Part shown: one piece after another, positions 1 through 64,000 of the stretch
Layout of the letters: each line of letters opens with the position of its first letter
Position numbering within the stretch: the first letter of the stretch is position 1
Assembly: GCA_025526935.1 (NCBI GenBank)
Contig: JAHLKD010000098.1
Coordinates: 62,001 to 126,000 of the forward strand
Direction of reading: 5' to 3'
Length of the DNA: 64,000 nt
Origin: Cladochytrium replicatum
Taxonomy: Eukaryota > Chytridiomycota > Chytridiomycetes > Cladochytriales > Cladochytriaceae
The notes under the pieces: model-generated
The model's input: only the letters and a program-made list of their open reading frames with translations
Told to the model about the DNA's origin: nothing
Database searches by the model: none
Position numbers and translations under genes: made by a program

Positions 1-339
1 AATCATTCTTAGCTGCGGTATCCAAGCAGAACATCAAAAAGAGAAAACAATAAGAGCATTATGGGACTAACAATTTGGTGACTCGTGAGTAAGCCATGAT
101 GCTGATTCCTTTCACTAATGTCTTACAAAAAGTTGTGATTGTTGGACATGGGCGTTACTCTGTCATTGCTATCTTCCTCACTAGGTTCTGTCCAACTGTC
201 ATGGACCCTGAATGCTATCCTTCACATCCCAATAGTAAATGAGCACGTCAAGCAGTGTTTCAAACTCTATGTTTGGAGGGGGGTGTGGATCCTCTTCTGC
301 TGGGGACCTATCCAAGTCATGCGGCCACCTTCATTTCAT

Positions 340-745
340 CATTGTTCTGCAAAGTGGGGTCTGTTGCATTGCCTCTCACTGACGCCAGTTCCAACCCCAC
401 TTGGGCTTTGGCCAAAGATGTTTGCAAAAATGATCTCCAATCATTGATCAGCAGTGATGCTATCATCTTGGTCGAAGGGCAGATTGATGAGTGGCTGTGC
501 GGATGCAACAGACTTGGGTGGCGACAGGCTCACTGTCATATTGAGTGTTGTCAAGTGGGTTTGATGGGACGAGAAAACCATTAGAGTATTACCGTGATGA
601 AACTCGAATTTGGTTGAACCAGGATCCCTCTGGAACCATCCTACCTATGGTGCACGAGGCTTTGCTCAACAAGTTGTTGGATCCATTTCGGCTATGGAAA
701 TTGTCTAGTGTAACCTCAGAATTCAGATCTACTAGAATATGAACC
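340..745 (+). repeat. Diverged relic of the right part of the 5.4-kb repeated segment
   Basis: This stretch aligns by eye with 24,985-25,620 and with its equivalents near 39,300-39,920 and 46,130-46,410. Shared landmarks are a reading frame with TDASS, then a block like SDAIILVEGQIDEWLCG (SDIILLVEGQISEWLCG in the other copies), then the nucleotide runs around 'caacaagttgttggatccatttcgg' and 'gtaacctcagaattcagatctac'. The other copies have an extra piece of about 60 bp, beginning gtaagcaaac and ending ccaaag, inside this frame, which looks like an intron. The relic is frameshifted after the conserved block. It is clearly older than the three near-identical copies to the right. I do not recognise the encoded protein. 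Confidence 0.7.
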
Positions 746-944
746 AAAGATCCATTATTATTGGAACGATTTGTTAAAAACCAAGGGCTTCTCCTGGCAG
801 CGGTAGGGCGTTTTTAGCTGTACTGTAGCTAGCACAACAGCTCCAGGTTCCGTCTCTTGGCCAAGTACCTGTTCTCCCAGGTGTGTGTATATGCCTAATA
901 CAGGCTGTACACTACACCCAAGCTGGTCAGGCAACCAGGGAATG

Positions 945-1039
945 CTGTGGTCAAAGACATTGGTCACATCAACTCCTATATTCAAGTGAACAGTGCGTGT
1001 GGGCATACCTGTGGTCAAAGACATTGGTCACATCAACTC
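945..1039. repeat. Short direct repeat pair, 31 bp, 64-bp spacing
   Basis: The string beginning ctgtggtcaaagacattggt is present at 945-975 and again at 1009-1039, forming a simple partial tandem duplication. No reading frame of note crosses it. The surrounding stretch 760-1,730 holds no gene or element that I can support. Confidence 0.8.
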
Positions 1040-1734
1040 AAAGGACCAAGCCACACCACATTCCCCACAAAATGCCACCATCACTCCACACAGAGCCTGC
1101 CAAACATGGAAATAAATACATGAAATACAAGTCCATAAATAAGAATGAAGAGGGATTGACAAAAAAAAACTTCTCAGGTCAAAGAGAAAAAAGACAACCC
1201 AAAGGATAACCCATATAGCAAACAGTCTGATATGCTAGTTTTTAACACGATTCCAAAACTCAAATGCTGTAGCAAACCAAACCCTAATTACTATTTGTTG
1301 TCATGCAAATCGAATCAAATCTGCTCTGCCAAAATTCAGGCTGAACAGATTTGGTGGGCGAAGGTATTTTTGCGCTGGCTCCCCGCACTACCACCGGCAG
1401 TGTTTCAGTTTCCTCCACATCCGGTCTCGCAGCGCAGCTGTTGACCCAGCACCTCCTCTACTCTCAGTTCTATCGAGTTTAGTCGAGATGGTTATTTACA
1501 TCATTGGCTCAAGGCAAGTAGTGTCTGTTTATTTCAAAGCTCAATAGCAGTAGGTGCCATTTTTCGGAAATGCTGTTCCAGGCCATGGAGCCATACTAGG
1601 TTTGATAGCGTTGTTGTGGTTATTACATATCATTGACGTTATTGCGTTGATGGGATAATGCTGACATAAACAACATTGTTGAGCTAACGTTATAACGTCA
1701 TAATGTCGTTAACTTGACAAGCTTTCGACACTCT

Positions 1735-2260
1735 TTTGGCAGCGTTTGATCTGCACTACACAGTGAAAGCGGAAAGGGGAAACCAGGATGTCCGATTTGT
1801 TTTGGAGACAAACATGCAATCCTCACACGTCTTCTACATTTCTACTTCTCCCAGAGCGAACTGCAACAGAGGGAGCCTCTTGTGGAGAAAGTGTGGGTTC
1901 TATTGACAGAAAGAACCACAACGTACAAGAACTGACCCTAGCTGACAAGCAAAATGCTTGTTACAACGGTTAGCTCCATAGTGGTAAAGTAGCCGGCATG
2001 TTCTGTTTTGGTGCAGTGGGACAATTGTTTGGGGCCAGCAGAACTGTCCGGGCTCTTGGAATGATTCCGAAATGAGTCTAACGTTCTTTGACCATATATT
2101 GGATGTACTCGATTCCATTACCAACCCAATTGGAAAGACTCTGCCAAGGTATGCCGTTGCAGCTGATACAGCCTTTCCGGTGATGGATATGTGTTCTGGA
2201 GTGAGAACACTGTTAAATCAAAGCGACCTGGAGCGTGCAAGGAGAGAGATGTTGCAACTT
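1735..2260 (+). repeat. Left arm of a diverged inverted repeat, possible transposase relic
   Basis: Read on the plus strand, this stretch matches the reverse complement of about 9,960-10,520. Shared blocks include 'gtgatggatatgtgttctggagtgagaacac', 'ctagctgacaagcaaaatg' and 'cttctacatttctacttctccca'. Frames are broken in both arms. One frame at 2,072-2,299 reads PIGKTLPRYAVAADTAFPV, reminiscent of the 'adsAFP' segment of Harbinger-like DDE transposases, but the rest of such a protein is not readable, so family assignment is weak. The arms enclose GTPase 1, the gypsy relic, the tetraspan gene and the PMP3 gene. Confidence 0.5.
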
Positions 2261-2469
2261 TGTCAACTTTGTCCAGATACACCAACTTTGCAACATTGAG
2301 GGTTTTTAGAACCGAATAATATCGTAGACACATACAGCAGGAAAACTAATATATGTCTCTATATTTTATATTATTAGAAGGTTTTGGAACTGTGCAAAGC
2401 GCAAATGCCGCGCAAATTGCCCGCCTATTTGAATTTGGTGTATCGCAAACCCTACGCAAATTTATGATA

Positions 2470-2720
2470 GCAGATCAAATTTGAGGTTTGGAACAGTTCC
2501 AGTTGTGGTGTTCAGGAATCCAGCTCAGCGAGGCAGGTGAGACGGCAGGGCTTTTCTTTCTGCGGCGTCGACGGGGAGAGCCCGAAGCGGGCGATGGTGC
2601 ATGGCGATGAGTAGGACAGAAAGAAGTAGTTGGATCAGGAAAGTTTGGAGACATTTTGGAGGGAAATAAGTGGGCCAAAATAAACCATGGTAAACATGTA
2701 CCATTTTTTGATGTTTTTAG
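2470..2720 (-). repeat. Dispersed gene-start relic (MSxNFxDPTTSF family), copy A
   Basis: The minus-strand frame 2475-2678 contains FPSKMSPNFPDPTTSF. The plus-strand frame near 61,262-61,320 contains FPSEMSLNFFDPTTSF. The upstream DNA also matches (a run like 'aataaaccatggtaaac' in both), so this is a dispersed DNA repeat and not only protein similarity. Downstream the reading turns Arg-rich and stops. I do not recognise the family. Confidence 0.55.
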
Positions 2721-3489
2721 TAGTGGATGAGTTCTCAGTTATGGACATTTGTACAGTCAAGTGAGCTACAGGAAAATACGAAATTATTCACTCCGTTTGA
2801 TAATTATGCAAGTTTGGGATCTTGGTTCACCTTGATGGATGAAACTGAACATGCAAGTCCTCGCATTGGGTCTGTACTTGCGACAGTTAACGAGGGCTTC
2901 ATTGATTGGTGTGCCTATTGTTTATCTCACTTTACCTGATCTGCAATAGCAGAAATACATTTTCGCAACAACAATGACAGCGAAAACCATCTTGCCGTCC
3001 TCGGAAAAAGATGTTCTGTGCAAAAGAAACCCATTTCGTTGTGTCAGGGACAGTGTCAGGGACAAAGGGTTTCCCGGGTATAGATTAGGCGCTGCAGATA
3101 TAGTTGTCATGGTAACCTACAAACAGTGGGCCAACTTCACCGACGTTCTCAACTCCTTTTGAAAGGAAACTCCCATCCGAAGAAGGAATGCTTTCCGAAC
3201 GGCAAGAGCAGGAGGCTGCCCAAAGTACAGATACGGTTATCGTATAGCCAATCCTTCCGATCTTTGCGGAGTGTTGGACAGATTGATATCAGATTGGGAA
3301 GACCTCGACAGAAGCAAAGCAGTGTTGCAAGGCATAGCTCAAGTATTCACATCATAGGCGACAAAATAGTCGTGCCGATCCCCAGAGAACAGGCAAAGGC
3401 GATCAACACCAGCGATGGGAGCCCAGAAAGAACATGAGCCAACGATCTTCCCGAAACGAAGCGGGGTAAAGATGAAACAGATAAATCTG

Positions 3490-3615
3490 GCATGCGTACA
3501 TGCTGATCTTGCCGGTGAATTGCTTTTCCAATAAAGTAATACGACGGGTTGAAAGGCAAGCGTGCATACTTACATTCCAAGCGGTATTGAAGGGGCCAAC
3601 TTGTGACCGATGAAT
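3490..3615 (-). repeat. Chimeric relic joining two dispersed repeats
   Basis: The first part, to about 3,570, matches a piece of the repeated segment (reverse complement of about 24,690-24,780; see also 46,640-46,705) in the run 'gaattgctttttccaata...ggttgaaaggcaagcgtgcatactt'. From about 3,573 the sequence switches to a run ('cattccaagcggtattgaaggggcca') that reappears at 61,100-61,140. The junction therefore fuses two repeat families about 150-200 bp upstream of GTPase gene 1. Confidence 0.6.
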
Positions 3616-3820
3616 ATCCGTGTATTAGCAGAGATCTTTGCTGTCCTGAGTTCCTTGTGCTTGTGATGCTCCCATATTCCACAATGTCCTATTTTTCAAT
3701 GACACCCACTTAACAATTTTGACACCCCCCACCAACCACGTCTCGTCCATCGAACTTAACACTCCCGTCCCCGCTCTCCCAAGTTATTCACGTATCATCA
3801 AAGACTATAGCAACTACCTG

Positions 3821-5044
3821 ATGCTCGACTTGGACTCCCAAAAGTCCCTCCCCCGCCTGTCTGTCCTGCTCATCGGCCACTCCGCCGTCGGCAAATCGGA
3901 TCTGATCTCAACCTTCCTCGCAAACCCGTACCCTCAACTTCAGCTCCCGTCCCGCTCCCTCTCCCGCAAACCCTCCTTCCTCCCCTCCTCCTCGTCCTCA
4001 ATACGCAACCCGAGCACCACACGCCGCTCAACCCGTCGCAACCAGCCGCAACCCCGCCGGCACTCCATCTACACTCCGACCTTAGAAGACAGCCACTCGA
4101 TCCAGTACACTTTCCACCCGTCGCCCTCTACCTCCCCTCAGTCTCCATCCGACTCCACAATACCGGCTTCGCAGAGGTTGTCGCTGAGGATAATCGATAT
4201 CGGCGGCGCACCGGAACTGTCCTCGCTCCTGCCCTCCGCCATCGCAGCTTCAGAGGCCTTTGTGTTTGTGTTTGACCTCACAGACCGCACTTCGTTTGAA
4301 GGCATCCCTGCTCTGCACCGCAAAGTCCTCGACGCTACATCGAACAAGCAGCACAGCCCGTTCGTGTTGGTCGGGAACAAGGCGGACAAGGAGGGTCGGC
4401 AGGTTGATCGTGACAGCGGGGAAAGACTTGCGTCGTTGATGGGTGCTGCCGTGTACTTTGAGACGAGTGCGTATGATGCGGATGCTGTGGGCAGGGTGTT
4501 CCGAGCCGTCGTTGTGCACGGTATGTGCGCGGGACATGCGAACGCGAGCCCCGCCCTGCCAGGCCCGAAGCAATTCTCTTCCTCCTCCGGAATCTCTCGC
4601 CTCTCGCGCCGACCCACACTCTCCTCGTCCAATCCCCCGACGAGCGGCGACGACTCCGCAAGCCCGAAGCGATCGCCCGAGACCCCGATCGAAGACGACG
4701 CCGCGACGCTCCGCGCGTCCACGTCCTCCCCGCTCCTCCTCCGCACCCGCTCGTTCCTGAACCTCCTGATCCGCAAGCCGTCCGAGAGCAGCCTCCGCCC
4801 ACGCGCCAGTTCGGACACGTGGTCCGACACGGGTTCGAACGCTTCGTCGTCAGTCACGCTCGTCGGGGCCCAGTCTGCGCGGTTCGAGGAGAGTAGTAGC
4901 GACGAGAGCGCGGACGAGAAAGTGGAGGACGACGATGACGATGATGGGGACGAAGGGATCCGTGCGGCGGCGGCGGAGATGGGGTTGGGACTTGGGCTGC
5001 AGTGGCCCGGCGCTGCTGCGGTGCTTGCGACGGGGAGGGCGTGA
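3821..5044 (+). CDS. Ras-like small GTPase with long acidic C-terminal tail (GTPase 1)
   Basis: This is a single-exon gene of 407 residues. I place the start at the ATG at 3821 because the protein then begins about 18 residues before the P-loop, exactly as in the paralogue at 15,167; the frame stays open upstream to 3719 but without an ATG. Guanine-nucleotide motifs are: G1 GHSAVGKS (residues 19-26); an effector-loop-like TPTLED (about 85-90) after a Ser/Arg-rich insert of about 55 residues; G3 DIGG (about 126) in place of the usual DTAG; G4 NKAD (186-189); and G5 ETSA (214-217). A disordered tail of about 170 residues follows, ending in a Ser/Asp/Glu run. There is no CAAX box, so membrane anchoring by prenylation is not expected. 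By family it is probably a signalling switch; substrate and partners are unknown. Replacement of the switch II Ala-Gly by Gly-Gly may alter hydrolysis, which is inference. Confidence 0.85.
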   Translation: MLDLDSQKSLPRLSVLLIGHSAVGKSDLISTFLANPYPQLQLPSRSLSRKPSFLPSSSSSIRNPSTTRRSTRRNQPQPRRHSIYTPTLEDSHSIQYTFHPSPSTSPQSPSDSTIPASQRLSLRIIDIGGAPELSSLLPSAIAASEAFVFVFDLTDRTSFEGIPALHRKVLDATSNKQHSPFVLVGNKADKEGRQVDRDSGERLASLMGAAVYFETSAYDADAVGRVFRAVVVHGMCAGHANASPALPGPKQFSSSSGISRLSRRPTLSSSNPPTSGDDSASPKRSPETPIEDDAATLRASTSSPLLLRTRSFLNLLIRKPSESSLRPRASSDTWSDTGSNASSSVTLVGAQSARFEESSSDESADEKVEDDDDDDGDEGIRAAAAEMGLGLGLQWPGAAAVLATGRA

Positions 5045-5585
5045 TGTTTTGGAAGAGCGATTCCAGTTGAGATCGAGAGCCCTTGAAAGACTTTCGACTG
5101 AAGAAAACGGACGAGAAACGGCTCATATTTGTACAGCTATTTTACAGTAGGAGAACGAAAACGAGTGCGTTGGGCGCCCGCACAAACAACAAAAGACTCT
5201 GAACGGGCTCCAAGTATCGGCACCAACGAAAACGAAATTTCGAGAGGGCACAACCGGCGACATGATTCGAAGAAGTGGAAGCGTTTGATCATTTTTTTGC
5301 CGCAACGTTGCTTGCGAGTGTCGTCGCTACTGTTCATTTGAAGTGTTTTCATGTTTTTTTTTGTTTCGTGTTGTTTTATTCCACCAAAAACGCATTGCTC
5401 TCGTTGAGTTGGCAAGTGACTTTTGGTAAAATAACAAAAACAGTGTAATTGTACTTTCGTTTAATGAGAGCTAAAACTCGGTGCCGTGTAAGTTACACTT
5501 CATAGGCGAAATCTTCTTCGATGATCTTATCACCAACAGAAGTTACTGAATCATCATGTTCATCCTTTTGGACAGGCACATCAGT
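5045..5585. other. Intergenic, 3' flank of GTPase 1
   Basis: There are short frames on both strands but none with recognisable or conserved content. The 5,290-5,460 part is T-rich and may include the transcript end of GTPase 1. I see no RNA gene or element end here. Confidence 0.4.
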
Positions 5586-5589
5586 AATT

Positions 5590-6240
5590 ACATTTTGTTT
5601 GCCGGCGAGATGGACAACATTACAGGGGAATTCTTGGAGTTGCATAATCCAACAATGTTATCTGGCATTAACTGGCTCAGGTTTCTTGAACAACCAGGTA
5701 ATTGCGGAACTATCAGTTTTGAGTGTGAATTGTTTGTTAAATAAATACTTGCGAAACTTGTGTGTAGGGCATAAAAAATTGCTAACAATTCTCTTTCAAC
5801 TGCAGAATATCGCTGTTCAGCATCGTTGAGTTTGCGGGAGATAGAAAACAGATAGGTCGTTCAACTTGCAAGATCAGCACCAACACCAACGAGGCTAGCA
5901 TCTGTGTAAAGTGTGTATTCCTTGTTCAGGTTTGGATCAGCTAACTCATTGGTCCTAGGTTTGGGAACTACATGAGCAGGGATTGTCAATCGTGCATTTT
6001 GTGTTTTTTGCCTTTATAATTCCTTCCGCAAGGGATTTCTGGAACTCTTTCTTAACAAAATCGCAATGAGAATGTGCAAGGCGATAGGGCTTTGAATGGG
6101 AGGGTGATCTCCAGTATCAATGTCAAATTCCATTAGATCACTTTGTGCCAAATCTTCAAAATCTACACACATAATACCCTGGAGGATACATTTGCGTAGA
6201 CCTGATAGATAGATCCCAACAACTTCAGCATCTGACAAGC
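5590..6240 (-). pseudogene. Ty3/gypsy retrotransposon relic (RT start and RNase H)
   Basis: Read on the minus strand, 6,240-6,030 gives FEDLAQSDLMEFDIDTGDHPPI followed, in a shifted frame, by a YRLAHSHCDFVKKEF-like string. This is the typical entry into Ty3/gypsy reverse transcriptase (acidic linker, then I-x-TG-D-x-PPI). Then 5,925-5,600 gives YTLYTDASLVGVGADL, a stop, then SRKLNDAEQRYSAVERELLAI, the RNase H core with TDAS and the SRKLN-AEQRYS-ERELLAI block. The RT palm between them, including the YxDD region, is absent, so an internal deletion joins the two parts. Stops and frameshifts make it inactive. No LTR was found on either side. Confidence 0.8.
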
Positions 6241-6780
6241 GGCAGGTGCAGCGGGTGGTTTAGGAGGATAAGAACTTCCAGATTCGGTTTTTGTGCTACT
6301 TGAGCTGGATGTACTGGGGAGTAACGAAAGGATAGATCTATTCTGATTAACAACATAGTTGCTTATGGTATTTCATAGCGTTCATAGGCACGATCAAGAC
6401 AGTCTAGTTCTAACTTCTTAGGTCCCTATAGTCCGTTGCATCAGCAGCACGGGAATACAGCCTGATCCACGTCTAACGATCACTCTTTCCACCCTAGGTA
6501 GTTCAGAGTCTTATCATGAGCCAGAATAAGGCCAATTACGCGCAGGACAGAAGCAGTATGAATGCGAAGTATATGCAGGATAGGAGCGGGATAGATGCGG
6601 TATAGGTGCGGTCGAATTAATTCATAAGGCCTTTGCTTCAACTATTACGGCGTAATCGAACACTGGTGGAAACAATACATCTCCGTTAATCGGATCACCC
6701 TCGGTGCTTGATTCCATTTCTATTTTTTGTTTTGATTTATCTTTAGATTGATATTTCATGGACTACTCTTCTAGTTTTAG
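6241..6780. other. Intergenic, nothing recognised
   Basis: This stretch may include more decayed gypsy sequence on its left. No domain, RNA or element end could be supported. Confidence 0.35.
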
Positions 6781-6876
6781 TTTTCCTTTTCTCTATCAGA
6801 CTTCAGTCTTTCTCCTTTTCTTTTTCAGTTTTCCTTTTCTCTATCAGACTTCAGTCTTTCTCCTTTTCTTTTTCAG
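6781..6876. repeat. Perfect tandem duplication, 2 x 48 bp, pyrimidine-rich
   Basis: A 48-bp unit beginning ttttccttttctctatcaga and ending ctttttcag occurs twice back to back without a visible mismatch. It is almost pure pyrimidine on this strand and each unit ends in a polypyrimidine-CAG, so each could act as a splice acceptor. It lies about 320 bp upstream of the tetraspan gene start. Confidence 0.9.
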
Positions 6877-7199
6877 TTGTGTGATCTAACTAATATTCAT
6901 TTTTTGAAATCTCAACTGTCGCAACGATTGATCTGGTAAACTCTGAAATCTCCAAGCAGGGTCATTGAATCCTTGCGCGAGGTGTTTGATCACCGTATCA
7001 TATTTGATAGCTTGACTTAATAGTGATACAACACCAATAGATAAGCCTCCGCCTCGTAAGCACTGCCACTCTCCACTGCCACCCACACTGTGCCACGTCC
7101 TCTTGTCTTCCGTCATTCTTCGATTCGCGCCGTGTTTGAATTCCTCGTCGTCGACTTTTAGAACTTTTAGAGCTTTTAGAACTTGCTCGTTTCTTCGCC

Positions 7200-8354
7200 A
7201 TGGGCTCTTCAAAGCGTGCTCCCCCTCCGCGGGCAATCAATCCCTCGCTCAACAGATCTGACTTGAACTCTTCAAGCACCCAGTTCAACACAATGGGGTC
7301 GTCGCACTCTACCCTCTCCAACCAGGACATCCTCTCGCGTGCAAACAACAACAACAACAACAACAACGCTTCCCAGAACTCATGGGTCAAATCCCCGACC
7401 GACCCCAACGGCACAAACACCCGCGCAAGCATCCGCTACTCGGGCGACCTGGAGCTCAAACTCCCCTACGACAAGGACCCCCTCGAGCGCCCCTCAAACT
7501 CATTCAAAGAGGCGGACAAGTGGTTCAAAACCGCGGAAGCCAACGTCGAAGCTTCCCTCAACAATGGCTCTCTCGAGTTCCCCCCGCCTGCCTACTCGTC
7601 CAAAGACAACAAGCACTTTTCCATCTACTTTGACAACAACTCGGCGGACAACAAAAACATTATGGAGATGTGGTCCAAAAACCCCATGCCCGCCAACGGG
7701 GTCTCGCGTTCCGGAACCGTCAACTCAAACCTGCAGCACCTGGAATACGGAAACGGCACAACCTACACCTCCCGAGCCCCCCTGTACAAGCAATCCAGGT
7801 TCTACCTCGCCCTCCTGATCTTCCTCTCCGCAATCGCTGCGCTGTCCCTCCAAGCCAACATCAACATCCTCTTTGGCGGCAGCGTCATGCAAAACGGGAA
7901 ATTCAACGGGTACCTCGTCCGCGCAAACATCTTTGTCTCCTCGCTCGTCGGCTCGTCGTGGCTCGCCCTCTTCTCGATGGTGTGGTACTACCTCAAACGT
8001 CCCTCGCTCCCCCGTCACCCCGCTTCTTTCTTGTTGCACTCCAAGCTCGCTCTGGTCGTCGCGGACGTCATGTGCCACGTTTTCGTGCTCTTTGCGGTCA
8101 TTGCTACGACGTTTGATGTGGGCTTGTTCTTTAAGGGATGCACGGCCACAGCGACGAAATTGAACTTTAAGCAGACCTGGCCGTGCATGCAGGTGCAGTG
8201 GAGCGTTGGCTTGGCGGTCCTCAATGCGGTGCTCCTTGCGGTCGCGGTCGGAGTTAGAGTGTGGGAGATGAAGAGCGTCGGCGTGTTTAGGAAGCTCGCG
8301 CAGATTAGGAAGCCTGCTGGTGGTGGTGGTGCTGGGTTCAACAGGAGGGGTTGA
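7200..8354 (+). CDS. Four-helix membrane protein with disordered N-terminus (MARVEL-like)
   Basis: This is a single-exon gene of 384 residues. The ATG sits in a good context (cgccatggg); a second in-frame Met is residue 32. Residues 1-190 are polar and disordered, with an Asn run at about 49-56 and a short Pro-rich FPPPAY at 127-132. Four hydrophobic helices follow at about 201-219, 243-264, 283-305 and 334-353. The loop between helices 3 and 4 has two cysteines (C314, C329). The C-terminus is short, basic and Gly-rich. This tetraspan layout resembles fungal MARVEL or SUR7-like cortex proteins, but I see no diagnostic signature, so the family call is tentative. It runs convergently towards the PMP3 gene with about 540 bp between stop codons. 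The strong C-bias at third codon positions suits a host gene. Confidence 0.75.
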   Translation: MGSSKRAPPPRAINPSLNRSDLNSSSTQFNTMGSSHSTLSNQDILSRANNNNNNNNASQNSWVKSPTDPNGTNTRASIRYSGDLELKLPYDKDPLERPSNSFKEADKWFKTAEANVEASLNNGSLEFPPPAYSSKDNKHFSIYFDNNSADNKNIMEMWSKNPMPANGVSRSGTVNSNLQHLEYGNGTTYTSRAPLYKQSRFYLALLIFLSAIAALSLQANINILFGGSVMQNGKFNGYLVRANIFVSSLVGSSWLALFSMVWYYLKRPSLPRHPASFLLHSKLALVVADVMCHVFVLFAVIATTFDVGLFFKGCTATATKLNFKQTWPCMQVQWSVGLAVLNAVLLAVAVGVRVWEMKSVGVFRKLAQIRKPAGGGGAGFNRRG

Positions 8355-8897
8355 AGATTGAGATGATGCAGAGAGGTGGAGGGGGACGGTCAAAAGAATT
8401 TTTGACTGCCTTTGACTGGCATCGTTTGCAAAGGTGTAAAGATTTTTGTGGTTTGAACGGGGATAACCTACACTTGATTGATACACATTCGGAATGTGCG
8501 GTTTTATTTTTGATGTTTCGTACAGCTTATCGTTTTCTAGACTAGTGTGCAGAGAGCAAAAAGGTGCAGCAGCGGTGTGATACACAATCTATATTTTCTT
8601 TGTTTTTATTTCTAAAACTGGTTCCTTTTTCTTGTTCGTTGCCTGCGATTCTGGATTTTGCTCTGCTGTGATTACGTGTGGGCTTTGGACATCTTGTTCG
8701 TAAAAAAAATAAGTGGCTGACAATGGACAAATTGGGACACAAAATCCCACTTGGAATGCACAGAAGTGTTTAAAATAAAGATAGCGCAGAAAAGGTGTTT
8801 AAACAAAGATTGCATTTAGTAGCAAATTGCTTCAAAAAAATAAATAGAAAAACACCGCGCAAGCAAATAAAGATACAAAAAGTAGATACCCCGCCCT

Positions 8898-9318
8898 TCA
8901 TGCAATCGACTCGTACTCGTCGTTCCCGCGGTTGACGTAGATGACGTAGAAGGCGTGGATGACACCGGGCAGGAAGCCGAGCAGGGTCAGGAGGAGGTTG
9001 ATGCAAAAGTCGGTGTCGCACCCGCGTTTGCTGCATTATTGCCCAAAACCAAAAAACATGTTCATGAACAAAAAATGCCACAGACAGAATAGGGGGGAAG
9101 CTTACAAGAAGACTCCGAGCGGGGGGATGAAGAATGCAATGACCTAAAATTGAGTGTAGTTTGAGTCCGTTGGGGTTCCAATTTTATTTTTTTGGTTGTG
9201 GTGGTACCATGCAGAGGACGTCGCCGAAGGTGAGTTCGGGCGAGCGCACGACGACGACGACGGGAGAGTTCACGGCCGCCGCGTGGACGGTCTGGACGAA
9301 CGAGTTCGGTTCGGACAT
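8898..9318 (-). CDS. PMP3-like: PMP3/UPF0057-family plasma-membrane proteolipid, three exons
   Basis: The exons are 9208-9318, 9106-9143 and 8898-9030, read on the minus strand; the introns are 9144-9207 (GT...TTTTAG) and 9031-9105 (GTAAGC...ATGCAG). The joined frame encodes 93 residues. The C-terminal half has the full family pattern: VIAFFIPPLGVFLKRGC, then DTDFCINLLLTLLGFLPGVI, then HAFYVIYVNRG. This gives two membrane helices around the conserved PP-x-x-VF-x-K/R-G-C turn and the P-G-x-x-HA-x-Y motif. Family members are small plasma-membrane proteins that affect membrane potential and cation tolerance. The usual length is about 55 residues; here about 35 extra N-terminal residues contain a Val run (VVVVV) and an acidic-polar start. 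No single unspliced frame shows the gene whole, so simple ORF calling would miss it. Confidence 0.93.
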
Positions 9319-9329
9319 TTTTGTTTGGG

Positions 9330-9950
9330 AGGAGTGTGTTTTGGAAAGGTCACAGTCAGAGCTGTGTGCTAAAATTTAGCGGAGGGCTCGGTCAGTTGAG
9401 TGGTTCATTATTGGGGACAGAAAACTGACTTTGTAATTAAAAACGAACAAGGAGCATTCAAACCTCTCTCTCCCCGAAGAATCCTTGGGGCCAGCTTTCC
9501 AAGTTCCAAGCAAGATCAAGTTGAGAACGATTTTGAACGCGTTATGGGAGGGCTGAACCGCATGCCTAACGGATCATCTAACCATTGGAACAATTCCAAA
9601 ACTCATATTTAAGACACCAAATTCAAAATGCGTGGGTGAACAGTCCAGGACAACTTTCAAGTATACTGTCAACGTTGGTGTCTCTGTTCACAGTAGCATT
9701 TATTGAAGTGTCGGTTTGCTAACTTTGACGACACTCTGTTGAATACGCCATGATATCATCTTGTAAACACATAATGTTGTCAACATTTAAGACATGAAAA
9801 CGCATTTTGAAACATTATGGCTGAGTAGAGTGTTCCCAGAAAAGTTAGCCCATGAAAACGAACGTATCTGGTTGATTCCGGTTGTCCAAGCCCAGTGATC
9901 GAACAGCCGAATAATTGTTTTGAGCGGCAGCCATCGTATGTCTTTGATTG
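9330..9950. other. Intergenic, upstream of the PMP3 gene
   Basis: This is the 5' flank of the PMP3 gene followed by low-information sequence. There is no convincing frame, RNA or element terminus. Confidence 0.4.
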
Positions 9951-9959
9951 AACGGCAGT

Positions 9960-10520
9960 GGATTTTCAAGGCGTCGCACGCATTCGCTAATCAAACCCAC
10001 ACCACATTTGGCTGCCTGTCATATGCTTGTCAGCGCATTGTTGATGGAAGTCAACCCTGTAATTGTCTCTCTCAGTGCATGCTCCAGGTCACCTTGCTTT
10101 ATTAAATGGTGTTCTCACTCCAGAACACATATCCATCACCTGAAAGGCTGTATCAGTGGCAGCAATGGCATATCCTGGCAAAGTCTTTCCATTTGGGTTG
10201 GTTTTGGGATCATATACATCCAATATATGATTGAAGAACGCTCAACATATTACGGAATCATGGCAGGGTTAGCCCGGACAGCTGTGCTATGTCGTAGTAT
10301 GCATTTTGCTTGTCAGCTAGGTCGGTTCTTGTACGTCTTAGTCCTTTCTGTCAATGAAACCCCACACTTTCTCTACGAGAGGCTCCCTCTGTTGCAGTTC
10401 CCTCTGGGAGAAGTAGAAATGTAGAAGGCACGAGGATTGCAGGTTTATCTCCAAAATGAATCAGACGCCCTGCTTTCCCCTTTCCGCTTTTCACTTTTGT
10501 AGTGCAGATCTAAACGCTGC
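9960..10520 (-). repeat. Right arm of the diverged inverted repeat
   Basis: Reverse-complement partner of 1735-2260. The match is patchy, with many small indels, which points to old age. A further weak relative lies at about 11,040-11,120 ('cttgtcagcg...gttaaccctgcaatta'). The minus-strand frame 10,573-10,995 (140 residues) next to it has no recognisable domain. Confidence 0.5.
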
Positions 10521-11389
10521 CAGAAGGGTGTCCAAGGTGTGTCAAGGCAGCCCAATGGACTTGATTTAATTTTTATTGCTTCCTGTACGATACAGAGTGT
10601 ACCACAAACTCCCCAGCGGATCGACGAGACAATCCAATGTAAGATAATGATGTGAGTGAATAGAGCTGACAGTGATACTGTGGCTGCTGAATCATGAATG
10701 TCTCAGTGCACCCAAAAGCCTCGACCAGAAGTTTATCAGTAATGTATGTTCCCATGGTCATGGTTGGCATAGAAGAAGGCGTACAGGGAGGCAGAATCCA
10801 CTTCCTCGAGGCTTGTATACACATGACAACCCCGATAGGATGGTCTACAGTGGGGTGATTTGGAAGCAGAACACAGTTGCAGAATAATCCAAACAAAGAA
10901 GCACACATAACCTGATTATTAAAGTTAAACGTGGTGTCACTCATGTATGGCTCGTACTGTCTAGAAACATGACAACATTGTCTACTACTCCACATAGAAA
11001 TGACAACATTCCACCATACATTGGCTTGTCAAAACGTTGCCTACATACGCTTGTCAGCGTTGCACACAAGGATACGGTTCCAACTTCCTGTGGTCGGGCG
11101 TTAACCCTGCAATTAGTTTTATTTTCTCTTTGTAAAGTGGTTGAGTACCTCTATGCAGCAATGGCATGTCTGCAATCATTTGAGTCGTGTACATGCTCCG
11201 GCCAAGTGGTCATGAGTATGTGCACAATATATTATTCATGGGATAGTACTAGTTAGCAGTGCATGTCATGATCATTGAATGCTCTTGCAGCACATGTTTT
11301 TTCCACAGCCTCAGTGCCCCCACATGTTGTCACCACTCCGTTCAGAAGTTCATTAACATCTCAGAGCTGCCTTACTCCCGGTGATTTGT

Positions 11390-11533
11390 TTGTGTGTATT
11401 TGTGTATTCACAAGTTCCTGGTCTCTCTCCCCCCTGCACTGCCAACAGCATCATCCACAAATTGTGTGTATTTGTGTATTCACAAGTTCCTGGTCTCTCT
11501 CCCCCCTGCACTGCCAACAGCATCATCCACAAA
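11390..11533. repeat. Tandem duplication, 2 x 72 bp
   Basis: A 72-bp unit starting ttgtgtgtatttgtgtattc and ending catcatccacaaa is repeated exactly once more, directly adjacent. Because 72 is a multiple of three, the plus-strand frame through it repeats a 24-residue string; I regard that frame as incidental. Confidence 0.9.
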
Positions 11534-11539
11534 TACAAG

Positions 11540-12720
11540 GTGTGATCAAAAATAAAATAAAGTGAAAAAGAACTTTGTGTCTATAGCTCAATAAAAAACA
11601 CTCTGTAAATAAAACAAATCTCACATCCGCAAAGAAAGCAACTCAAAAAGAATCGCTGTCATTCATCTCGACTGCAAACAAAAATCACGAAACCAAAAAT
11701 TCGCAATATAAACATCAATATTTTCTTCTCATTTCTTTAAAATCAGCGCTCACCATCTAATGTGTCTTCATCAAATGATTCGGCGGCACAACCTTGTCCA
11801 CCTTCCTAGCCTCTGTAGGCAGAACAGGGGCCTAAAACATCGTCAGGGGGAGGAGGAAGAGCAGGTACACTATCCTGACTAACATTGATGCTCTGGGTGA
11901 CTTCCTGATTGGAAGCCTTGTGTTCGTACCATAAAGTCCAGATCTGGACAACGAGCCCAGCGAATTGTTGAGCAGCATCCATCCCTTGAGGTTACAGCAT
12001 CAATCAGCTTCCACAGACTGCAGGTTGGAAATCTGAGCAACGATATTGTTCAATGAGGATAGTGAGTGACTCTTCAGGATATCTTCTGCTTATTCCGGGA
12101 GCAAAATATGAATCGACAGGACAGCAAAACAGACTCTGCGAACAAATTGGTTGCAGAACCATTGCAGCTCGCAGTCGTCGATGAAGGAGTCGCTCGCACA
12201 AGACTTGAGAACCAAGATTCTGCTGATCCCCACAAACACAAACTGGTTCAACCTTCAAACTGAGCAGCCAGAGAAGCCCATTGCCAAGTTCGAAATGGTG
12301 GCAACCTTTGCAGCTGACAACCAAACCCAGGTCTCAAGAGTTAGATTACCAAGACAAGCTTCCTGAAGAGTTCCTATGTGTAATTGAAAGTGCCCATTCG
12401 AACCCTTCTTGCAAATCTATTTGGTAAGTGTGCGCTGTTTTATTACCTCCTCATTCTCAATTTTACTCCAGTGGTTCAAGTGATAGGGGATCGCCGGTGT
12501 GCATAGAGAAGCTGCAAGCCATAACTATTCTGAGGAATTCATTGCAGCGGCTTTGAGTGAACAGCCCAAATCAGCTGTCCACCCTAACTAACCCTTGTCC
12601 AACTTGAAATAAATTGTGGTCAAGAGAATGCTGGACAGGATGATCAAGTCGAGGTGCGAGGGGACACTTCAATTGGTACAGAAGCACACATTAATTTGTT
12701 GCCACCTGATATGGCTGTGG
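11540..12720. other. Intergenic, no supported gene
   Basis: There are short frames only (for example 12,004-12,324 minus and 12,066-12,263 plus), none with recognisable motifs. Coding remains of a decayed gene are possible. Confidence 0.35.
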
Positions 12721-12726
12721 AAAGTA

Positions 12727-12996
12727 TCACTTCAGATGGAACTGATCAAGGAAGCTTGAATTTAACGAGGGACCTCTCCCAAATGCTCCTGTATCTATGC
12801 TTAAACGAATGATGCAGTGGACCAGGCGAAGGTTAACCAGCTTAGTCAGATCCGCGAGCGCACAAGGCACTCGTAAGGGACAAACTTTCATATGTAGACT
12901 GTTAAGCGCATCAAAGTGAACCCGGTTGGATGTTTTAAAAAAGTTGTCTTTGTTGAACCAATACAATGGAACTTCATTCAATTCTCCCTCTGCCAC
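12727..12996 (-). pseudogene. Possible leucine-rich-repeat fragment
   Basis: The minus-strand frame contains FDALNSLHMKVCPLRVP followed by ALADLTKLVNLRLVHC. Leucine spacing resembles one to two plant/fungal-type LRR units (L-x-x-L-T-K-L-x-x-L-x-L). The frame is only 89 residues, with no flanking repeats in the same frame. A related-looking string (GDLESLLLSSNNLVGL) is readable on the plus strand near 20,230-20,275. Weak call. Confidence 0.25.
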
Positions 12997-12999
12997 TTG

Positions 13000-14250
13000 T
13001 TATCCGAAAGAAATTTCATAATTCTCATTCCCCTTTTCCCCTCGCATTACCTACGTGCTGGAATAACGGAATACGAAGTCTGATAGCATTGCGGGTGTGC
13101 CCACAAGCGCGTTTATGCCCATTTAATGATAGAATAGCCTTCCTATATATGTCGTTTTCGATTGAATACAATTTGTCTTGTAAAAATAATAGAACATCCC
13201 GGTGTTTGGGTTTTTTAACAATCGGTCCGGAACAAGGCAAGGAAGTACATGTCCACAGGGGCGCCGCGGCGGCGAGAAACACATCGTTGATTGATGATCG
13301 GAGCAGCGTGAAGGTCTACGATTTGGGAAGGAAGGTTTAAGCTGCAATGCAGTGCGAAGGAAGTCAACCGAAGCGCAAAACAAAGCCTCCGGGGGCGGTC
13401 ATGGCGGATGGGAGGGTTGAGGATAGGACGGAGAAGAGAGGGTCTACTGGGAGTTGCGATCATCAGGAGAGTGTGATCCGTTTGAGTATAATGTGGGTAT
13501 GGGGCTCTGCGCGCCGGCGCATGTGAGGGCACTGGCAATTCAACACAACAGCAGTGGAGAACCGTTGTGGATCTTGGTGCTGTTGGTGTTATGAAATATG
13601 TTGCAAAGGGAAACGGGTTGGTGAATATTGGAAGTGGGTCATGGTGGGTTGGTGGGGTGGTAGTTGAGTCTGACAAATGAACTAAGGGTCGCATGAATAT
13701 CACTCCATTGTTTTTTTTGTTGCTGTGGTTGAAATTGAACTTGTCTACATTGCATTTTAAAGATTCTTCCGTAAGTACATACAAATGTTTCTTGTATTAG
13801 CACGTACTCGGCACATGCGGCCGATTTCGCTATAATAGGCAAGTAGAAAGGAGTTTCATGGATGACTTCCTCGTCAAAATACGAAACTTTCGCCGCATCC
13901 AACGTCCGATTTTCGTTACAGCTGGAATGCGTGGCACTCGAACTGGGACGCCGTCAGACAACTCAGGTATGTTTGCCATTGTCGGAGGTTCCACGGTAAC
14001 GTTGCTTGTAAGGTGCGCAAAATCGATTCTCTCACTGCATCAATGAAAGGACACAAACGATGAGACTCATGGATACGAAAGCGCCATCTAATGTTCGTAC
14101 GTGTCAAAATGTGGGTTACCCAAGACGTTGATCTCCTCGATGAACTCCAAGATTAACGAAGAAGGTCTGTTTCATCATTTCAGAGCATGCAAAGCGGCGA
14201 ACAACATAGAAACCTACACAGAAAGGAATTCACTGTTATGATGGATTCTT
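13000..14250. other. Intergenic, no supported gene
   Basis: The longest frame (13,215-13,784, minus, 189 residues) is Pro/Thr/His-rich and looks like a chance reading of low-complexity DNA. No RNA gene or element end was seen. Confidence 0.35.
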
Positions 14251-14273
14251 CATGACTCATTCTCTCCTCTCCA

Positions 14274-14600
14274 ATGTCAACAAATGCTCGGATTACTGTC
14301 ACGATCATCAAGATCTCTTTTTGGCGGAATGGGCCGATTCCGAGCTCACCTCCGTCATTTGGACCTGGCGGAGGAGCTATATCATTGCAAGCTCAGACGG
14401 ATTTGATTTTCTTCACAGACAACAGTGCGGTTGTGCTTCATGGTGGCGACGGTGGAAATCGGATCCTGGACGTTGGGGTCGCGATGATCAGTGGTGGTAA
14501 TTGTATCTTCCAAGAGCAGCCCGCTGTCAGCTCGGACAACATTGATCCCGTCCTCTCCGCCAATCAAGGAGATCTGTGCAGGTCCAAGTCTTGCTTGTGA
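14274..14600 (+). pseudogene. Fragment resembling a polymorphic-outer-membrane-type beta-helix repeat protein
   Basis: The 108-residue frame contains GPGGGAISLQAQTDLIFFTD followed by NSAVVLHGGDGG and later SGGNCIF. The pairing of a GGAI motif with an F-x-x-N motif in a Gly/Asn/Ser-rich beta-strand context is the signature of the repeat found in chlamydial Pmp proteins and in many large eukaryotic (chytrid, oomycete, algal) surface proteins. Only about one and a half units are present and neither end continues in frame, so this is at best a fragment or a single exon. It lies 570 bp upstream of GTPase gene 2. Confidence 0.35.
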
Positions 14601-15166
14601 CTAAGCTTGCGGTTTCAGATGACTTTGAGGATCGAAAAGAGTATTGAGTGTGCTTTCCTAGGCGTTGTACACCTCTTCTTCGAACACATTGAGAGATTCG
14701 AGATTCTCCCACTCGTTAAGGTTGGGCTTGCCGACACTTGGTCCCGAAATTGAACACCAGTCTTTGTCCTGTGTTAAAGTCTCCCATCAAAGTGAAAACT
14801 TTTCTCGGTGATCGGTGTGAGTGAGTCGTTCATCTAGTGAGTGATTCACTTACTTCATAAACCCGTGGCTGGTGCTACGGGAATTGCGTTGCTGGGTGGG
14901 TGTGTGGATTGCTGTATTGCTGGAGGGCTGCTCAACTCTGCTGCTTGCTGCTTGCCGGGTGGGATACGGGACGTTGAGACATTGAGACTTGGCAGTTCTT
15001 GATTAAAGAAGAAGGCGCTGGGCGATTTTGTATTTGGTTGAGTTGGTCGGCATTTTAGATACCTGTACGTACTGTTGCAGATCTGCGTGCTTGTAACTGA
15101 ATAGTACCTCGCTCTCACATCCTCGGATTTGCTGTTTCTAGTGCTTTTCAAGCTATCTCTCGCAAA

Positions 15167-17493
15167 ATGCTGCTGCTCAACGACAAGGGCAGGATCACCC
15201 ACCTGTCGCTGCTGATCGTCGGCTCCCAATCCGTCGGAAAGTCCACCCTCATCGAAGCTTTCCTCTCCTCCTATCCGCAGCAGCTCAACAACCAACAATC
15301 TACCTCCCCAGCTTCTGCCGCTCCCTCGCTGCAATCATCTGCTTCTCAGACTTTTGGAATCCCCAGAAAACAATCAAAGCCCACCATGAGCGAAAAAAGT
15401 CAGCAACAGCAACAACAGCAACTCTACACCTACGGCAACCCGTCCTCTCCATCGAATCCCTGGCTGGGTCCGTACGCTCCCACCATTGAGAACTGTTGCA
15501 CCATTCAATATGCCTTTGTCGATCCAAACACGGTCACCGCTGCATCGCCTTCAAATGCGCAAGATCCTCTGTCGAATTCTGCGTCTGCAGCGCCCACCTC
15601 TGCTTCTGGTCTCTCTGTTTCAACTACACTTCCGCCCTCACTTCCTTCCTCTTCAGATCAAACCAAGCCTCTCTCCCTCACAATCATCGATGTCGGCGGT
15701 GCTCGAGAATTCGCTTCCCTTCTTCCCTCCGCCATTGCAGCCGCGGACGCCTTCATGATCGTCTACGACGTCGGTGACAAGCGCACGTTCGAGTCCATTT
15801 TTGAGTATTTCCGCCAGATTGTGTTGGCAAAGGGAGCCAAACCGCCGTTCCAATCCATTCCAATTATTGTCGTGGGAAACATGGTGGATACTGTCGCTGG
15901 TGGTGATCTGGGACCATCGTCTATGGACTCGCCTTCGCGCCGACTAAGACAGGTCACGAACCAGCAGGGACAGGGTCTTGCAAATATTTTGAAGGTGCCG
16001 TTCGTGGAAACCACAGCTCGCGCACCGCATCTCGTTGCCTCCACATTTAGGGCTGTCGTAGCACAGGTGTAGAGAAAAAGGAACCGTGTTGGAATGTGGG
16101 TTGAATGTTGAATGTATTTATTGTCTAGGCACAAGCGAAAGCTGGAGAAGTGATGAACTCTGTCGCTGTGCCGAGCGTTTTGCCATCTGGCGTCCCCGGC
16201 ATCGGTGGCGTCGGCGTCTTTGTACCCTCCACGGGTGCAGCCTACATCGACCGAACGCACCTCCGGCGACCTAGCGAAGCCTCTCTCGACCGCTTCTTCT
16301 CTTTCCCTGGCGGTACTAACTCCGACACCATGAACGGTGGCAGCACAGCCTCGTCCTCCCGTCGCGCAAGCGACAGCAGTGTCGACGGCGCACTTCTCGG
16401 CGTGCTCGGGACCACAGGTATCCGGGTGAACCTTGGCAGCGACGGAACGGTAATATCGTCATCCGGTACGATTACGCTGCAGCATTCGAGGGCAGGATCC
16501 GGCTCGAGCAACCAAGCGAATGGCCATGGGGTGTCCGGAGGTGGTGGCGGCGGTGTGGTTGTGACGCCTGGTCCCTCCACGCGATTACCACCTGCAAAGT
16601 TCGACGGCGTGCGTTTTAGAAGGGATTACGTGTACAGGCAGTGGATCGAGCACCAACGTGCCAACGGGATGCTGCCACCACCACCACCCCAAGTCACAAA
16701 GACCCCTACTCAGCAACACCCCAAACCAAGCGGCAACGCCTCCACCCCATCCGCCCACCGCTCCACCAACGACCCGCGCCCCCAACCACACCAGCAACCC
16801 AACCCACAACGCCAACCCGTTCTCTCCTCCTTCCCAAGCTACGCCCCCCAGCGCCCCAGCACCCCCAAATACACCCCCTTTAGCAACCCCGACCACCACC
16901 CCGACTCCCAACGCATGCGCAGGCTCAAGTCCATGGATGACCTCTCCCTACGGCACCCGACCCCGCCTCTCTTCCCACCACCCTCCGCGCCAATTCCCGC
17001 TGTCCCCACCACAACCCGCCCGCGTATCATCGACCCCCCTCCTCGCCTCTCCTCGCGCAGGGGCTCGGACTCCAGTATCACGCTCCTCAAAGACGCAACG
17101 ACCCTCGCGGGCCTGCAAACCCTCGCGTCGCTAACAACCAACTCGTCCAGCATAAAGAAACTCGATGCGTTGATGGAGGAAGCCAAGACGCTCACGTTTT
17201 CGGACGACGAGGAAGAGGAAGGGGAGATGCCGGAGCGAACGTGGACTGTTACGCCGGGGAGCTTTGATTATGAGGACGACGATGAGGAGAGTAGTGATGA
17301 AGACGGGGGTGGTGGTGGGAGCAGCACGACGACGACGGAGGATGGAGGAGGAAGGGGACGCGGGGAGGGGTTTTATATAGGCGGCAGCGAAGAGGGGAGT
17401 AGTAGTAGCGACACGGTGAAGGAGGTTCGGAACAAGGTGAGGGCGTTGGCGTTGAAGCGGCTGACAAACATTCTAGACGGGTTGGAGGTGTGA
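15167..17493 (+). CDS. Ras-like small GTPase with very long disordered tail (GTPase 2)
   Basis: The exons are 15167-16066 and 16129-17493, joined across a 62-bp intron (GTGTAG...TTGTCTAG), giving 754 residues. Without splicing the frame stops two codons into the intron; with it the frame continues in phase for 455 codons, which supports the intron. Motifs are: G1 GSQSVGKST (19-27); effector loop APTIEN (104-109) after a Gln/Ser-rich insert of about 75 residues; G3 DVGGAREF (175-182); G4 GNMVD (237-241), where the usual NKxD Lys is Met; and a G5-like VETTA near 285. The tail of about 450 residues is Pro/Ser/Gly-rich with basic RxxS sites and an Asp/Glu-rich end. There is no CAAX box. The gene is a diverged paralogue of 3821-5044. 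The altered G4 suggests weakened guanine specificity, which is inference. Confidence 0.85.
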
Positions 17494-17499
17494 GACAAA

Positions 17500-18450
17500 G
17501 GAGGGATGAGGAAACAAGGGTTCTTATATGCAAAGAAAGGCTTGGAACAGCGGCGTGGAGCGCGAGGAGGTGCATTCATTTTCTTTTTTTCTACTTTCAA
17601 TGGGACATGACAGCCTTGATTATCTTCCCAACATGAGAACAGGTTGAGATATCCGGAATCGCGCATACCCGGCCATTATTTTTTCAGTTTGAATTTTTCC
17701 TGCCTTGCTTGGTTTGCTGATCTTCCCTTCGTGGATTTTGGTCGGCTTTGTTTTTGGCTGTTAGTTGGAATTTGGCTGCTGCCGTTTTTCAAACTTTTTG
17801 ATCCTCTGAGAAATGCGAAACCCTTTCCCCTTGTGGTTTGTTTTGTTGTCGACATGGTTTGTTCGAGGATCAGGGCGGAGGGATTTTTGAAGGGAAGGTC
17901 GACCCTTTTTTCACGTTCTTTGTGTTTTTTATTGCCACTCCATTTACAATGTTCTTCTTTCATTCATGTGTTTTGAACTGTTCTGAGGTTGACGTTTCTT
18001 CGTGTATATAAATACTTTCAAGAAAATTAAAGTGGAATATAACAATAACATGCCAAAATTTGGCGAACTCGCATACAAAACAAAAACAACCTTGATTGGG
18101 CGAACCACCCCTATGTTTAACATCTCGGAAAGCTTGTTTTAAGCACCACCTCGTACCCCTACTTATCAGCAACATTCTACATCATTGTTCATACATCGAA
18201 ACGGGCATTTGCAACGTCGTGATAGGTGGGATCTGAACAAGTTGGTTTGTGCTCGGTCGCAACGGCTAAGTAGACAGAATCTCTGTTTCCGATCACAAAT
18301 CGAGAAGGCACACCAATCTTCGATTTCAATAGAATATACAACAAGTAAACAAACAAAGCTGGACTGAGCTGGATAGAAAATAGTATATATACTCGTCTCC
18401 ATTCTTCATCAAGAGTTCGATCTGGGAGACGCATAATGAACTGCATCAAA
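17500..18450. other. Intergenic, 3' flank of GTPase 2
   Basis: T-rich sequence after the GTPase 2 stop followed by short unrelated frames on both strands. No recognised gene or repeat. Confidence 0.4.
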
Positions 18451-18984
18451 AATATCAGGTCACCACATTCATTCTGCGAAGGGGACTTCCTACGCCGCGC
18501 TGTGCTTTAGGGAAATGCTTGAAGCATCGTTGATCCTTCCAATGATGTAACCATTGGTGATGCAACATACGCACTTTTGCCAGATTTCGTTTTACTGATC
18601 TCGACCTTTCAATAGCTGTTACCAGGCCAACAAGTCTCGGAGTGTCTCTCGGGGATGTTTTGCGACTCGGAAGACCATTTCCAAGTCCAGAACGATCGGC
18701 ACAGCGTGTGCTCTTGCCCACAACAACGAGGACGTCGTTTACCCAGGTGAGACAAACCTACCAACCTTTTCATTCACCAAGCTTACACCGATGAAAGCCT
18801 CCGCTTGCCATCGGCTGTGGTTCGCCAGTCCTCCCCGCTTGTGCGAAATCGTCCCTCTTGGCGCACGCATCGAATACGCCAGTACTTCAAGAAAAATTTC
18901 TTTGCCCTGCCAAATTGCTTGCTGATGAAACGCGTTCCTTTACATTTGTCCTTCGCGTGGCCACATGGACGCTTTCGTGCACCC

Positions 18985-19200
18985 GGAAATTGTTCGAGCA
19001 ATTCCGCGCAGGTAGAGTGTGCTCTCCAGGATCTGTGATCTGGCTTGATCTAACCCTAAATCTCTAGTGTACCAACGATCCTGGTTCCGAAAGCTCAAGT
19101 GCGGAACCCCATCTCCCTACCTGCCGAGACTGCAGCGTTGTCTCCCCAAGCACACTCGAACAAGGCGACACGCGGCTCTTGGAGCCTACACCCAACATGA
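18985..19200 (+). repeat. Dispersed repeat shared with 61,520-61,760, with a conserved intron-like insert
   Basis: About 200 bp match closely between this site and 61,535-61,745, starting at 'caattccgcgcaggtagagt'. Inside both lies a candidate intron of 58-59 bp (gtagagtgtgctctcc...tctctag here, ...tctcaag there). Across it a frame NSAQ-CTNDPGS...LPTCRDCSVVSP stays open in both copies. Upstream frames (18,805-19,038) diverge from the other copy. Product unknown. Confidence 0.6.
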
Positions 19201-19289
19201 AGCCTCCCACCGCAGCAGCGAAGGAAGCCGGTATTTGACATCGTCGACAAGAATTCTTCTTAGGTTGCCCGAGCTGTGATTCCCCACCA

Positions 19290-20396
19290 AAAACGCCTTT
19301 TTGGTTGGACCTGATCATGATCCCCGTGCTGATGCATATCAGAGGGTGACGAATCGCAGGCTCACTGACCAGGGCTTGAATCGGCTGTCCAGTCGTTATC
19401 AGCGAAGTAGATAACAATCATACTGACAACAACATACTGGGTGAATTGTCAACAATTAAGGCGAGTGGTAGACTGTCTCCTCGGGACCGTTGTCCGAGAA
19501 TGACGACCAACCCGCGGGACCATACGCTCTTTCATAATGATACTGTGAGAGACGATTTGCATCGGAACGATCAACAACCAAGGACCCAGTCAGCTATCAG
19601 AAGGCCGGTTTCAGAGGTGATTAGAGCAATCAGGTACCATTTGCTCGGCCGCAACAGGTTGAACATGGTGGACCTCCCAGTCAGCAGTCTTGCCTGAAAA
19701 GAATCGTCGTTAGCAGCATAAGTCGTTCGTTGCGACACACTGGGAATTGACTTTCGGCAAACTGCCCAACATCTGCAACCTCGTAGAGGTCATCAATCAC
19801 TGAAACCAAGTCAACGGGATCACAATCGTCGTCGTGTTCGGGTTCGTAAGTCTAAACGGCATGTTGTGCAGTCTGCCACTTGCTTTGCTTGAAGAAGATC
19901 ATTGTTCTTTAATTTGTAAATATTTTAAAATGTATAGAATGGCTATATCTATTGCAAGAAAAGTAAAAAGATATCCCCGAGTCCTGCAGAACTGTCTCCT
20001 CTCGAAATGTCCTCATCGGAGTGTGCTCACTTCATTACGTTGCTGGTTATGGAAGATGTAATAGGCCTACTCATTGTCGACAGAGAATGAGCTCACCCAA
20101 CGTCGGTTTCAGCGATTTGTTGCCTCTTCAATGCGAGGACTCTCGCGAGGATCAGAGGGATCAACTTGGAACATAGCTCATACTTGTGCAGTTGAAATTT
20201 GAATTACCTGAGAGGGAGGTGGCTCACCTTCCCATCGGGGATTTGGAAAGCCTGTTGCTAAGTTCGAATAACTTGGTCGGGCTGTCCTCAACCAGGTTAC
20301 TCCCAGATGCCCGGGACTGGTGAGGAGAGAAGCGGTGGAACAAAACTGCCAAACAATTCAAAATGAGAAACGGATTGATAAGAAGTGGTTCAAACG
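19290..20396. other. Intergenic, no supported gene
   Basis: There are several frames of 60-85 residues without motifs. This is the left flank of repeated-segment copy 1 and is not present beside copies 2 or 3. Confidence 0.35.
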
Positions 20397-20617
20397 AATC
20401 ATTCATAGTGGCTTTGATCTGATGTGTTTGATGGCAGTGTTGTGATGGAATGAATCATCACAGGGATGGATACGGATGTGTTGAACAAGAATGAAGACAT
20501 AAAATCAATGGCAATTGATGTGAATAGTTGCAAGATGAGATGAGACATTGTCATGCACCCTCCTCTTATTAATGGAAGTAGTGAAAAGACTCCCGCTACA
20601 TCGTCGCCATCTGTCAA

Positions 20618-21489
20618 TCAACTGTCGCCACTTTTGTCAATTGTCCCTTCTGCTCCATCATCGATCATATTAGGTCCAACTCCCACAAACTTAAACCTGG
20701 CCACCAATGACGCCAGGTGGTTCAAAAGGCACACGCTTCTTTCTGGTATGGCCTTGAGAAAGGATTAGAACACGCTGTATATCAAACACAGATAAAACGA
20801 CTCACCGAGTGAATGCTTACAACGCTAGTACGCGTATCTGCCCAAAAGGTGTGTATATCTGTAGATGTTTGGCGATACGTCTCAGCTATATCAGCAGCAG
20901 CATCTTTGGCACTTTTGAAGTTGCAGGCACCCGGAGCACTCTTCAGTTCGCTGTGAGTCGTGAAGATCTTGGTCCAAACATCGACCCTGTTGATCTTTTC
21001 TCGATCAGCTATTGAAAGTAAGCGTTTCTCAAGTGTTTCTGGGAAGAGAAATGGACTTAGCACAAAGGAAAGCAACAAAAGAACGGGAAAAAAATACTCA
21101 CCTATCACGCCACGGACGGTAAGCTGACCTGCAGCAAACAAAAGTTGGGCACACTTGACCTCTGACATGTCTAACTTGCGCAACGTGCGCTCCTTCTCCT
21201 TCTCAGCCTTCTCCTTCTCCTTCTCGGCCTTCTCCTTCTCCTTCTCGGCCTTCTCCTTCTCCTTCTCGGCCCGCTCGTTATCCGCCCGCTCCTTGAGGGT
21301 GAGAAGAGCTTTGGCCACAGCAGGGTCAGACCGCGCCAGTCTGATGGTCATGTCGATGAGACTTTCATCGACACCGCCACTGACACCGACGGAAGCAGAG
21401 CTTTCGAGCCTGCGAGTGAAGAGAGGATTTGCTGCAGGAAGACGTCGGACGAGCGCAAGGGGGAACTGCTTGAAGCGGAAGAAGAGCAT
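20618..21489 (-). CDS. Coiled-coil protein with basic N-terminus and Lys/Glu repeats, copy 1
   Basis: The gene has three exons on the minus strand, modelled from the clearest copy (49,868-50,786). The N-terminus MLFFRFKQFPLALVRRLP is rich in Arg and hydrophobic residues with no acidic residue, as in mitochondrial presequences. A short helical region follows (VDESLIDMTIRLARSDPAVA), then a run of 7-residue units AEKEKEK (about four here), then RTLRKLDMSEVKCAQLLFAA. After the first intron comes ETLEKRLLSIADREKINRVD and so on. Charged heptads predict a long single helix or coiled coil. No known family was recognised. This copy has fewer repeat units than copies 2 and 3, and its units end in Lys where the others end in Arg. 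Confidence 0.65.
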
Positions 21490-22117
21490 GTTCGGCTATG
21501 TTAGGTTGGGTTGGGGGGTGTGGCACTCCGGGGGCTTTGGTGGTGTGAAATCAATGACTTGGTGGTGTGAAATCAATGACTTCCAGTTCAACTACCAGAT
21601 GGTGTCGTGGGAGGGATAAAGATGTTGAAGAGATGGAAATTGTTGCGCGTAATTGGTTTGAGGGAACAGAGGGTTTTGGGCGTCCTAACGATTGTTCCCA
21701 GGACCGGAGACAGGAAGGTAAGATGGTTGATTTGGATCTAAACTAGTCTGATCTATTAGAAAAAGGGGATAACCTATTTATGCATTTTTGGTGCGCAGCT
21801 TAGAAGTTGAAGTTAATGAAAGAACATTAAAGAATGAGTAATAATAATAATCACACCATCGCTGGAGGTGGGGTAAAGATAAGAGAAATGAAAAAGATTA
21901 TAGAGAAATGTTAAGTGGGGAAAGTCTGGGTGGGTCTTCAGAGCCGCGAAACGTGCGTGTTTTCTTTTTGGGTGTAGGTAAGCATTGTTGTTTCTGTATT
22001 TAGTTCTTTGGCTGACATCATTGTTTTCATACCATTCCTTGTAAGCAAATAATACGAAATCACCTCAACGGGGATGTTGCGACGAGTATGTTGGACAAGG
22101 GAACAAATGTATGCCCG

Positions 22118-22275
22118 TCACACCCCACCACGGAGTCTCCTCCTCACCATCTCGAACCCACCGACCCCAACAGGAACCCCAACCCCATCGTCCGCAATCG
22201 CAACCTTGAAATACGGATGCGCAAGCGCCCCCTTGGCCGTGATCCGCGTCGCAGGGTTGGGTGCTCTCGACTTTG
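22118..22275 (-). pseudogene. Relic last exon of a protein kinase, copy 1
   Basis: The minus-strand frame reads NPATRITAKGALAHPYF and stops about 30 residues later. This is the C-terminal signature of eukaryotic protein kinases (subdomain XI, P-x-x-R-I-T-A-x-x-A-L-x-H-P-Y-F). A splice acceptor-like ctcacag lies about 40 bp upstream on that strand. No other kinase motif (HRD, DFG, APE) was found within 1 kb, so only a terminal exon is present. Copy 2 (RITAPGALAHPHF) and copy 3 (RITAKVALAHPYF) differ at conserved sites, which suggests loss of constraint. Confidence 0.45.
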
Positions 22276-22860
22276 CTTCCCGCCAGCTCGCTGTGAGCCT
22301 CGTGACAAACCTACGCAAAGCTTTCGTGCGAATCAAGGTTATTGCCAGGACAAGACCCTTGTGATCCCCAAGGTGAAGACCTGCCAAGTCCCGGCCTCGT
22401 CTCTGATGGTCCACGTTGAGTCGGCTGTTGTTGAATTTGAGGTAGGTGCAATTGATCTGCGCAAATCTTCACTAACTGTGTCTGATCTGGCAGCCGATTG
22501 AGGCTACTGTGGACCATCCTGAGGTGAGCTCCATCTCTCATCTCTGACGACGAGAACGCAAGTGCAAGTGCACAAGATTGGTCGCTTCCTGTAACCCACA
22601 ACATCGATGATCCTGAGGATCACGAACACACCCTGCACACAGACGAGAACATTCCGGAAGAAGAGCGTGTCGCTCGGGTCGCTGGGACCTCCTTGCGGTC
22701 CATCTCGAGTGCTCTCGACTTCACTTGCCAGTTCGCTGTGAGCAAAATGGCCTCGATTTGATGAAACGGCTTCAGGCTGATCATGAATCATCTGTTAGGA
22801 CAAGACTCTCTTGATGCCTGAGGAGACGGTCTACGACGTCCAGGTTCGGTCATGCCCATC
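22276..22860. repeat. Internal partial duplication within the repeated segment
   Basis: A block around 22,258-22,300 ('gtgctctcgactttgcttcc...cagctcgctgtgagc') recurs at about 22,709-22,748 ('gtgctctcgacttcacttgccagttcgctgtgagc'). A following piece ('ggacaagacccttgtgat' and 'ggacaagactctcttgat') recurs too. The spacing is about 450 bp. The duplication is present in all three segment copies, so it predates them. Both strands have open stretches here, and I could not settle which, if either, is coding. Confidence 0.6.
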
Positions 22861-22886
22861 GCCGCCTTGCAGGCTCCACCAACAAC

Positions 22887-24051
22887 ATGAACACCCCAGA
22901 CAAGAACGACCCACACAACTCGCTCCCAAAGCAGCCATCCAGCACCAGCAGCAGCGGCAATGGATCACAATCCTTTCCGATCACCTTCCCACTCCAATCA
23001 TGTATCCTGTCAGGTCTGGGCATGGGCTATGCCCAACAACAACTGGCCCCACCTACACCACAGACCAACCTTCTCGTGTCACCTCAGGCAATGACACCGC
23101 ACCTGTCCCCGCCGACTCACTTCACACCCCCTCTTCTCGGGTTTACAATCACCCCCTCACCCCATGGCTTCCAACCCAACACGACCCCTCTTTTTGGTAC
23201 ATACCCGTCCTTCGACTCCCTTACACTCAGCACCCCGGCCGTCCCTATCCCGGCACTGGTATTCGAATCCCCTGTTCCGACTGACTCCTTCTCTGGACTC
23301 GGACTCACCGCACCTTATGATCCATATTCGCAACTTCTTCCTCTCGACATGGGAGGTTTCACTTTGACGCAAGGAGACCCTGCTGCCGCAGTGACTGGCC
23401 AAAACGTCACAGAGTTTGACTTCTTCGCCTCGTTGATGCACAACTCCACAACCACCACTGCGACGACGACAGCGGGATCAGTCGAGCCGCCGCCGGAAAC
23501 GCCCACGCCACAACTCACGATGTTCGACCAAATCCCCACGACCTTTGTCGAAGACGTTCTCGCCGAGCACCCAACCGGCTCCACCGCAACCACCCCCCGG
23601 GTCAAAATCTTCTTCTTCCTCGAGCACCTCCCCTTCCTCCCCTTCCTCGAACACGGACCACGATCCCGAAAACATGGTCTGCATGACCATGAGCCAGCTC
23701 CGGTCCCTGATCATCGCATCCCACAACGCCAACCGCGTTCTCGCAGCACCACCCCTAACCTGCACGTGCACGCACCACCTCCCACCACCACCCCCCGCCG
23801 CGGCAGTCGTCGTCGTCGGCCCGAAACGCGCCGCCCCGCGAAACTCTTCACATGCCCGCACCAGGGGCTGCACGCGCTCCTTCACCCGGCGGTTCAACTA
23901 TGAAACCCACCTGGAAACGCACTACCCGAAAAGGGAGAAGAAGTACGCGTGCGACGTCGGTGCGTGCTGCAAGGTGTTCTTCAGGTCGTACGAACTCAAG
24001 CGCCACTGCAAAGAGCCACGGCGTGGCTGCCGAGCCGAAGGGGTCGTGTAG
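22887..24051 (+). pseudogene. Two-finger C2H2 zinc-finger gene, frameshifted, copy 1
   Basis: From the ATG at 22887 a Pro/Ser/Thr-rich activator-like region (MNTPDKNDPHNSL...) runs about 230 residues. The frame then shifts at a C-run near 23,595 into a Ser-rich stretch containing MTMSQLRSLIIASHNANRVL. The finger region is split between frames at a G-run near 23,865: LFTCPHQG in one frame, CTRSFTRRFNYETHLETH in the other, together a C-x4-C-x12-H-x3-H finger. A second finger (YACDVGACCKVFFRSYELKRH) follows, but its last His is lost in this copy. A functional relative would be a sequence-specific DNA-binding regulator. Breaks at homopolymer runs could be assembly errors, but all three copies differ in their lesions, so decay is more likely. 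Confidence 0.75.
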
Positions 24052-24984
24052 GGCCGCGGCCGGGGGGTGTGGACCGCGAGCCGCCGGTTGCGGAGGTGAG
24101 GGGGTGGTGGAGGTGGTTTTTGGGCAATGGCAAGGTGAAGGTGGTGTTGGGCAAGGAGGAGGAGGAGGAGGATGGGGAGGAGCAGAGCGGGTCGGATTGG
24201 ACAGGGGATGAGTGATTTGTACGGCCACAGGGGTTACCCAACAACTGTGACAGAATGTATCTGTTTTTGTACGGCATCTTTTTCCTTTCTTCTCCAGGCC
24301 AAATTCTTAGCGATCGCACTTTTGGTTTCATTTCAACTTTGGCCGCTTCCTCATCCTAACCTGTCATTACTTGCTGTGTGCAAAAAACAACGGAACTTCG
24401 GGATTCCTTTTTCTTTTCGTTTTATTGTATCTCTTCTGCGCTATCGCTCGCTCTCTCCGATATTGGTTTTGCCCAAAATATAGCAGAGAACGTTCACAGT
24501 AGCTTGACTGCAACAATCGTTCTTTCGGATCAACCGTATTTTTTTGGGGGAGGTTATGATATTCATCAGCCAATCGCTGCAAAAACTTTTGTTGCGACAA
24601 TTGCTCGACAATTGCTCGACAATTGCTCAGACTTCATGTGTTTAACAACACAACCCACTACCCACTGTTCCGAGAAGCACACCTGTAGAATCATACCCCA
24701 CAAGTATGCACGCTTGCCTTTCAACTGGTCGTACTGTATTGGAAAAAGCAATTCGCCATCCAGATCCCTCAAGATCACTGTTTAAAATGCTCCCTAATGC
24801 AGTGATTGGACAAGGGATGTTGAATGATTTTCTGGCCATCTTGATCATCAGGGTTGTTTCGGGAAGACCAGCTTGCCACAACGTGCCTTGCTACCACCAC
24901 CGCCGGTCCTTTGATTTTGGTGTGGCAGGTTACTCCAGCCCTGTAAGATTTAAGGCATGCTGGTGATTTCTACCCACCAAAGAT

Positions 24985-25272
24985 TACTCTCACTGACGCC
25001 AGTTCCGCCCCCACCAACGCCTTCGCCAATCAGACAGTTCTTGGCGCTTACCAGCTATGTGTAAGCAAACAAAAAATGTTCCTATGATTCATTGTACATA
25101 CTATATTTGTGTTTTGGCCAAAGACGATCTCCGATCGTTGATCAACAGTGATATTATCCTCTTGGTCGAAGGGCAGATCAGTGAATGGCTGTGCGGAGTG
25201 AATGGCTGTGCGGACGCAACGGACTTGGATGGCGACAGGCTCTCTGTCATATTGAGGATGGCTGTGGTGTAA
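24985..25272 (+). CDS. Conserved unknown reading frame at the right of the segment, copy 1
   Basis: The frame reads PKITLTDASSAPTNAFANQT then VLGAYQL, a likely intron of about 65 bp (gtaagcaaac...ggccaaag), and DDLRSLINSDIILLVEGQIS then EWLCGVNGCADATDLDGDRL. It is present in all three segment copies and, diverged, at 380-560, where the changes leave the frame largely open. This favours past coding function on the plus strand. The family is not recognised. The upstream plus-strand stretch from 24,230 (for example MHACLSTGRTVLEKAI at 24,706) is conserved between copies but without motifs. Confidence 0.35.
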
Positions 25273-25930
25273 AGTGGGTTTGATGGGACGAGGAAATCAC
25301 TAACCTGCTTGGCTAAACTGTTCAGAATCATTATAATAGTGTGGTGGATCAACTTACGATAGTATTGGCAACTGGCGCACTTTCTTGGATGCAGTCATCA
25401 AGCGCCAACGCCTAGAACGGATTCAGAATGAAAGCGCCATGTTGAAAGGTGGAATGAGTCTTACCGTGATGAATCTTGAATTTGTTTGAACATTGGATCC
25501 CTCGGCATTGTTCTGCGTATGGTGTATGCTTCGCTCAACAAGTTGTTGGATCCATTTCGGCCATGAAATTTGCTGTACAAACCAAGTGTAACCTCAGAAT
25601 TCAGATCTACGGGAATATACACCAACATTGAAGGTCCAGTTGTTGTGATGGCGGTGTTCAGGAATCCATTGATAAAAATCGCCTTGCTGTGATATGATAT
25701 TAGGGATCTACACAAAAAATTTTAAGTACCCATGGATTGCCAACACTAAAAGCCATTACCAACACACAACTGCCTCCCATATTCATCAGTGAGATCCTGA
25801 TGTCGGCATTGTTGTTTCCAATTGCTAACAATATGATGTCCCAAATGTCGTTCAGTGCAAACTCGGTAGTGAGAAGTCGTAACAATCACACTTTGCACAA
25901 TCTGCTGATCAGAATATGGGTTCAGTGAAC

Positions 25931-26515
25931 TCATGACCACAGCTCCATTGAAAGTGGGCATGTTCGGGCTTCGGGTTTTGCTGATAAGTGTGATGGTGGT
26001 AGGTTGAACCCTGAGCCCAGATTTGCTGATGTTGGTCTCAGACGGTTCATATTGTTGCTCCTGTTGGAGCACAGCCACAATGCTGCTGATGTCAAATGTA
26101 TCCAATGGACACTGGTTGATCCTGTTAGTGCAGTGACATTTGTTGCGTTGGCTGGGATATGATCATCAACGTCAACGTCCACAGGGTTGTTGATTCTGGA
26201 TACTGGAATAGGATCCTCTGCTATAGCGAAGGATTCATCGCCGAACTCTTCAATCGGAAGCTCAATGCACTCGTCTGCTGGTTGCTCGATCATAAGCTGC
26301 TCGTTGATAGACGTATATTCTTCGATAAGTGTGATCGCATAAGGGGGGGAATCAAGCCCAGAGAAGTTGGCAACTGTATCGGATGTTTCACGTCTTTGCT
26401 GCAGTTTGAGCACCATGGTGATGTAGTTGATGTCAAATATCTCCTGCAGACAATAAGTTGATACAGTCGATGCAAGGACACCTGAACCAATTGAGTCCAT
26501 GTCACCTTGGATCAT
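25931..26515 (-). CDS. Hypothetical protein with internal duplication
   Basis: This is a 194-residue minus-strand frame. Its first part, FDINYITMVLKLQQRRETSD then TVANFSGLDSPPYAITLIEE, is echoed in the overlapping downstream reading (25,746-26,105) by FDISSIVAVLQQEQQYEPSE then TNISKSGLRVQPTTITLISK. This indicates an ancestral tandem repeat of about 140 residues, now split between frames by a small indel. The remainder is acidic and Thr/Ile-rich. No family recognised; it may be a decayed gene. It flanks segment copy 1 and is absent from copies 2 and 3. Confidence 0.3.
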   Translation of the reverse strand: MIQGDMDSIGSGVLASTVSTYCLQEIFDINYITMVLKLQQRRETSDTVANFSGLDSPPYAITLIEEYTSINEQLMIEQPADECIELPIEEFGDESFAIAEDPIPVSRINNPVDVDVDDHIPANATNVTALTGSTSVHWIHLTSAALWLCSNRSNNMNRLRPTSANLGSGFNLPPSHLSAKPEARTCPLSMELWS

Positions 26516-26534
26516 GTCGCATGCATCAAACCCT

Positions 26535-28542
26535 TTGTGACAGGTCGTGTTTTCCAGGCACCCACTGGGTCACTGATGGGTACGAAGGGAATACCTGGAC
26601 CCGAAGTGGTTGAAACCCGGACCCAAAGTGGTGGAAACCCGTACATGACTCTGACCCACCGGGTTTTTGCTGCCCAGGAGAGTATTGATTGAACTTGTGT
26701 TAGACCACAGATATTTACATGAACACTTTGTGTCTGTGTGGACAGTGTGTTATTTAGAAACACTATCGTAAAAAGAAACAAACAATCACAAGTTGATAGG
26801 TGGAACAGCCCAAATCAGAGTCTGTATCTGGTTCATATCGTCAAGTCCCATCCACCACTGGTTACGTCCTTTGCCAACCAGTCCTGATGAACCAATCAAT
26901 GTCGTCATTTGAAAGCATGAAATCCTTGGCTAAACCTGTCTTCCAAGGTTTCCAATCCACCTCAGGGAGCGTTATAGATGAAAGATTCCCGATGTATGCC
27001 GTCCAGAACCTTAGCCACTCAGAAGGATATCCATCCACTAATGCCCTGAACATGCGAGAGATGGAGGCAGACGTACTTTGCGAATTGATGTGCCATATCC
27101 AGTTTCCAAGCAAAATGTGCACCTTAAGAAGAGTGAGGCTGCTCCGAGAACTGCTACTTGAAGTTGATGTTCGGCTTGAGCGGTCATCAGATTCAACAAA
27201 TATGGGCCGTAAGAACTCATTTCGGGAGATGCCTACCTGGTTAACGCTGACGTACTTGATTGATGGTTGAAGAGACGGCAATTTAAGGTCATAAATAACC
27301 TCATTGATCTTATGCATCTGGAAGCAGATACCCTGGATGACCTCTTTCACCAAAAGGATAGCTGTACGACGGTGCTGCTGCAGGCTAAGCAATGCAAGGG
27401 AACTGGTTGGAGAACTGGTTCGATGTACCTTCGGAATTCTACCAATCCCCTTGATAGCCGACGATATGCTTATTAGGCCGCCTGTTGATGTTGGCGCCGC
27501 AGGTGCTGCAGCTTCTGAATGACCAGCCTGTCGTTTCAGAGCAGCAAGCTCTCCCTCCAGGGTGGTCACACGTGATTTCCATTGTGAAATCTCCTGGGAA
27601 GCCGCCTGCTTCTCTGTTTCCATTGCAGCTGTGATCTCCCTGAATCTTGCTAGCTCTTCGTGCTCGCCGTGCTGAATCAATGCACCCGCCCTGCCCAATT
27701 CATCAATGAGAGCCTTCTCTCGCACTTCTGCTGCGATGCGGGTCCTTCTCTCGTTCATTGCAGTCTCTTCAAGATCTTTTGTCATGTTCACCAGTCGTTC
27801 TGACTGTTTGAGGACCTGTTTTGTCCTTTCACGGTCCTCATCTGCTCATTTGATGGTCGCTTGGAACTCTTCAACCTTTGCAGTGACAGGTATTCCTCTG
27901 TAAATGCCGTACTTGTGTCCCTGCCGCCTGTAAAGTCCAGAAATGTTGTTTCCTTCTGAAAGGAAGAGCTTTTCAAGCACTCCATACAATAGGCGTTTGC
28001 TGCTGTTATGAACTCCGTTCGTCCACTGCATTCATCGTGAATTTCATTCAGGGCTTGACGAACTAGCTTGCTGTCAGAATCAAGTCGGTCGATCAACCCT
28101 TGAAGAACAAATCTTAGGCCGCATTCATCACGATTTGTTTGACAGTTGCTGATGAAGTCCTCCGAGTCATAGCTGTGGCCGCTTGCTTTGAATTTTCGAT
28201 ACCAAAGTCGTATGTCTGAAGCAGGACAGAGTCCGTCGATGCGCAAATAGTCAGCATCCCCTTTAGTACCCCACCACGTCGCGCTGGTTTCTTTGAAGGA
28301 ACTGTCGATTTGACATCAAGGCCTACTTCTGCTTCTTCTACTTCAGAACCCGATCCCAGAGATGTTTCAGGTGCAGTCACCGGTTCTGCACTTGATTCTC
28401 TTTCAGATGATGGTTTGGATTGTTTCAAAGCTCACTTCTTTGTAGTTCAAGGCATGGTGCTTGTAATGTTTGTGGTGGGTCAGGTACATTTGGTCAATGG
28501 ACCCGGATCTGACCCAAAAGACCCTAAACCCGCCGATCCTTA
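26535..28542 (-). mobile_element. ORF560 unit, copy 1 (degenerate left end, right hAT-like end)
   Basis: The left part (26,535-26,800) matches the left end seen at 62,443-62,760 but has lost its outermost bases. The coding part spans 26,800-28,440. The right part ends in ...gaccctaaacccgccgatcc-tta at 28,542, which is the same terminus as the hAT copies (33,761; 46,005; 56,674). The flanking 8 bp on the right are ttcaccac; no matching copy is visible on the left because that end is eroded. Confidence 0.65.
26800..28440 (-). pseudogene. ORF560 protein gene, broken copy 1
   Basis: Homologous along its whole length to the intact gene at 40172-41854, but inactivated. There is an in-frame CGA-to-TGA stop near 27,846 (ATIK-stop-ADEDRER), a 1-bp deletion near 27,930 (YRRQG preceded by SGL in place of FLDF), and a further frame change near 28,265. 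The C-terminal portion survives as a 309-residue open frame (26862-27791). The protein family is described at the intact copy. Confidence 0.85.
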
Positions 28543-28569
28543 TTCACCACTAAGGGGAGAATGATGTAA

Positions 28570-29455
28570 GTGTTTGCTCACCTGACAGAAATGATTATTA
28601 CCTTCTTGGATAATGTTTCAGCATTCGAAACATCTTGTTTTACTTTGTTGTCTTTTGTTTTCTTACTGTTCTACAATGTTTTCTTATTTGGAAAGAGCCA
28701 TACAACTACTTGGACTCGCGCATCACTTGTTCTTGGTCACCGCTTGGCCTCCAATATCGCCTGCAAGTCATAGGTACGTACACCAGACCTTTTCATTGAA
28801 TTTTGATATGAATCTTGGATATTCAGGACTTCTTTCCATTTCTTTGTTTTTTCCTGACAGCCCTTCAGTGATTGATGCAGTGTTAAATCTTCCGACAGCT
28901 TGATTAACCTCGAGCAACAGTAATCGAAGAATTGCTTCCCTCATCAGGTACAGGCTACAGCCATCGAGGAGCGTCTGAATTGGGACATCTCGGCAGATAC
29001 TTGATTTTCTGATATAATGTTTATTTTATCGTAGGACACTGAAGATATCGGATGAAATTGTAGGAGATCTGCACTTTCTTCTTGCTCGTCATTTGTTGAC
29101 TATTTATTTCCCGATTTTTTGCAAATTTTCAGCAGGAATTAAACACTCACATGCAAGTGCATTCTCCCAGCTTTCGACGCGACATTTTTCCAACCCAAAC
29201 CAAAATGAACGAAGGAAAGCCCGAAAAAAGGATGAAGCGCACTATTTCCCCGGAGATAAAGAGAGGAGACTTGAGGAAGCCAAAATGGACAGACTTTTGA
29301 ACCCTGAAGGTAATTGTGGCCAAGATCACAGGATAATGAGATCTCAATGTTAGAATCAACTTTCATCCTTCTCCACATCAGGGATCAAAATAGACGCTGC
29401 AACTGAGCAAAAGCCGTGGGGCTATGGGGCGAAACGTCCAAACAATCTGTTAGGG
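28570..29455. other. Intergenic, no supported gene
   Basis: There are short plus-strand frames at 28,613-28,903 and 29,093-29,353 without motifs. This sequence is not repeated elsewhere in the window as far as I can see. Confidence 0.35.
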
Positions 29456-29458
29456 TAC

Positions 29459-29920
29459 TAAGGATCGGCGGGTTTTAGGGTCTTTCAGGTCGGCATTGAC
29501 CAAATGTACCCGACCCGATTGCCGGGTTTTCATGAAAAATTTCCAGGTCGGATCCGGGTTGGGTATCGGGTCCAGTAGCAAAACCCTTCTCGGGTCAAGA
29601 ATCAGACCTGAGTAAACCAGATGTGATAGGGAAGCTAAAACGAAGCTATTGTTCTTTCTGTCCACGCAGACACTTTCCAAGAAGACGCAATATAACTTTT
29701 GTATGTATCAAACAATTTGCATCACAACAGACATCGAGGCATGTATTTTCTGTCCACCCGGACACTTTCTCAACTCATTGACGGTACTTCAGTGATCATC
29801 AAGTACAACTAACCTCTCTATCAATGTTTCTAGCAATACGATTCTGTCCACCCAGACGCTTTCCAAGAAGTCACAACAGAAGTTCTGTAACAAACAATTT
29901 CTACCACGACAGACCTCGAG
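29459..29920 (-). mobile_element. Detached hAT right end, inverted, beside hAT copy 1
   Basis: It begins TAAGGATCGGCGGGTTTTAG at 29,459 and matches the reverse complement of 33,290-33,761 (the right 470 bp of hAT copy 1) until it stops abruptly at 'agacctcgag'. At that point hAT copy 1 begins. It is therefore a truncated second hAT end placed head to head with the first, either a nested insertion followed by loss of the rest or a rearranged composite. The outer 8-bp flank is tagggtac. Confidence 0.75.
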
Positions 29921-32900
29921 TAAGGATCGGCGGGTTTTAGGGTCTTTCGGGTCGGGTCCGGGTCCATTGACTAAATGTACCCGACCCGAGTGCCGGGTTT
30001 TCATGGAAAATTTTCGGGTCGGATCCGGGTCGGGTATCGGGTCCAGTAGCAAAACCCTTCTCGGGTCAAAAGTCAGACCCGAGTAAAACCCGATGTGATA
30101 GAGAATCTAAAACGAAGCTATTGTTCTTTCTGTCCACGCAGACACTTTCCAAGAAGACGCAATATAAGTTTTGTATGTATCAAACAATTTTGCATCACAA
30201 CAGACATCGAGGCATGTATTTTCTGTCCACCCGGACACTTTCTCAACTCATTGACGTACTTCAGTTATCTCTACCCAATACAACTAACCTCTCTATCAAT
30301 GTTACTAGCAATAAGATTCTGTCCACCCGGACACTTTCTTAACTCATTGACGGTACTTGAGTGATCTCTATCAAGTACAACTAACATCTCTATCAATGTT
30401 ACTAGCAATAAGATTCTGTCCACCCGGACACTTTCTCAACTCATTGACGTACTTCAGTTATCTCTACCCAATACAACTAACCTCTCTATCAATGTTACTA
30501 GCAATACGATTCTGTCCACCCAGACACTTTCTCAACTCATTGACGGTACTTAAGTGATCCCTATCAAGTACAGCTAACCTCTCTAATAATGTTACTAGCA
30601 ATAAGATTCTGTCCACCCGGACACTTTCTCAACTCATTGACGGTACTTCACTGATACTTCACTGATCTCGATCAAGTACAACCAACCTCTCTTCAAATAC
30701 CACTTGTAATAGCATTCTGTCCAGGCAGTCGCTTTCTCAACTCCTGGACGGTACTTCAACAGATGAACAGTCTAAACAACAATTTATATTTAAAAGAGTG
30801 GGTTATCATCAGTTGCTTCCAACTCTAATACCACATCAAAATCCTCGCCAAAATTATGCACCTTTACAAAATCCTTACTAACATCACTTTTTGAATCTAG
30901 GGAATCATTTTTGAACGGTTCTTCAGCACTCAATTGATGCAACCAGTCATGACGGCACATCAACGCATTTATTGTTCTTGGAGCAAGGTGGTTGCGAGTT
31001 GCAGGTACCAAATCAACCCCGGCTGAAAACTTTCGTTCGACTGGAGCGCTTGTTGCTGGTATTCCTAAATAGTCCATTGCCATCTGGCTTAGGGCTGGAA
31101 AGTTCACACTTCCAATGGTCTTCCACCAGTCCATAATATTGATTGGCTTCCCATCAGAATCAATACCGCGGAGTACCTGATCGCCAAGATAGCGATCCAG
31201 CTCATCTTTTTCCTCAGGAATCTCTTCTTGCCAGATGAAAATGGATCTAATGGCTCTCAAGCGTTCAGCGTCAGTTTTTTTCTGTCTATCACCGGAAGCT
31301 CCACTCGAATCGTGTCAACGTTCTGGCGTGTTTCCAAAAACATCGGCACCACTGTTCTTGATTTTCCGTGACTTATACAATTCCTCCCAGACTTTTCGCA
31401 CTAGGGTGACCTGATCCCTTCCTACATCTTTCTCCCAAGCCTTTGAAAATCGATAATATTGATCCTTAAAACGAGGATCGAGTACCGTAGCAACTGCTAA
31501 ACACGGGCTCTTAGCGATTGAGTAATATATTCTCAGCTTATCTAGTGCATTTCGAAATGCTTTGGTGAAAGTTTCATCCAATTCTGCATCCTCTAGGTCC
31601 TCCAGTTGATCGATAAGATCGTTGTAAAATGGAATAACAAGCGGAAGTGTTGGATATCTAGACCCCTCGATTGCCTTTGATATAACCACGAAAACACTCA
31701 AACCATCCCAGATCTTCTGTAGGACCTCCCATTGCTTTGGATTTATTGACCAATCTTTCAAAGAATCTTCAATCCAGCATATTTTGTCCATTGCCTCTCG
31801 TAGCTGTAAGGCTCGTTTGACCATATAGAACGTGCTATTCCAGCAAGTTGTCACATCGATAATTGGTAATAGAGGAACCAGTTTCACAAATCGACACAAA
31901 TCAATAAATGAGCTTCGTCGTTTTGGGGAAGACCGGATTCCTCTGACTAGCCGTCGAAGAAGGTTTATGACATTAACGCCGGAGTTATCGTCATTTGCGA
32001 CTGTGTCCCCTGCGGGCGCGAATGAATCGATAAAATCCTTTGCTGCAAGATTGATAATGTGTGCCATACACCGCATGTGTTGAGTTTCTGCAGACCACGC
32101 AATATCCCTATCTTCCAAGAGCGTCTCCAGCTTAGCACTCATGGTAAAGTTGTTTGAACCGTTGTCGGTTGTAATGCACAATAACCTTCACCCGATAGCA
32201 TGCCAAATTCATCCAGACACTTGACAAGCTGACTAGCCATGGCGACGCCTTCATGCTTTCCAACCATCGGAATCATCTGCAGCAGCAAGTCCTGCGGCTC
32301 CCATTCTTTCGTGATGAAGTGGGCAGTAATTCCAAGAAAAGAAATCTGGTTCTTCGATGTCCAACAGTCAGCTGTTATTGATACTTTTGAAGGCGAACCA
32401 ACAATCAGACCTTTAATGAGCTCCTTCTGCCTATCGTAAAGATCCATCTCCTTTTGCTTCACTGCTTTTGCCGTCTTTGGTGTATAGTTTGGCTGAAAAG
32501 TCTTCAGCATGCTGACAAAGAACTCTTTCTCCACAACAGTAAAAGCCTGATTGTCTGCAGCAATCCAGTCCAAAATCGACCGCCACGCTACGTCTGGATT
32601 GAACACAAAGTTTTGCTCCTTCTCCTGCGAGCCGAAATTGAATGTCTGTTGTCCCTCGGGGACGATGTCCAACAGTCCAAGCGACCTGGCAATACTTCTA
32701 TGGTGGTTTTTCAGATGCCTGAGGAAGTTTTTTGTTGATCCCATCTTATCGACCTTCTGGCTCCACTTGCATTTCATAACCAAACATGTTCTCAGTCCAT
32801 TATCAACCTTATAGTAATCCTTTGCTACGCCGCCTTGACTACCTCTACAGTCCGGCATGCTATCAACATCTGCGTCTGATGAAAGCATTGATGGTTGAAC

Positions 32901-33761
32901 TGATCCAGCTGCAGGCTCCTGTCGCACTGAAGAGTCAGCAAAACTAACGTCGGCAGGAAGCTCTGGTGCATGCTGAGAAGCCAGGCCCAACTCGCTGGAG
33001 TCATTGGAAGAAGATGTGGAGCTCGGCTCTCGAGTGCTGTTGTTGCCACTGTGTCCTGATACACGTCTGCGTTTGTCCTGCATGCTGTTCCCCTCGCTGG
33101 ACGCCTCTGAAATTTGGGGGGCTGGCAGACTTCGCTTCCGTGTGTCAAGCGGATGACTGTCCACCAGTCTTTGGCTTGCGTCGGACGCTGCCTTACGCTT
33201 TGGTTTAACAAAGGCGGCGTCCATTTTTGCTGTGGTGTGGCTGGAACGTTACCGACTCTAAGTGTCCAGGTGCACAGAAAGCACAGCTCTCGAGGTCTGT
33301 TGTGGTAGAAATTGTTTGTTACAGAACTTCTGTTGTGACTTCTTGGAAAGCGTCTGGGTGGGACAGAATCGTATTGCTAGAAACATTGATAGAGAGGTTA
33401 GTTGTACTTGATGATCACTGAAGTACCGTCAATGAGTTGAGAAAGTGTCCGGGTGGACAGAAAATACATGCCTCGATGTCTGTTGTGATGCAAATTGTTT
33501 GATACATACAAAAGTTATATTGCGTCTTCTTGGAAAGTGTCTGCGTGGACAGAAAGAACAATAGCTTCGTTTTAGCTTCTCTATCACATCGGGTTTTACT
33601 CAGGTCTGACTTTTGACCCGAGAAGGGTTTTCCTACTGGACCCGATACCCGACCCAGACCCGACCCGAAAATTTTCCATGAAAACCCGGCACTCGGGTCG
33701 GGTGCATTTGGTCAATGGACCCGGACCCGACCCGAAAGACCCTAAAACCCGCCGATCCTTA
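29921..33761 (-). mobile_element. hAT DNA transposon, copy 1, both terminal inverted repeats present
   Basis: The left terminus is TAAGGATCGGCGGGTTTTAG at 29,921 and the right terminus is its reverse complement ending at 33,761. The terminal inverted repeats extend at least 100 bp and are built from GGGTC/CGGGT pentamers. Inside the left end a near-palindrome TGTCCACCCGGACA recurs at 30,224, 30,320, 30,417, 30,513 (one variant) and 30,610, spacing 96-97 bp, as expected for subterminal transposase-binding repeats. The transposase gene lies on the minus strand. The 8-bp flanks differ (acctcgag left, ggacctac right), so the two ends did not come from one simple insertion. The right flank is inside the copia relic. 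Confidence 0.85.
30790..33224 (-). pseudogene. hAT transposase, copy 1, inactivated
   Basis: The N-terminal frame (33224-32139) has a basic, Ser-rich leader, a BED-type zinc finger (C-x4-C ... HLKNHH at CLVMKCKW...KNFLRHLKNHH) and the first catalytic-Asp block DCWTSKNQISFLGITAHFI. The middle frame (32181-31315) has TTDNGSNNFTMSAKLE (second Asp), MRCMAHIINLAAKD and WNSTFYMVKRAL. The C-terminal frame (31260-30790) has the dimerisation block YLGIPATSAPVERKFSAG with the catalytic Glu. Lesions are a frameshift near 32,188 and a CGA-to-TGA stop near 31,314. An active version would cut and paste the element; this copy cannot. Confidence 0.9.
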
Positions 33762-34332
33762 GGACCTACTTTGATCGAACAAAACCTGCTTCGATTGTTG
33801 CATATGCCGATGCCTCGTTCATGTCTGACTACTCCTCTGGTAAAGCTCAAACCGATACGCACTAACCTGCTGTGGCGCAGCTATCTCCTGGCGATCAAAG
33901 AAACAGGATATGCCTACCACCTCTACTATGCACTCAGAAATTCTTGCTCTCTGGGACACAGCAAAGGAAATTATCTGGATCAGAGAACTTCTCACAGCTA
34001 TACTTACAGACTTACGATTACCTTTTACGATCCTCAATGAACCGACTAGTATCTATGAAGACAACGCTGCTTGTGTTTCCCAAATTAAATCAGGTTACAT
34101 TCGCACTGACCTTAACAAACATGTAGATTCAAAAGTCTTTGCCACTGCCCATCACGACGGTACTGATCTATGTGTCACCAAAATCTCCTCTTCAGAGAAC
34201 ATGGGTGACTTACTCACCAAAACTCTCAGCCGTATTCAGTTTACTAAACACCGTGATTCCCTCTGTCTCCGATCTCTTGCAGATATTTGTTCTATGACAT
34301 CCTTGTCCAAAGGGGGAGTCTCTATGCGCTAA
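33762..34332 (+). pseudogene. Ty1/copia 3' end: RNase H domain, truncated
   Basis: Begins abruptly at the hAT terminus in the middle of the RNase H N-terminus (DRTKPASIVAYADASFMSDY in the full copy at 51,681-52,163). It then reads, after a frameshift, MPTTSTMHSEILALWDTAKE then IIWIRELLTAIL, YEDNAACVSQIKSGYIRTDL and a stop at 34,332. Everything upstream (gag, protease, integrase, RT) is missing. It is nearly identical to the minus-strand copy at 51,314-51,890. Confidence 0.88.
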
Positions 34333-34643
34333 ATATCACGAGTTGGTCAACGATGTCGATTTGAGGGGGAGAGAGCCAATATGCATTTTATTCTATGGTT
34401 GGGCTTTAGTTCTTTTGTGGCAAAAGACAATAATCGTCCTTCCATTTCTTTTCGCTCTATGATTCTTCGTCGCCGATATATATTTCCTAGAGCACTATGT
34501 TTAGTTTTATTTCTCTATGCTTTTACATTTGTTCAGAGTGAGGGGGAGTGTCAAACGTGCACTCTACACAAATGTGCCGTCCTGCCGTAAATCAATACAA
34601 CCGTGACCACACTCCTCTCTACACAAGAGCTAGTAGACTCACA
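34333..34643 (+). repeat. Copia 3' non-coding end with polypurine tract and short LTR
   Basis: After the copia stop comes about 200 bp, a polypurine tract gagtgagggggag (34,536-34,548), then TGTCAAACGTGC (LTR start, 34,549) to GACTCACA (LTR end, 34,643). The LTR is 95 bp, has TG...CA borders and sits directly after a copia-style GGGGGAG tract. The next bases atcat could be one arm of a 5-bp target duplication; the other arm is lost. The mirror copy is 51,003-51,097. A 95-bp LTR is unusually short. Confidence 0.65.
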
Positions 34644-34859
34644 ATCATTCATAGTGACTTTGATCTGAATGTGTTTGATGGCAGTGTTGTGATGGAATCA
34701 CCACAGGGATTGATACGGATGTGTTGAACAAGAATGAAGACATAAAATCAATGGCAATTGATGTGAATAGTTGCAAGATGAGATGAGACATTGTCATGAC
34801 CCTCCTCTTATTAATGGAAGTAGTGAAAAGCCTCCCGCTACATCGTCGCCATCTGTCAA

Positions 34860-35840
34860 TCAACTGTCGCCACTTTTGTCAATTGTCCCTTCTGCTCCAT
34901 CATCAATCATATTAGGTCCAACTCCCACAAACTTAAACCTGGCCACCAATGACGCCAGGTGGTTCAAAAGGCACACGCTTCTGTCTGGGATGGCCTTGAG
35001 AAAGGATTAGAACACACTGTATATCAAACACAGATAAAACGACTCACCGAGTGAATGCTTACAACGCTAGTACGCGTATCTGCCCAAAAGGTGTGTATAT
35101 CTGTAGATGTTTGGCGATACGTCTCAGCTATATCAGCAGCAGCATCTTTGGCACTTTTGAAGTTGCAGGCACCCGGAGCACTCTTCAGTTCGCTGTGAGT
35201 CGTGAAGATCTTGGTCCAAACATCGACCCTGTTGATCTTTTCCCGATCAGCCATTGAAAGTAAGCGTTTCTCAAGTGTTTCTGGAAAGAGAAATGCACTT
35301 AGCACAAAGGAAAGCAACAAAAGAACGGGAAAAACACTCACCTATCACGCCACGGACGGTAAGCTGACCTGCAGCGAACAAAAGTTGGGCACACTTGACC
35401 TCTGACATGTCTAACTTGCGCAACGTGCGTTCCTTCTCCTTCTCACCGCGCTCCTTCTCCTTCTCAGCGCGCTCCTTCTCCTTCTCAGCGCGCTCCTTCT
35501 CCTTCTCAGCGCGCTCCTTCTCCTTCTCAGCGCGCTCCTTCTCCTTCTCAGCGCGCTCCTTCTCCTTCTCAGCGCGCTCCTTCTCCTTCTCAGCGCGCTC
35601 CTTCTCCTTCTCCTTCTCGGCCCGCTCGTTATCCGCCCGCTCCTTGAGGGTGAGAAGAGCTTTGGCCACAGCAGGGTCAGACCGCGCCAGTCTGATGGTC
35701 ATGTCGATGAGACTTTCGTCGACACCGCCACTGACACCGACGGAAGCAGAGCTTTCGAGCCTGCGAGTGAAGAGAGGATTTGCTGCAGGAAGACGTCGGA
35801 CGAGCGCAAGGGGGAACTGCTTGAAGCGGAAGAAGAGCAT
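34860..35840 (-). CDS. Coiled-coil protein with Lys/Glu repeats, copy 2 (expanded)
   Basis: Same three-exon gene as at 49,868-50,786, on the minus strand. The repeat tract is the longest of the three copies: about ten 7-residue units, mostly AEKEKER (21 bp each, 35,440-35,625), against about six in copy 3 and four in copy 1. The basic N-terminus and the post-intron region are essentially identical to the other copies. The minisatellite keeps the reading frame because the unit is a multiple of three. The long antisense frame (35,395-35,970, SFSFSAR repeats) is a shadow of this tract. Confidence 0.7.
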
Positions 35841-36447
35841 GTTCGGCTATGTTAGGTTGGGTTGGGGGGTGTGGCACTGCGGGGGCTTTGGTGGTGTGAA
35901 ATCAATGACTTGGTGGTGTGAAATCAATGACTTCCAGTTCAACTACCAGATGGTGTCGTGGGAGGGATAAAGATGTTGAAGAGATGGAAATTGTTGCGCG
36001 TGATTGGTTTGAGGGAACAGAGGGTTTTGGGCGTCCTAACGATTGTTCCCAGGACCGGAGACAGGAAGGTAAGATGGTTGGTTTGGATCTAAACTGGTCT
36101 GATTTACTAGAAAAAGGGGATAACCTATTTATGCATTTTTTGTGCGCAGCTTAGAAGTTGAAGTTAATGAAAGAACATTAAAGTATGAGTAATAATAATA
36201 ATCACACCATCGCTGGAGGTGGGGTAAAGATAAGAGAAATGAAAAAGATTATAGAGAAATGTTAAGTGGGGAAAGTCTGGGTGGGTCTTCAGAGCCGCGA
36301 AACGTGCGTGTTTTCTTTTTGGGTGTAGGTAAGCATTGTTGTTTCTGTATTTAGTTCTTTGGACATCATTGTTTTCATACCATTCCTTATAAGCAAATAA
36401 TACGAAATCACCTCAACGGGGATGTTGCGACGAGTTTGTTGGACCAC

Positions 36448-36605
36448 TCACACCCCACCACGGAGTCTCCTCCTCACCATCTCGAACCCACCGACCCCAA
36501 CAGGAACCCCAACCCCATCGTCCGCAATCGCAACCTTGAAATGCGGATGCGCAAGCGCCCCCGGGGCCGTGATCCGCATCGCAGGGTTGGGTGCTCTCGA
36601 CTTTG
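36448..36605 (-). pseudogene. Relic last exon of a protein kinase, copy 2
   Basis: Equivalent of 22,118-22,275. The motif reads NPAMRITAPGALAHPHF, so Thr, Lys and Tyr of the copy 1 version are replaced. The stop codon is at the same place. A decayed exon. Confidence 0.4.
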
Positions 36606-37216
36606 CTTCCCGCCAGCTCGCTGTGAGCCTCGTGACAAACCTACGCAAAGCGTTCGTGCGAATCAAGGTTATTGCCAGGACAAGACCCTTGTGATCCCCA
36701 AGGTGAAGACCTGCCAAGTCCCGGCCTCGTCTCTGATGGTCCACGTTGAGTCGGCTATTGTTGAATTTGAGGTATGTGCAATTGATCTGCGCAAATCTTC
36801 AATAACTGTGTCTGATCTGGCAGCCGATTGAGGCTACTGTGGACCATCCTGAGGTGAGCTCCATCTCTCATCTCTGACGACGAGAACGCAAGTGCAAGTG
36901 CACAAGATTGGTCGCTTCCTGTAACCCACAACATCGATGATCCTGAGGATCACGAACACACCCTGCACACAGACGAAAACATTCCGGAAGAAGAGCGTGT
37001 TGCTCGGGTCGCTGGGACCTGCTTGCGATCCGTCTCGAGTGTTCTCGACTTCACTTGCCAGTTCGCTGTGAGCAAAATGGCCTCGATTTGATGAGACGGC
37101 TTCAGGCTGATCATGAATCATCTGTTAGGACATGACTCTCTTGATGCCTGAGGAGACGGTCTACGACATCCAGGTTCGGTCATGCCCATCGCCTCCTTGC
37201 AGGCTCCACCAACAAC

Positions 37217-38375
37217 ATGAACACCCCAGACAAGAACGACCCACACAACTCGCTCCCAAAGCAGCCATCCAGCACCAGCAGCAGCGGCAATGGATCATAA
37301 TCTTTACCGATCTCCTTCCCACTCCAACCATCTGTCCTGTCAGGTCTGGGCATGGGCTATGCCCAACAACAACTGGCCCACCTACACCATAGACCAACCT
37401 TCTCGTGTCACCTCAGGCAAGGACACCGCACCTGTCCCCGCCGACTCACTTCATACCCCCTCTTCTCGGGTTTACAATCACCCCGTCACCCCATAGCTTC
37501 CAACCCAACACGACCCCTCTTTTTGGTACATACCCGTCCTTCGACTCCCTAACACTCAGCACTCCGGCCGTGCCTATCCCGGCACTGGTATTCGAATCCC
37601 CTGTTCCGACTGACTACTTCTCTGGACTCGGACTCACCGCGCCTTATGATCCATATTCGCAACTTCTTCCTCTCGACATGGGAGGTTTCACTTTGACGCA
37701 AGGAGACCCTGCTGCCGGAGTGACTGGCCAAAACGTCACAGAGTTTGACTTCTTCGCCTCGTTGATGCACAACTCCACAACCACCACTGCGACGACGACA
37801 GCGGGATCAGTCGAGCCGCCGCCGGAAACGCCCACGCCGCAAATCACGATGTTCGAGCAAATCTCCACGACCTTTGTCGAAGACGTTCTCGCCGAGCACC
37901 CAACCGGCTCCACCACAACCATCCCCCCCGGGCTCACAATCCTCTTCTTCCTCGAGCACATCCCCTTCCTCGAACACGGACGACGATCCCGAAAACATGT
38001 CTGCATGACCATGAGCCAGCTCCGGTCCCTGATCATCGCATCCCAAAACGCCAACCGCGTTCTCGCAGCACCACCCCTAACCTGCACGTGCACGCACCAC
38101 CTCCCACCACCAACCCCCGCCACGCCAGTCGTCGTTGTCGGCCCGAAACGCCACCGCCCCGCGAAACTCTTCATATGCCCGCACCAGGGGCTGCACGCGC
38201 TCCTTCACCCGGCGGTTCAACTATGAAACCCACCTGGAAACGCACTACCCGAAAAGGGAGAAGAAGTACGCGTGCGACGTCGGTGCGTGCTGCAAGGTGT
38301 TCTTCAGGTCGTACGACCTCAGCGCCACGCTGCAAAGAGCCACGGCGTGGCTGCGGAGCCGAAAGGGTCGTGTAG
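37217..38375 (+). pseudogene. C2H2 zinc-finger gene, copy 2, nonsense and frameshifts
   Basis: Same start (MNTPDKNDPHNSL) as copy 1 but with an early stop after GNGS (near 37,298) and several frame changes: an extra base in a C-run near 37,925, and a G-run near 38,185 that splits finger 1. The second finger reads CDVGACCKVFFRSYDLSATL, with the Lys-Arg-His end disrupted by a small rearrangement. Clearly non-functional. Confidence 0.75.
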
Positions 38376-39269
38376 GGCCGCGGCCGGGGGGTGTGGACCG
38401 CGAGCCGCCGGTTGCGGAGGTGAGGGGGGGAGGTGGAGGTGGTTTTTGGGCAATGGCAAGGTGAAGGTGGAGTTGGGCAAGGAGGAGGAGGAGGAGGATG
38501 GGGAGGAGCAGAGCCGGTCGGATTGGGCGGGGGATGAGTGATTTGTACGGCCACAGGGGTTCCACCAACAACTGTGACAGAATGTATCTTTTTCCTTTCT
38601 TCTCCAGGCCAAATTCTTAGCGATCGCACTTTTGATTTTGGTTTCATTTCAACTTTGGCCGCCTCCTCATCCTAACCTGTCATTACTGCTGTGTGCAAAA
38701 AACAACGGAACTTCGGGATTCCTTTTTCTTTTCGTTTTATTGTATCTCTTCTGCGCTATCGCTCGCTCTCTCCGATATTGGTTTTGCCCAAAATATAGCA
38801 GAGAACGTTCACAGTAGCTTGACTGCAACAATCGTTCTTTCAGATCAACCGTATTTTTTTGGGGAAGTTATGATATTCATCAGCCAATCGCTGCAAAACT
38901 TTCGTTGCGACCATTGCTCGGACAATTGCTCAGACTTCATCATGTGTTTAACAACACAACCCACTGCCCACTGTTCCGAGAAGCACACCTGGAGAATCAT
39001 CCCCCACAAGTATGCACGCTTGCCTTTCAACCTGTCGTATTGTCTTGGAAAAAGCAATTCACCATCCAGATGCCTCAAGATCACTGTTTAAAATGCTCCC
39101 TAATGCAGTGATTGGACAAGGGATGTTGAATGATTTTCTGGCCATCTTGATCATCAGGGTTGTTTCGGGAAGACCAGCTTGCCACAACGCGCCTTCCTAC
39201 CACCGCCGGTCCTTTCATTTTGGTGTGGCAGGTTACTCCAGCCCTGTAAGATTTAAGGCACATGCTGGT

Positions 39270-39575
39270 GATTTCTACCCACCGAAGATTACTCTCACTG
39301 ACGCCAGTTCCGCCCCCACCAACGCCTTCGCCAATCAGACAGTTCTTGGCGCTTACCAGCTATGTGTAAGCAAACAAAAATGTTCCTATGATTCATTGTA
39401 CATACTATATTTGTGTTTGGCCAAAGACGATCTCCGATCGTTGATCAACAGTGATATTATCCTCTTGGTCGAAGGGCAGATCAGTGAATGGCTGTGCGGA
39501 GTGAATGGCTGTGCAGACGCAACGGACTTGGATGGCGACAGGCTCTCTGTCATATTGAGGATGGCTGTTGTGTAA
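39270..39575 (+). CDS. Conserved unknown reading frame, copy 2
   Basis: Equivalent of 24,985-25,272. In this copy one fewer base in the presumed intron lets a single frame (39,012-39,575) read through it, a useful reminder that the intron is only inferred. It contains the same DDLRSLINSDIILLVEGQIS block. Unknown function; possibly an unconstrained relic. Confidence 0.3.
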   Translation, partial: DFYPPKITLTDASSAPTNAFANQTVLGAYQLCVSKQKCSYDSLYILYLCLAKDDLRSLINSDIILLVEGQISEWLCGVNGCADATDLDGDRLSVILRMAVV

Positions 39576-40066
39576 AGTGGGTTTGATGGGACGAGGAAAT
39601 CACTAACCTGCTCGGCTAAACTGTTCAGAATCATTATAATAGTGTGGTGGATCAACTTACGATAGTATCGGCAACTGGCGCACTTTCTTGGATGCAGTCA
39701 TCAAGCGCCAACGCCTAGAACAGATTCAGAATGAAAGCGCCATGTCGAAAGGTGGAATGAGTCTTACCGTGATGAATCTTGAATTTGTTTGAACATTGGA
39801 TCCCTCGGCATTGTTCTGCGTATGGTGTATGCTTCGCTCAACAAGTTGTTGGATCCATTTCGGCCATGAAATTTGCTGTACAAACCAAGTGTAACCTCAG
39901 AATTCAGATCTACGGGAATATACACCAACATTGAAGGTCCAGTTGTTGTGATGGCGGTGGATTCCTGAACACCGCGTTCAGGAATCCATTGATAAAAATC
40001 GCCTTGCTGTGATATGATATTAGGGATCTACACAAAAAATTTTTAAGTACCCATGGATTGCCAACA

Positions 40067-41885
40067 ATTTTGAGTTAGACCACGGATATTTACATGAACA
40101 CTTTGTGTCTGTGTGGACAGTGTGTATTTTAGAAACACTATCGTAAAAAGAAACAAAACTCCACTGAGCAATCACAGGTTGATAGGTGGAACAGCCCAAA
40201 TCAGCTTCTGTATCTGGTTCATATCGTCAGAGTCCCATCCACGACTGGTTACGTCCTTCGCCAACCCAGTCCTGATGAACTGATCAATGTCATCATTTGA
40301 AAGCATGAAATCCTTGGCTAAACCTGTCTTCCAAGGTTTCCAATCCACCTCAGGGAGCGTTATGGACGAAAGATTCCCGATGTATGCCGTCCAGAACCTT
40401 AGCCACTCAGAAGGATATGCATCCACTAATGCCCTGAACATGCGATAGATAGTGGCAGACGTACTTAGCGAATTATTGTGCCGTATCCAGTTTCCGAGCA
40501 AAATGTGCACCCTAAGAAGAGTAAGGCTGCTCCGAGAACTGCTACTTGAAGTTGATATTCGGCTTGAGCGGTCGTCTGATTCAACAAATATGGGCCGTAA
40601 AAACTCATTTCGGGAGAGGACTTCGTAGTTTACATTGACGTACTTGATTGATGGTGGAAGAGACGGCAATTTAAGGTCATAAATAACCTCATTGATCTTA
40701 TGCATCTGGAAGCAGATACCCTGGATGACCTCTTTCACCAAAAGGATAGCCGTACGACGATGCTGCTGCAGGCTAAGCAATGCAAGGGAACTCGTTGGAG
40801 AACTGGTTCGATGTACCTTCGGAATTCTACCAATCCCCTTGATAGCCGACGATATGCTTATTAGGCCGCCTGTTGATGTTGGCGCCGCAGGTGCTGCAGC
40901 TTCTGAATGACCAGCCTGTCGTTTCAGAGCAGCAAGCTCTCCCTCCAGGGCGGTCACACGTGATTTCCATTGTGAAATCTCCTGGGAAGTTGCCTGCTTC
41001 TCCCTTTCCATTGCAGCGGTGATCTCCCTGAATCTTGCTAGCTCTTCGTGCTCGCCGTGCTGAATCAATGCACCCGCCCTGCCCAATTCATCAATGAGAG
41101 CCTTCTCTCGCACTTCTGCTGCGATGCAGGTCCTTCTCTCGTTCATTGCAGTCTCTTCAAGATCTTTTGTCATGTTCAACAGTCGTTCTGACTGTTTGAG
41201 GACAAGTTTTGTCCTTTCACGGTCCTCATCTGCTCGTTTGATGGTCGCTTGGAACTCGTCAACCTTTGCAGTGACGGGCATTCCTCTGTAAATGCCGTAC
41301 TTGTGTCCCTGCCGCCTGTAAAAGTCCAGAAATGTTGTTTCCTTCTGAAAGGAAGAGCTTTTCAAGCACTCCATACGATAGGCGTTTGCTGCTGTTATGA
41401 ACTCCGTTCGTCCACTGCATTCATCGTGAATTTCGTTCAGGGCTTGACGAACTAGCTTGCTGTCAGAGTTAAGTCGGTCGATCAACCCTTGAAGAACAAA
41501 TCTTGGGCCGCATTCATCACGATTTGTTTGACAGTTGCTGATGAAGGCCTCCGAGTCGTAGCTGTGGCCGCTCGCTTTGAATTTTCGATACCAAAGTCGT
41601 ACGTCTGAAGCAGGACAGAGTCCGTCGATGAGCAAATAGTCAGCATCCCCTTTAGTACCACGTCGCGCTGGTTTCTTTGAAGGAGCTGTCGATTTGATAT
41701 CTGTCGATTTGACATCAAGGCCAACTTCTGCTTCTTCCACTTCAGAACCCGATGCCAGAGATGTTTCAGGTGCAGTCACAGGTTCTGCACTTGATTCTCT
41801 TTCAGATGATGGTCTGGATTGTTTTAACGCTCGCTTCTTTGTAGTTCGAGGCATGGTGTTTGTACTGTTTGTCGTGGGAAGATAC
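40067..41885 (-). mobile_element. ORF560 unit, copy 2, without visible terminal repeats
   Basis: The left edge is a sharp junction with segment copy 2 ('gccaaca' then 'attttgagttagaccac'). It starts about 195 bp inside the left terminus seen at 62,443. The right edge is lost about 30 bp beyond the start codon (about 41,885), where other copies run on into the GGGTC-rich end. This copy, the only one with an intact protein, therefore lacks both presumed termini. Confidence 0.6.
40172..41854 (-). CDS. ORF560: unrecognised coiled-coil protein of the repeated unit, intact copy
   Basis: Single exon, 560 residues. Residues 1-68 are basic and Ser/Thr-rich (MPRTTKKRALKQSRPSS), nuclear-signal-like. 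Residues 70-190 form a probable small folded domain with conserved Cys/Trp/Tyr (LLIDGLCPASDVRLWYRKF, SNCQTNRDECGPRFVLQGLI, FYRRQGHKYGIYRG). Residues 196-312 are a long coiled coil (heptads through ERLLNMTKDLEETAMNERR to SRVTALEGELAALKRQ). An Ala/Pro linker and a helical C-terminal half follow, with a Ser run and a Trp-rich end (PSEWLRFWTAYIGNLSSI). No catalytic motif of a transposase, helicase or nuclease was found. It is repeated at 26,800-28,440, 53,213-53,772, 56,170-56,620 and 62,742-64,000, all broken or partial. Function unknown. Confidence 0.75.
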   Translation of the reverse strand: MPRTTKKRALKQSRPSSERESSAEPVTAPETSLASGSEVEEAEVGLDVKSTDIKSTAPSKKPARRGTKGDADYLLIDGLCPASDVRLWYRKFKASGHSYDSEAFISNCQTNRDECGPRFVLQGLIDRLNSDSKLVRQALNEIHDECSGRTEFITAANAYRMECLKSSSFQKETTFLDFYRRQGHKYGIYRGMPVTAKVDEFQATIKRADEDRERTKLVLKQSERLLNMTKDLEETAMNERRTCIAAEVREKALIDELGRAGALIQHGEHEELARFREITAAMEREKQATSQEISQWKSRVTALEGELAALKRQAGHSEAAAPAAPTSTGGLISISSAIKGIGRIPKVHRTSSPTSSLALLSLQQHRRTAILLVKEVIQGICFQMHKINEVIYDLKLPSLPPSIKYVNVNYEVLSRNEFLRPIFVESDDRSSRISTSSSSSRSSLTLLRVHILLGNWIRHNNSLSTSATIYRMFRALVDAYPSEWLRFWTAYIGNLSSITLPEVDWKPWKTGLAKDFMLSNDDIDQFIRTGLAKDVTSRGWDSDDMNQIQKLIWAVPPINL

Positions 41886-42230
41886 TGGCCCGGTTCTTAG
41901 CCGGAATGTTACAGGAATGTATGCTATAATACTTCCCTGACACTATAGTTTTCTACCCGATCTGAAAATAATAATAAGCTAGGGAAGAAACTGGCTAGTA
42001 ACATTGATAGAGAGGATTCTGTCCGGGTGGACAGAATCTTATTGCTAGTAAAATTGATAGAGAGGTTAGCTGTACTTGATAGAGATCACTGAAGTACGGT
42101 CAATGAGTTGAGAAAGTGTCCGGGTGGACAGAATCTTATTGCTAGGAACATTAATAGAGAGGTTAGCTGTACCTGATAGAAATTACTGAAGTACCGTCAA
42201 TGAGTTGAGAAAGTGTCCGGGGGGACAGAA

Positions 42231-42291
42231 TCCTATTCTACCCAGACAGACACAGTGACACTCAGTCTCCCAGATTTCTGTCCACCCGGAC
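42231..42291. repeat. Non-repeated spacer of about 45 bp between inverted hAT subterminal arrays
   Basis: Between GGACAGAATCC and TTTCTGTCC lies a unique spacer (tattctacccagacagacac... to ...tctcccaga). The same spacer is found at 54,252-54,312 in exactly reversed-complement orientation relative to its flanking arrays. Inverted arms thus surround a spacer that has flipped in one of the copies. Confidence 0.9.
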
Positions 42292-42744
42292 ACTTTCTCA
42301 ACTCATTGACGGTACTTCAGTAATCTCTATCAGGTACAGCTAACCTCTCTACAAATACTACTAGCAATAGGATTCTGTCCACCCGGACACTTTCTCAACT
42401 CATTGACGGTACTTCAGTGATCTCTACCCAATACAACTAACCTCTCTATCAATGTTACTAGCAATAGGATTCTGTCCACCCGGACACTTTCTCAACTCAT
42501 TGACGGTACTTCAGTGATCTCTATCAAGTACAGCTAACCTCTCTAATAATGTTACTAGCAATAAGATTCTGTCCACCCGGACACTTTCTCAACTCATTGA
42601 CGGTACTTCACTGATACTTCACTGATCTCGATCAAGTACAACCAACCTCTCTACAAATACTACTTGTAATAGGATTCTGTCCAGGCGGTCGCTTTCTCAA
42701 CTCCTGTACTTTAACAGATGAACAGTCTAAACAACAATTTATAT

Positions 42745-45181
42745 TTAAAAGAGTGGGTTATCATCAGTTGCTTCCAACTCTAATACCACATCAACATCCT
42801 CGCCAAAATTATGCACCTTTACAAAATCCTCACTAACATCACTTTTTGAATCTAGGGAATCATTTTTGAACGGTTCTTCAGCACTCAATTGATGCAACCA
42901 GTCATGACGGCACATCAACGCATTTATTGTTCCTGGAGCAAGGCGGTTGCGAGTTGCAGGTACCAAATCAACCCCGGCTGAAAACTTTCGTTCGACTGGA
43001 GCGCTTGTTGCTGGTATTCCTAAATAGTCCATTGCCATCTGGCTTAGGGCTGGAAAGTTCACACTTCCAACGGTCTTCCACCAGTCCATAATATTGATTG
43101 GCTTCCCATCAGAATCAATACCGCGGAGTACCTGATCGCCAAGATAGCGATCCAGCTCATCTTTTTCCTCAGGAATCTCTTCTTGCCAGATGAAAATGGA
43201 TCTAATGGCTCTCAAGCGTTCAGCGTCCGTTTTTTTCTGTCTATCACCGGAAGCTCCGCTCGAATCGTGTCGACGTTCTGGCGTGTTTCCAAAAACATCG
43301 GCACCACTGTTCTTGATTTTCCGTGACTTATACGATTCCTCCCAGACTTTCCGCACTAGGGTGACCTGATCCCTTCCTACATCTTTCTCCCAAGCCTTTG
43401 AAAATCGATAATATTGATCCTTAAAACGAGGATCGAGTACCGTAGCAACTGCTAAACACGGGCTCTTAGCGATTGAGTAATATATTCTCAGCTTATCTAG
43501 TGCATTTCGAAATGCTTTGGTGAAAGTTTCATCTAATTCTGCATCCTCTAGGTCCTCCAGTTGATCGATAAGATCGTTGTAAAATGGAATAACAAGCGGA
43601 AGTGTTGGATATCTAGACCCCTCGACTGCCTTTGATATAACCTCGAAAACACTCAAACCATCCCGGATCTTCTGTAGGACCTCCCATTGCTTTGGATTTA
43701 TTGACCAATCTTTCAAAGAATCTTCAATCCAGCATATTTTGTCCATTGCCTCTCGTAGCTGTAAGGCTCGTTTGACCATATAGAACGTGCTATTCCAGCG
43801 AGTTGTCACATCGATAATTGGTAATAGAGGAACCAGTTTCACAAATCGGCACGAATCAATAAATGAGCTTCGTCGTTTTGGGGAAGACCGGATTCCTCTG
43901 ACTAGCCGTCGAAGAAGGTTTATGACATTAACGCCGGAGTTATCGTCATTTGCGACTGTGTCCCCTGTGGGCGCGAATGTATCGATAAAATCCTTTGCTG
44001 CAAGATTGATAATGTGTGCCATACACCGCATGTGTTGAGTTTCTGCAGACCACGCAATATCCCTATCTTCCAAGAGCGTCTCCAGCTTAGCACTCATGGT
44101 AAAGTTGTTTGAACCGTTGTCGGTTGTAATGCACAATAAGCGTTCACCCGATAGCATGCCAAATTCATCCAGACACTTGACAAGCTGACTAGCCATGGCG
44201 ACGCCTTTCATGCTTTCCAACCATCGGAATCATCTGCAGCAGCAAGTCCTGGGGCTCCCATTCTTTCGTGATGAAGTGGGCAGTAATTCCAAGAAAAGAA
44301 ATCTGGTTCTTCGATGTCCAACAGTCAGCTGTTATTGATACTTTTGAAGGCGAACCAACAATCAGACCTTTAATGAGCTCCTTCTGCCTATCGTAAAGAT
44401 CCATCTCCTTTTGCTTCACTGCTTTTGCCGTCTTTGGTGTATAGTTTGGCTGAAAAGTCTTCAGCATGCTGACAAAGAACTCTTTCTCCACAACAGTAAA
44501 AGCCTGATTGTCTGCAGCAATCCAGTCCAAAATCGACCGCCACGCTACGTCTGGATTGAACACAAAGTTTTGCTCCTTCTCCTGCGAGCCGAAATCCAAT
44601 GTCTGTTGTCCCTTGGGGACGATGTCCAACAGTCCAAGCGACCTGGCAATACTTCCATGGTGGTTTTTCAGATGCCGGAGGAAGTTTTTTGTTGATCCCG
44701 TCTTATCGACCTTCTGGCTCCACTTGCATTTCGCAACCAAACATGTTCTCAGACCATTATCAACCTTATAGTAATCCTTCGCTATGCCGCCTCGACTACC
44801 TCTACAGTCCGACATGCTATCAACATCTGCGTCTGATGAAAGCATTGATGGTTGAACTGATCCAGCTGCAGGCTCCTGTCGCACTGAAGAGTCAGCAAAA
44901 CTAACGTCGGCAGGAAGCTGTGGTGCATGCTGAGAAGCCGGGCCCAACTCGCTGGAGTCATTGGAAGAAGATGTGGAGCTCGGCTCTCGAGCGCTGTTGT
45001 TGCCACCGTGTCCTGATACACGTCTGCGTTTGTCCTGCATGATGTTCCCCTCGCTGGACGCCTCTGAAATTTGGGGGGCTGGCAGACTTCGCTTCCGTGT
45101 GTCAAGCGGATGACTGTCCACCAGTCTTTGGCTTGCGTCGGACGCTGCCTTACGCTTTTTTTTAACAAAGGCGGCGTCCAT
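42745..45181 (-). pseudogene. hAT transposase, copy 2, single frameshift
   Basis: The best-preserved hAT transposase: two frames, 45181-44189 (BED finger CLVAKCKW...KNFLRHLKNHH, then DCWTSKNQISFLGITAHFI) and 44220-42745 (VAMASQLVKCLDEFGMLSGE, TTDNGSNNFTMSAKLE, MRCMAHIINLAAKDFI, WNSTFYMVKRALQLRE, YLGIPATSAPVERKFSAG). One extra T near 44,208 shifts the frame between them; copies 1 and 3 lack it. All three catalytic acidic positions and the C-terminal dimerisation region are present. If the extra base were a sequencing error this would be the one candidate source of active transposase in the window. Confidence 0.9.
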
Positions 45182-46134
45182 TTTTGCTGTGGTGTGGCTG
45201 GAACGTTACTGACTCTAAGTGTCCAGGTGCACAGAAAGCACAGCTCTTGAGGTCTGTCGTGGTAGAAATTGTTTGTTACAGAACTTCCGTTGTGACTTCT
45301 TGGAAAGTGTCCGGGTGGACAGAATCGTATTGCTAGTAACATTGATAGAGGTTAGTTGTACTGGGTAGAGATAACTGAAGTACGTCAATGAGTTGAGAAA
45401 GTGTCCGGGTGGACAGAATCCTATTGCTAGTAACATTGATAGAGAGGTTAGCTGTACTTGATAGAGATCACTGAAGTACCGTCAATGAGTTGAGAAAGTG
45501 TCCGGGTGGACAGAATCGTATTGCTAGTAACATTGATAGAGGTTAGTTGTACTGGGTAGAGATAACTGAAGTACGTCAATGAGTTGAGAAAGTGTCCGGG
45601 TGGACAGAATCTTATTGCTAGTAACATTGATAGAGAGGTTAGTTGTATTGGGTAGAGATAACTGAAGTACGTCAATGAGTTGAGAAAGTGTCCAGGTGGA
45701 CAGAAAATACATGCCTCGATGTCCGTTGTGATGCAAAATTGTTTGATACATACAAAACTTATATTGCGTCTTCTTGGAAAGTGTCCGCGTGGACAGAAAG
45801 AACAATAGCTTCGTTTTAGATTCTCTATCACATCGGGTTTTACTCGGGTCTGACTTTTGACCCGAGAAGGGTTTTCCTACTGGACCCGATACCTGACCCG
45901 GATCCGACCCGAAAATTTTCCATGAAAACCCAGCACTCGGGTCGGGTACATTTAGTCAATGGACCCGGACCCGACCCGAAAGACCCTAAAACCCGCCGAT
46001 CCTTATTGATGACTGCATCCAAGAAAGTGCGCCAGTTGCCGATACTATCGTAAGTTGATCCACCACACTATTATAATGATTCTGAACAGTTTAACCAAGC
46101 AGGTTAGTGATTTCCTCGTCCCATCAAACCCACT

Positions 46135-46435
46135 TTACACCACAGCCATCCTCAATATGATGGAGAGCCTGTCGCCATCCAAGTCCGTTGCGTCTGCACA
46201 GCCATTCACTCCGCACAGCCATTCACTGATCTGCCCTTCGACCAAGAGGATAATATCACTGTTGATCAACGATCGGAGATCGTCTTTGGCCAAAACACAA
46301 ATATAGTATGTACAATGAATCATAGGAACATTTTTGTTTGCTTACACATAGCTGGTAAGCGCCAAGAACTGTCTGATTGGCGAAGGCGTAGGTGGGGGCG
46401 GAACTGGCGTCAGTGAGAGTAATCTTTGGTGGGTA
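46135..46435 (-). CDS. Conserved unknown reading frame, copy 3
   Basis: Minus-strand equivalent of 24,985-25,272 and 39,270-39,575, with the same SDIILLVEGQISEWLCGVNG block and the same putative intron. Unknown function. Confidence 0.3.
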
Positions 46436-47333
46436 GAAATCACCAGCATGTGCCTTAAATCTTACAGGGCTGGGGTAACCTGCCACACCAAAATGAAAGG
46501 ACCAGCGGTGGTAGGAAGGCGCGTTGTGGCAAGCTGGTCTTCCCGAAACAACCCTGATGATCAAGATGGCCAGAAAATCATTCAACATCCCTTGTCCAAT
46601 CACTGCATTAGGGAGCATTTTAAACAGTGATCTTGAGGCATCTGGATGGTGAATTGCTTTTTCCAATACAGTACGACAGGTTGAAAGGAAAGCGTGCATA
46701 CTTGTGGGGGATGTTTCTACAGGTGTGCTTCTCGGAACAGTGGGTAGTGGGTTGTGTGGTTAAACACATGATTAAGTCTGAGCAATTGTCGAGCAATTGT
46801 CGCAACGAAAGTTTTTGCAGCGATTGGCTGATGAATATCATAACCTCCCCCAAAAAAATACGGTTGATCCGAAAGAACGATTGTTGCAGTCCAGCTACTG
46901 TGAACGTTCTCTGCTATATTTTGGGCAAAACCAATATCGGAGAGAGCGAGCGATAGCGCAGAAGAGATACAATAAAACGAAAAGAAAAAGGAATCCCGAA
47001 GTTCCGTTGTTTTTTGCACACAGCAGTAATGACAGGTTAGGATGAGGAGGCGGCCAAAGTTGAAATGAAACCAAAATCAAAAGTGCGATCGCTAAGAATT
47101 TGGCCTGGAGAAGAAAGGAAAAAGATACATTCTGTCACAGTTGTTGGGGAACCCCTGTGGCCGTACAAATCACTCATCCCCTGTCCAATCCGACCCGCTC
47201 TGCTCCTCCCCATCCTCCTCCTCCTCCTCCTTGCCCAACTCCACCTTCACCTTGCCATTGCCCAAAAACCACCTCCACCACCCCCTCACCTCCGCAACCG
47301 GCGGCTCGCGGTCCACACCCCCCGGCCGCGGCC

Positions 47334-48475
47334 CTACACGACCCTTTCGGCTCCGCAGCCACGCCGTGGCTCTTTGCAGCGTGGCGCTTGAGGTCGTACA
47401 GCACGCACCGACGTCGCACGCGTACTTCTTCTCCCTTTTCGGGTAGTGCGTTTCCAGGTGGGTTTCATAGTTGAACCGCTGGGTGAAGGAGCGCGTGCAG
47501 CCCCCTGGTGCGGGCATATGAAGAGTTTCGCGGGGCGGCGCGTTTCGGGCCGACGACGACGACTGCCGCGGCGGGGGTTGGTGGTGGGAGGTGGTGCGTG
47601 CACGTGCAGGTTAGGGGTGGTGCTGCGAGAACGCGGTTGGCGTTGTGGGATGCGATGATCAGGGACCGGAGCTGGCTCATGGTCATGCAGACATGTTTTC
47701 GGGATCGTCGTCCGTGTTCGAGGAAGGGGATGTGCTCGAGGAAGAAGAAGATTGTGAGCCCGGGGGGGATGGTTGTGGTGGAGCCGGTTGGGTGCTCGGC
47801 GAGAACGTCTTCGACAAAGGTCGTGGAGATTTGCTCGAACATCGTGATTTGCGGCGTGGGCGTTTCCGGCGGCGGCTCGACTGATCCCGCTGTCGTCGTC
47901 GCAGTGGTGGTTGTGGAGTTGTGCATCAACGAGGCGAAGAAGTCAAACTCTGTGACGTTTTGGCCAGTCACTGCGGCAGCAGGGTCTCCTTGCGTCAAAG
48001 TGAAACCTCCCATGTCGAGAGGAAGAAGTTGCGAATATGGATCATAAGGCGCGGTGAGTCCGAGTCCAGAGAAGTAGTCAGTCGGAACAGGGGATTCGAA
48101 TACCAGTGCCGGGATAGGGACGGCCGGGGTGCTGAGTGTAAGGGAGTCGAAGGACGGGTATGTACCAAAAAGAGGGGTGGTGTTGGGTTGGAAGCCATGG
48201 GGTGAGGGGGTGATTGTAAACCCGAGAAGAGGGGGTGTGAAGTGAGTCGGCGGGGACAGGTGCGGTGTCATTGCCTGAGGTGACACGAGAAGGTTGGTCT
48301 GTGGTGTAGGTGGGGCCAGTTGTTGTTGGGCATAGCCCATGCCCAGACCTGACAGGATAGATGATTGGAGTGGGAAGGTGATCGGAAAGGATTGTGATCC
48401 ATTGCCGCTGGTGCTGGTGCTGGATGGCTGCTTTGGGAGCGAGTTGTGTGGGTCGTTCTTGTCTGGGGTGTTCAT
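47334..48475 (-). pseudogene. C2H2 zinc-finger gene, copy 3, frameshifts and deletion
   Basis: From the ATG at 48,475 the N-terminal region is intact to the C-run region and open to 47,465 in one frame. The G-run in finger 1 has one G more than in copies 1 and 2, giving a different frame. A deletion of about 20 bp near 47,395-47,400 removes part of finger 2 (CKVFFRSY missing), although the end DLKRH survives. These independent lesions show separate decay after duplication. Confidence 0.75.
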
Positions 48476-49082
48476 GTTGTTGGTGGAGCCTGCAAGGCGA
48501 TGGGCATGACCGAACCTGGACGTCGTAGACCGTCTCCTCAGGCATCAAGAGAGTCATGTCCTAACAGATGATTCATGATCAGCCTGAAGCCGTTTCATCA
48601 AATCGAGGCCATTTTGCTCACAGCGAACTGGCAAGTGAAGTCGAGAGCACTCGAGATGGACCGCAAGGAGGTCCCAGCGACCCGAGCGACACGCTCTTCT
48701 TCCGGAATGTTCTCGTCTGTGTGCAGGTGTGTTCGTGATCCTCAGGATCATCGATGTTGTGGGTTACAGGAAGCGACCAATCTTGTGCACTTGCACTTGC
48801 GTTCTCGTCGTCAGAGATGAGAGATGGAGCTCACCTCAGGATGGTCCACAGTAGCCTCAATCGGCTGCCAGATCAGACACAGTTATTGAAGATTTGCGCA
48901 GATCAATTGCACATACCTCAAATTCAACAATAGCCGACTCAACGTGGACCATCAGAGACGAGGCCGGGACTTGGCAGGTCTTCACCTTGGGGATCACAAG
49001 GGTCTTGTCCTGGCAATAACCTTGATTCGCACGAAAGCTTTGCGTAGGTTTGTCACGAGGCTCACAGCGAGCTGGCGGGAAG

Positions 49083-49240
49083 CAAAGTCGAGAGCACCCA
49101 ACCCTGCGACGCGGATCACGGCCAAGGTGGCGCTTGCGCATCCGTATTTCAAGGTTGCGATTGCGGACGATGGGGTTGGGGTTCCTGTTGGGGTCGGTGG
49201 GTTCGAGATGGTGAGGAGGAGACTCCGTGGTGGGGTGTGA
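49083..49240 (+). pseudogene. Relic last exon of a protein kinase, copy 3
   Basis: Plus-strand equivalent of 22,118-22,275. It reads NPATRITAKVALAHPYF, with Gly to Val relative to copy 1, and the same stop at 49,240. Confidence 0.45.
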
Positions 49241-49867
49241 CGGGCATACATTTGTTCCCTTGTCCAACATACTCGTCGCAACATCCCCGTTGAGGTGATT
49301 TCGTATTATTTGCTTACAAGGAATGGTATGAAAACAATGATGTCAGCCAAAGAACTAAATACAGAAACAACAATGCTTACCTACACCCAAAAAGAAAACA
49401 CGCACGTTTCGCGGCTCTGAAGACCCACCAGACTTTCCCCACTTAACATTTCTCTATAATCTTTTTCATTTCTCTTATCTTTACCCCACCTCCAGCGATG
49501 GTGTGATTATCATTATTACTCATTCTTTAATGTTCTTTCATTAACTTCAACTTCTAAGCTGCCCACCAAAAATGCATAAATAGGTTATCCCCTTTTTCTA
49601 ATAGATCAGACTAGTTTAGATCCAAACCAACCATCTTACCTTCCTGTCTCCGGTCCTGGGAACAATCGTTAGGACGCCCAAAACCCTGTGTTCCCTCAAA
49701 CCAATTACGCGCAACAATTTCCATCTCTTCAACATCTTTATCCCTCCCACGACACCATCTGGTAGTTGAACTGGAAGTCATTGATTTCACACCACCAAGT
49801 CATTGATTTCACACCACCAAAGCCCCCGGAGTGCCACACCCCCCAACCCAACCTAACATAGCCGAAC

Positions 49868-50786
49868 ATGCTCTTCTTCCGCTCCAAGCAGTTCCCCCTT
49901 GCGCTCGTCCGACGTCTTCCTGCAGCAAATCCTCTCTTCACTCGCAGGCTCGAAAGCTCTGCTTCCGTCGGTGTCAGTGGCGGTGTCGATGAAAGTCTCA
50001 TCGACATGACCATCAGACTGGCGCGGTCTGACCCTGCTGTGGCCAAAGCTCTTCTCACCCTCAAGGAGCGGGCGGATAACGAGCGGGCCGAGAAGGAGAA
50101 GGAGAAGGAGCGCGCTGAGAAGGAGAAGGAGCGCGCTGAGAAGGAGAAGGAGCGAGCTGAGAAGGAGAAGCAGCGCGCTGAGAAGGAGAAGGAGCGCGGT
50201 GAGAAGGAGAAGGAACGCACGTTGCGCAAGTTAGACATGTCAGAGGTCAAGTGTGCCCAACTGTTGTTCGCTGCAGGTCAGCTTACCGTCCGTGGCGTGA
50301 TAGGTGAGTTTTTTTGCCCGTTGTTTTGTTGCTTTCCTTTGTGCTAAGTGCATTTCTCTTTCCAGAAACACTTGAGAAACGCTTACTTTCAATGGCTGAT
50401 CGGGAAAAGATCAACAGGGTCGATGTTTGGACCAAGATCTTCACGACTCACAGCGAACTGAAGAGTGCTCCGGGTGCCTGCAACTTCAAAAGCGCCAAAG
50501 ATGCTGCTGCTGATATAGCTGAGACGTATCGCCAAACATCTACAGATATACACACCTTTTGGGCAGATACGCGTACTAGCGTTGTAAGCATTCACTCGGT
50601 GAGTCGTTTTATCTGTGTTTGATATACAGTGTGTTCTAATCCTTTCTCAAGGCCATACCAGACAGAAGCGTGTGCCTTTTGAACCACCTGGCGTCATTGG
50701 TGGCCAGGTTTAAGTTTGTGGGAGTTGGACCTAATATGATTTATGATGGAGCAGAAGGGACAATTGACAAAAGTGGCGACAGTTGA
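49868..50786 (+). CDS. Coiled-coil protein with basic N-terminus and Lys/Glu repeats, copy 3 (reference model)
   Basis: The exons are 49868-50303, 50366-50598 and 50652-50786; the introns are 50304-50365 (GTGAGT...TTTCCAG) and 50599-50651 (GTGAGT, branch-like ctaat, ...CTCAAG). The sum is 804 nt, 267 residues, in phase throughout. An alternative acceptor (...atatacag, 50,630) also leaves a short open end, so the last exon is less certain. Residues 1-35 look like a mitochondrial targeting sequence (MLFFRSKQFPLALVRRLP...); about six AEKEKER units follow (one with Gln), then two helical stretches. No known domain. The same gene with different unit counts lies at 20,618-21,489 and 34,860-35,840, and all three appear open, unlike the other genes of the segment. 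Confidence 0.7.
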
Positions 50787-51002
50787 TTGACAGATGGCGA
50801 CGATGTAGCGGGAGGCTTTTCACTACTTCCATTAATAAGAGGAGGGTCATGACAATGTCTCATCTCATCTTGCAACTATTCACATCAATTGCCATTGATT
50901 TTATGTCTTCATTCTTGTTCAACACATCCGTATCCATCCCTGTGGTGATTCCATCACAACACTGCCATCAAACACATTCAGATCAAAGTCACTATGAATG
51001 AT

Positions 51003-51097
51003 TGTGAGTCTACTAGCTCTTGTGTAGAGAGGAGCGTGGTCACGGTTGTATTGATTTACGGCAGGATGGCACATTTGTGTGGAGTGCACGTTTGACA
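51003..51097 (-). repeat. Copia LTR, 95 bp
   Basis: Reverse-complement twin of 34,549-34,643, same length, with the polypurine tract directly adjoining at 51,098-51,110. Flanked on the segment side by atgat, the presumed 5-bp target-site arm. Confidence 0.65.
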
Positions 51098-53212
51098 CTC
51101 CCCCTCACTCTGAACAAATGTAAAAGCATAGAGAAATAAAACTAAACATAGTGCTCTAGGAAATATATATCGGCGACGAAGAATCATAGAGCGAAAAGAA
51201 ATGGAAGGACGATTATTGTCTTTTGCCACAAAAGAACTAAAGCCCAACCATAGAATAAAATGCATATTGGCTCTCTCCCCCTCAAATCGACATCGTTGAC
51301 CAACTCGTGATATTTAGCGCATAGAGACTCCCCCTTTGGACAAGGATGTCATAGAACAAATATCTGCAAGAGATCGGAGACAGAGGGAATCACGGTGTTT
51401 AGTAAACTGAATACGGCTGAGAGTTTTGGTGAGTAAGTCGGCCATGTTCTCTGAAGAGGAGATTTTGGTGACACATAGATCAGTACCGTGGTGATGGGCA
51501 GTGGCAAAGGCTTTTGAATCTACATGTTTGTTAAGGTCAGTGCGAATGTAACCTGATTTAATTTGGGAAACACAAGCAGCGTTGTCTTCATAGATAGTAG
51601 TCGGTTCATTGAGGATCGTAAAAGGTAATCGTAAGTCTGTAAGTATAGCTGTGAGAAGTTCTCTGATCCAGATAATTTCCTTAGCTGTGTCCCAGAGAGC
51701 AAGAATTTCTGAGTGCATAGTAGAGGTGGTAGGCATATTGTTTCTTTGATCGCCAGGAGATAGCTGCGCCACAGCAGGTTAGTGCGTATCCGGTTTGAGC
51801 TTTACCAGAGGAGTAGTCAGACATGAACGAGGCATCGGCATATGCAACAATCGAAGCGGGTTTTGTTCGATCAAAGTAGAGCCCATAGTCCATAGTCTGT
51901 TTTAGATATTTTAGAATCATTTTACCTCCTTCCCAGTGTCTCATAGTAGGGGCTTGGCTGTGGCGAGCTAGAAGGTGTACTGCTAATGCAATGCCAGGTC
52001 TACTTTTGTTAGCAAGGCAAAATAAAGATCCAATTAAGCTCATGTAAGGATAACCGGGTGAAAGAATGTCTTCTCCTTCGTGGAGAGGACCATATTTGTC
52101 GTTCCAGGGTTCAATTTGTCTGGCGTCAATTGGGATGAGTGTAGTATCATTGCAGTCAGACATACCAAATCTGTCAAGAATTTTCTTAGTGTAAGCCTGT
52201 TGGTGGACAAAGAGACCATTGGGAGTACAAAGGAATTCGAATCCAATGCATCATTGAGCTAATCCAAGGTCTTTCATTCAAATTCAGATTTGAGAAGTGT
52301 TTTGGTTAGTCGACTAGCTTCAGGAGTTCCCATAATGCTTAGGTCATCAACATAGATTCCGATAATAACCCATCCATCAGCAAAGGCTTTATAGTAAATA
52401 GGAGGTGCTTTAGGCATAGAGAGATAATCTCGAGAATCGAGGAGCTTCGTAAGTCGTTCGAACCAGCATCGCCCAGATTGTTTAAGACCATAGAGGGCTT
52501 TACGAAGACGGATTCCAGGGTTGTCATAGAGACCTTCGTAATATAGGCCTTCAGGGACCTTCATGTAGATCTCGCAGTGAGTGTCTCCATAGAGGTAAGC
52601 AAGTACAACGTCCATAATATGAACTTCGACATTAAATATAACACTTAGTGCAAGGATAATACGGTAGGTAGTAGAATCCATTACAGGGGAATAGGTATCT
52701 GAGTATTCAAATCCAGGTCGTTGATTGAATCCTTTTGCTACAAGGCGTGCCTTAAACCTAATAATGTTTCCATCAGAATCTCGTTTTGTAACAAAAACCC
52801 ATTTGTGGTCCACAAGTAGTTTGTGGGTTGGTACTTCCTGAACATGGCCTCCAACTTGTCGTTTCATGAGACCAGTAATTTCTTCTTTCATCGCAGTTTG
52901 CCATTGGGGCCAGTCAGGTGAAGCTTTGGCTTCTTCCAGCCTGATAGGGTCTGGTCGATATTGTGAGTTGGAAGGTTGTTACTTCTTTGATTTGGAGTTT
53001 GTTGAAGTGTTGTCTGTAGCCATGATGGTTTTGTACGTGGTAAAAGCAAATGCATTGTCTACAAGGGAACGGGTGACGGTGATGTTACTGAAGAGGACCT
53101 CGTTGTTGGTAGGAGGTTTGAGAACAAGTTTGATTCGAGGTTTAGTTTATGAAGTCCCTGAATGTAGTAAGTAGATAGTGAGTGATTGGGATTTGGGATT
53201 TGGAAGATGTTC
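51098..53212 (-). pseudogene. Ty1/copia polyprotein: RT and RNase H, degenerate and 5'-truncated
   Basis: On the minus strand, from 52,940: EEAKASPDWPQWQTAMKEEI, the copia RT entry; then LLVDHKWVFVTKRDSDGNII, FKARLVAKGFNQRPGFEYSD, ALYGLKQSGRCW and the catalytic GIYVDDLSIMGT. A stop after LKSEFE and frame changes interrupt the connection to LIGSLFCLANKSRPGIALAV and the RNase H start YADASFMSDYSSGKAQTGYA, and again the RNase H end with DNAACVSQIKSGYIRTDLNK. gag, protease and integrase are absent; homology stops at about 53,212 against an ORF560 fragment. Confidence 0.88.
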
Positions 53213-53772
53213 AAAAAAATACGGCATTTCCAGAGGAATGCCTGTCACTGCAAAGGTTGAAGAGTTCCAAGCGACCATCAAACGAGCAGATGAGGACCGT
53301 GAAAGGACAAAACTTCTCCTCAAACAGTCAGAACGACTGTTGAACATGACAAAAGATCTTGAAGAGACTGCAATGAACGAGAGAAGGACCCGCATCGCAG
53401 CAGAAGTGCGAGAGAAGGCTCTCATTGATGAATTGGGCAGGGCGAGTGAATTGATTCAGCACGGCGAGCACGAAGAGCTAGCAAGATTCAGGGAGATCAC
53501 CACTGCAATGGAAAGGGAGAAGCAGGCGGCTTCCCAGGAGATTTCACAATGGAAATCACGTGTGACCGCCCTGGAGGGAGCGCTTGCTGCTCTGAAACGA
53601 CAGGCTGGTCATTCAGAAGCTGCAGCACCTGCGGCGCCAACATCAACAGGCGGCCCAATAAGCATATCGTCGGCTATCAAGGGGATTGGTAGAATTCCGA
53701 AGGTACATCAAACCAGTTCTTCAACGAGTTCCCTTGCATTGCTTAGCCTGCAGCAGCACCGCGTACGGCTAT
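53213..53772 (+). pseudogene. ORF560 gene fragment (coiled-coil part)
   Basis: Starts at the codons for KYGISRGMPVTAKVEEFQAT and runs through the whole coiled coil to SLQQHR, where it is cut by a TAAGGTTCGGCGGGTCCGGG terminus at 53,773. The interrupted target is ...acggctat, the ordinary coding sequence at this point (compare 56,219-56,227). Residues matching the N-terminal 185 and the C-terminal 180 of the intact protein are missing. Confidence 0.85.
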
Positions 53773-54583
53773 TAAGGTTCGGCGGGTCCGGGTCAGGTCC
53801 GGGTTTCAGTGGCGACCCGCACCAAACCCTTTGGGTCGGGTCGTGTTTGTCTGGGGACCCGCCGGGTCACTGACGGGTACAAAGGGAATACCCGGACCCG
53901 AAGTGGTTGAAACCCGTACCGGACCCTGACCCGCCCGGTTTTTGCTGCCCAGGAGAGGATTGATTGAATTTTGAGTTAGACCACGGATATTTACATGAAC
54001 ACTTTGTGTCTGTGTGGACAGTGTGTATTTTAGAAACACTATCATAAAAAGAAACAAAACTCCAATCACAAGTTGATAGGAGGTTGGTTGTACTTGATCG
54101 AGATCAGTGAAGTATCAGTGAAGTACCGTCATGAGTTGAGAAAGTGTCCGGGTGGACAGAATCTTATTGCTAGTAACATTATTAGAGAGGTTAGCTGTAC
54201 TTGATAGAGATCACTTAAGTACCATCAATGAGTTGAGAAAGTGTCCGGGTGGACAGAAATCTGGGAGACTGAGTGTCACTGTGTCTGTCTGGGTAGAATA
54301 GGATTCTGTCCACCCGGACACTTTCTCAACTCATTGATGGTACTTAAGTGATCTCTATCAAGTACAGCTAACCTCTCTAATAATGTTACTAGCAATAAGA
54401 TTCTGTCCACCCGGACACTTTCTCAACTCATTGATGGTACTTCACTGATACTTCACTGATCTCTATCAGGTACAGCTAACCTCTCTTCAAATACTACTCG
54501 CAATAGGATTCTGTCCAGGCGGTCGCTTTCTCAACTCCTGGACGGTACTTTAACAGATGAACAGTCTAAACAACAATTTATAT

Positions 54584-56165
54584 TTAAAAGAGTGGGTTAT
54601 CATCAGTTGCTTCCAACTCTAATACCACATCAAAATCCTCGCCAAAATTATGCACCTTTACAAAATCCTCACTAACATCACTTTTTGAATCTAGGGAATC
54701 ATTTTTGAACAGTTCTTCAGCACTCAATTGATGCAACCAGTCATGACGGCACATCAACGCATTTATTGTTCTTGGAGCAAGGCGATTGCGAGTTGCAGGT
54801 ACCAAATCAACCCTGGCTGAAAACTTTCGTTCGACTGGAGCGCTTGTTGCTGGTATTCCTAAACAGTCCATTGCCATCTGGCTTAGGGCTGGAAAGTTCA
54901 CACTTCCACCGGTCTTCCACCAGTCCATAATATTGATTGGCTTCCCATCAGAATCAATACCGCGGAGTACCTGATCGCCAAGATAGCGATCCAGCTCATC
55001 TTTTTCCTCAGGAATCTCTTCTTGCCAGATGAAAACGGATCTAATGGCTCTCAAGCGTTCAGCGTCCGTTTTTTTCTGTCTATCACCGGAAGCTCCGCTC
55101 GAATCGTGTCGACGTTCTGGCGTGTTTCCAAAAACATCAGCACCACTGTTCTTGATTTTCCGTGACTTATACGATTCCTCCCAGACTTTCCGCACTAGGG
55201 TGACCTGATCCCTTCCTACATCTTTCTCCCAAGCATTTGAAAATCGATAATATTGATCCTTAAAACGAGGATCGAGTACCGTAGCAACTGCTAAACACGG
55301 GCTCTTAGCGATTGAGTAATATATTCTCAGCTTATCTAGTGCATTTCGAAATGCTTTGGTGAAAGTTTATCCAATTCTGCCTCCTCTAGGTCCTCCAGTT
55401 GATCGATAAGATCGTTGTAAAATGGAATAACAAGCGGAAGTGTTGGATATCTAGACCCCTCGACTGCCTTTGATATAACCTCGAAAACACTCAAACCATC
55501 CCGGATCTTCTGTAGGACCTCCCATTGCTTTGGATTTATTGACCAATCTTTCAAAGAATCTTCAATCCAGCATATTTTGTCCATTGCCTCTCGTAGCTGT
55601 AAGGCTCGTTTGACCATATAGAACGTGCTATTCCAGCGAGGTGTCACATTGATAATTGGTAATAGAGGAACCAGTTTCACAAATCGGCACGAATCAATAA
55701 ATGAGCTTCGTCATTTTGGGGAAGGCCGGATTCCTCTGACTAGCTGTCGAAGAAGGTTTATGACATTAACGCCGGAGTTATCGTCATTTGCGACTGTGTC
55801 CCCTGCGGGCGCGAATGTATCGATAAAATCCTTTGCTGCAAGATTGATAATGTGTGCCATACACCGCATGTGTTGAGTTTCTGCAGACCACGCAATATCC
55901 CTATCTTCCAAGAGCTTCCAGCTTAGCACTCATGGTAAAGTTGTTTGAACTGTTGTCAGTTGTAATGCACAATAAGCGTTCACCCGATAGCATGCCAAAT
56001 TCATCCAGACACGTGACAAGCTGACTAGCCATGGCGACGCCTTCATGCTTTCCAACCATCGGAATCATCTGCAGCAGCAAGTCCTGCCTCCCATTCTTTC
56101 GTGATGAAGTGGGCAGTAATTCCAAGAAAAGAAATCTGGTTCTTCGATGTCCAACAGTCAGCTGT
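54584..56165 (-). pseudogene. hAT transposase fragment, copy 3
   Basis: C-terminal two thirds of the transposase: the dimerisation block (YLGIPATSAPVERKFSA variant, with Arg replacing Gly after Ala), WNSTFYMVKRAL, MRCMAHIINLAAKD, TTDNSSNNFTMSAKLE and ITADCWTSKNQISFLGITAH. Small deletions near 55,370, 55,917 and 56,088 break the frame. The N-terminal third, with the BED finger, is replaced from 56,170 by ORF560 sequence. Confidence 0.9.
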
Positions 56166-56169
56166 TATT

Positions 56170-56620
56170 GAAACCAGTTCTCCAACGAGTTCCCTTGCAT
56201 CGCTTAGCCTGCAGCAGCACCGTCGTACGGCTATCCTTTTGGTGAAAGAGGTCATCCAGGGTATCTGCTTCCAGATGCATAAGATCAATGAGGTTATTTA
56301 TGACCTTAAATTGCCGTCTCTTCCACCATCAATCAAGTACGTCAACGTAAACTACGAAGTCCTCTCCTGAAATGAATTTTTATGGCCCATATTTGTTGAA
56401 TCAGACGACCGCTCAAGCCGAATATCAACTTCAAGTAGCAGTGCTCAGAGCAGCCTTACTCTTCTTAGGGTGCACATTTTGCTCGGAAACTGGATACGGC
56501 ACAACAAATCGCTAAGTACGTCTGCCACTATCTATCGCATGTTCAGGGCATTAGTGGATGCATATCCTTCTGAGTGGCTAAGGTTCTGGACGGCATACAT
56601 CAGGCATCTTTCGTCCATAT
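56170..56620 (+). pseudogene. ORF560 gene fragment (C-terminal part) inside the composite element
   Basis: Matches the intact protein from TSSPTSSLA through ILLVKEVIQGICFQMHKINE to SEWLRFWTAYI, then runs directly into the GGGTC-rich right end. It carries the same CGA-to-TGA stop (VLS-stop-NEF, 56,369) and the same neighbouring change (FLWPIF in place of FLRPIF) as the copy at 62,742, so these two share ancestry to the exclusion of the intact copy. Confidence 0.88.
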
Positions 56621-56674
56621 TTGGCGAATGGACCCGGACCCGACCCGAAAGACCCTAAAACCCGCCGATCCTTA

Positions 56675-57235
56675 AAAATAACCTTCAAGTAACTGTCCTT
56701 GCTTCTACAGCAATGCGCAAGGCGAAGTCCGAACACTAGGAGCAAGTGAACCAACCTACTCCTTCTGAAATCGTTGTCAGGTCACTCAGTAGTCTGTCTA
56801 GGATGATCTTTTGCTATTTGCAATGCGTTCTTAGATCTGTGGTCATGTGTTCTATTTTCTTAGCCATTTAACATAAATCTGAACAAATCAAAAATTAATT
56901 AAATTCTAAACAAGTCAAAAAATAATTAATTCCAAACAAAAGAAAGGAAATCCCATTCCCACAACTCTTTCCCCAAATGTCTTTCTATGCCGCATTTGCG
57001 GAGCACACCACGACAGCCTCCCCAAACTGCAACACAGCTGAAACAGCGTGAAGCAGTTTGAAAGAGAGTGTGTGCGATGATGTCTGGTTTTCGGTATCTT
57101 CAAGAGCAAGAGCTTTCTTCTTCACTTCAATCTTATAGGTGATATCACAAACAATGTCATTGAAATTATCAAGAGAATCTGCACGCTGTTTGAAAACACT
57201 AAACGAGTCAAAGAGATTGGAGTGTCCCTCGGCAA
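56675..57235. other. Unique sequence between composite element and LINE
   Basis: AT-rich without recognisable genes; the right part may include the 5' remains of the LINE. Confidence 0.35.
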
Positions 57236-60200
57236 ATGTGCAAGCATAGGATCCAGCATCGCCAACGGATCAAAGGTTGCACAAACAGATCGCATCTGAG
57301 TGAGAACAACAGGGTTAGTTATGGTGGCACCTCTCTATGGTTTACATTCCGTGGGCTTTTGGTTGGAGGGTATTATTTGCCTCCGTGTGGAATTGCTCAG
57401 GACCCCTTCCTTGAAGAGTTTATTGCTTCACTTCCTCAACATGTCCCGTCGTCTCCGTGCCCTGTTCTTTTGTTGGGCGATTTCAATGCCCGTTTTTTAG
57501 CTACTGGTGATCATTCTTCAAATCGTAGGGGTAGGTTGTTTGAGCAATTTATTTCTGCCGCTAGTTTCTCTCTAGTTAAGCACCCTTCCTGTCATAACCC
57601 CACATGTTCTTCTCGCAATGGTGACTCCATTATCGATTTGTTGTTTGTCAATCCTCTGCTTCAATGTGATCCTATTTCTTACATAGTTCATAGTCGTCTA
57701 GCCGACGGCGAGTTTATGCCTTGGGCTTCTGACCATTTTCCGGTTACAGCTGTTTTTTCTTTTGCTCCTCCCAATGCCAGCGCTCCCTCTGCTGCACCCC
57801 CCCACAAGCGCTGGGCTGCTCATCTGTTGCGTGAACCTGCTGTCTTTCAAGCAATGGAGGAAGTGGGACATTTGTTTTTTTGATCCCACCCTTGCTGATG
57901 TCAATGCTGCGCTCAGTCCAATTTTAGAAGCTCCTGCCTTTGCCCAAATGTCTGTGGATGTTGCACAGGGATGTATTGACTCTGCATTGGATATTATTTT
58001 GTCCTTTGTTACTTCGTGTGCTGCTTGTGTCATTGGACCCCCCAGTTTAGTTCGCCGTCACCCTGCCCTGCCATTGTTGCCACGGCATTTAGTGGCCTTG
58101 CGACGGAGCTACTTACTTGCTCATAAGCACTATTTAGCTGTTTCTTCCTGTGATGATCCTGATCCTGTTTTAGTTGTTGAGTATTGCCGCTTGGAGCGTG
58201 ACCGGCTATCGCGTGAGCGTGTCAAAGCTTTTCGTACTTGGTCTCTTTCTCAGCGAGCTCGAGAGGCTTCTGGCGACAATATGTTTAGTTCTTCTCCTAG
58301 TTCTTTAACCGAGGTTAGCAAATTTCTTTCCACCACGCGTAGGTGTCATCAACGGCGCTCAGCTGCAAGTGGTTTATTGTCTGATCCTGTCTCTTTATCT
58401 CATTATCGCAATCACTTTGCCTCTGTTTATCAGACTCAGTTTGCACAATCCTCTGCCAGTGCAGAACACGTTCGTCTACATGCGCTGAATGATTCTGTGT
58501 CAGTTAGTGTTAGTGACTTTGTTTGTGCTATTCGTTCTTCCCCAAACAACTCTGCTCCTGGCACAAACCATATTCCAGCTGAGTTATTTAAGCCGTTAGC
58601 TTCTGATGTTGCTATCCTTTTTGTTCAACTTTCAAACGCTATTTTCCGTTCAGGTTTGTCGCCCTCTGCCTGGAATGCTGGCTTGTTGTTACCTGTTTGG
58701 AAGAATAAGGGTTCCATTGGTGATATTAGTCAGTACCGCCCCATTACTTTAACCAATGTTGATAGAAAAATCTTTGAGCGTACCCTGCTTCCTATGCTTG
58801 TAGCTTATGTTGGTAAACTTGACCCCGCCCAAGCTGGTTTCCAGGCCAATCGTTGAGGTGTTGAGTGTGTTTTTGCATTAGATGCTACCCTTCGACGAGC
58901 TTCCTGCACTGCTCTGCCTTATTGTGTTACTTTCTTAGATATTAAAGCAGCGTATGATACTGTGCATAGGCCTCTTTTGTGGGAACGTCTTCGTCAATTT
59001 CCCAGAATTCCAAACCGTTTGATCTCTGTTTTGATGAGTATGTTTGATCATTGTTCTTCTCAGGTTGTTATAGAGAATCGTGCTTCTGATTTGTTTTTGC
59101 TTCCACGAGGTCTTCTTCAAGGTTCTGTTTTGTCTCCGTTCTTGTACTCAGTTTTCATCAATCCTTTAGCACAGCTCCTTCTTTGTGAATCCTCTCATCT
59201 TGCTAGGCATTCTTATAACACTCCTGTTTTCAATGCGTTGTTTTTTGCTGATGACATAGCTTTGTTTTCTGCAACCCCTGAGCAAGCCCAACCTGCATTG
59301 AAAATTTGTGAAGATTTTGCTTTAGCTTCTCATTTTGTGTTTTAACCTTCAAAGTGTGCTGTGTTATCTTCTCAACGGTTACCCACCCCCTTGAAGCTTC
59401 ATGGCTCTGCTCTCCCTGTCGAGGTTTCATTTAGATACCTTGGTCGCTATTTACTATTGCAGGGTTTGATCTTGCTGCAACTATTGATCATCGCTTAGAG
59501 AAAGCTCGTGCCTCATTGCATCTTTTTGCACCTTATGTCTCGTACTTTGGTGGGTCTGCTCCTCGCATTGCCAGGTTGTTGTTTTTGTCTTTCATTAGAC
59601 CTTCACTTGAGTTTGGTTAGCACTTATTCAGCCTTCCACTGCTCAGCTTCAGGTACTCGAGCGTTTTTGTTATCATGCACTGTGTCGTCTGTTTTCTAGC
59701 CCATACCACTTCGCGTGTTGGTTTGTTGCTGTTTGCGCAAATTCCTACCTTTGAGTTCAGGCTGAAGTACCTTCAGGCACGTATGTTTGCTTGCTGGTCT
59801 AGTGATTCCAGCCCTCTGTTACCAGCTGCTGTGTTGCAAGTCTATCAGTCATATCCAGTTGGTTATGGTTCATCTCCTTATTTTTCCACTTGTCACAATG
59901 ATCTCATTGTTCCTATGCCTGTTGTGCCCCACTTCATCCGTTGATGTTGCATTTTCAGTCTTTAGCTGTTGTGCATAATGGACCAATTGCAGTTTCGTTT
60001 GCCCCTGTCCGCAATTTGAAACTTCGTCACCCTTTGTTGCTACCCCCACACCAACATCTCCCAACAGTATGTGTTCGTTTGTTCCTGCTATATCGGCTTG
60101 GCCGCCTGTTTCCAAACCCCCGACCTTATTGTAGGAACTGTCATGATGGCCCTGAAGTGTCGCGTGCCCATGTCTCTGTGTGTCTACATTTGCGTGCTAG

Positions 60201-60432
60201 TTTGTCTGCTAGTTTTGATTTAGGCCCGCCTGACGATCCCCGCTTACCTCTTGACATTGCAATTGATATGCTTTCACCACGGCCTTTTTATCCTTCCCCT
60301 GCTTTTTCCCAGTGGGTTCTTGTTCTTCGTGCACTTAACCGCATTTGGTCAAACTGTCTTGGTTATGACCTAGTTTTGTCTCCAGCTCCTGATTCTATCT
60401 TGTCTGCTTTTGTTGATTTGGATATGCCTTAG
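57236..60432 (+). pseudogene. LINE (non-LTR retrotransposon) endonuclease-reverse transcriptase, inactivated
   Basis: First part (57,300-57,880): AP-type endonuclease with LLLGDFNARF, the NRRGRLFEQF region, SIIDLLFVN and the catalytic WASDHFPVTA. A frameshift near 57,880 leads to 57,762-58,856, a linker and RT start (SAPGTNHIPAELFKPL, ISQYRPITLTNVDRKIFE). After an in-frame TGA at 58,854 come FLDIKAAYDTVHRPLLWERL, PRGLLQGSVLSPFLYSVFIN and the catalytic NALFFADDIALFS. A TAA follows at 59,343 and further breaks. Near 60,125 a Cys/His knuckle (CRNCHDGPEVSRAHVSVC) closes the protein. The codon use is T-ending, unlike the C-ending host genes. The 5' end (ORF1) is missing. Confidence 0.92.
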
Positions 60433-60589
60433 TGTTTTGAAACATTTTACTTTTCCTACGGCTCACACGGCTCCCCATGTGCTGCCAATTTACGTGTATT
60501 TTTACACTTGTATTTGGATTTTGCACCAGCGGCGGGTGATATGTATTGGTTGGACAATAAATACATATTATGAAGTTCAAAAAAAAAAA
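60433..60589 (+). other. LINE 3' end with poly(A) signal and A-tail
   Basis: AATAAA at 60,556-60,561 is followed about 18 bp later by an uninterrupted A-run (60,579-60,589). This is the expected 3' end of a target-primed retrotransposon and sets the right border of the LINE. A target-site duplication could not be confirmed because the 5' border is unclear. Confidence 0.75.
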
Positions 60590-61236
60590 TTCATAACTTT
60601 CATTTCTGTTTCTATTGCGGCTTTATGTTCTTCGACAAAAACTTCAAAAGCCAGCGTTCCAGAAAATTCCGGATCACCAGCAAACTTGAAGGGGACTTAC
60701 CAAAGGAGGAAGGAGTGCGCCGCTGCTGACGTGGCAAGGACAAATTAAGGGAGGCTTTGTTGGGAATAGGAGAACCTATAAAAGGTGTGAGTCTTAAGCT
60801 TCCAATACATTGAACAAGTACCTCTTATCTGATCTTACCTCCCTACGACGAAATTCTACACAAACCCCACCAATAACTGCTTTAGTTGAACCTTGACCAC
60901 CTTATGTTTGAATGCCGAGAAGGTGGGATCTCCGTGATGCTTTCGAAACATCTTCGTGGCGGCGTGGATAGCTGGTTTTGGTATTCCGGGGCTCTTGCCG
61001 CCCGAGGCAAGTTCTCTGTGCGTCTTCGCGAGATAGTTCTGTGGACATCTTTGCGAGGGTCTGTGCTTTCTGAGATCACATTTTTTGAACTGTACTAACA
61101 TTCCAAGCAGTATTGAAGGGGCCACCTTGTGACCGATGAACATCTGAGCTTTTTCCTCTAAAACGACGCTTGAGAGTACAATATGCGTAAGTGATGAAAT
61201 CCATTTGCCACTAAAAAAGTCAAAAAATAGTTTTGT
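60590..61236. other. Intergenic; a TATA-containing patch
   Basis: It contains a TATAAAAGG at about 60,777-60,785 and the dispersed run 'cattccaagcagtattgaaggggccac' (61,100-61,127), also at 3,573. The patch from about 60,750 (tgttgggaata) to about 60,862 (attctaca) has TG...CA borders like a small solo LTR, but no second copy is in the window. The minus-strand frame 60,856-61,143 has no motif. Confidence 0.3.
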
Positions 61237-61865
61237 TTACAATGGTTTATTCGTGGTCCACTCATTTCCCTCCGAAATGTCTTTAAACTTTTTTGATCCA
61301 ACTACTTCTTTCAGTCCTCCTCCTGGCAATGCGCCCGCTCTCTCCCAGTCGACGCCACAGAAACAAAAGCCTACTGTTTCAACTTCCTCACACACCTCTT
61401 GCACACCTGTTTGCCCCTGCTCAACCTCCCAACCAAGCTCTACCAAAACATATTTGACTAGTCCACCTTCCCCGCTCTTGCATGGCCCTCTCGTGTTGCC
61501 AAACGTCTTATGGACGCTATCGTGCACCTGAAAAGTGTTCAAGCAATTCCGCGCAGGTAGAGTGTGCTCTCCAGGATCTGTGATCTGGCTTGATCTAATC
61601 TTAAATCTCAAGTGTACCAACGATCCTGGTTCCGCAAGCTCAAGTGCGGGACCCCATCTCCCTACCTGCCGAGACTGCAGCGTTGTCTCACCAAGCACAC
61701 CCGAACAAGGTGACATGCGGCTCTTGGAGCCAACACCCATCCCAAGCTCCGAGGCCAGCAAGCTCGCTCGGTGCTTCTCCGCCCCTGACATTCACATACC
61801 CGCCGACGACGCACTCGATCGATCTGACGAGGGCACGGCGGACGTTGTTCACATGGGCATGAAGA
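61237..61865 (+). pseudogene. Dispersed gene relic (MSxNFxDPTTSF family), copy B, with shared intron-like insert
   Basis: The start MSLNFFDPTTSFSPPPGNAP (61,278) matches the minus-strand relic at 2,475-2,680. The downstream part (61,535-61,745) matches 18,985-19,200. This site therefore links two repeats that are separate elsewhere, which suggests one former gene with at least two exons: a Ser/Pro-rich N-terminus, an intron gtagag...ctcaag at about 61,556-61,613, and an exon reading CTNDPGSASSSAGPHLPTCR and on. A stop near 61,529 separates the parts. Product unknown. Confidence 0.5.
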
Positions 61866-61999
61866 GGTCGGTCAAGAAGCGAGGTCAAAAACAGAATAGA
61901 CCTCGGAGGAGAAGCAGGCGGCGGCGTGAAAGAAGACTCAGGAAGGGCAGGCTGAGACGGCGGAACAGGCAGAGGCAAAGGCGCACACGAGCAGGGTCT

Positions 62000-62315
62000 G
62001 CCACGAGTCAAATCGAGTCAAATATTTTGCTATATTTGACTTGTGACCATTTGTGGCTTCCTTTGATTTGACTCGCCAGTCAAATGCCAGACGCCCCATT
62101 TGACTCGCCAAATATTTGATATACCATTCTGTTGGACCACTCGTCAAATGCTTCACAAATATTTGATTTGCCCAAATACATTTGACAAATAGATATTTGC
62201 CTATTCGATTTGTCAAGTATTTGCAGAATGTTTGCTATTCGCCAAATATTTGTATTAGATTCGACAAATATTTGGCAAATAGTTATCATTTGGCAAATAT
62301 TGACAAATCACCACT
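62000..62315. repeat. AT-rich cluster of ATTTG/CAAAT motifs
   Basis: Over about 310 bp the motif CAAAT or its complement ATTTG occurs some 25-30 times on both strands, including several CAAATATTTG palindromes and four copies of (ATTTGACTCG or CGAGTCAAAT). The arrangement resembles the short-motif ends of the hAT elements (GGGTC/GACCC) but with a different pentamer. It may be a small non-autonomous element. Confidence 0.55.
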
Positions 62316-62442
62316 TTTTGCAAGAAGATTAAAGGGTCCTTTCAGTAATATTACAATCTTTCTCAGGTACATATCTGTACCCGCTCCTGGAAAATCACGT
62401 GATTCCAGCAGTGGCCGAAAATTTGGTACCCACTGTCCTAGC

Positions 62443-64000
62443 TAAGGTTCGGCGGGTCCGGGTCGGGTCCGGGTTTCAGTGGCGACCCGCACCAAACCCT
62501 TTGGGTCGGGTCGTGTTTGTCTGGGGACCCGCAGGGTCACTGACGGGTACAAAGGGAATACCCGGACCCGAAGTGGTTGAAACCCGTACCCGACCCTGAC
62601 CCGCCGGGTTTTGCTGCCCAGGAGAGGATTGATTGAATTTTGAGTTAGACCACGGATATTTACATGAACACTTTGTGTCTGTGTGGACAGTGTGTATTTT
62701 AGAAACACTATCGTTAAAAGAAACAAAACTCCACTGAGCAATCACAAGTTGATAGGTGGAACAGCCCAAATCAGCTTCTGTATCTGGTTCATATCGTCAG
62801 AGTCCCATCCACCACTGGTTACGTCCTTCGCCAACCCAGTCCTGATGAACCGATCAATGTCGTCATTTGAAAGCATGAAATCCTTGGCTAAACCTGTCTT
62901 CCAAGGTTTCCAATCCACCTCAGGGAGCGTTATGGACGAAAGATGCCCGATGTATGCCGTCCAGAACCTTAGCCACTCAGAAGGATATGCATCCACTAAT
63001 GCCCTGAACATGCGATAGATAGTGGCAGACGTACTTAGCGAATTATTGTGCCGTATCCAGTTTCCGAGCAAAATGTGCACCCTAAGAAGAGTAAGGCTGC
63101 TCCGAGAACTGCTACTTGAAGTTGATATTCGGCTTGAGCGGTCGTCTGATTCAACAAATATGGGCCATAAAAATTCATTTCAGGAGAGGACTTCGTAGTT
63201 TACGTTGACGTACTTGATTGATGGTGGAAGAGACGGCAATTTAAGGTCATAAATAACCTCATTGATCTTATGCATCTGGAAGCAGATACCCTGGATGACC
63301 TCTTTCACCAAAAGGATAGCCGTACGACGATGCTGCTGCAGGCTAAGCAATGCAAGGGAACTCGTTGGAGAACTGGTTCGATGTACCTTCGGAATTCTAC
63401 CAATCCCCTTGATAGCCGACGATATGCTTATTAGGCCGCCTGTTGATGTTGGCGCCGCAGGTGCTGCAGCTTCTGAATGACCAGCCTGTCGTTTCAGAGC
63501 AGCAAGCTCTCCCTCCAGGGCGGTCACACGTGATTTCCATTGTGAAATCTCCTGGGAAGTTGCCTGCTTCTCCCTTTCCATTGCAGCGGTGATCTCCCTG
63601 AATCTTGCTAGCTCTTCGTGCTCGCCGTGCTGAATCAATGCACCCGCCCTGCCCAATTCATCAATGAGAGCCTTCTCTCGCACTTCTGCTGCGATGCAGG
63701 TCCTTCTCTCGTTCATTGCAGTCTCTTCGAGATCTTTTGTCATGTTCAACAGTCGTTCTGACTGTTTGAGGACAAGTTTTGTCCTTTCACGGTCCTCATC
63801 TGCTCGTTTGATGGTCGCTTGGAACTCGTCAACCTTTGCAGTGACGGGCATTCCTCTGTAAATGCCGTACTTGTGTCCCTGCCGCCTGTAAAAGTCCAGA
63901 AATGTTGTTTCCTTCTGAAAGGAAGAGCTTTTCAAGCACTCCATACGATAGGCGTTTGCTGCTGTTATGAACTCCGTTCGTCCACTGCATTCATCGTGAA
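62443..64000 (-). mobile_element. ORF560 unit, copy 5, intact left terminus, runs off the window
   Basis: The left terminus TAAGGTTCGGCGGGTCCGGG starts at 62,443 and is followed by about 300 bp of end sequence with CGGGT/GACCC pentamers, then the ORF560 gene on the minus strand. The outer 8-bp flank is gtcctagc. The right end lies beyond the window. By comparison with 26,535-28,542 the complete unit would be about 2.1 kb. Confidence 0.7.
62742..64000 (-). pseudogene. ORF560 protein gene, copy 5, partial, one nonsense codon
   Basis: Nearly identical to the intact gene from its C-terminus (VPPINL at 62,742) back to about residue 142 at the window edge. A CGA-to-TGA change at 63,180-63,182 (VLS-stop) separates a 254-residue upstream part from a 112-residue C-terminal frame. 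Otherwise no lesions are seen, so the inactivation is recent. Confidence 0.88.

Follow-up and report, generated by a model that had tools for sequence, protein, structure and literature searches.

Transposons of the hAT superfamily, which includes Ac, Tol2, and the fungal Restless, usually encode a transposase only, a state that is usual rather than defining. DNA transposons with two genes, in which the transposase is accompanied by an accessory protein, are known in other superfamilies, namely En/Spm (TnpA and TnpD), MuDR (mudrA and mudrB), and Harbinger (with a Myb-like protein); the VANDAL elements belong to the MULE superfamily. The VANC protein of VANDAL21 in Arabidopsis is reported to bind short motifs in variable tandem repeats and to remove methylation from its own family (PMC5735166). 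In Pseudocercospora fijiensis, histone H3 is reported as a captured gene on hAT elements of ~9.5 kb, where its copies were inactivated by RIP (PMC6710886). Full-text searches of an open-access library listed no title or opening abstract describing a two-gene hAT element.

The window analyzed here is the whole stretch of 64,000 nucleotides comprising bases 62,001 to 126,000 of contig 98 (JAHLKD010000098.1) of Cladochytrium replicatum, whose genome spans 50.5 Mb in 198 contigs. A preliminary description had drawn attention to an open reading frame of 560 amino acids (ORF560), which is present at 40,172 to 41,854 on the minus strand, and had placed it in a unit that extends from 40,067 to 41,885 and recurs at five sites. 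The extent of the unit was established by comparing 20 genomic copies, in which similarity runs upstream of ORF560 through an array of 97-bp repeats into a hAT transposase gene. The unit does not end at 41,885 but continues through the array and the transposase gene to a 5' tip at 46,005, and 40,067 proved to be a truncation rather than a boundary. The complete element is 6 to 8 kb long and consists, in order, of the 5' tip, a GGGTC-rich end, a 97-bp array, the hAT transposase gene (811 amino acids), a 97-bp array, ORF560 as the downstream gene, a GGGTC-rich end, and the 3' tip. The sequences show that the transposase gene and ORF560, in tandem between asymmetric tips and with 8-bp target duplications, have multiplied together. 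This anatomy is well established, whereas what ORF560 does is an inference. The features of the window are as follows.

40067..46005, minus strand: hAT element copy with ORF560; 5' tip at 46,005; cut off at 40,067, with the last ~194 bp and the 3' tip missing
45984..46005, minus strand: 5' tip TAAGGATCGGCGGGTTTTAGGG, the 22 bp with which the terminal inverted repeat and GGGTC-rich end begin
45303..45705, minus strand: 97-bp array lying upstream of the transposase, with GTCCACCCGGAC in its units
42748..45181, minus strand: hAT transposase gene with one frameshift (ORFs 44,189-45,181 and 42,745-44,220); intact copies encode 811 amino acids
42276..42703, no strand assigned: 97-bp array separating the transposase from ORF560 and oriented oppositely to the 5' array
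42020..42237, no strand assigned: 97-bp units adjoining ORF560, inverted relative to 42,276-42,703
40172..41854, minus strand: ORF560, the second gene, with a central helical coiled coil at about residues 194-313
26612..28542, minus strand: ORF560-only copy, diverged and frameshifted (ORF560 at 26,789-28,455); 5' tip TAAGG-A-TCGGCGGGT at 28,542 (minus)
29921..33761, no strand assigned: transposase-bearing copy without ORF560; transposase at 30,793-33,224 (minus); 5'-type tips at both ends
53217..53772, plus strand: initial part of an ORF560 copy that is probably split
53773..56171, minus strand: part of an element, lying between the first and second ORF560 pieces, with a 3' tip at 53,773, 97-bp units, and a partial transposase (54,587-56,174)
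56172..56619, plus strand: remaining part of that ORF560 copy, followed by a 5'-type tip at 56,674 (minus)
62443..64000, minus strand: 3' half of another element, with 3' tip TAAGG-T-TCGGCGGGT at 62,443 (plus); ORF560 runs from 62,745 past the end of the window and contains one TGA

The tips are TAAGGATCGGCGGGTTTTAGGG at the 5' end and, on the opposite strand, TAAGGTTCGGCGGGTCCGGGTC at the 3' end. The two ends are asymmetric, and both carry TAAGG(A/T)TCGGCGGGT, in agreement with the short terminal inverted repeats and the YARNG tip consensus of hAT elements. Tips of this type had been proposed for the first and last of the five sites and were found at 28,542 (minus) and 62,443 (plus), although no 3' tip could be located at the left end of the 26,612 to 28,542 copy with up to three substitutions allowed. 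Related sequence was present at all five sites, but these probably represent four copies, given that two of them are pieces of a gene that overlap by 63 bp (53,217 to 53,772 and 56,172 to 56,619), have ~2.4 kb of same-family sequence between them, and are probably one split ORF560 copy. Beside the transposase-bearing copy there is an additional 5' end (29,459 to 29,863), and the flanks of 29,459 to 33,761 do not match. The transposase of the element at 62,443 is located outside the window (C98:127,516-129,948) and contains one TGA. No target duplication was seen around the copies in the window, the exact duplications described below being those of other genomic copies. The copy at 40,067 to 46,005 can probably no longer move as a whole, because its transposase is frameshifted and ~194 bp of its 3' end is missing.

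This copy is flanked by two of the three copies, in opposite orientations, of a ~5- to 6-kb segment that occurs in the window with 95 to 96% identity (20,397 to 25,745, 33,766 to 40,066, and 46,006 to 51,879, the third inverted). By eye, one end of the third copy appears to encode a Copia-type RNase H. A Ras-family ORF at 3,719 to 5,044 (plus strand, E value of 3.3e-22) is an ordinary host gene, and Rfam at the gathering threshold gave no match over the whole window. The genome contains 22 chitin-synthase matches above the Pfam cut-off, several of them pieces of one gene, which point to a probable fungal source. It also has five DNA-methylase domain matches over the cut-off.

The transposase itself is an ordinary hAT transposase, and it is the two-gene element around it that is unusual. 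The intact protein of 811 residues matched the hAT C-terminal dimerization domain (PF05699) at 2.1e-20, with 72.7 bits versus a cut-off of 21.4 bits, which places it in the superfamily; the transposase of the window copy matched Dimer_Tnp_hAT at 1.4e-20. The hAT-like RNase-H profile (PF14372) scored 23.6 bits, below its cut-off of 27 bits. The intact transposase matched Hermes at 2.1e-12, with ITADCWTS and PVERKFS aligned to TIDLWTD and ASERTFS of Hermes, the blocks of a catalytic D and of the E, respectively; the alignment of the first block is weak, with an i-Evalue of 33 on its own. The second catalytic D is presumably that of TTDNGS, and we likewise assume the identity of the catalytic residues in the aligned Hermes blocks. 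Membership in the hAT superfamily stands despite the two genes, since a single gene is not what defines it.

With the exception of one pair whose gap of 3,811 bp was set aside, the 25 pairs listed (24 remaining) have a distance of ~901 + 97k bp between the transposase and ORF560, and the length of the array changes in steps of about one 97-bp unit. The genome contains 1,909 occurrences of a 20-mer of this unit, versus 0 for the control, and all 23 of the GTCCNNNNGGAC sites in the window lie inside element copies. In an alignment of 372 units, GTCCACCCGGAC is near-invariant at its 12 positions, with a mean divergence of 0.011 versus 0.091 elsewhere in the unit. Given that 12 of the 97 twelve-base windows of the unit diverge even less than GTCCACCCGGAC, the conserved block (~33 bp) is wider than the palindrome alone. 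Its placement before each of the two genes is what might be expected of a binding site.

At a tolerance of two mismatches, 294 5' tips and 338 3' tips were counted in the genome, versus 0 in the reversed-pattern controls. These counts, together with the 99 to 100% identity of the best 40 full-length ORF560 matches scored (the window's own included), exclude a chance origin of the repeats. ORF560 gave at least 78 matches and its residues 68 to 215 at least 150, with 92 to 100% identity among the best 78 and the best 150 listed. The genome also holds at least 150 hAT dimerization domains and at least 56 full-length transposases, 44 of the 56 listed being free of stops. At least 25 of these 56 are followed by ORF560 on the same strand within 6 kb downstream, and in at least 19 cases both genes are stop-free.

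Mapping of the termini and their flanks, which the preliminary description had proposed as a check, revealed the 8-bp target duplications of a hAT element: they are exact in 17 of the 36 two-ended elements overall, with none agreeing at 9 bp, versus 1 of 1,260 mismatched end pairs. Exact duplications were observed for 12 of the 26 elements with a full-length ORF560 match and for 5 of 10 further tip pairs (L048, L051, L053, L054, and L055). The 26 elements comprise nine additional pairs and the 17 of the 20 compared loci that have both tips; L020, L021, and L024, with no 5' tip within the stretches examined, were left out. Among the 17 exact duplications, 10 have T at position 2 and 12 have A at position 7, the consensus of the Ac group being nTnnnnAn. 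The 19 elements without an exact duplication may have arisen by recombination between copies or may reflect wrong pairing of nested tips. Recombination is possible because a 10-base 5' flank is common to L012 and the C58 copy, and likewise to L009 and L046.

Searches of Pfam, NCBIfam, and PDB revealed no family match to ORF560 beyond coiled-coil noise, and nothing exceeded the curated cut-offs. The profile searches revealed no recognizable transposon domain and, as in the preliminary description, which had seen no transposase catalytic motif, no match to a catalytic domain. Rab11-FIP3, DUF7310, Spc24, Mei5, TPR_MLP1_2, HlyD, SMC, and ATP synthase B were rejected as homologues, their matches lying on the coiled coil and under the cut-offs, as were two PDB matches with E values of about 0.9. 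No relatives were found in the collections of phage records, IMG/VR viral contigs, and bacterial and archaeal genomes that were searched. The AlphaFold2 model, computed from four near-identical sequences, had a mean pLDDT of 43.7 (37.9 for residues 330 to 560 alone), with moderate confidence only for the helices at about residues 194 to 313. Near the N terminus, a DVKST repeat that has two near-copies in the usual form occurs nine times in the L055 variant (L055:312-2096, minus strand), which is open over 595 residues. An apparently divergent ORF560 in L049 (44 to 50% protein identity) was discarded, being 96.7% identical in DNA, N-terminally deleted, and frame-disrupted.

An older copy of ORF560 beside L018 (L018:2846-3805, minus strand) is 84 to 85% identical to the young copies and terminates at a 3' tip that deviates at two positions, which indicates that the pairing of ORF560 with the 3' tip predates the recent burst. 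A further partial match is 98% identical to this copy. The L018 sequence and C110:123,020-123,469 are what is left of an older subfamily, whose identity to the young one is ~85%.

Selection was assessed by comparing the proportion of nonsynonymous changes, N/(N+S), with that expected from a random placement of the same changes that preserved their base and CpG context (2,000 replicates). For five older ORF560 copies pooled, the proportion was 0.601 versus 0.701 expected (P = 0.0005), and for W26k, L018b, and L024b it was 0.572 versus 0.700. Taken singly, the older copies gave P values of 0.004, 0.018, 0.089, 0.107, and 0.435, two of the five being under 0.05. No significant constraint was detected in 13 recent ORF560 copies (0.667 versus 0.711, P = 0.23) or in four transposase copies (0.753 versus 0.707). 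This constitutes moderate evidence for purifying selection on the older ORF560, given that the five copies decayed later and may share ancestry, and are thus possibly not independent. In the ORF560 region of 20 copies, 21 of 24 rare C-to-T variants fall at CpG, which accounts for 212 of the 1,028 C positions, and this suggests that the element copies are CpG methylated.

Taken together, these results probably describe a two-gene cut-and-paste element of the hAT type that was active recently and has ORF560 as its constitutive second gene. This reading is preferred because the two genes lie in tandem within one pair of tips, because ORF560 sequence, whole or partial, is present in 43 of 50 tip-to-tip pairs, and because ORF560 adjoins a 3' tip in the oldest copy observed. 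The 50 pairs were formed by joining tips to the closest one facing them, within the first 100 listed for either end, two pairs sharing one 3' tip; of the other seven, L051 lacks ORF560 and six have no ORF560 match among the matches listed. The preliminary description had left the choice between a captured gene and a second protein, and the latter fits better with the tandem genes, the single pair of tips, and the 8-bp duplications. Its view of an amplified non-transposase gene was misleading, since the transposase was multiplied alongside and the ORF560-only elements look like deletion derivatives.

In a working mechanism, the transposase would catalyze the DNA reactions, and ORF560, which has a coiled coil and no recognizable catalytic domain, would be an accessory factor supplied in cis or in trans. 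It would most likely bind element DNA, and the 97-bp arrays before each gene are, from their position, our guess at the target. Such binding might help the transposase or keep both genes expressed despite silencing by the host. A more specific proposal, which we put forward tentatively, is that the hAT element carries its own accessory or antisilencing gene, whose product would recognize the arrays with GTCCACCCGGAC and protect or activate the element under CpG methylation, as an independent counterpart of VANC in VANDAL elements.

It is unlikely that ORF560 is instead a passenger, a gene that a hAT element took from the host in the distant past and that plays no role in transposition. The histone H3 genes on hAT elements of P. 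fijiensis provide a fungal precedent as reported (PMC6710886), and both the absence of significant constraint in recent copies and the lack of a recognizable transposon domain are in line with it. However, a passenger does not readily account for the presence of ORF560 in most tip-to-tip pairs and in the oldest copy observed, for the 55 of 78 listed copies that are without an in-frame stop, or for the constraint on the pooled old copies. Neither a distinct host homologue nor a low-identity match appeared among the best 78 and 150 matches, lists that are filled by near-identical copies and in which more distant genes would not appear.

Still less probable is that ORF560-only elements are separate entities mobilized by the hAT transposase, with the tandem arrangement being secondary. 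Two such elements, L053 (2,560 bp) and L055, contain ORF560 in an open frame, no transposase match, and exact duplications, and the window copy at 26.6 to 28.5 kb has the same form. Against this, of the 22 tip-to-tip pairs for which an ORF560 match was listed, 19 span 6.0 to 7.9 kb, the size of the two-gene element (the others span 2.6, 9.3, and 11.4 kb). A lone ORF560 was rejected as the general mobile unit. In addition, L053 retains the 5' end of the element and part of a 97-bp array, as expected from an internal deletion. Together with L051, which has a partial transposase, no ORF560, and an exact duplication, L053 and L055 look like internal deletion derivatives moved in trans. Since L051 has its duplication without ORF560, the protein is not needed in cis; since L053 and L055 still moved with an open frame, they were counted in favor of an accessory gene. 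Segmental or tandem duplication without transposition, a process to which other repeats of the window do appear to belong (20.4 to 25.7, 33.8 to 40.0, and 46.0 to 51.9 kb), is refuted for the family by its spread over many contigs, its differing flanks, and the exact 8-bp duplications.

If ORF560, as the second gene of the element, is required or protective, hAT would be a further superfamily with coding capacity beyond the transposase, with a bearing on how hAT elements escape silencing and on the tuning of hAT gene-delivery tools. The young age of the family, its stop-free two-gene copies, and its natural one-gene derivatives make the role of the second protein directly testable.

The element resembles the members of the hAT superfamily (Hermes, Ac, Tol2, and Restless) in its dimerization domain, Hermes-like blocks, TAAGG tips, 8-bp duplications, and subterminal short repeats. 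It is, however, unlike the classical elements in having a second conserved gene and 97-bp arrays before both genes. With the histone H3 elements of P. fijiensis and its relatives, as reported, it shares the condition of a fungal hAT with a non-transposase gene, many copies, and 8-bp duplications (PMC6710886). The cargo of those elements is, however, a recognizable host gene, in contrast with ORF560, which matches no family searched and is stop-free in 55 of 78 listed copies. The likeness to VANDAL21, as that system is described, lies in a non-transposase protein beside the transposase, in noncoding tandem repeats that vary in copy number, and in tandem peptide motifs within the protein, here the DVKST repeats of L055 (PMC5735166). 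VANC carries DUF1985 and DUF287 according to the same report (PMC5735166), and neither was present among the Pfam matches at an E value of ≤10 for the full ORF560, residues 68 to 215, or residues 330 to 560, in searches where HMMER filters drop most matches above ~0.1. On this domain comparison, ORF560 is not a VANC protein. Demethylation and binding are reported for VANC (PMC5735166) and would be candidate activities of ORF560. The proteins of En/Spm, MuDR, and Harbinger also stand beside a transposase, as ORF560 does, but in other superfamilies, and ORF560 gave no Pfam match over the cut-off. By analogy, these accessory proteins would be models for ORF560 equally as good as VANC.
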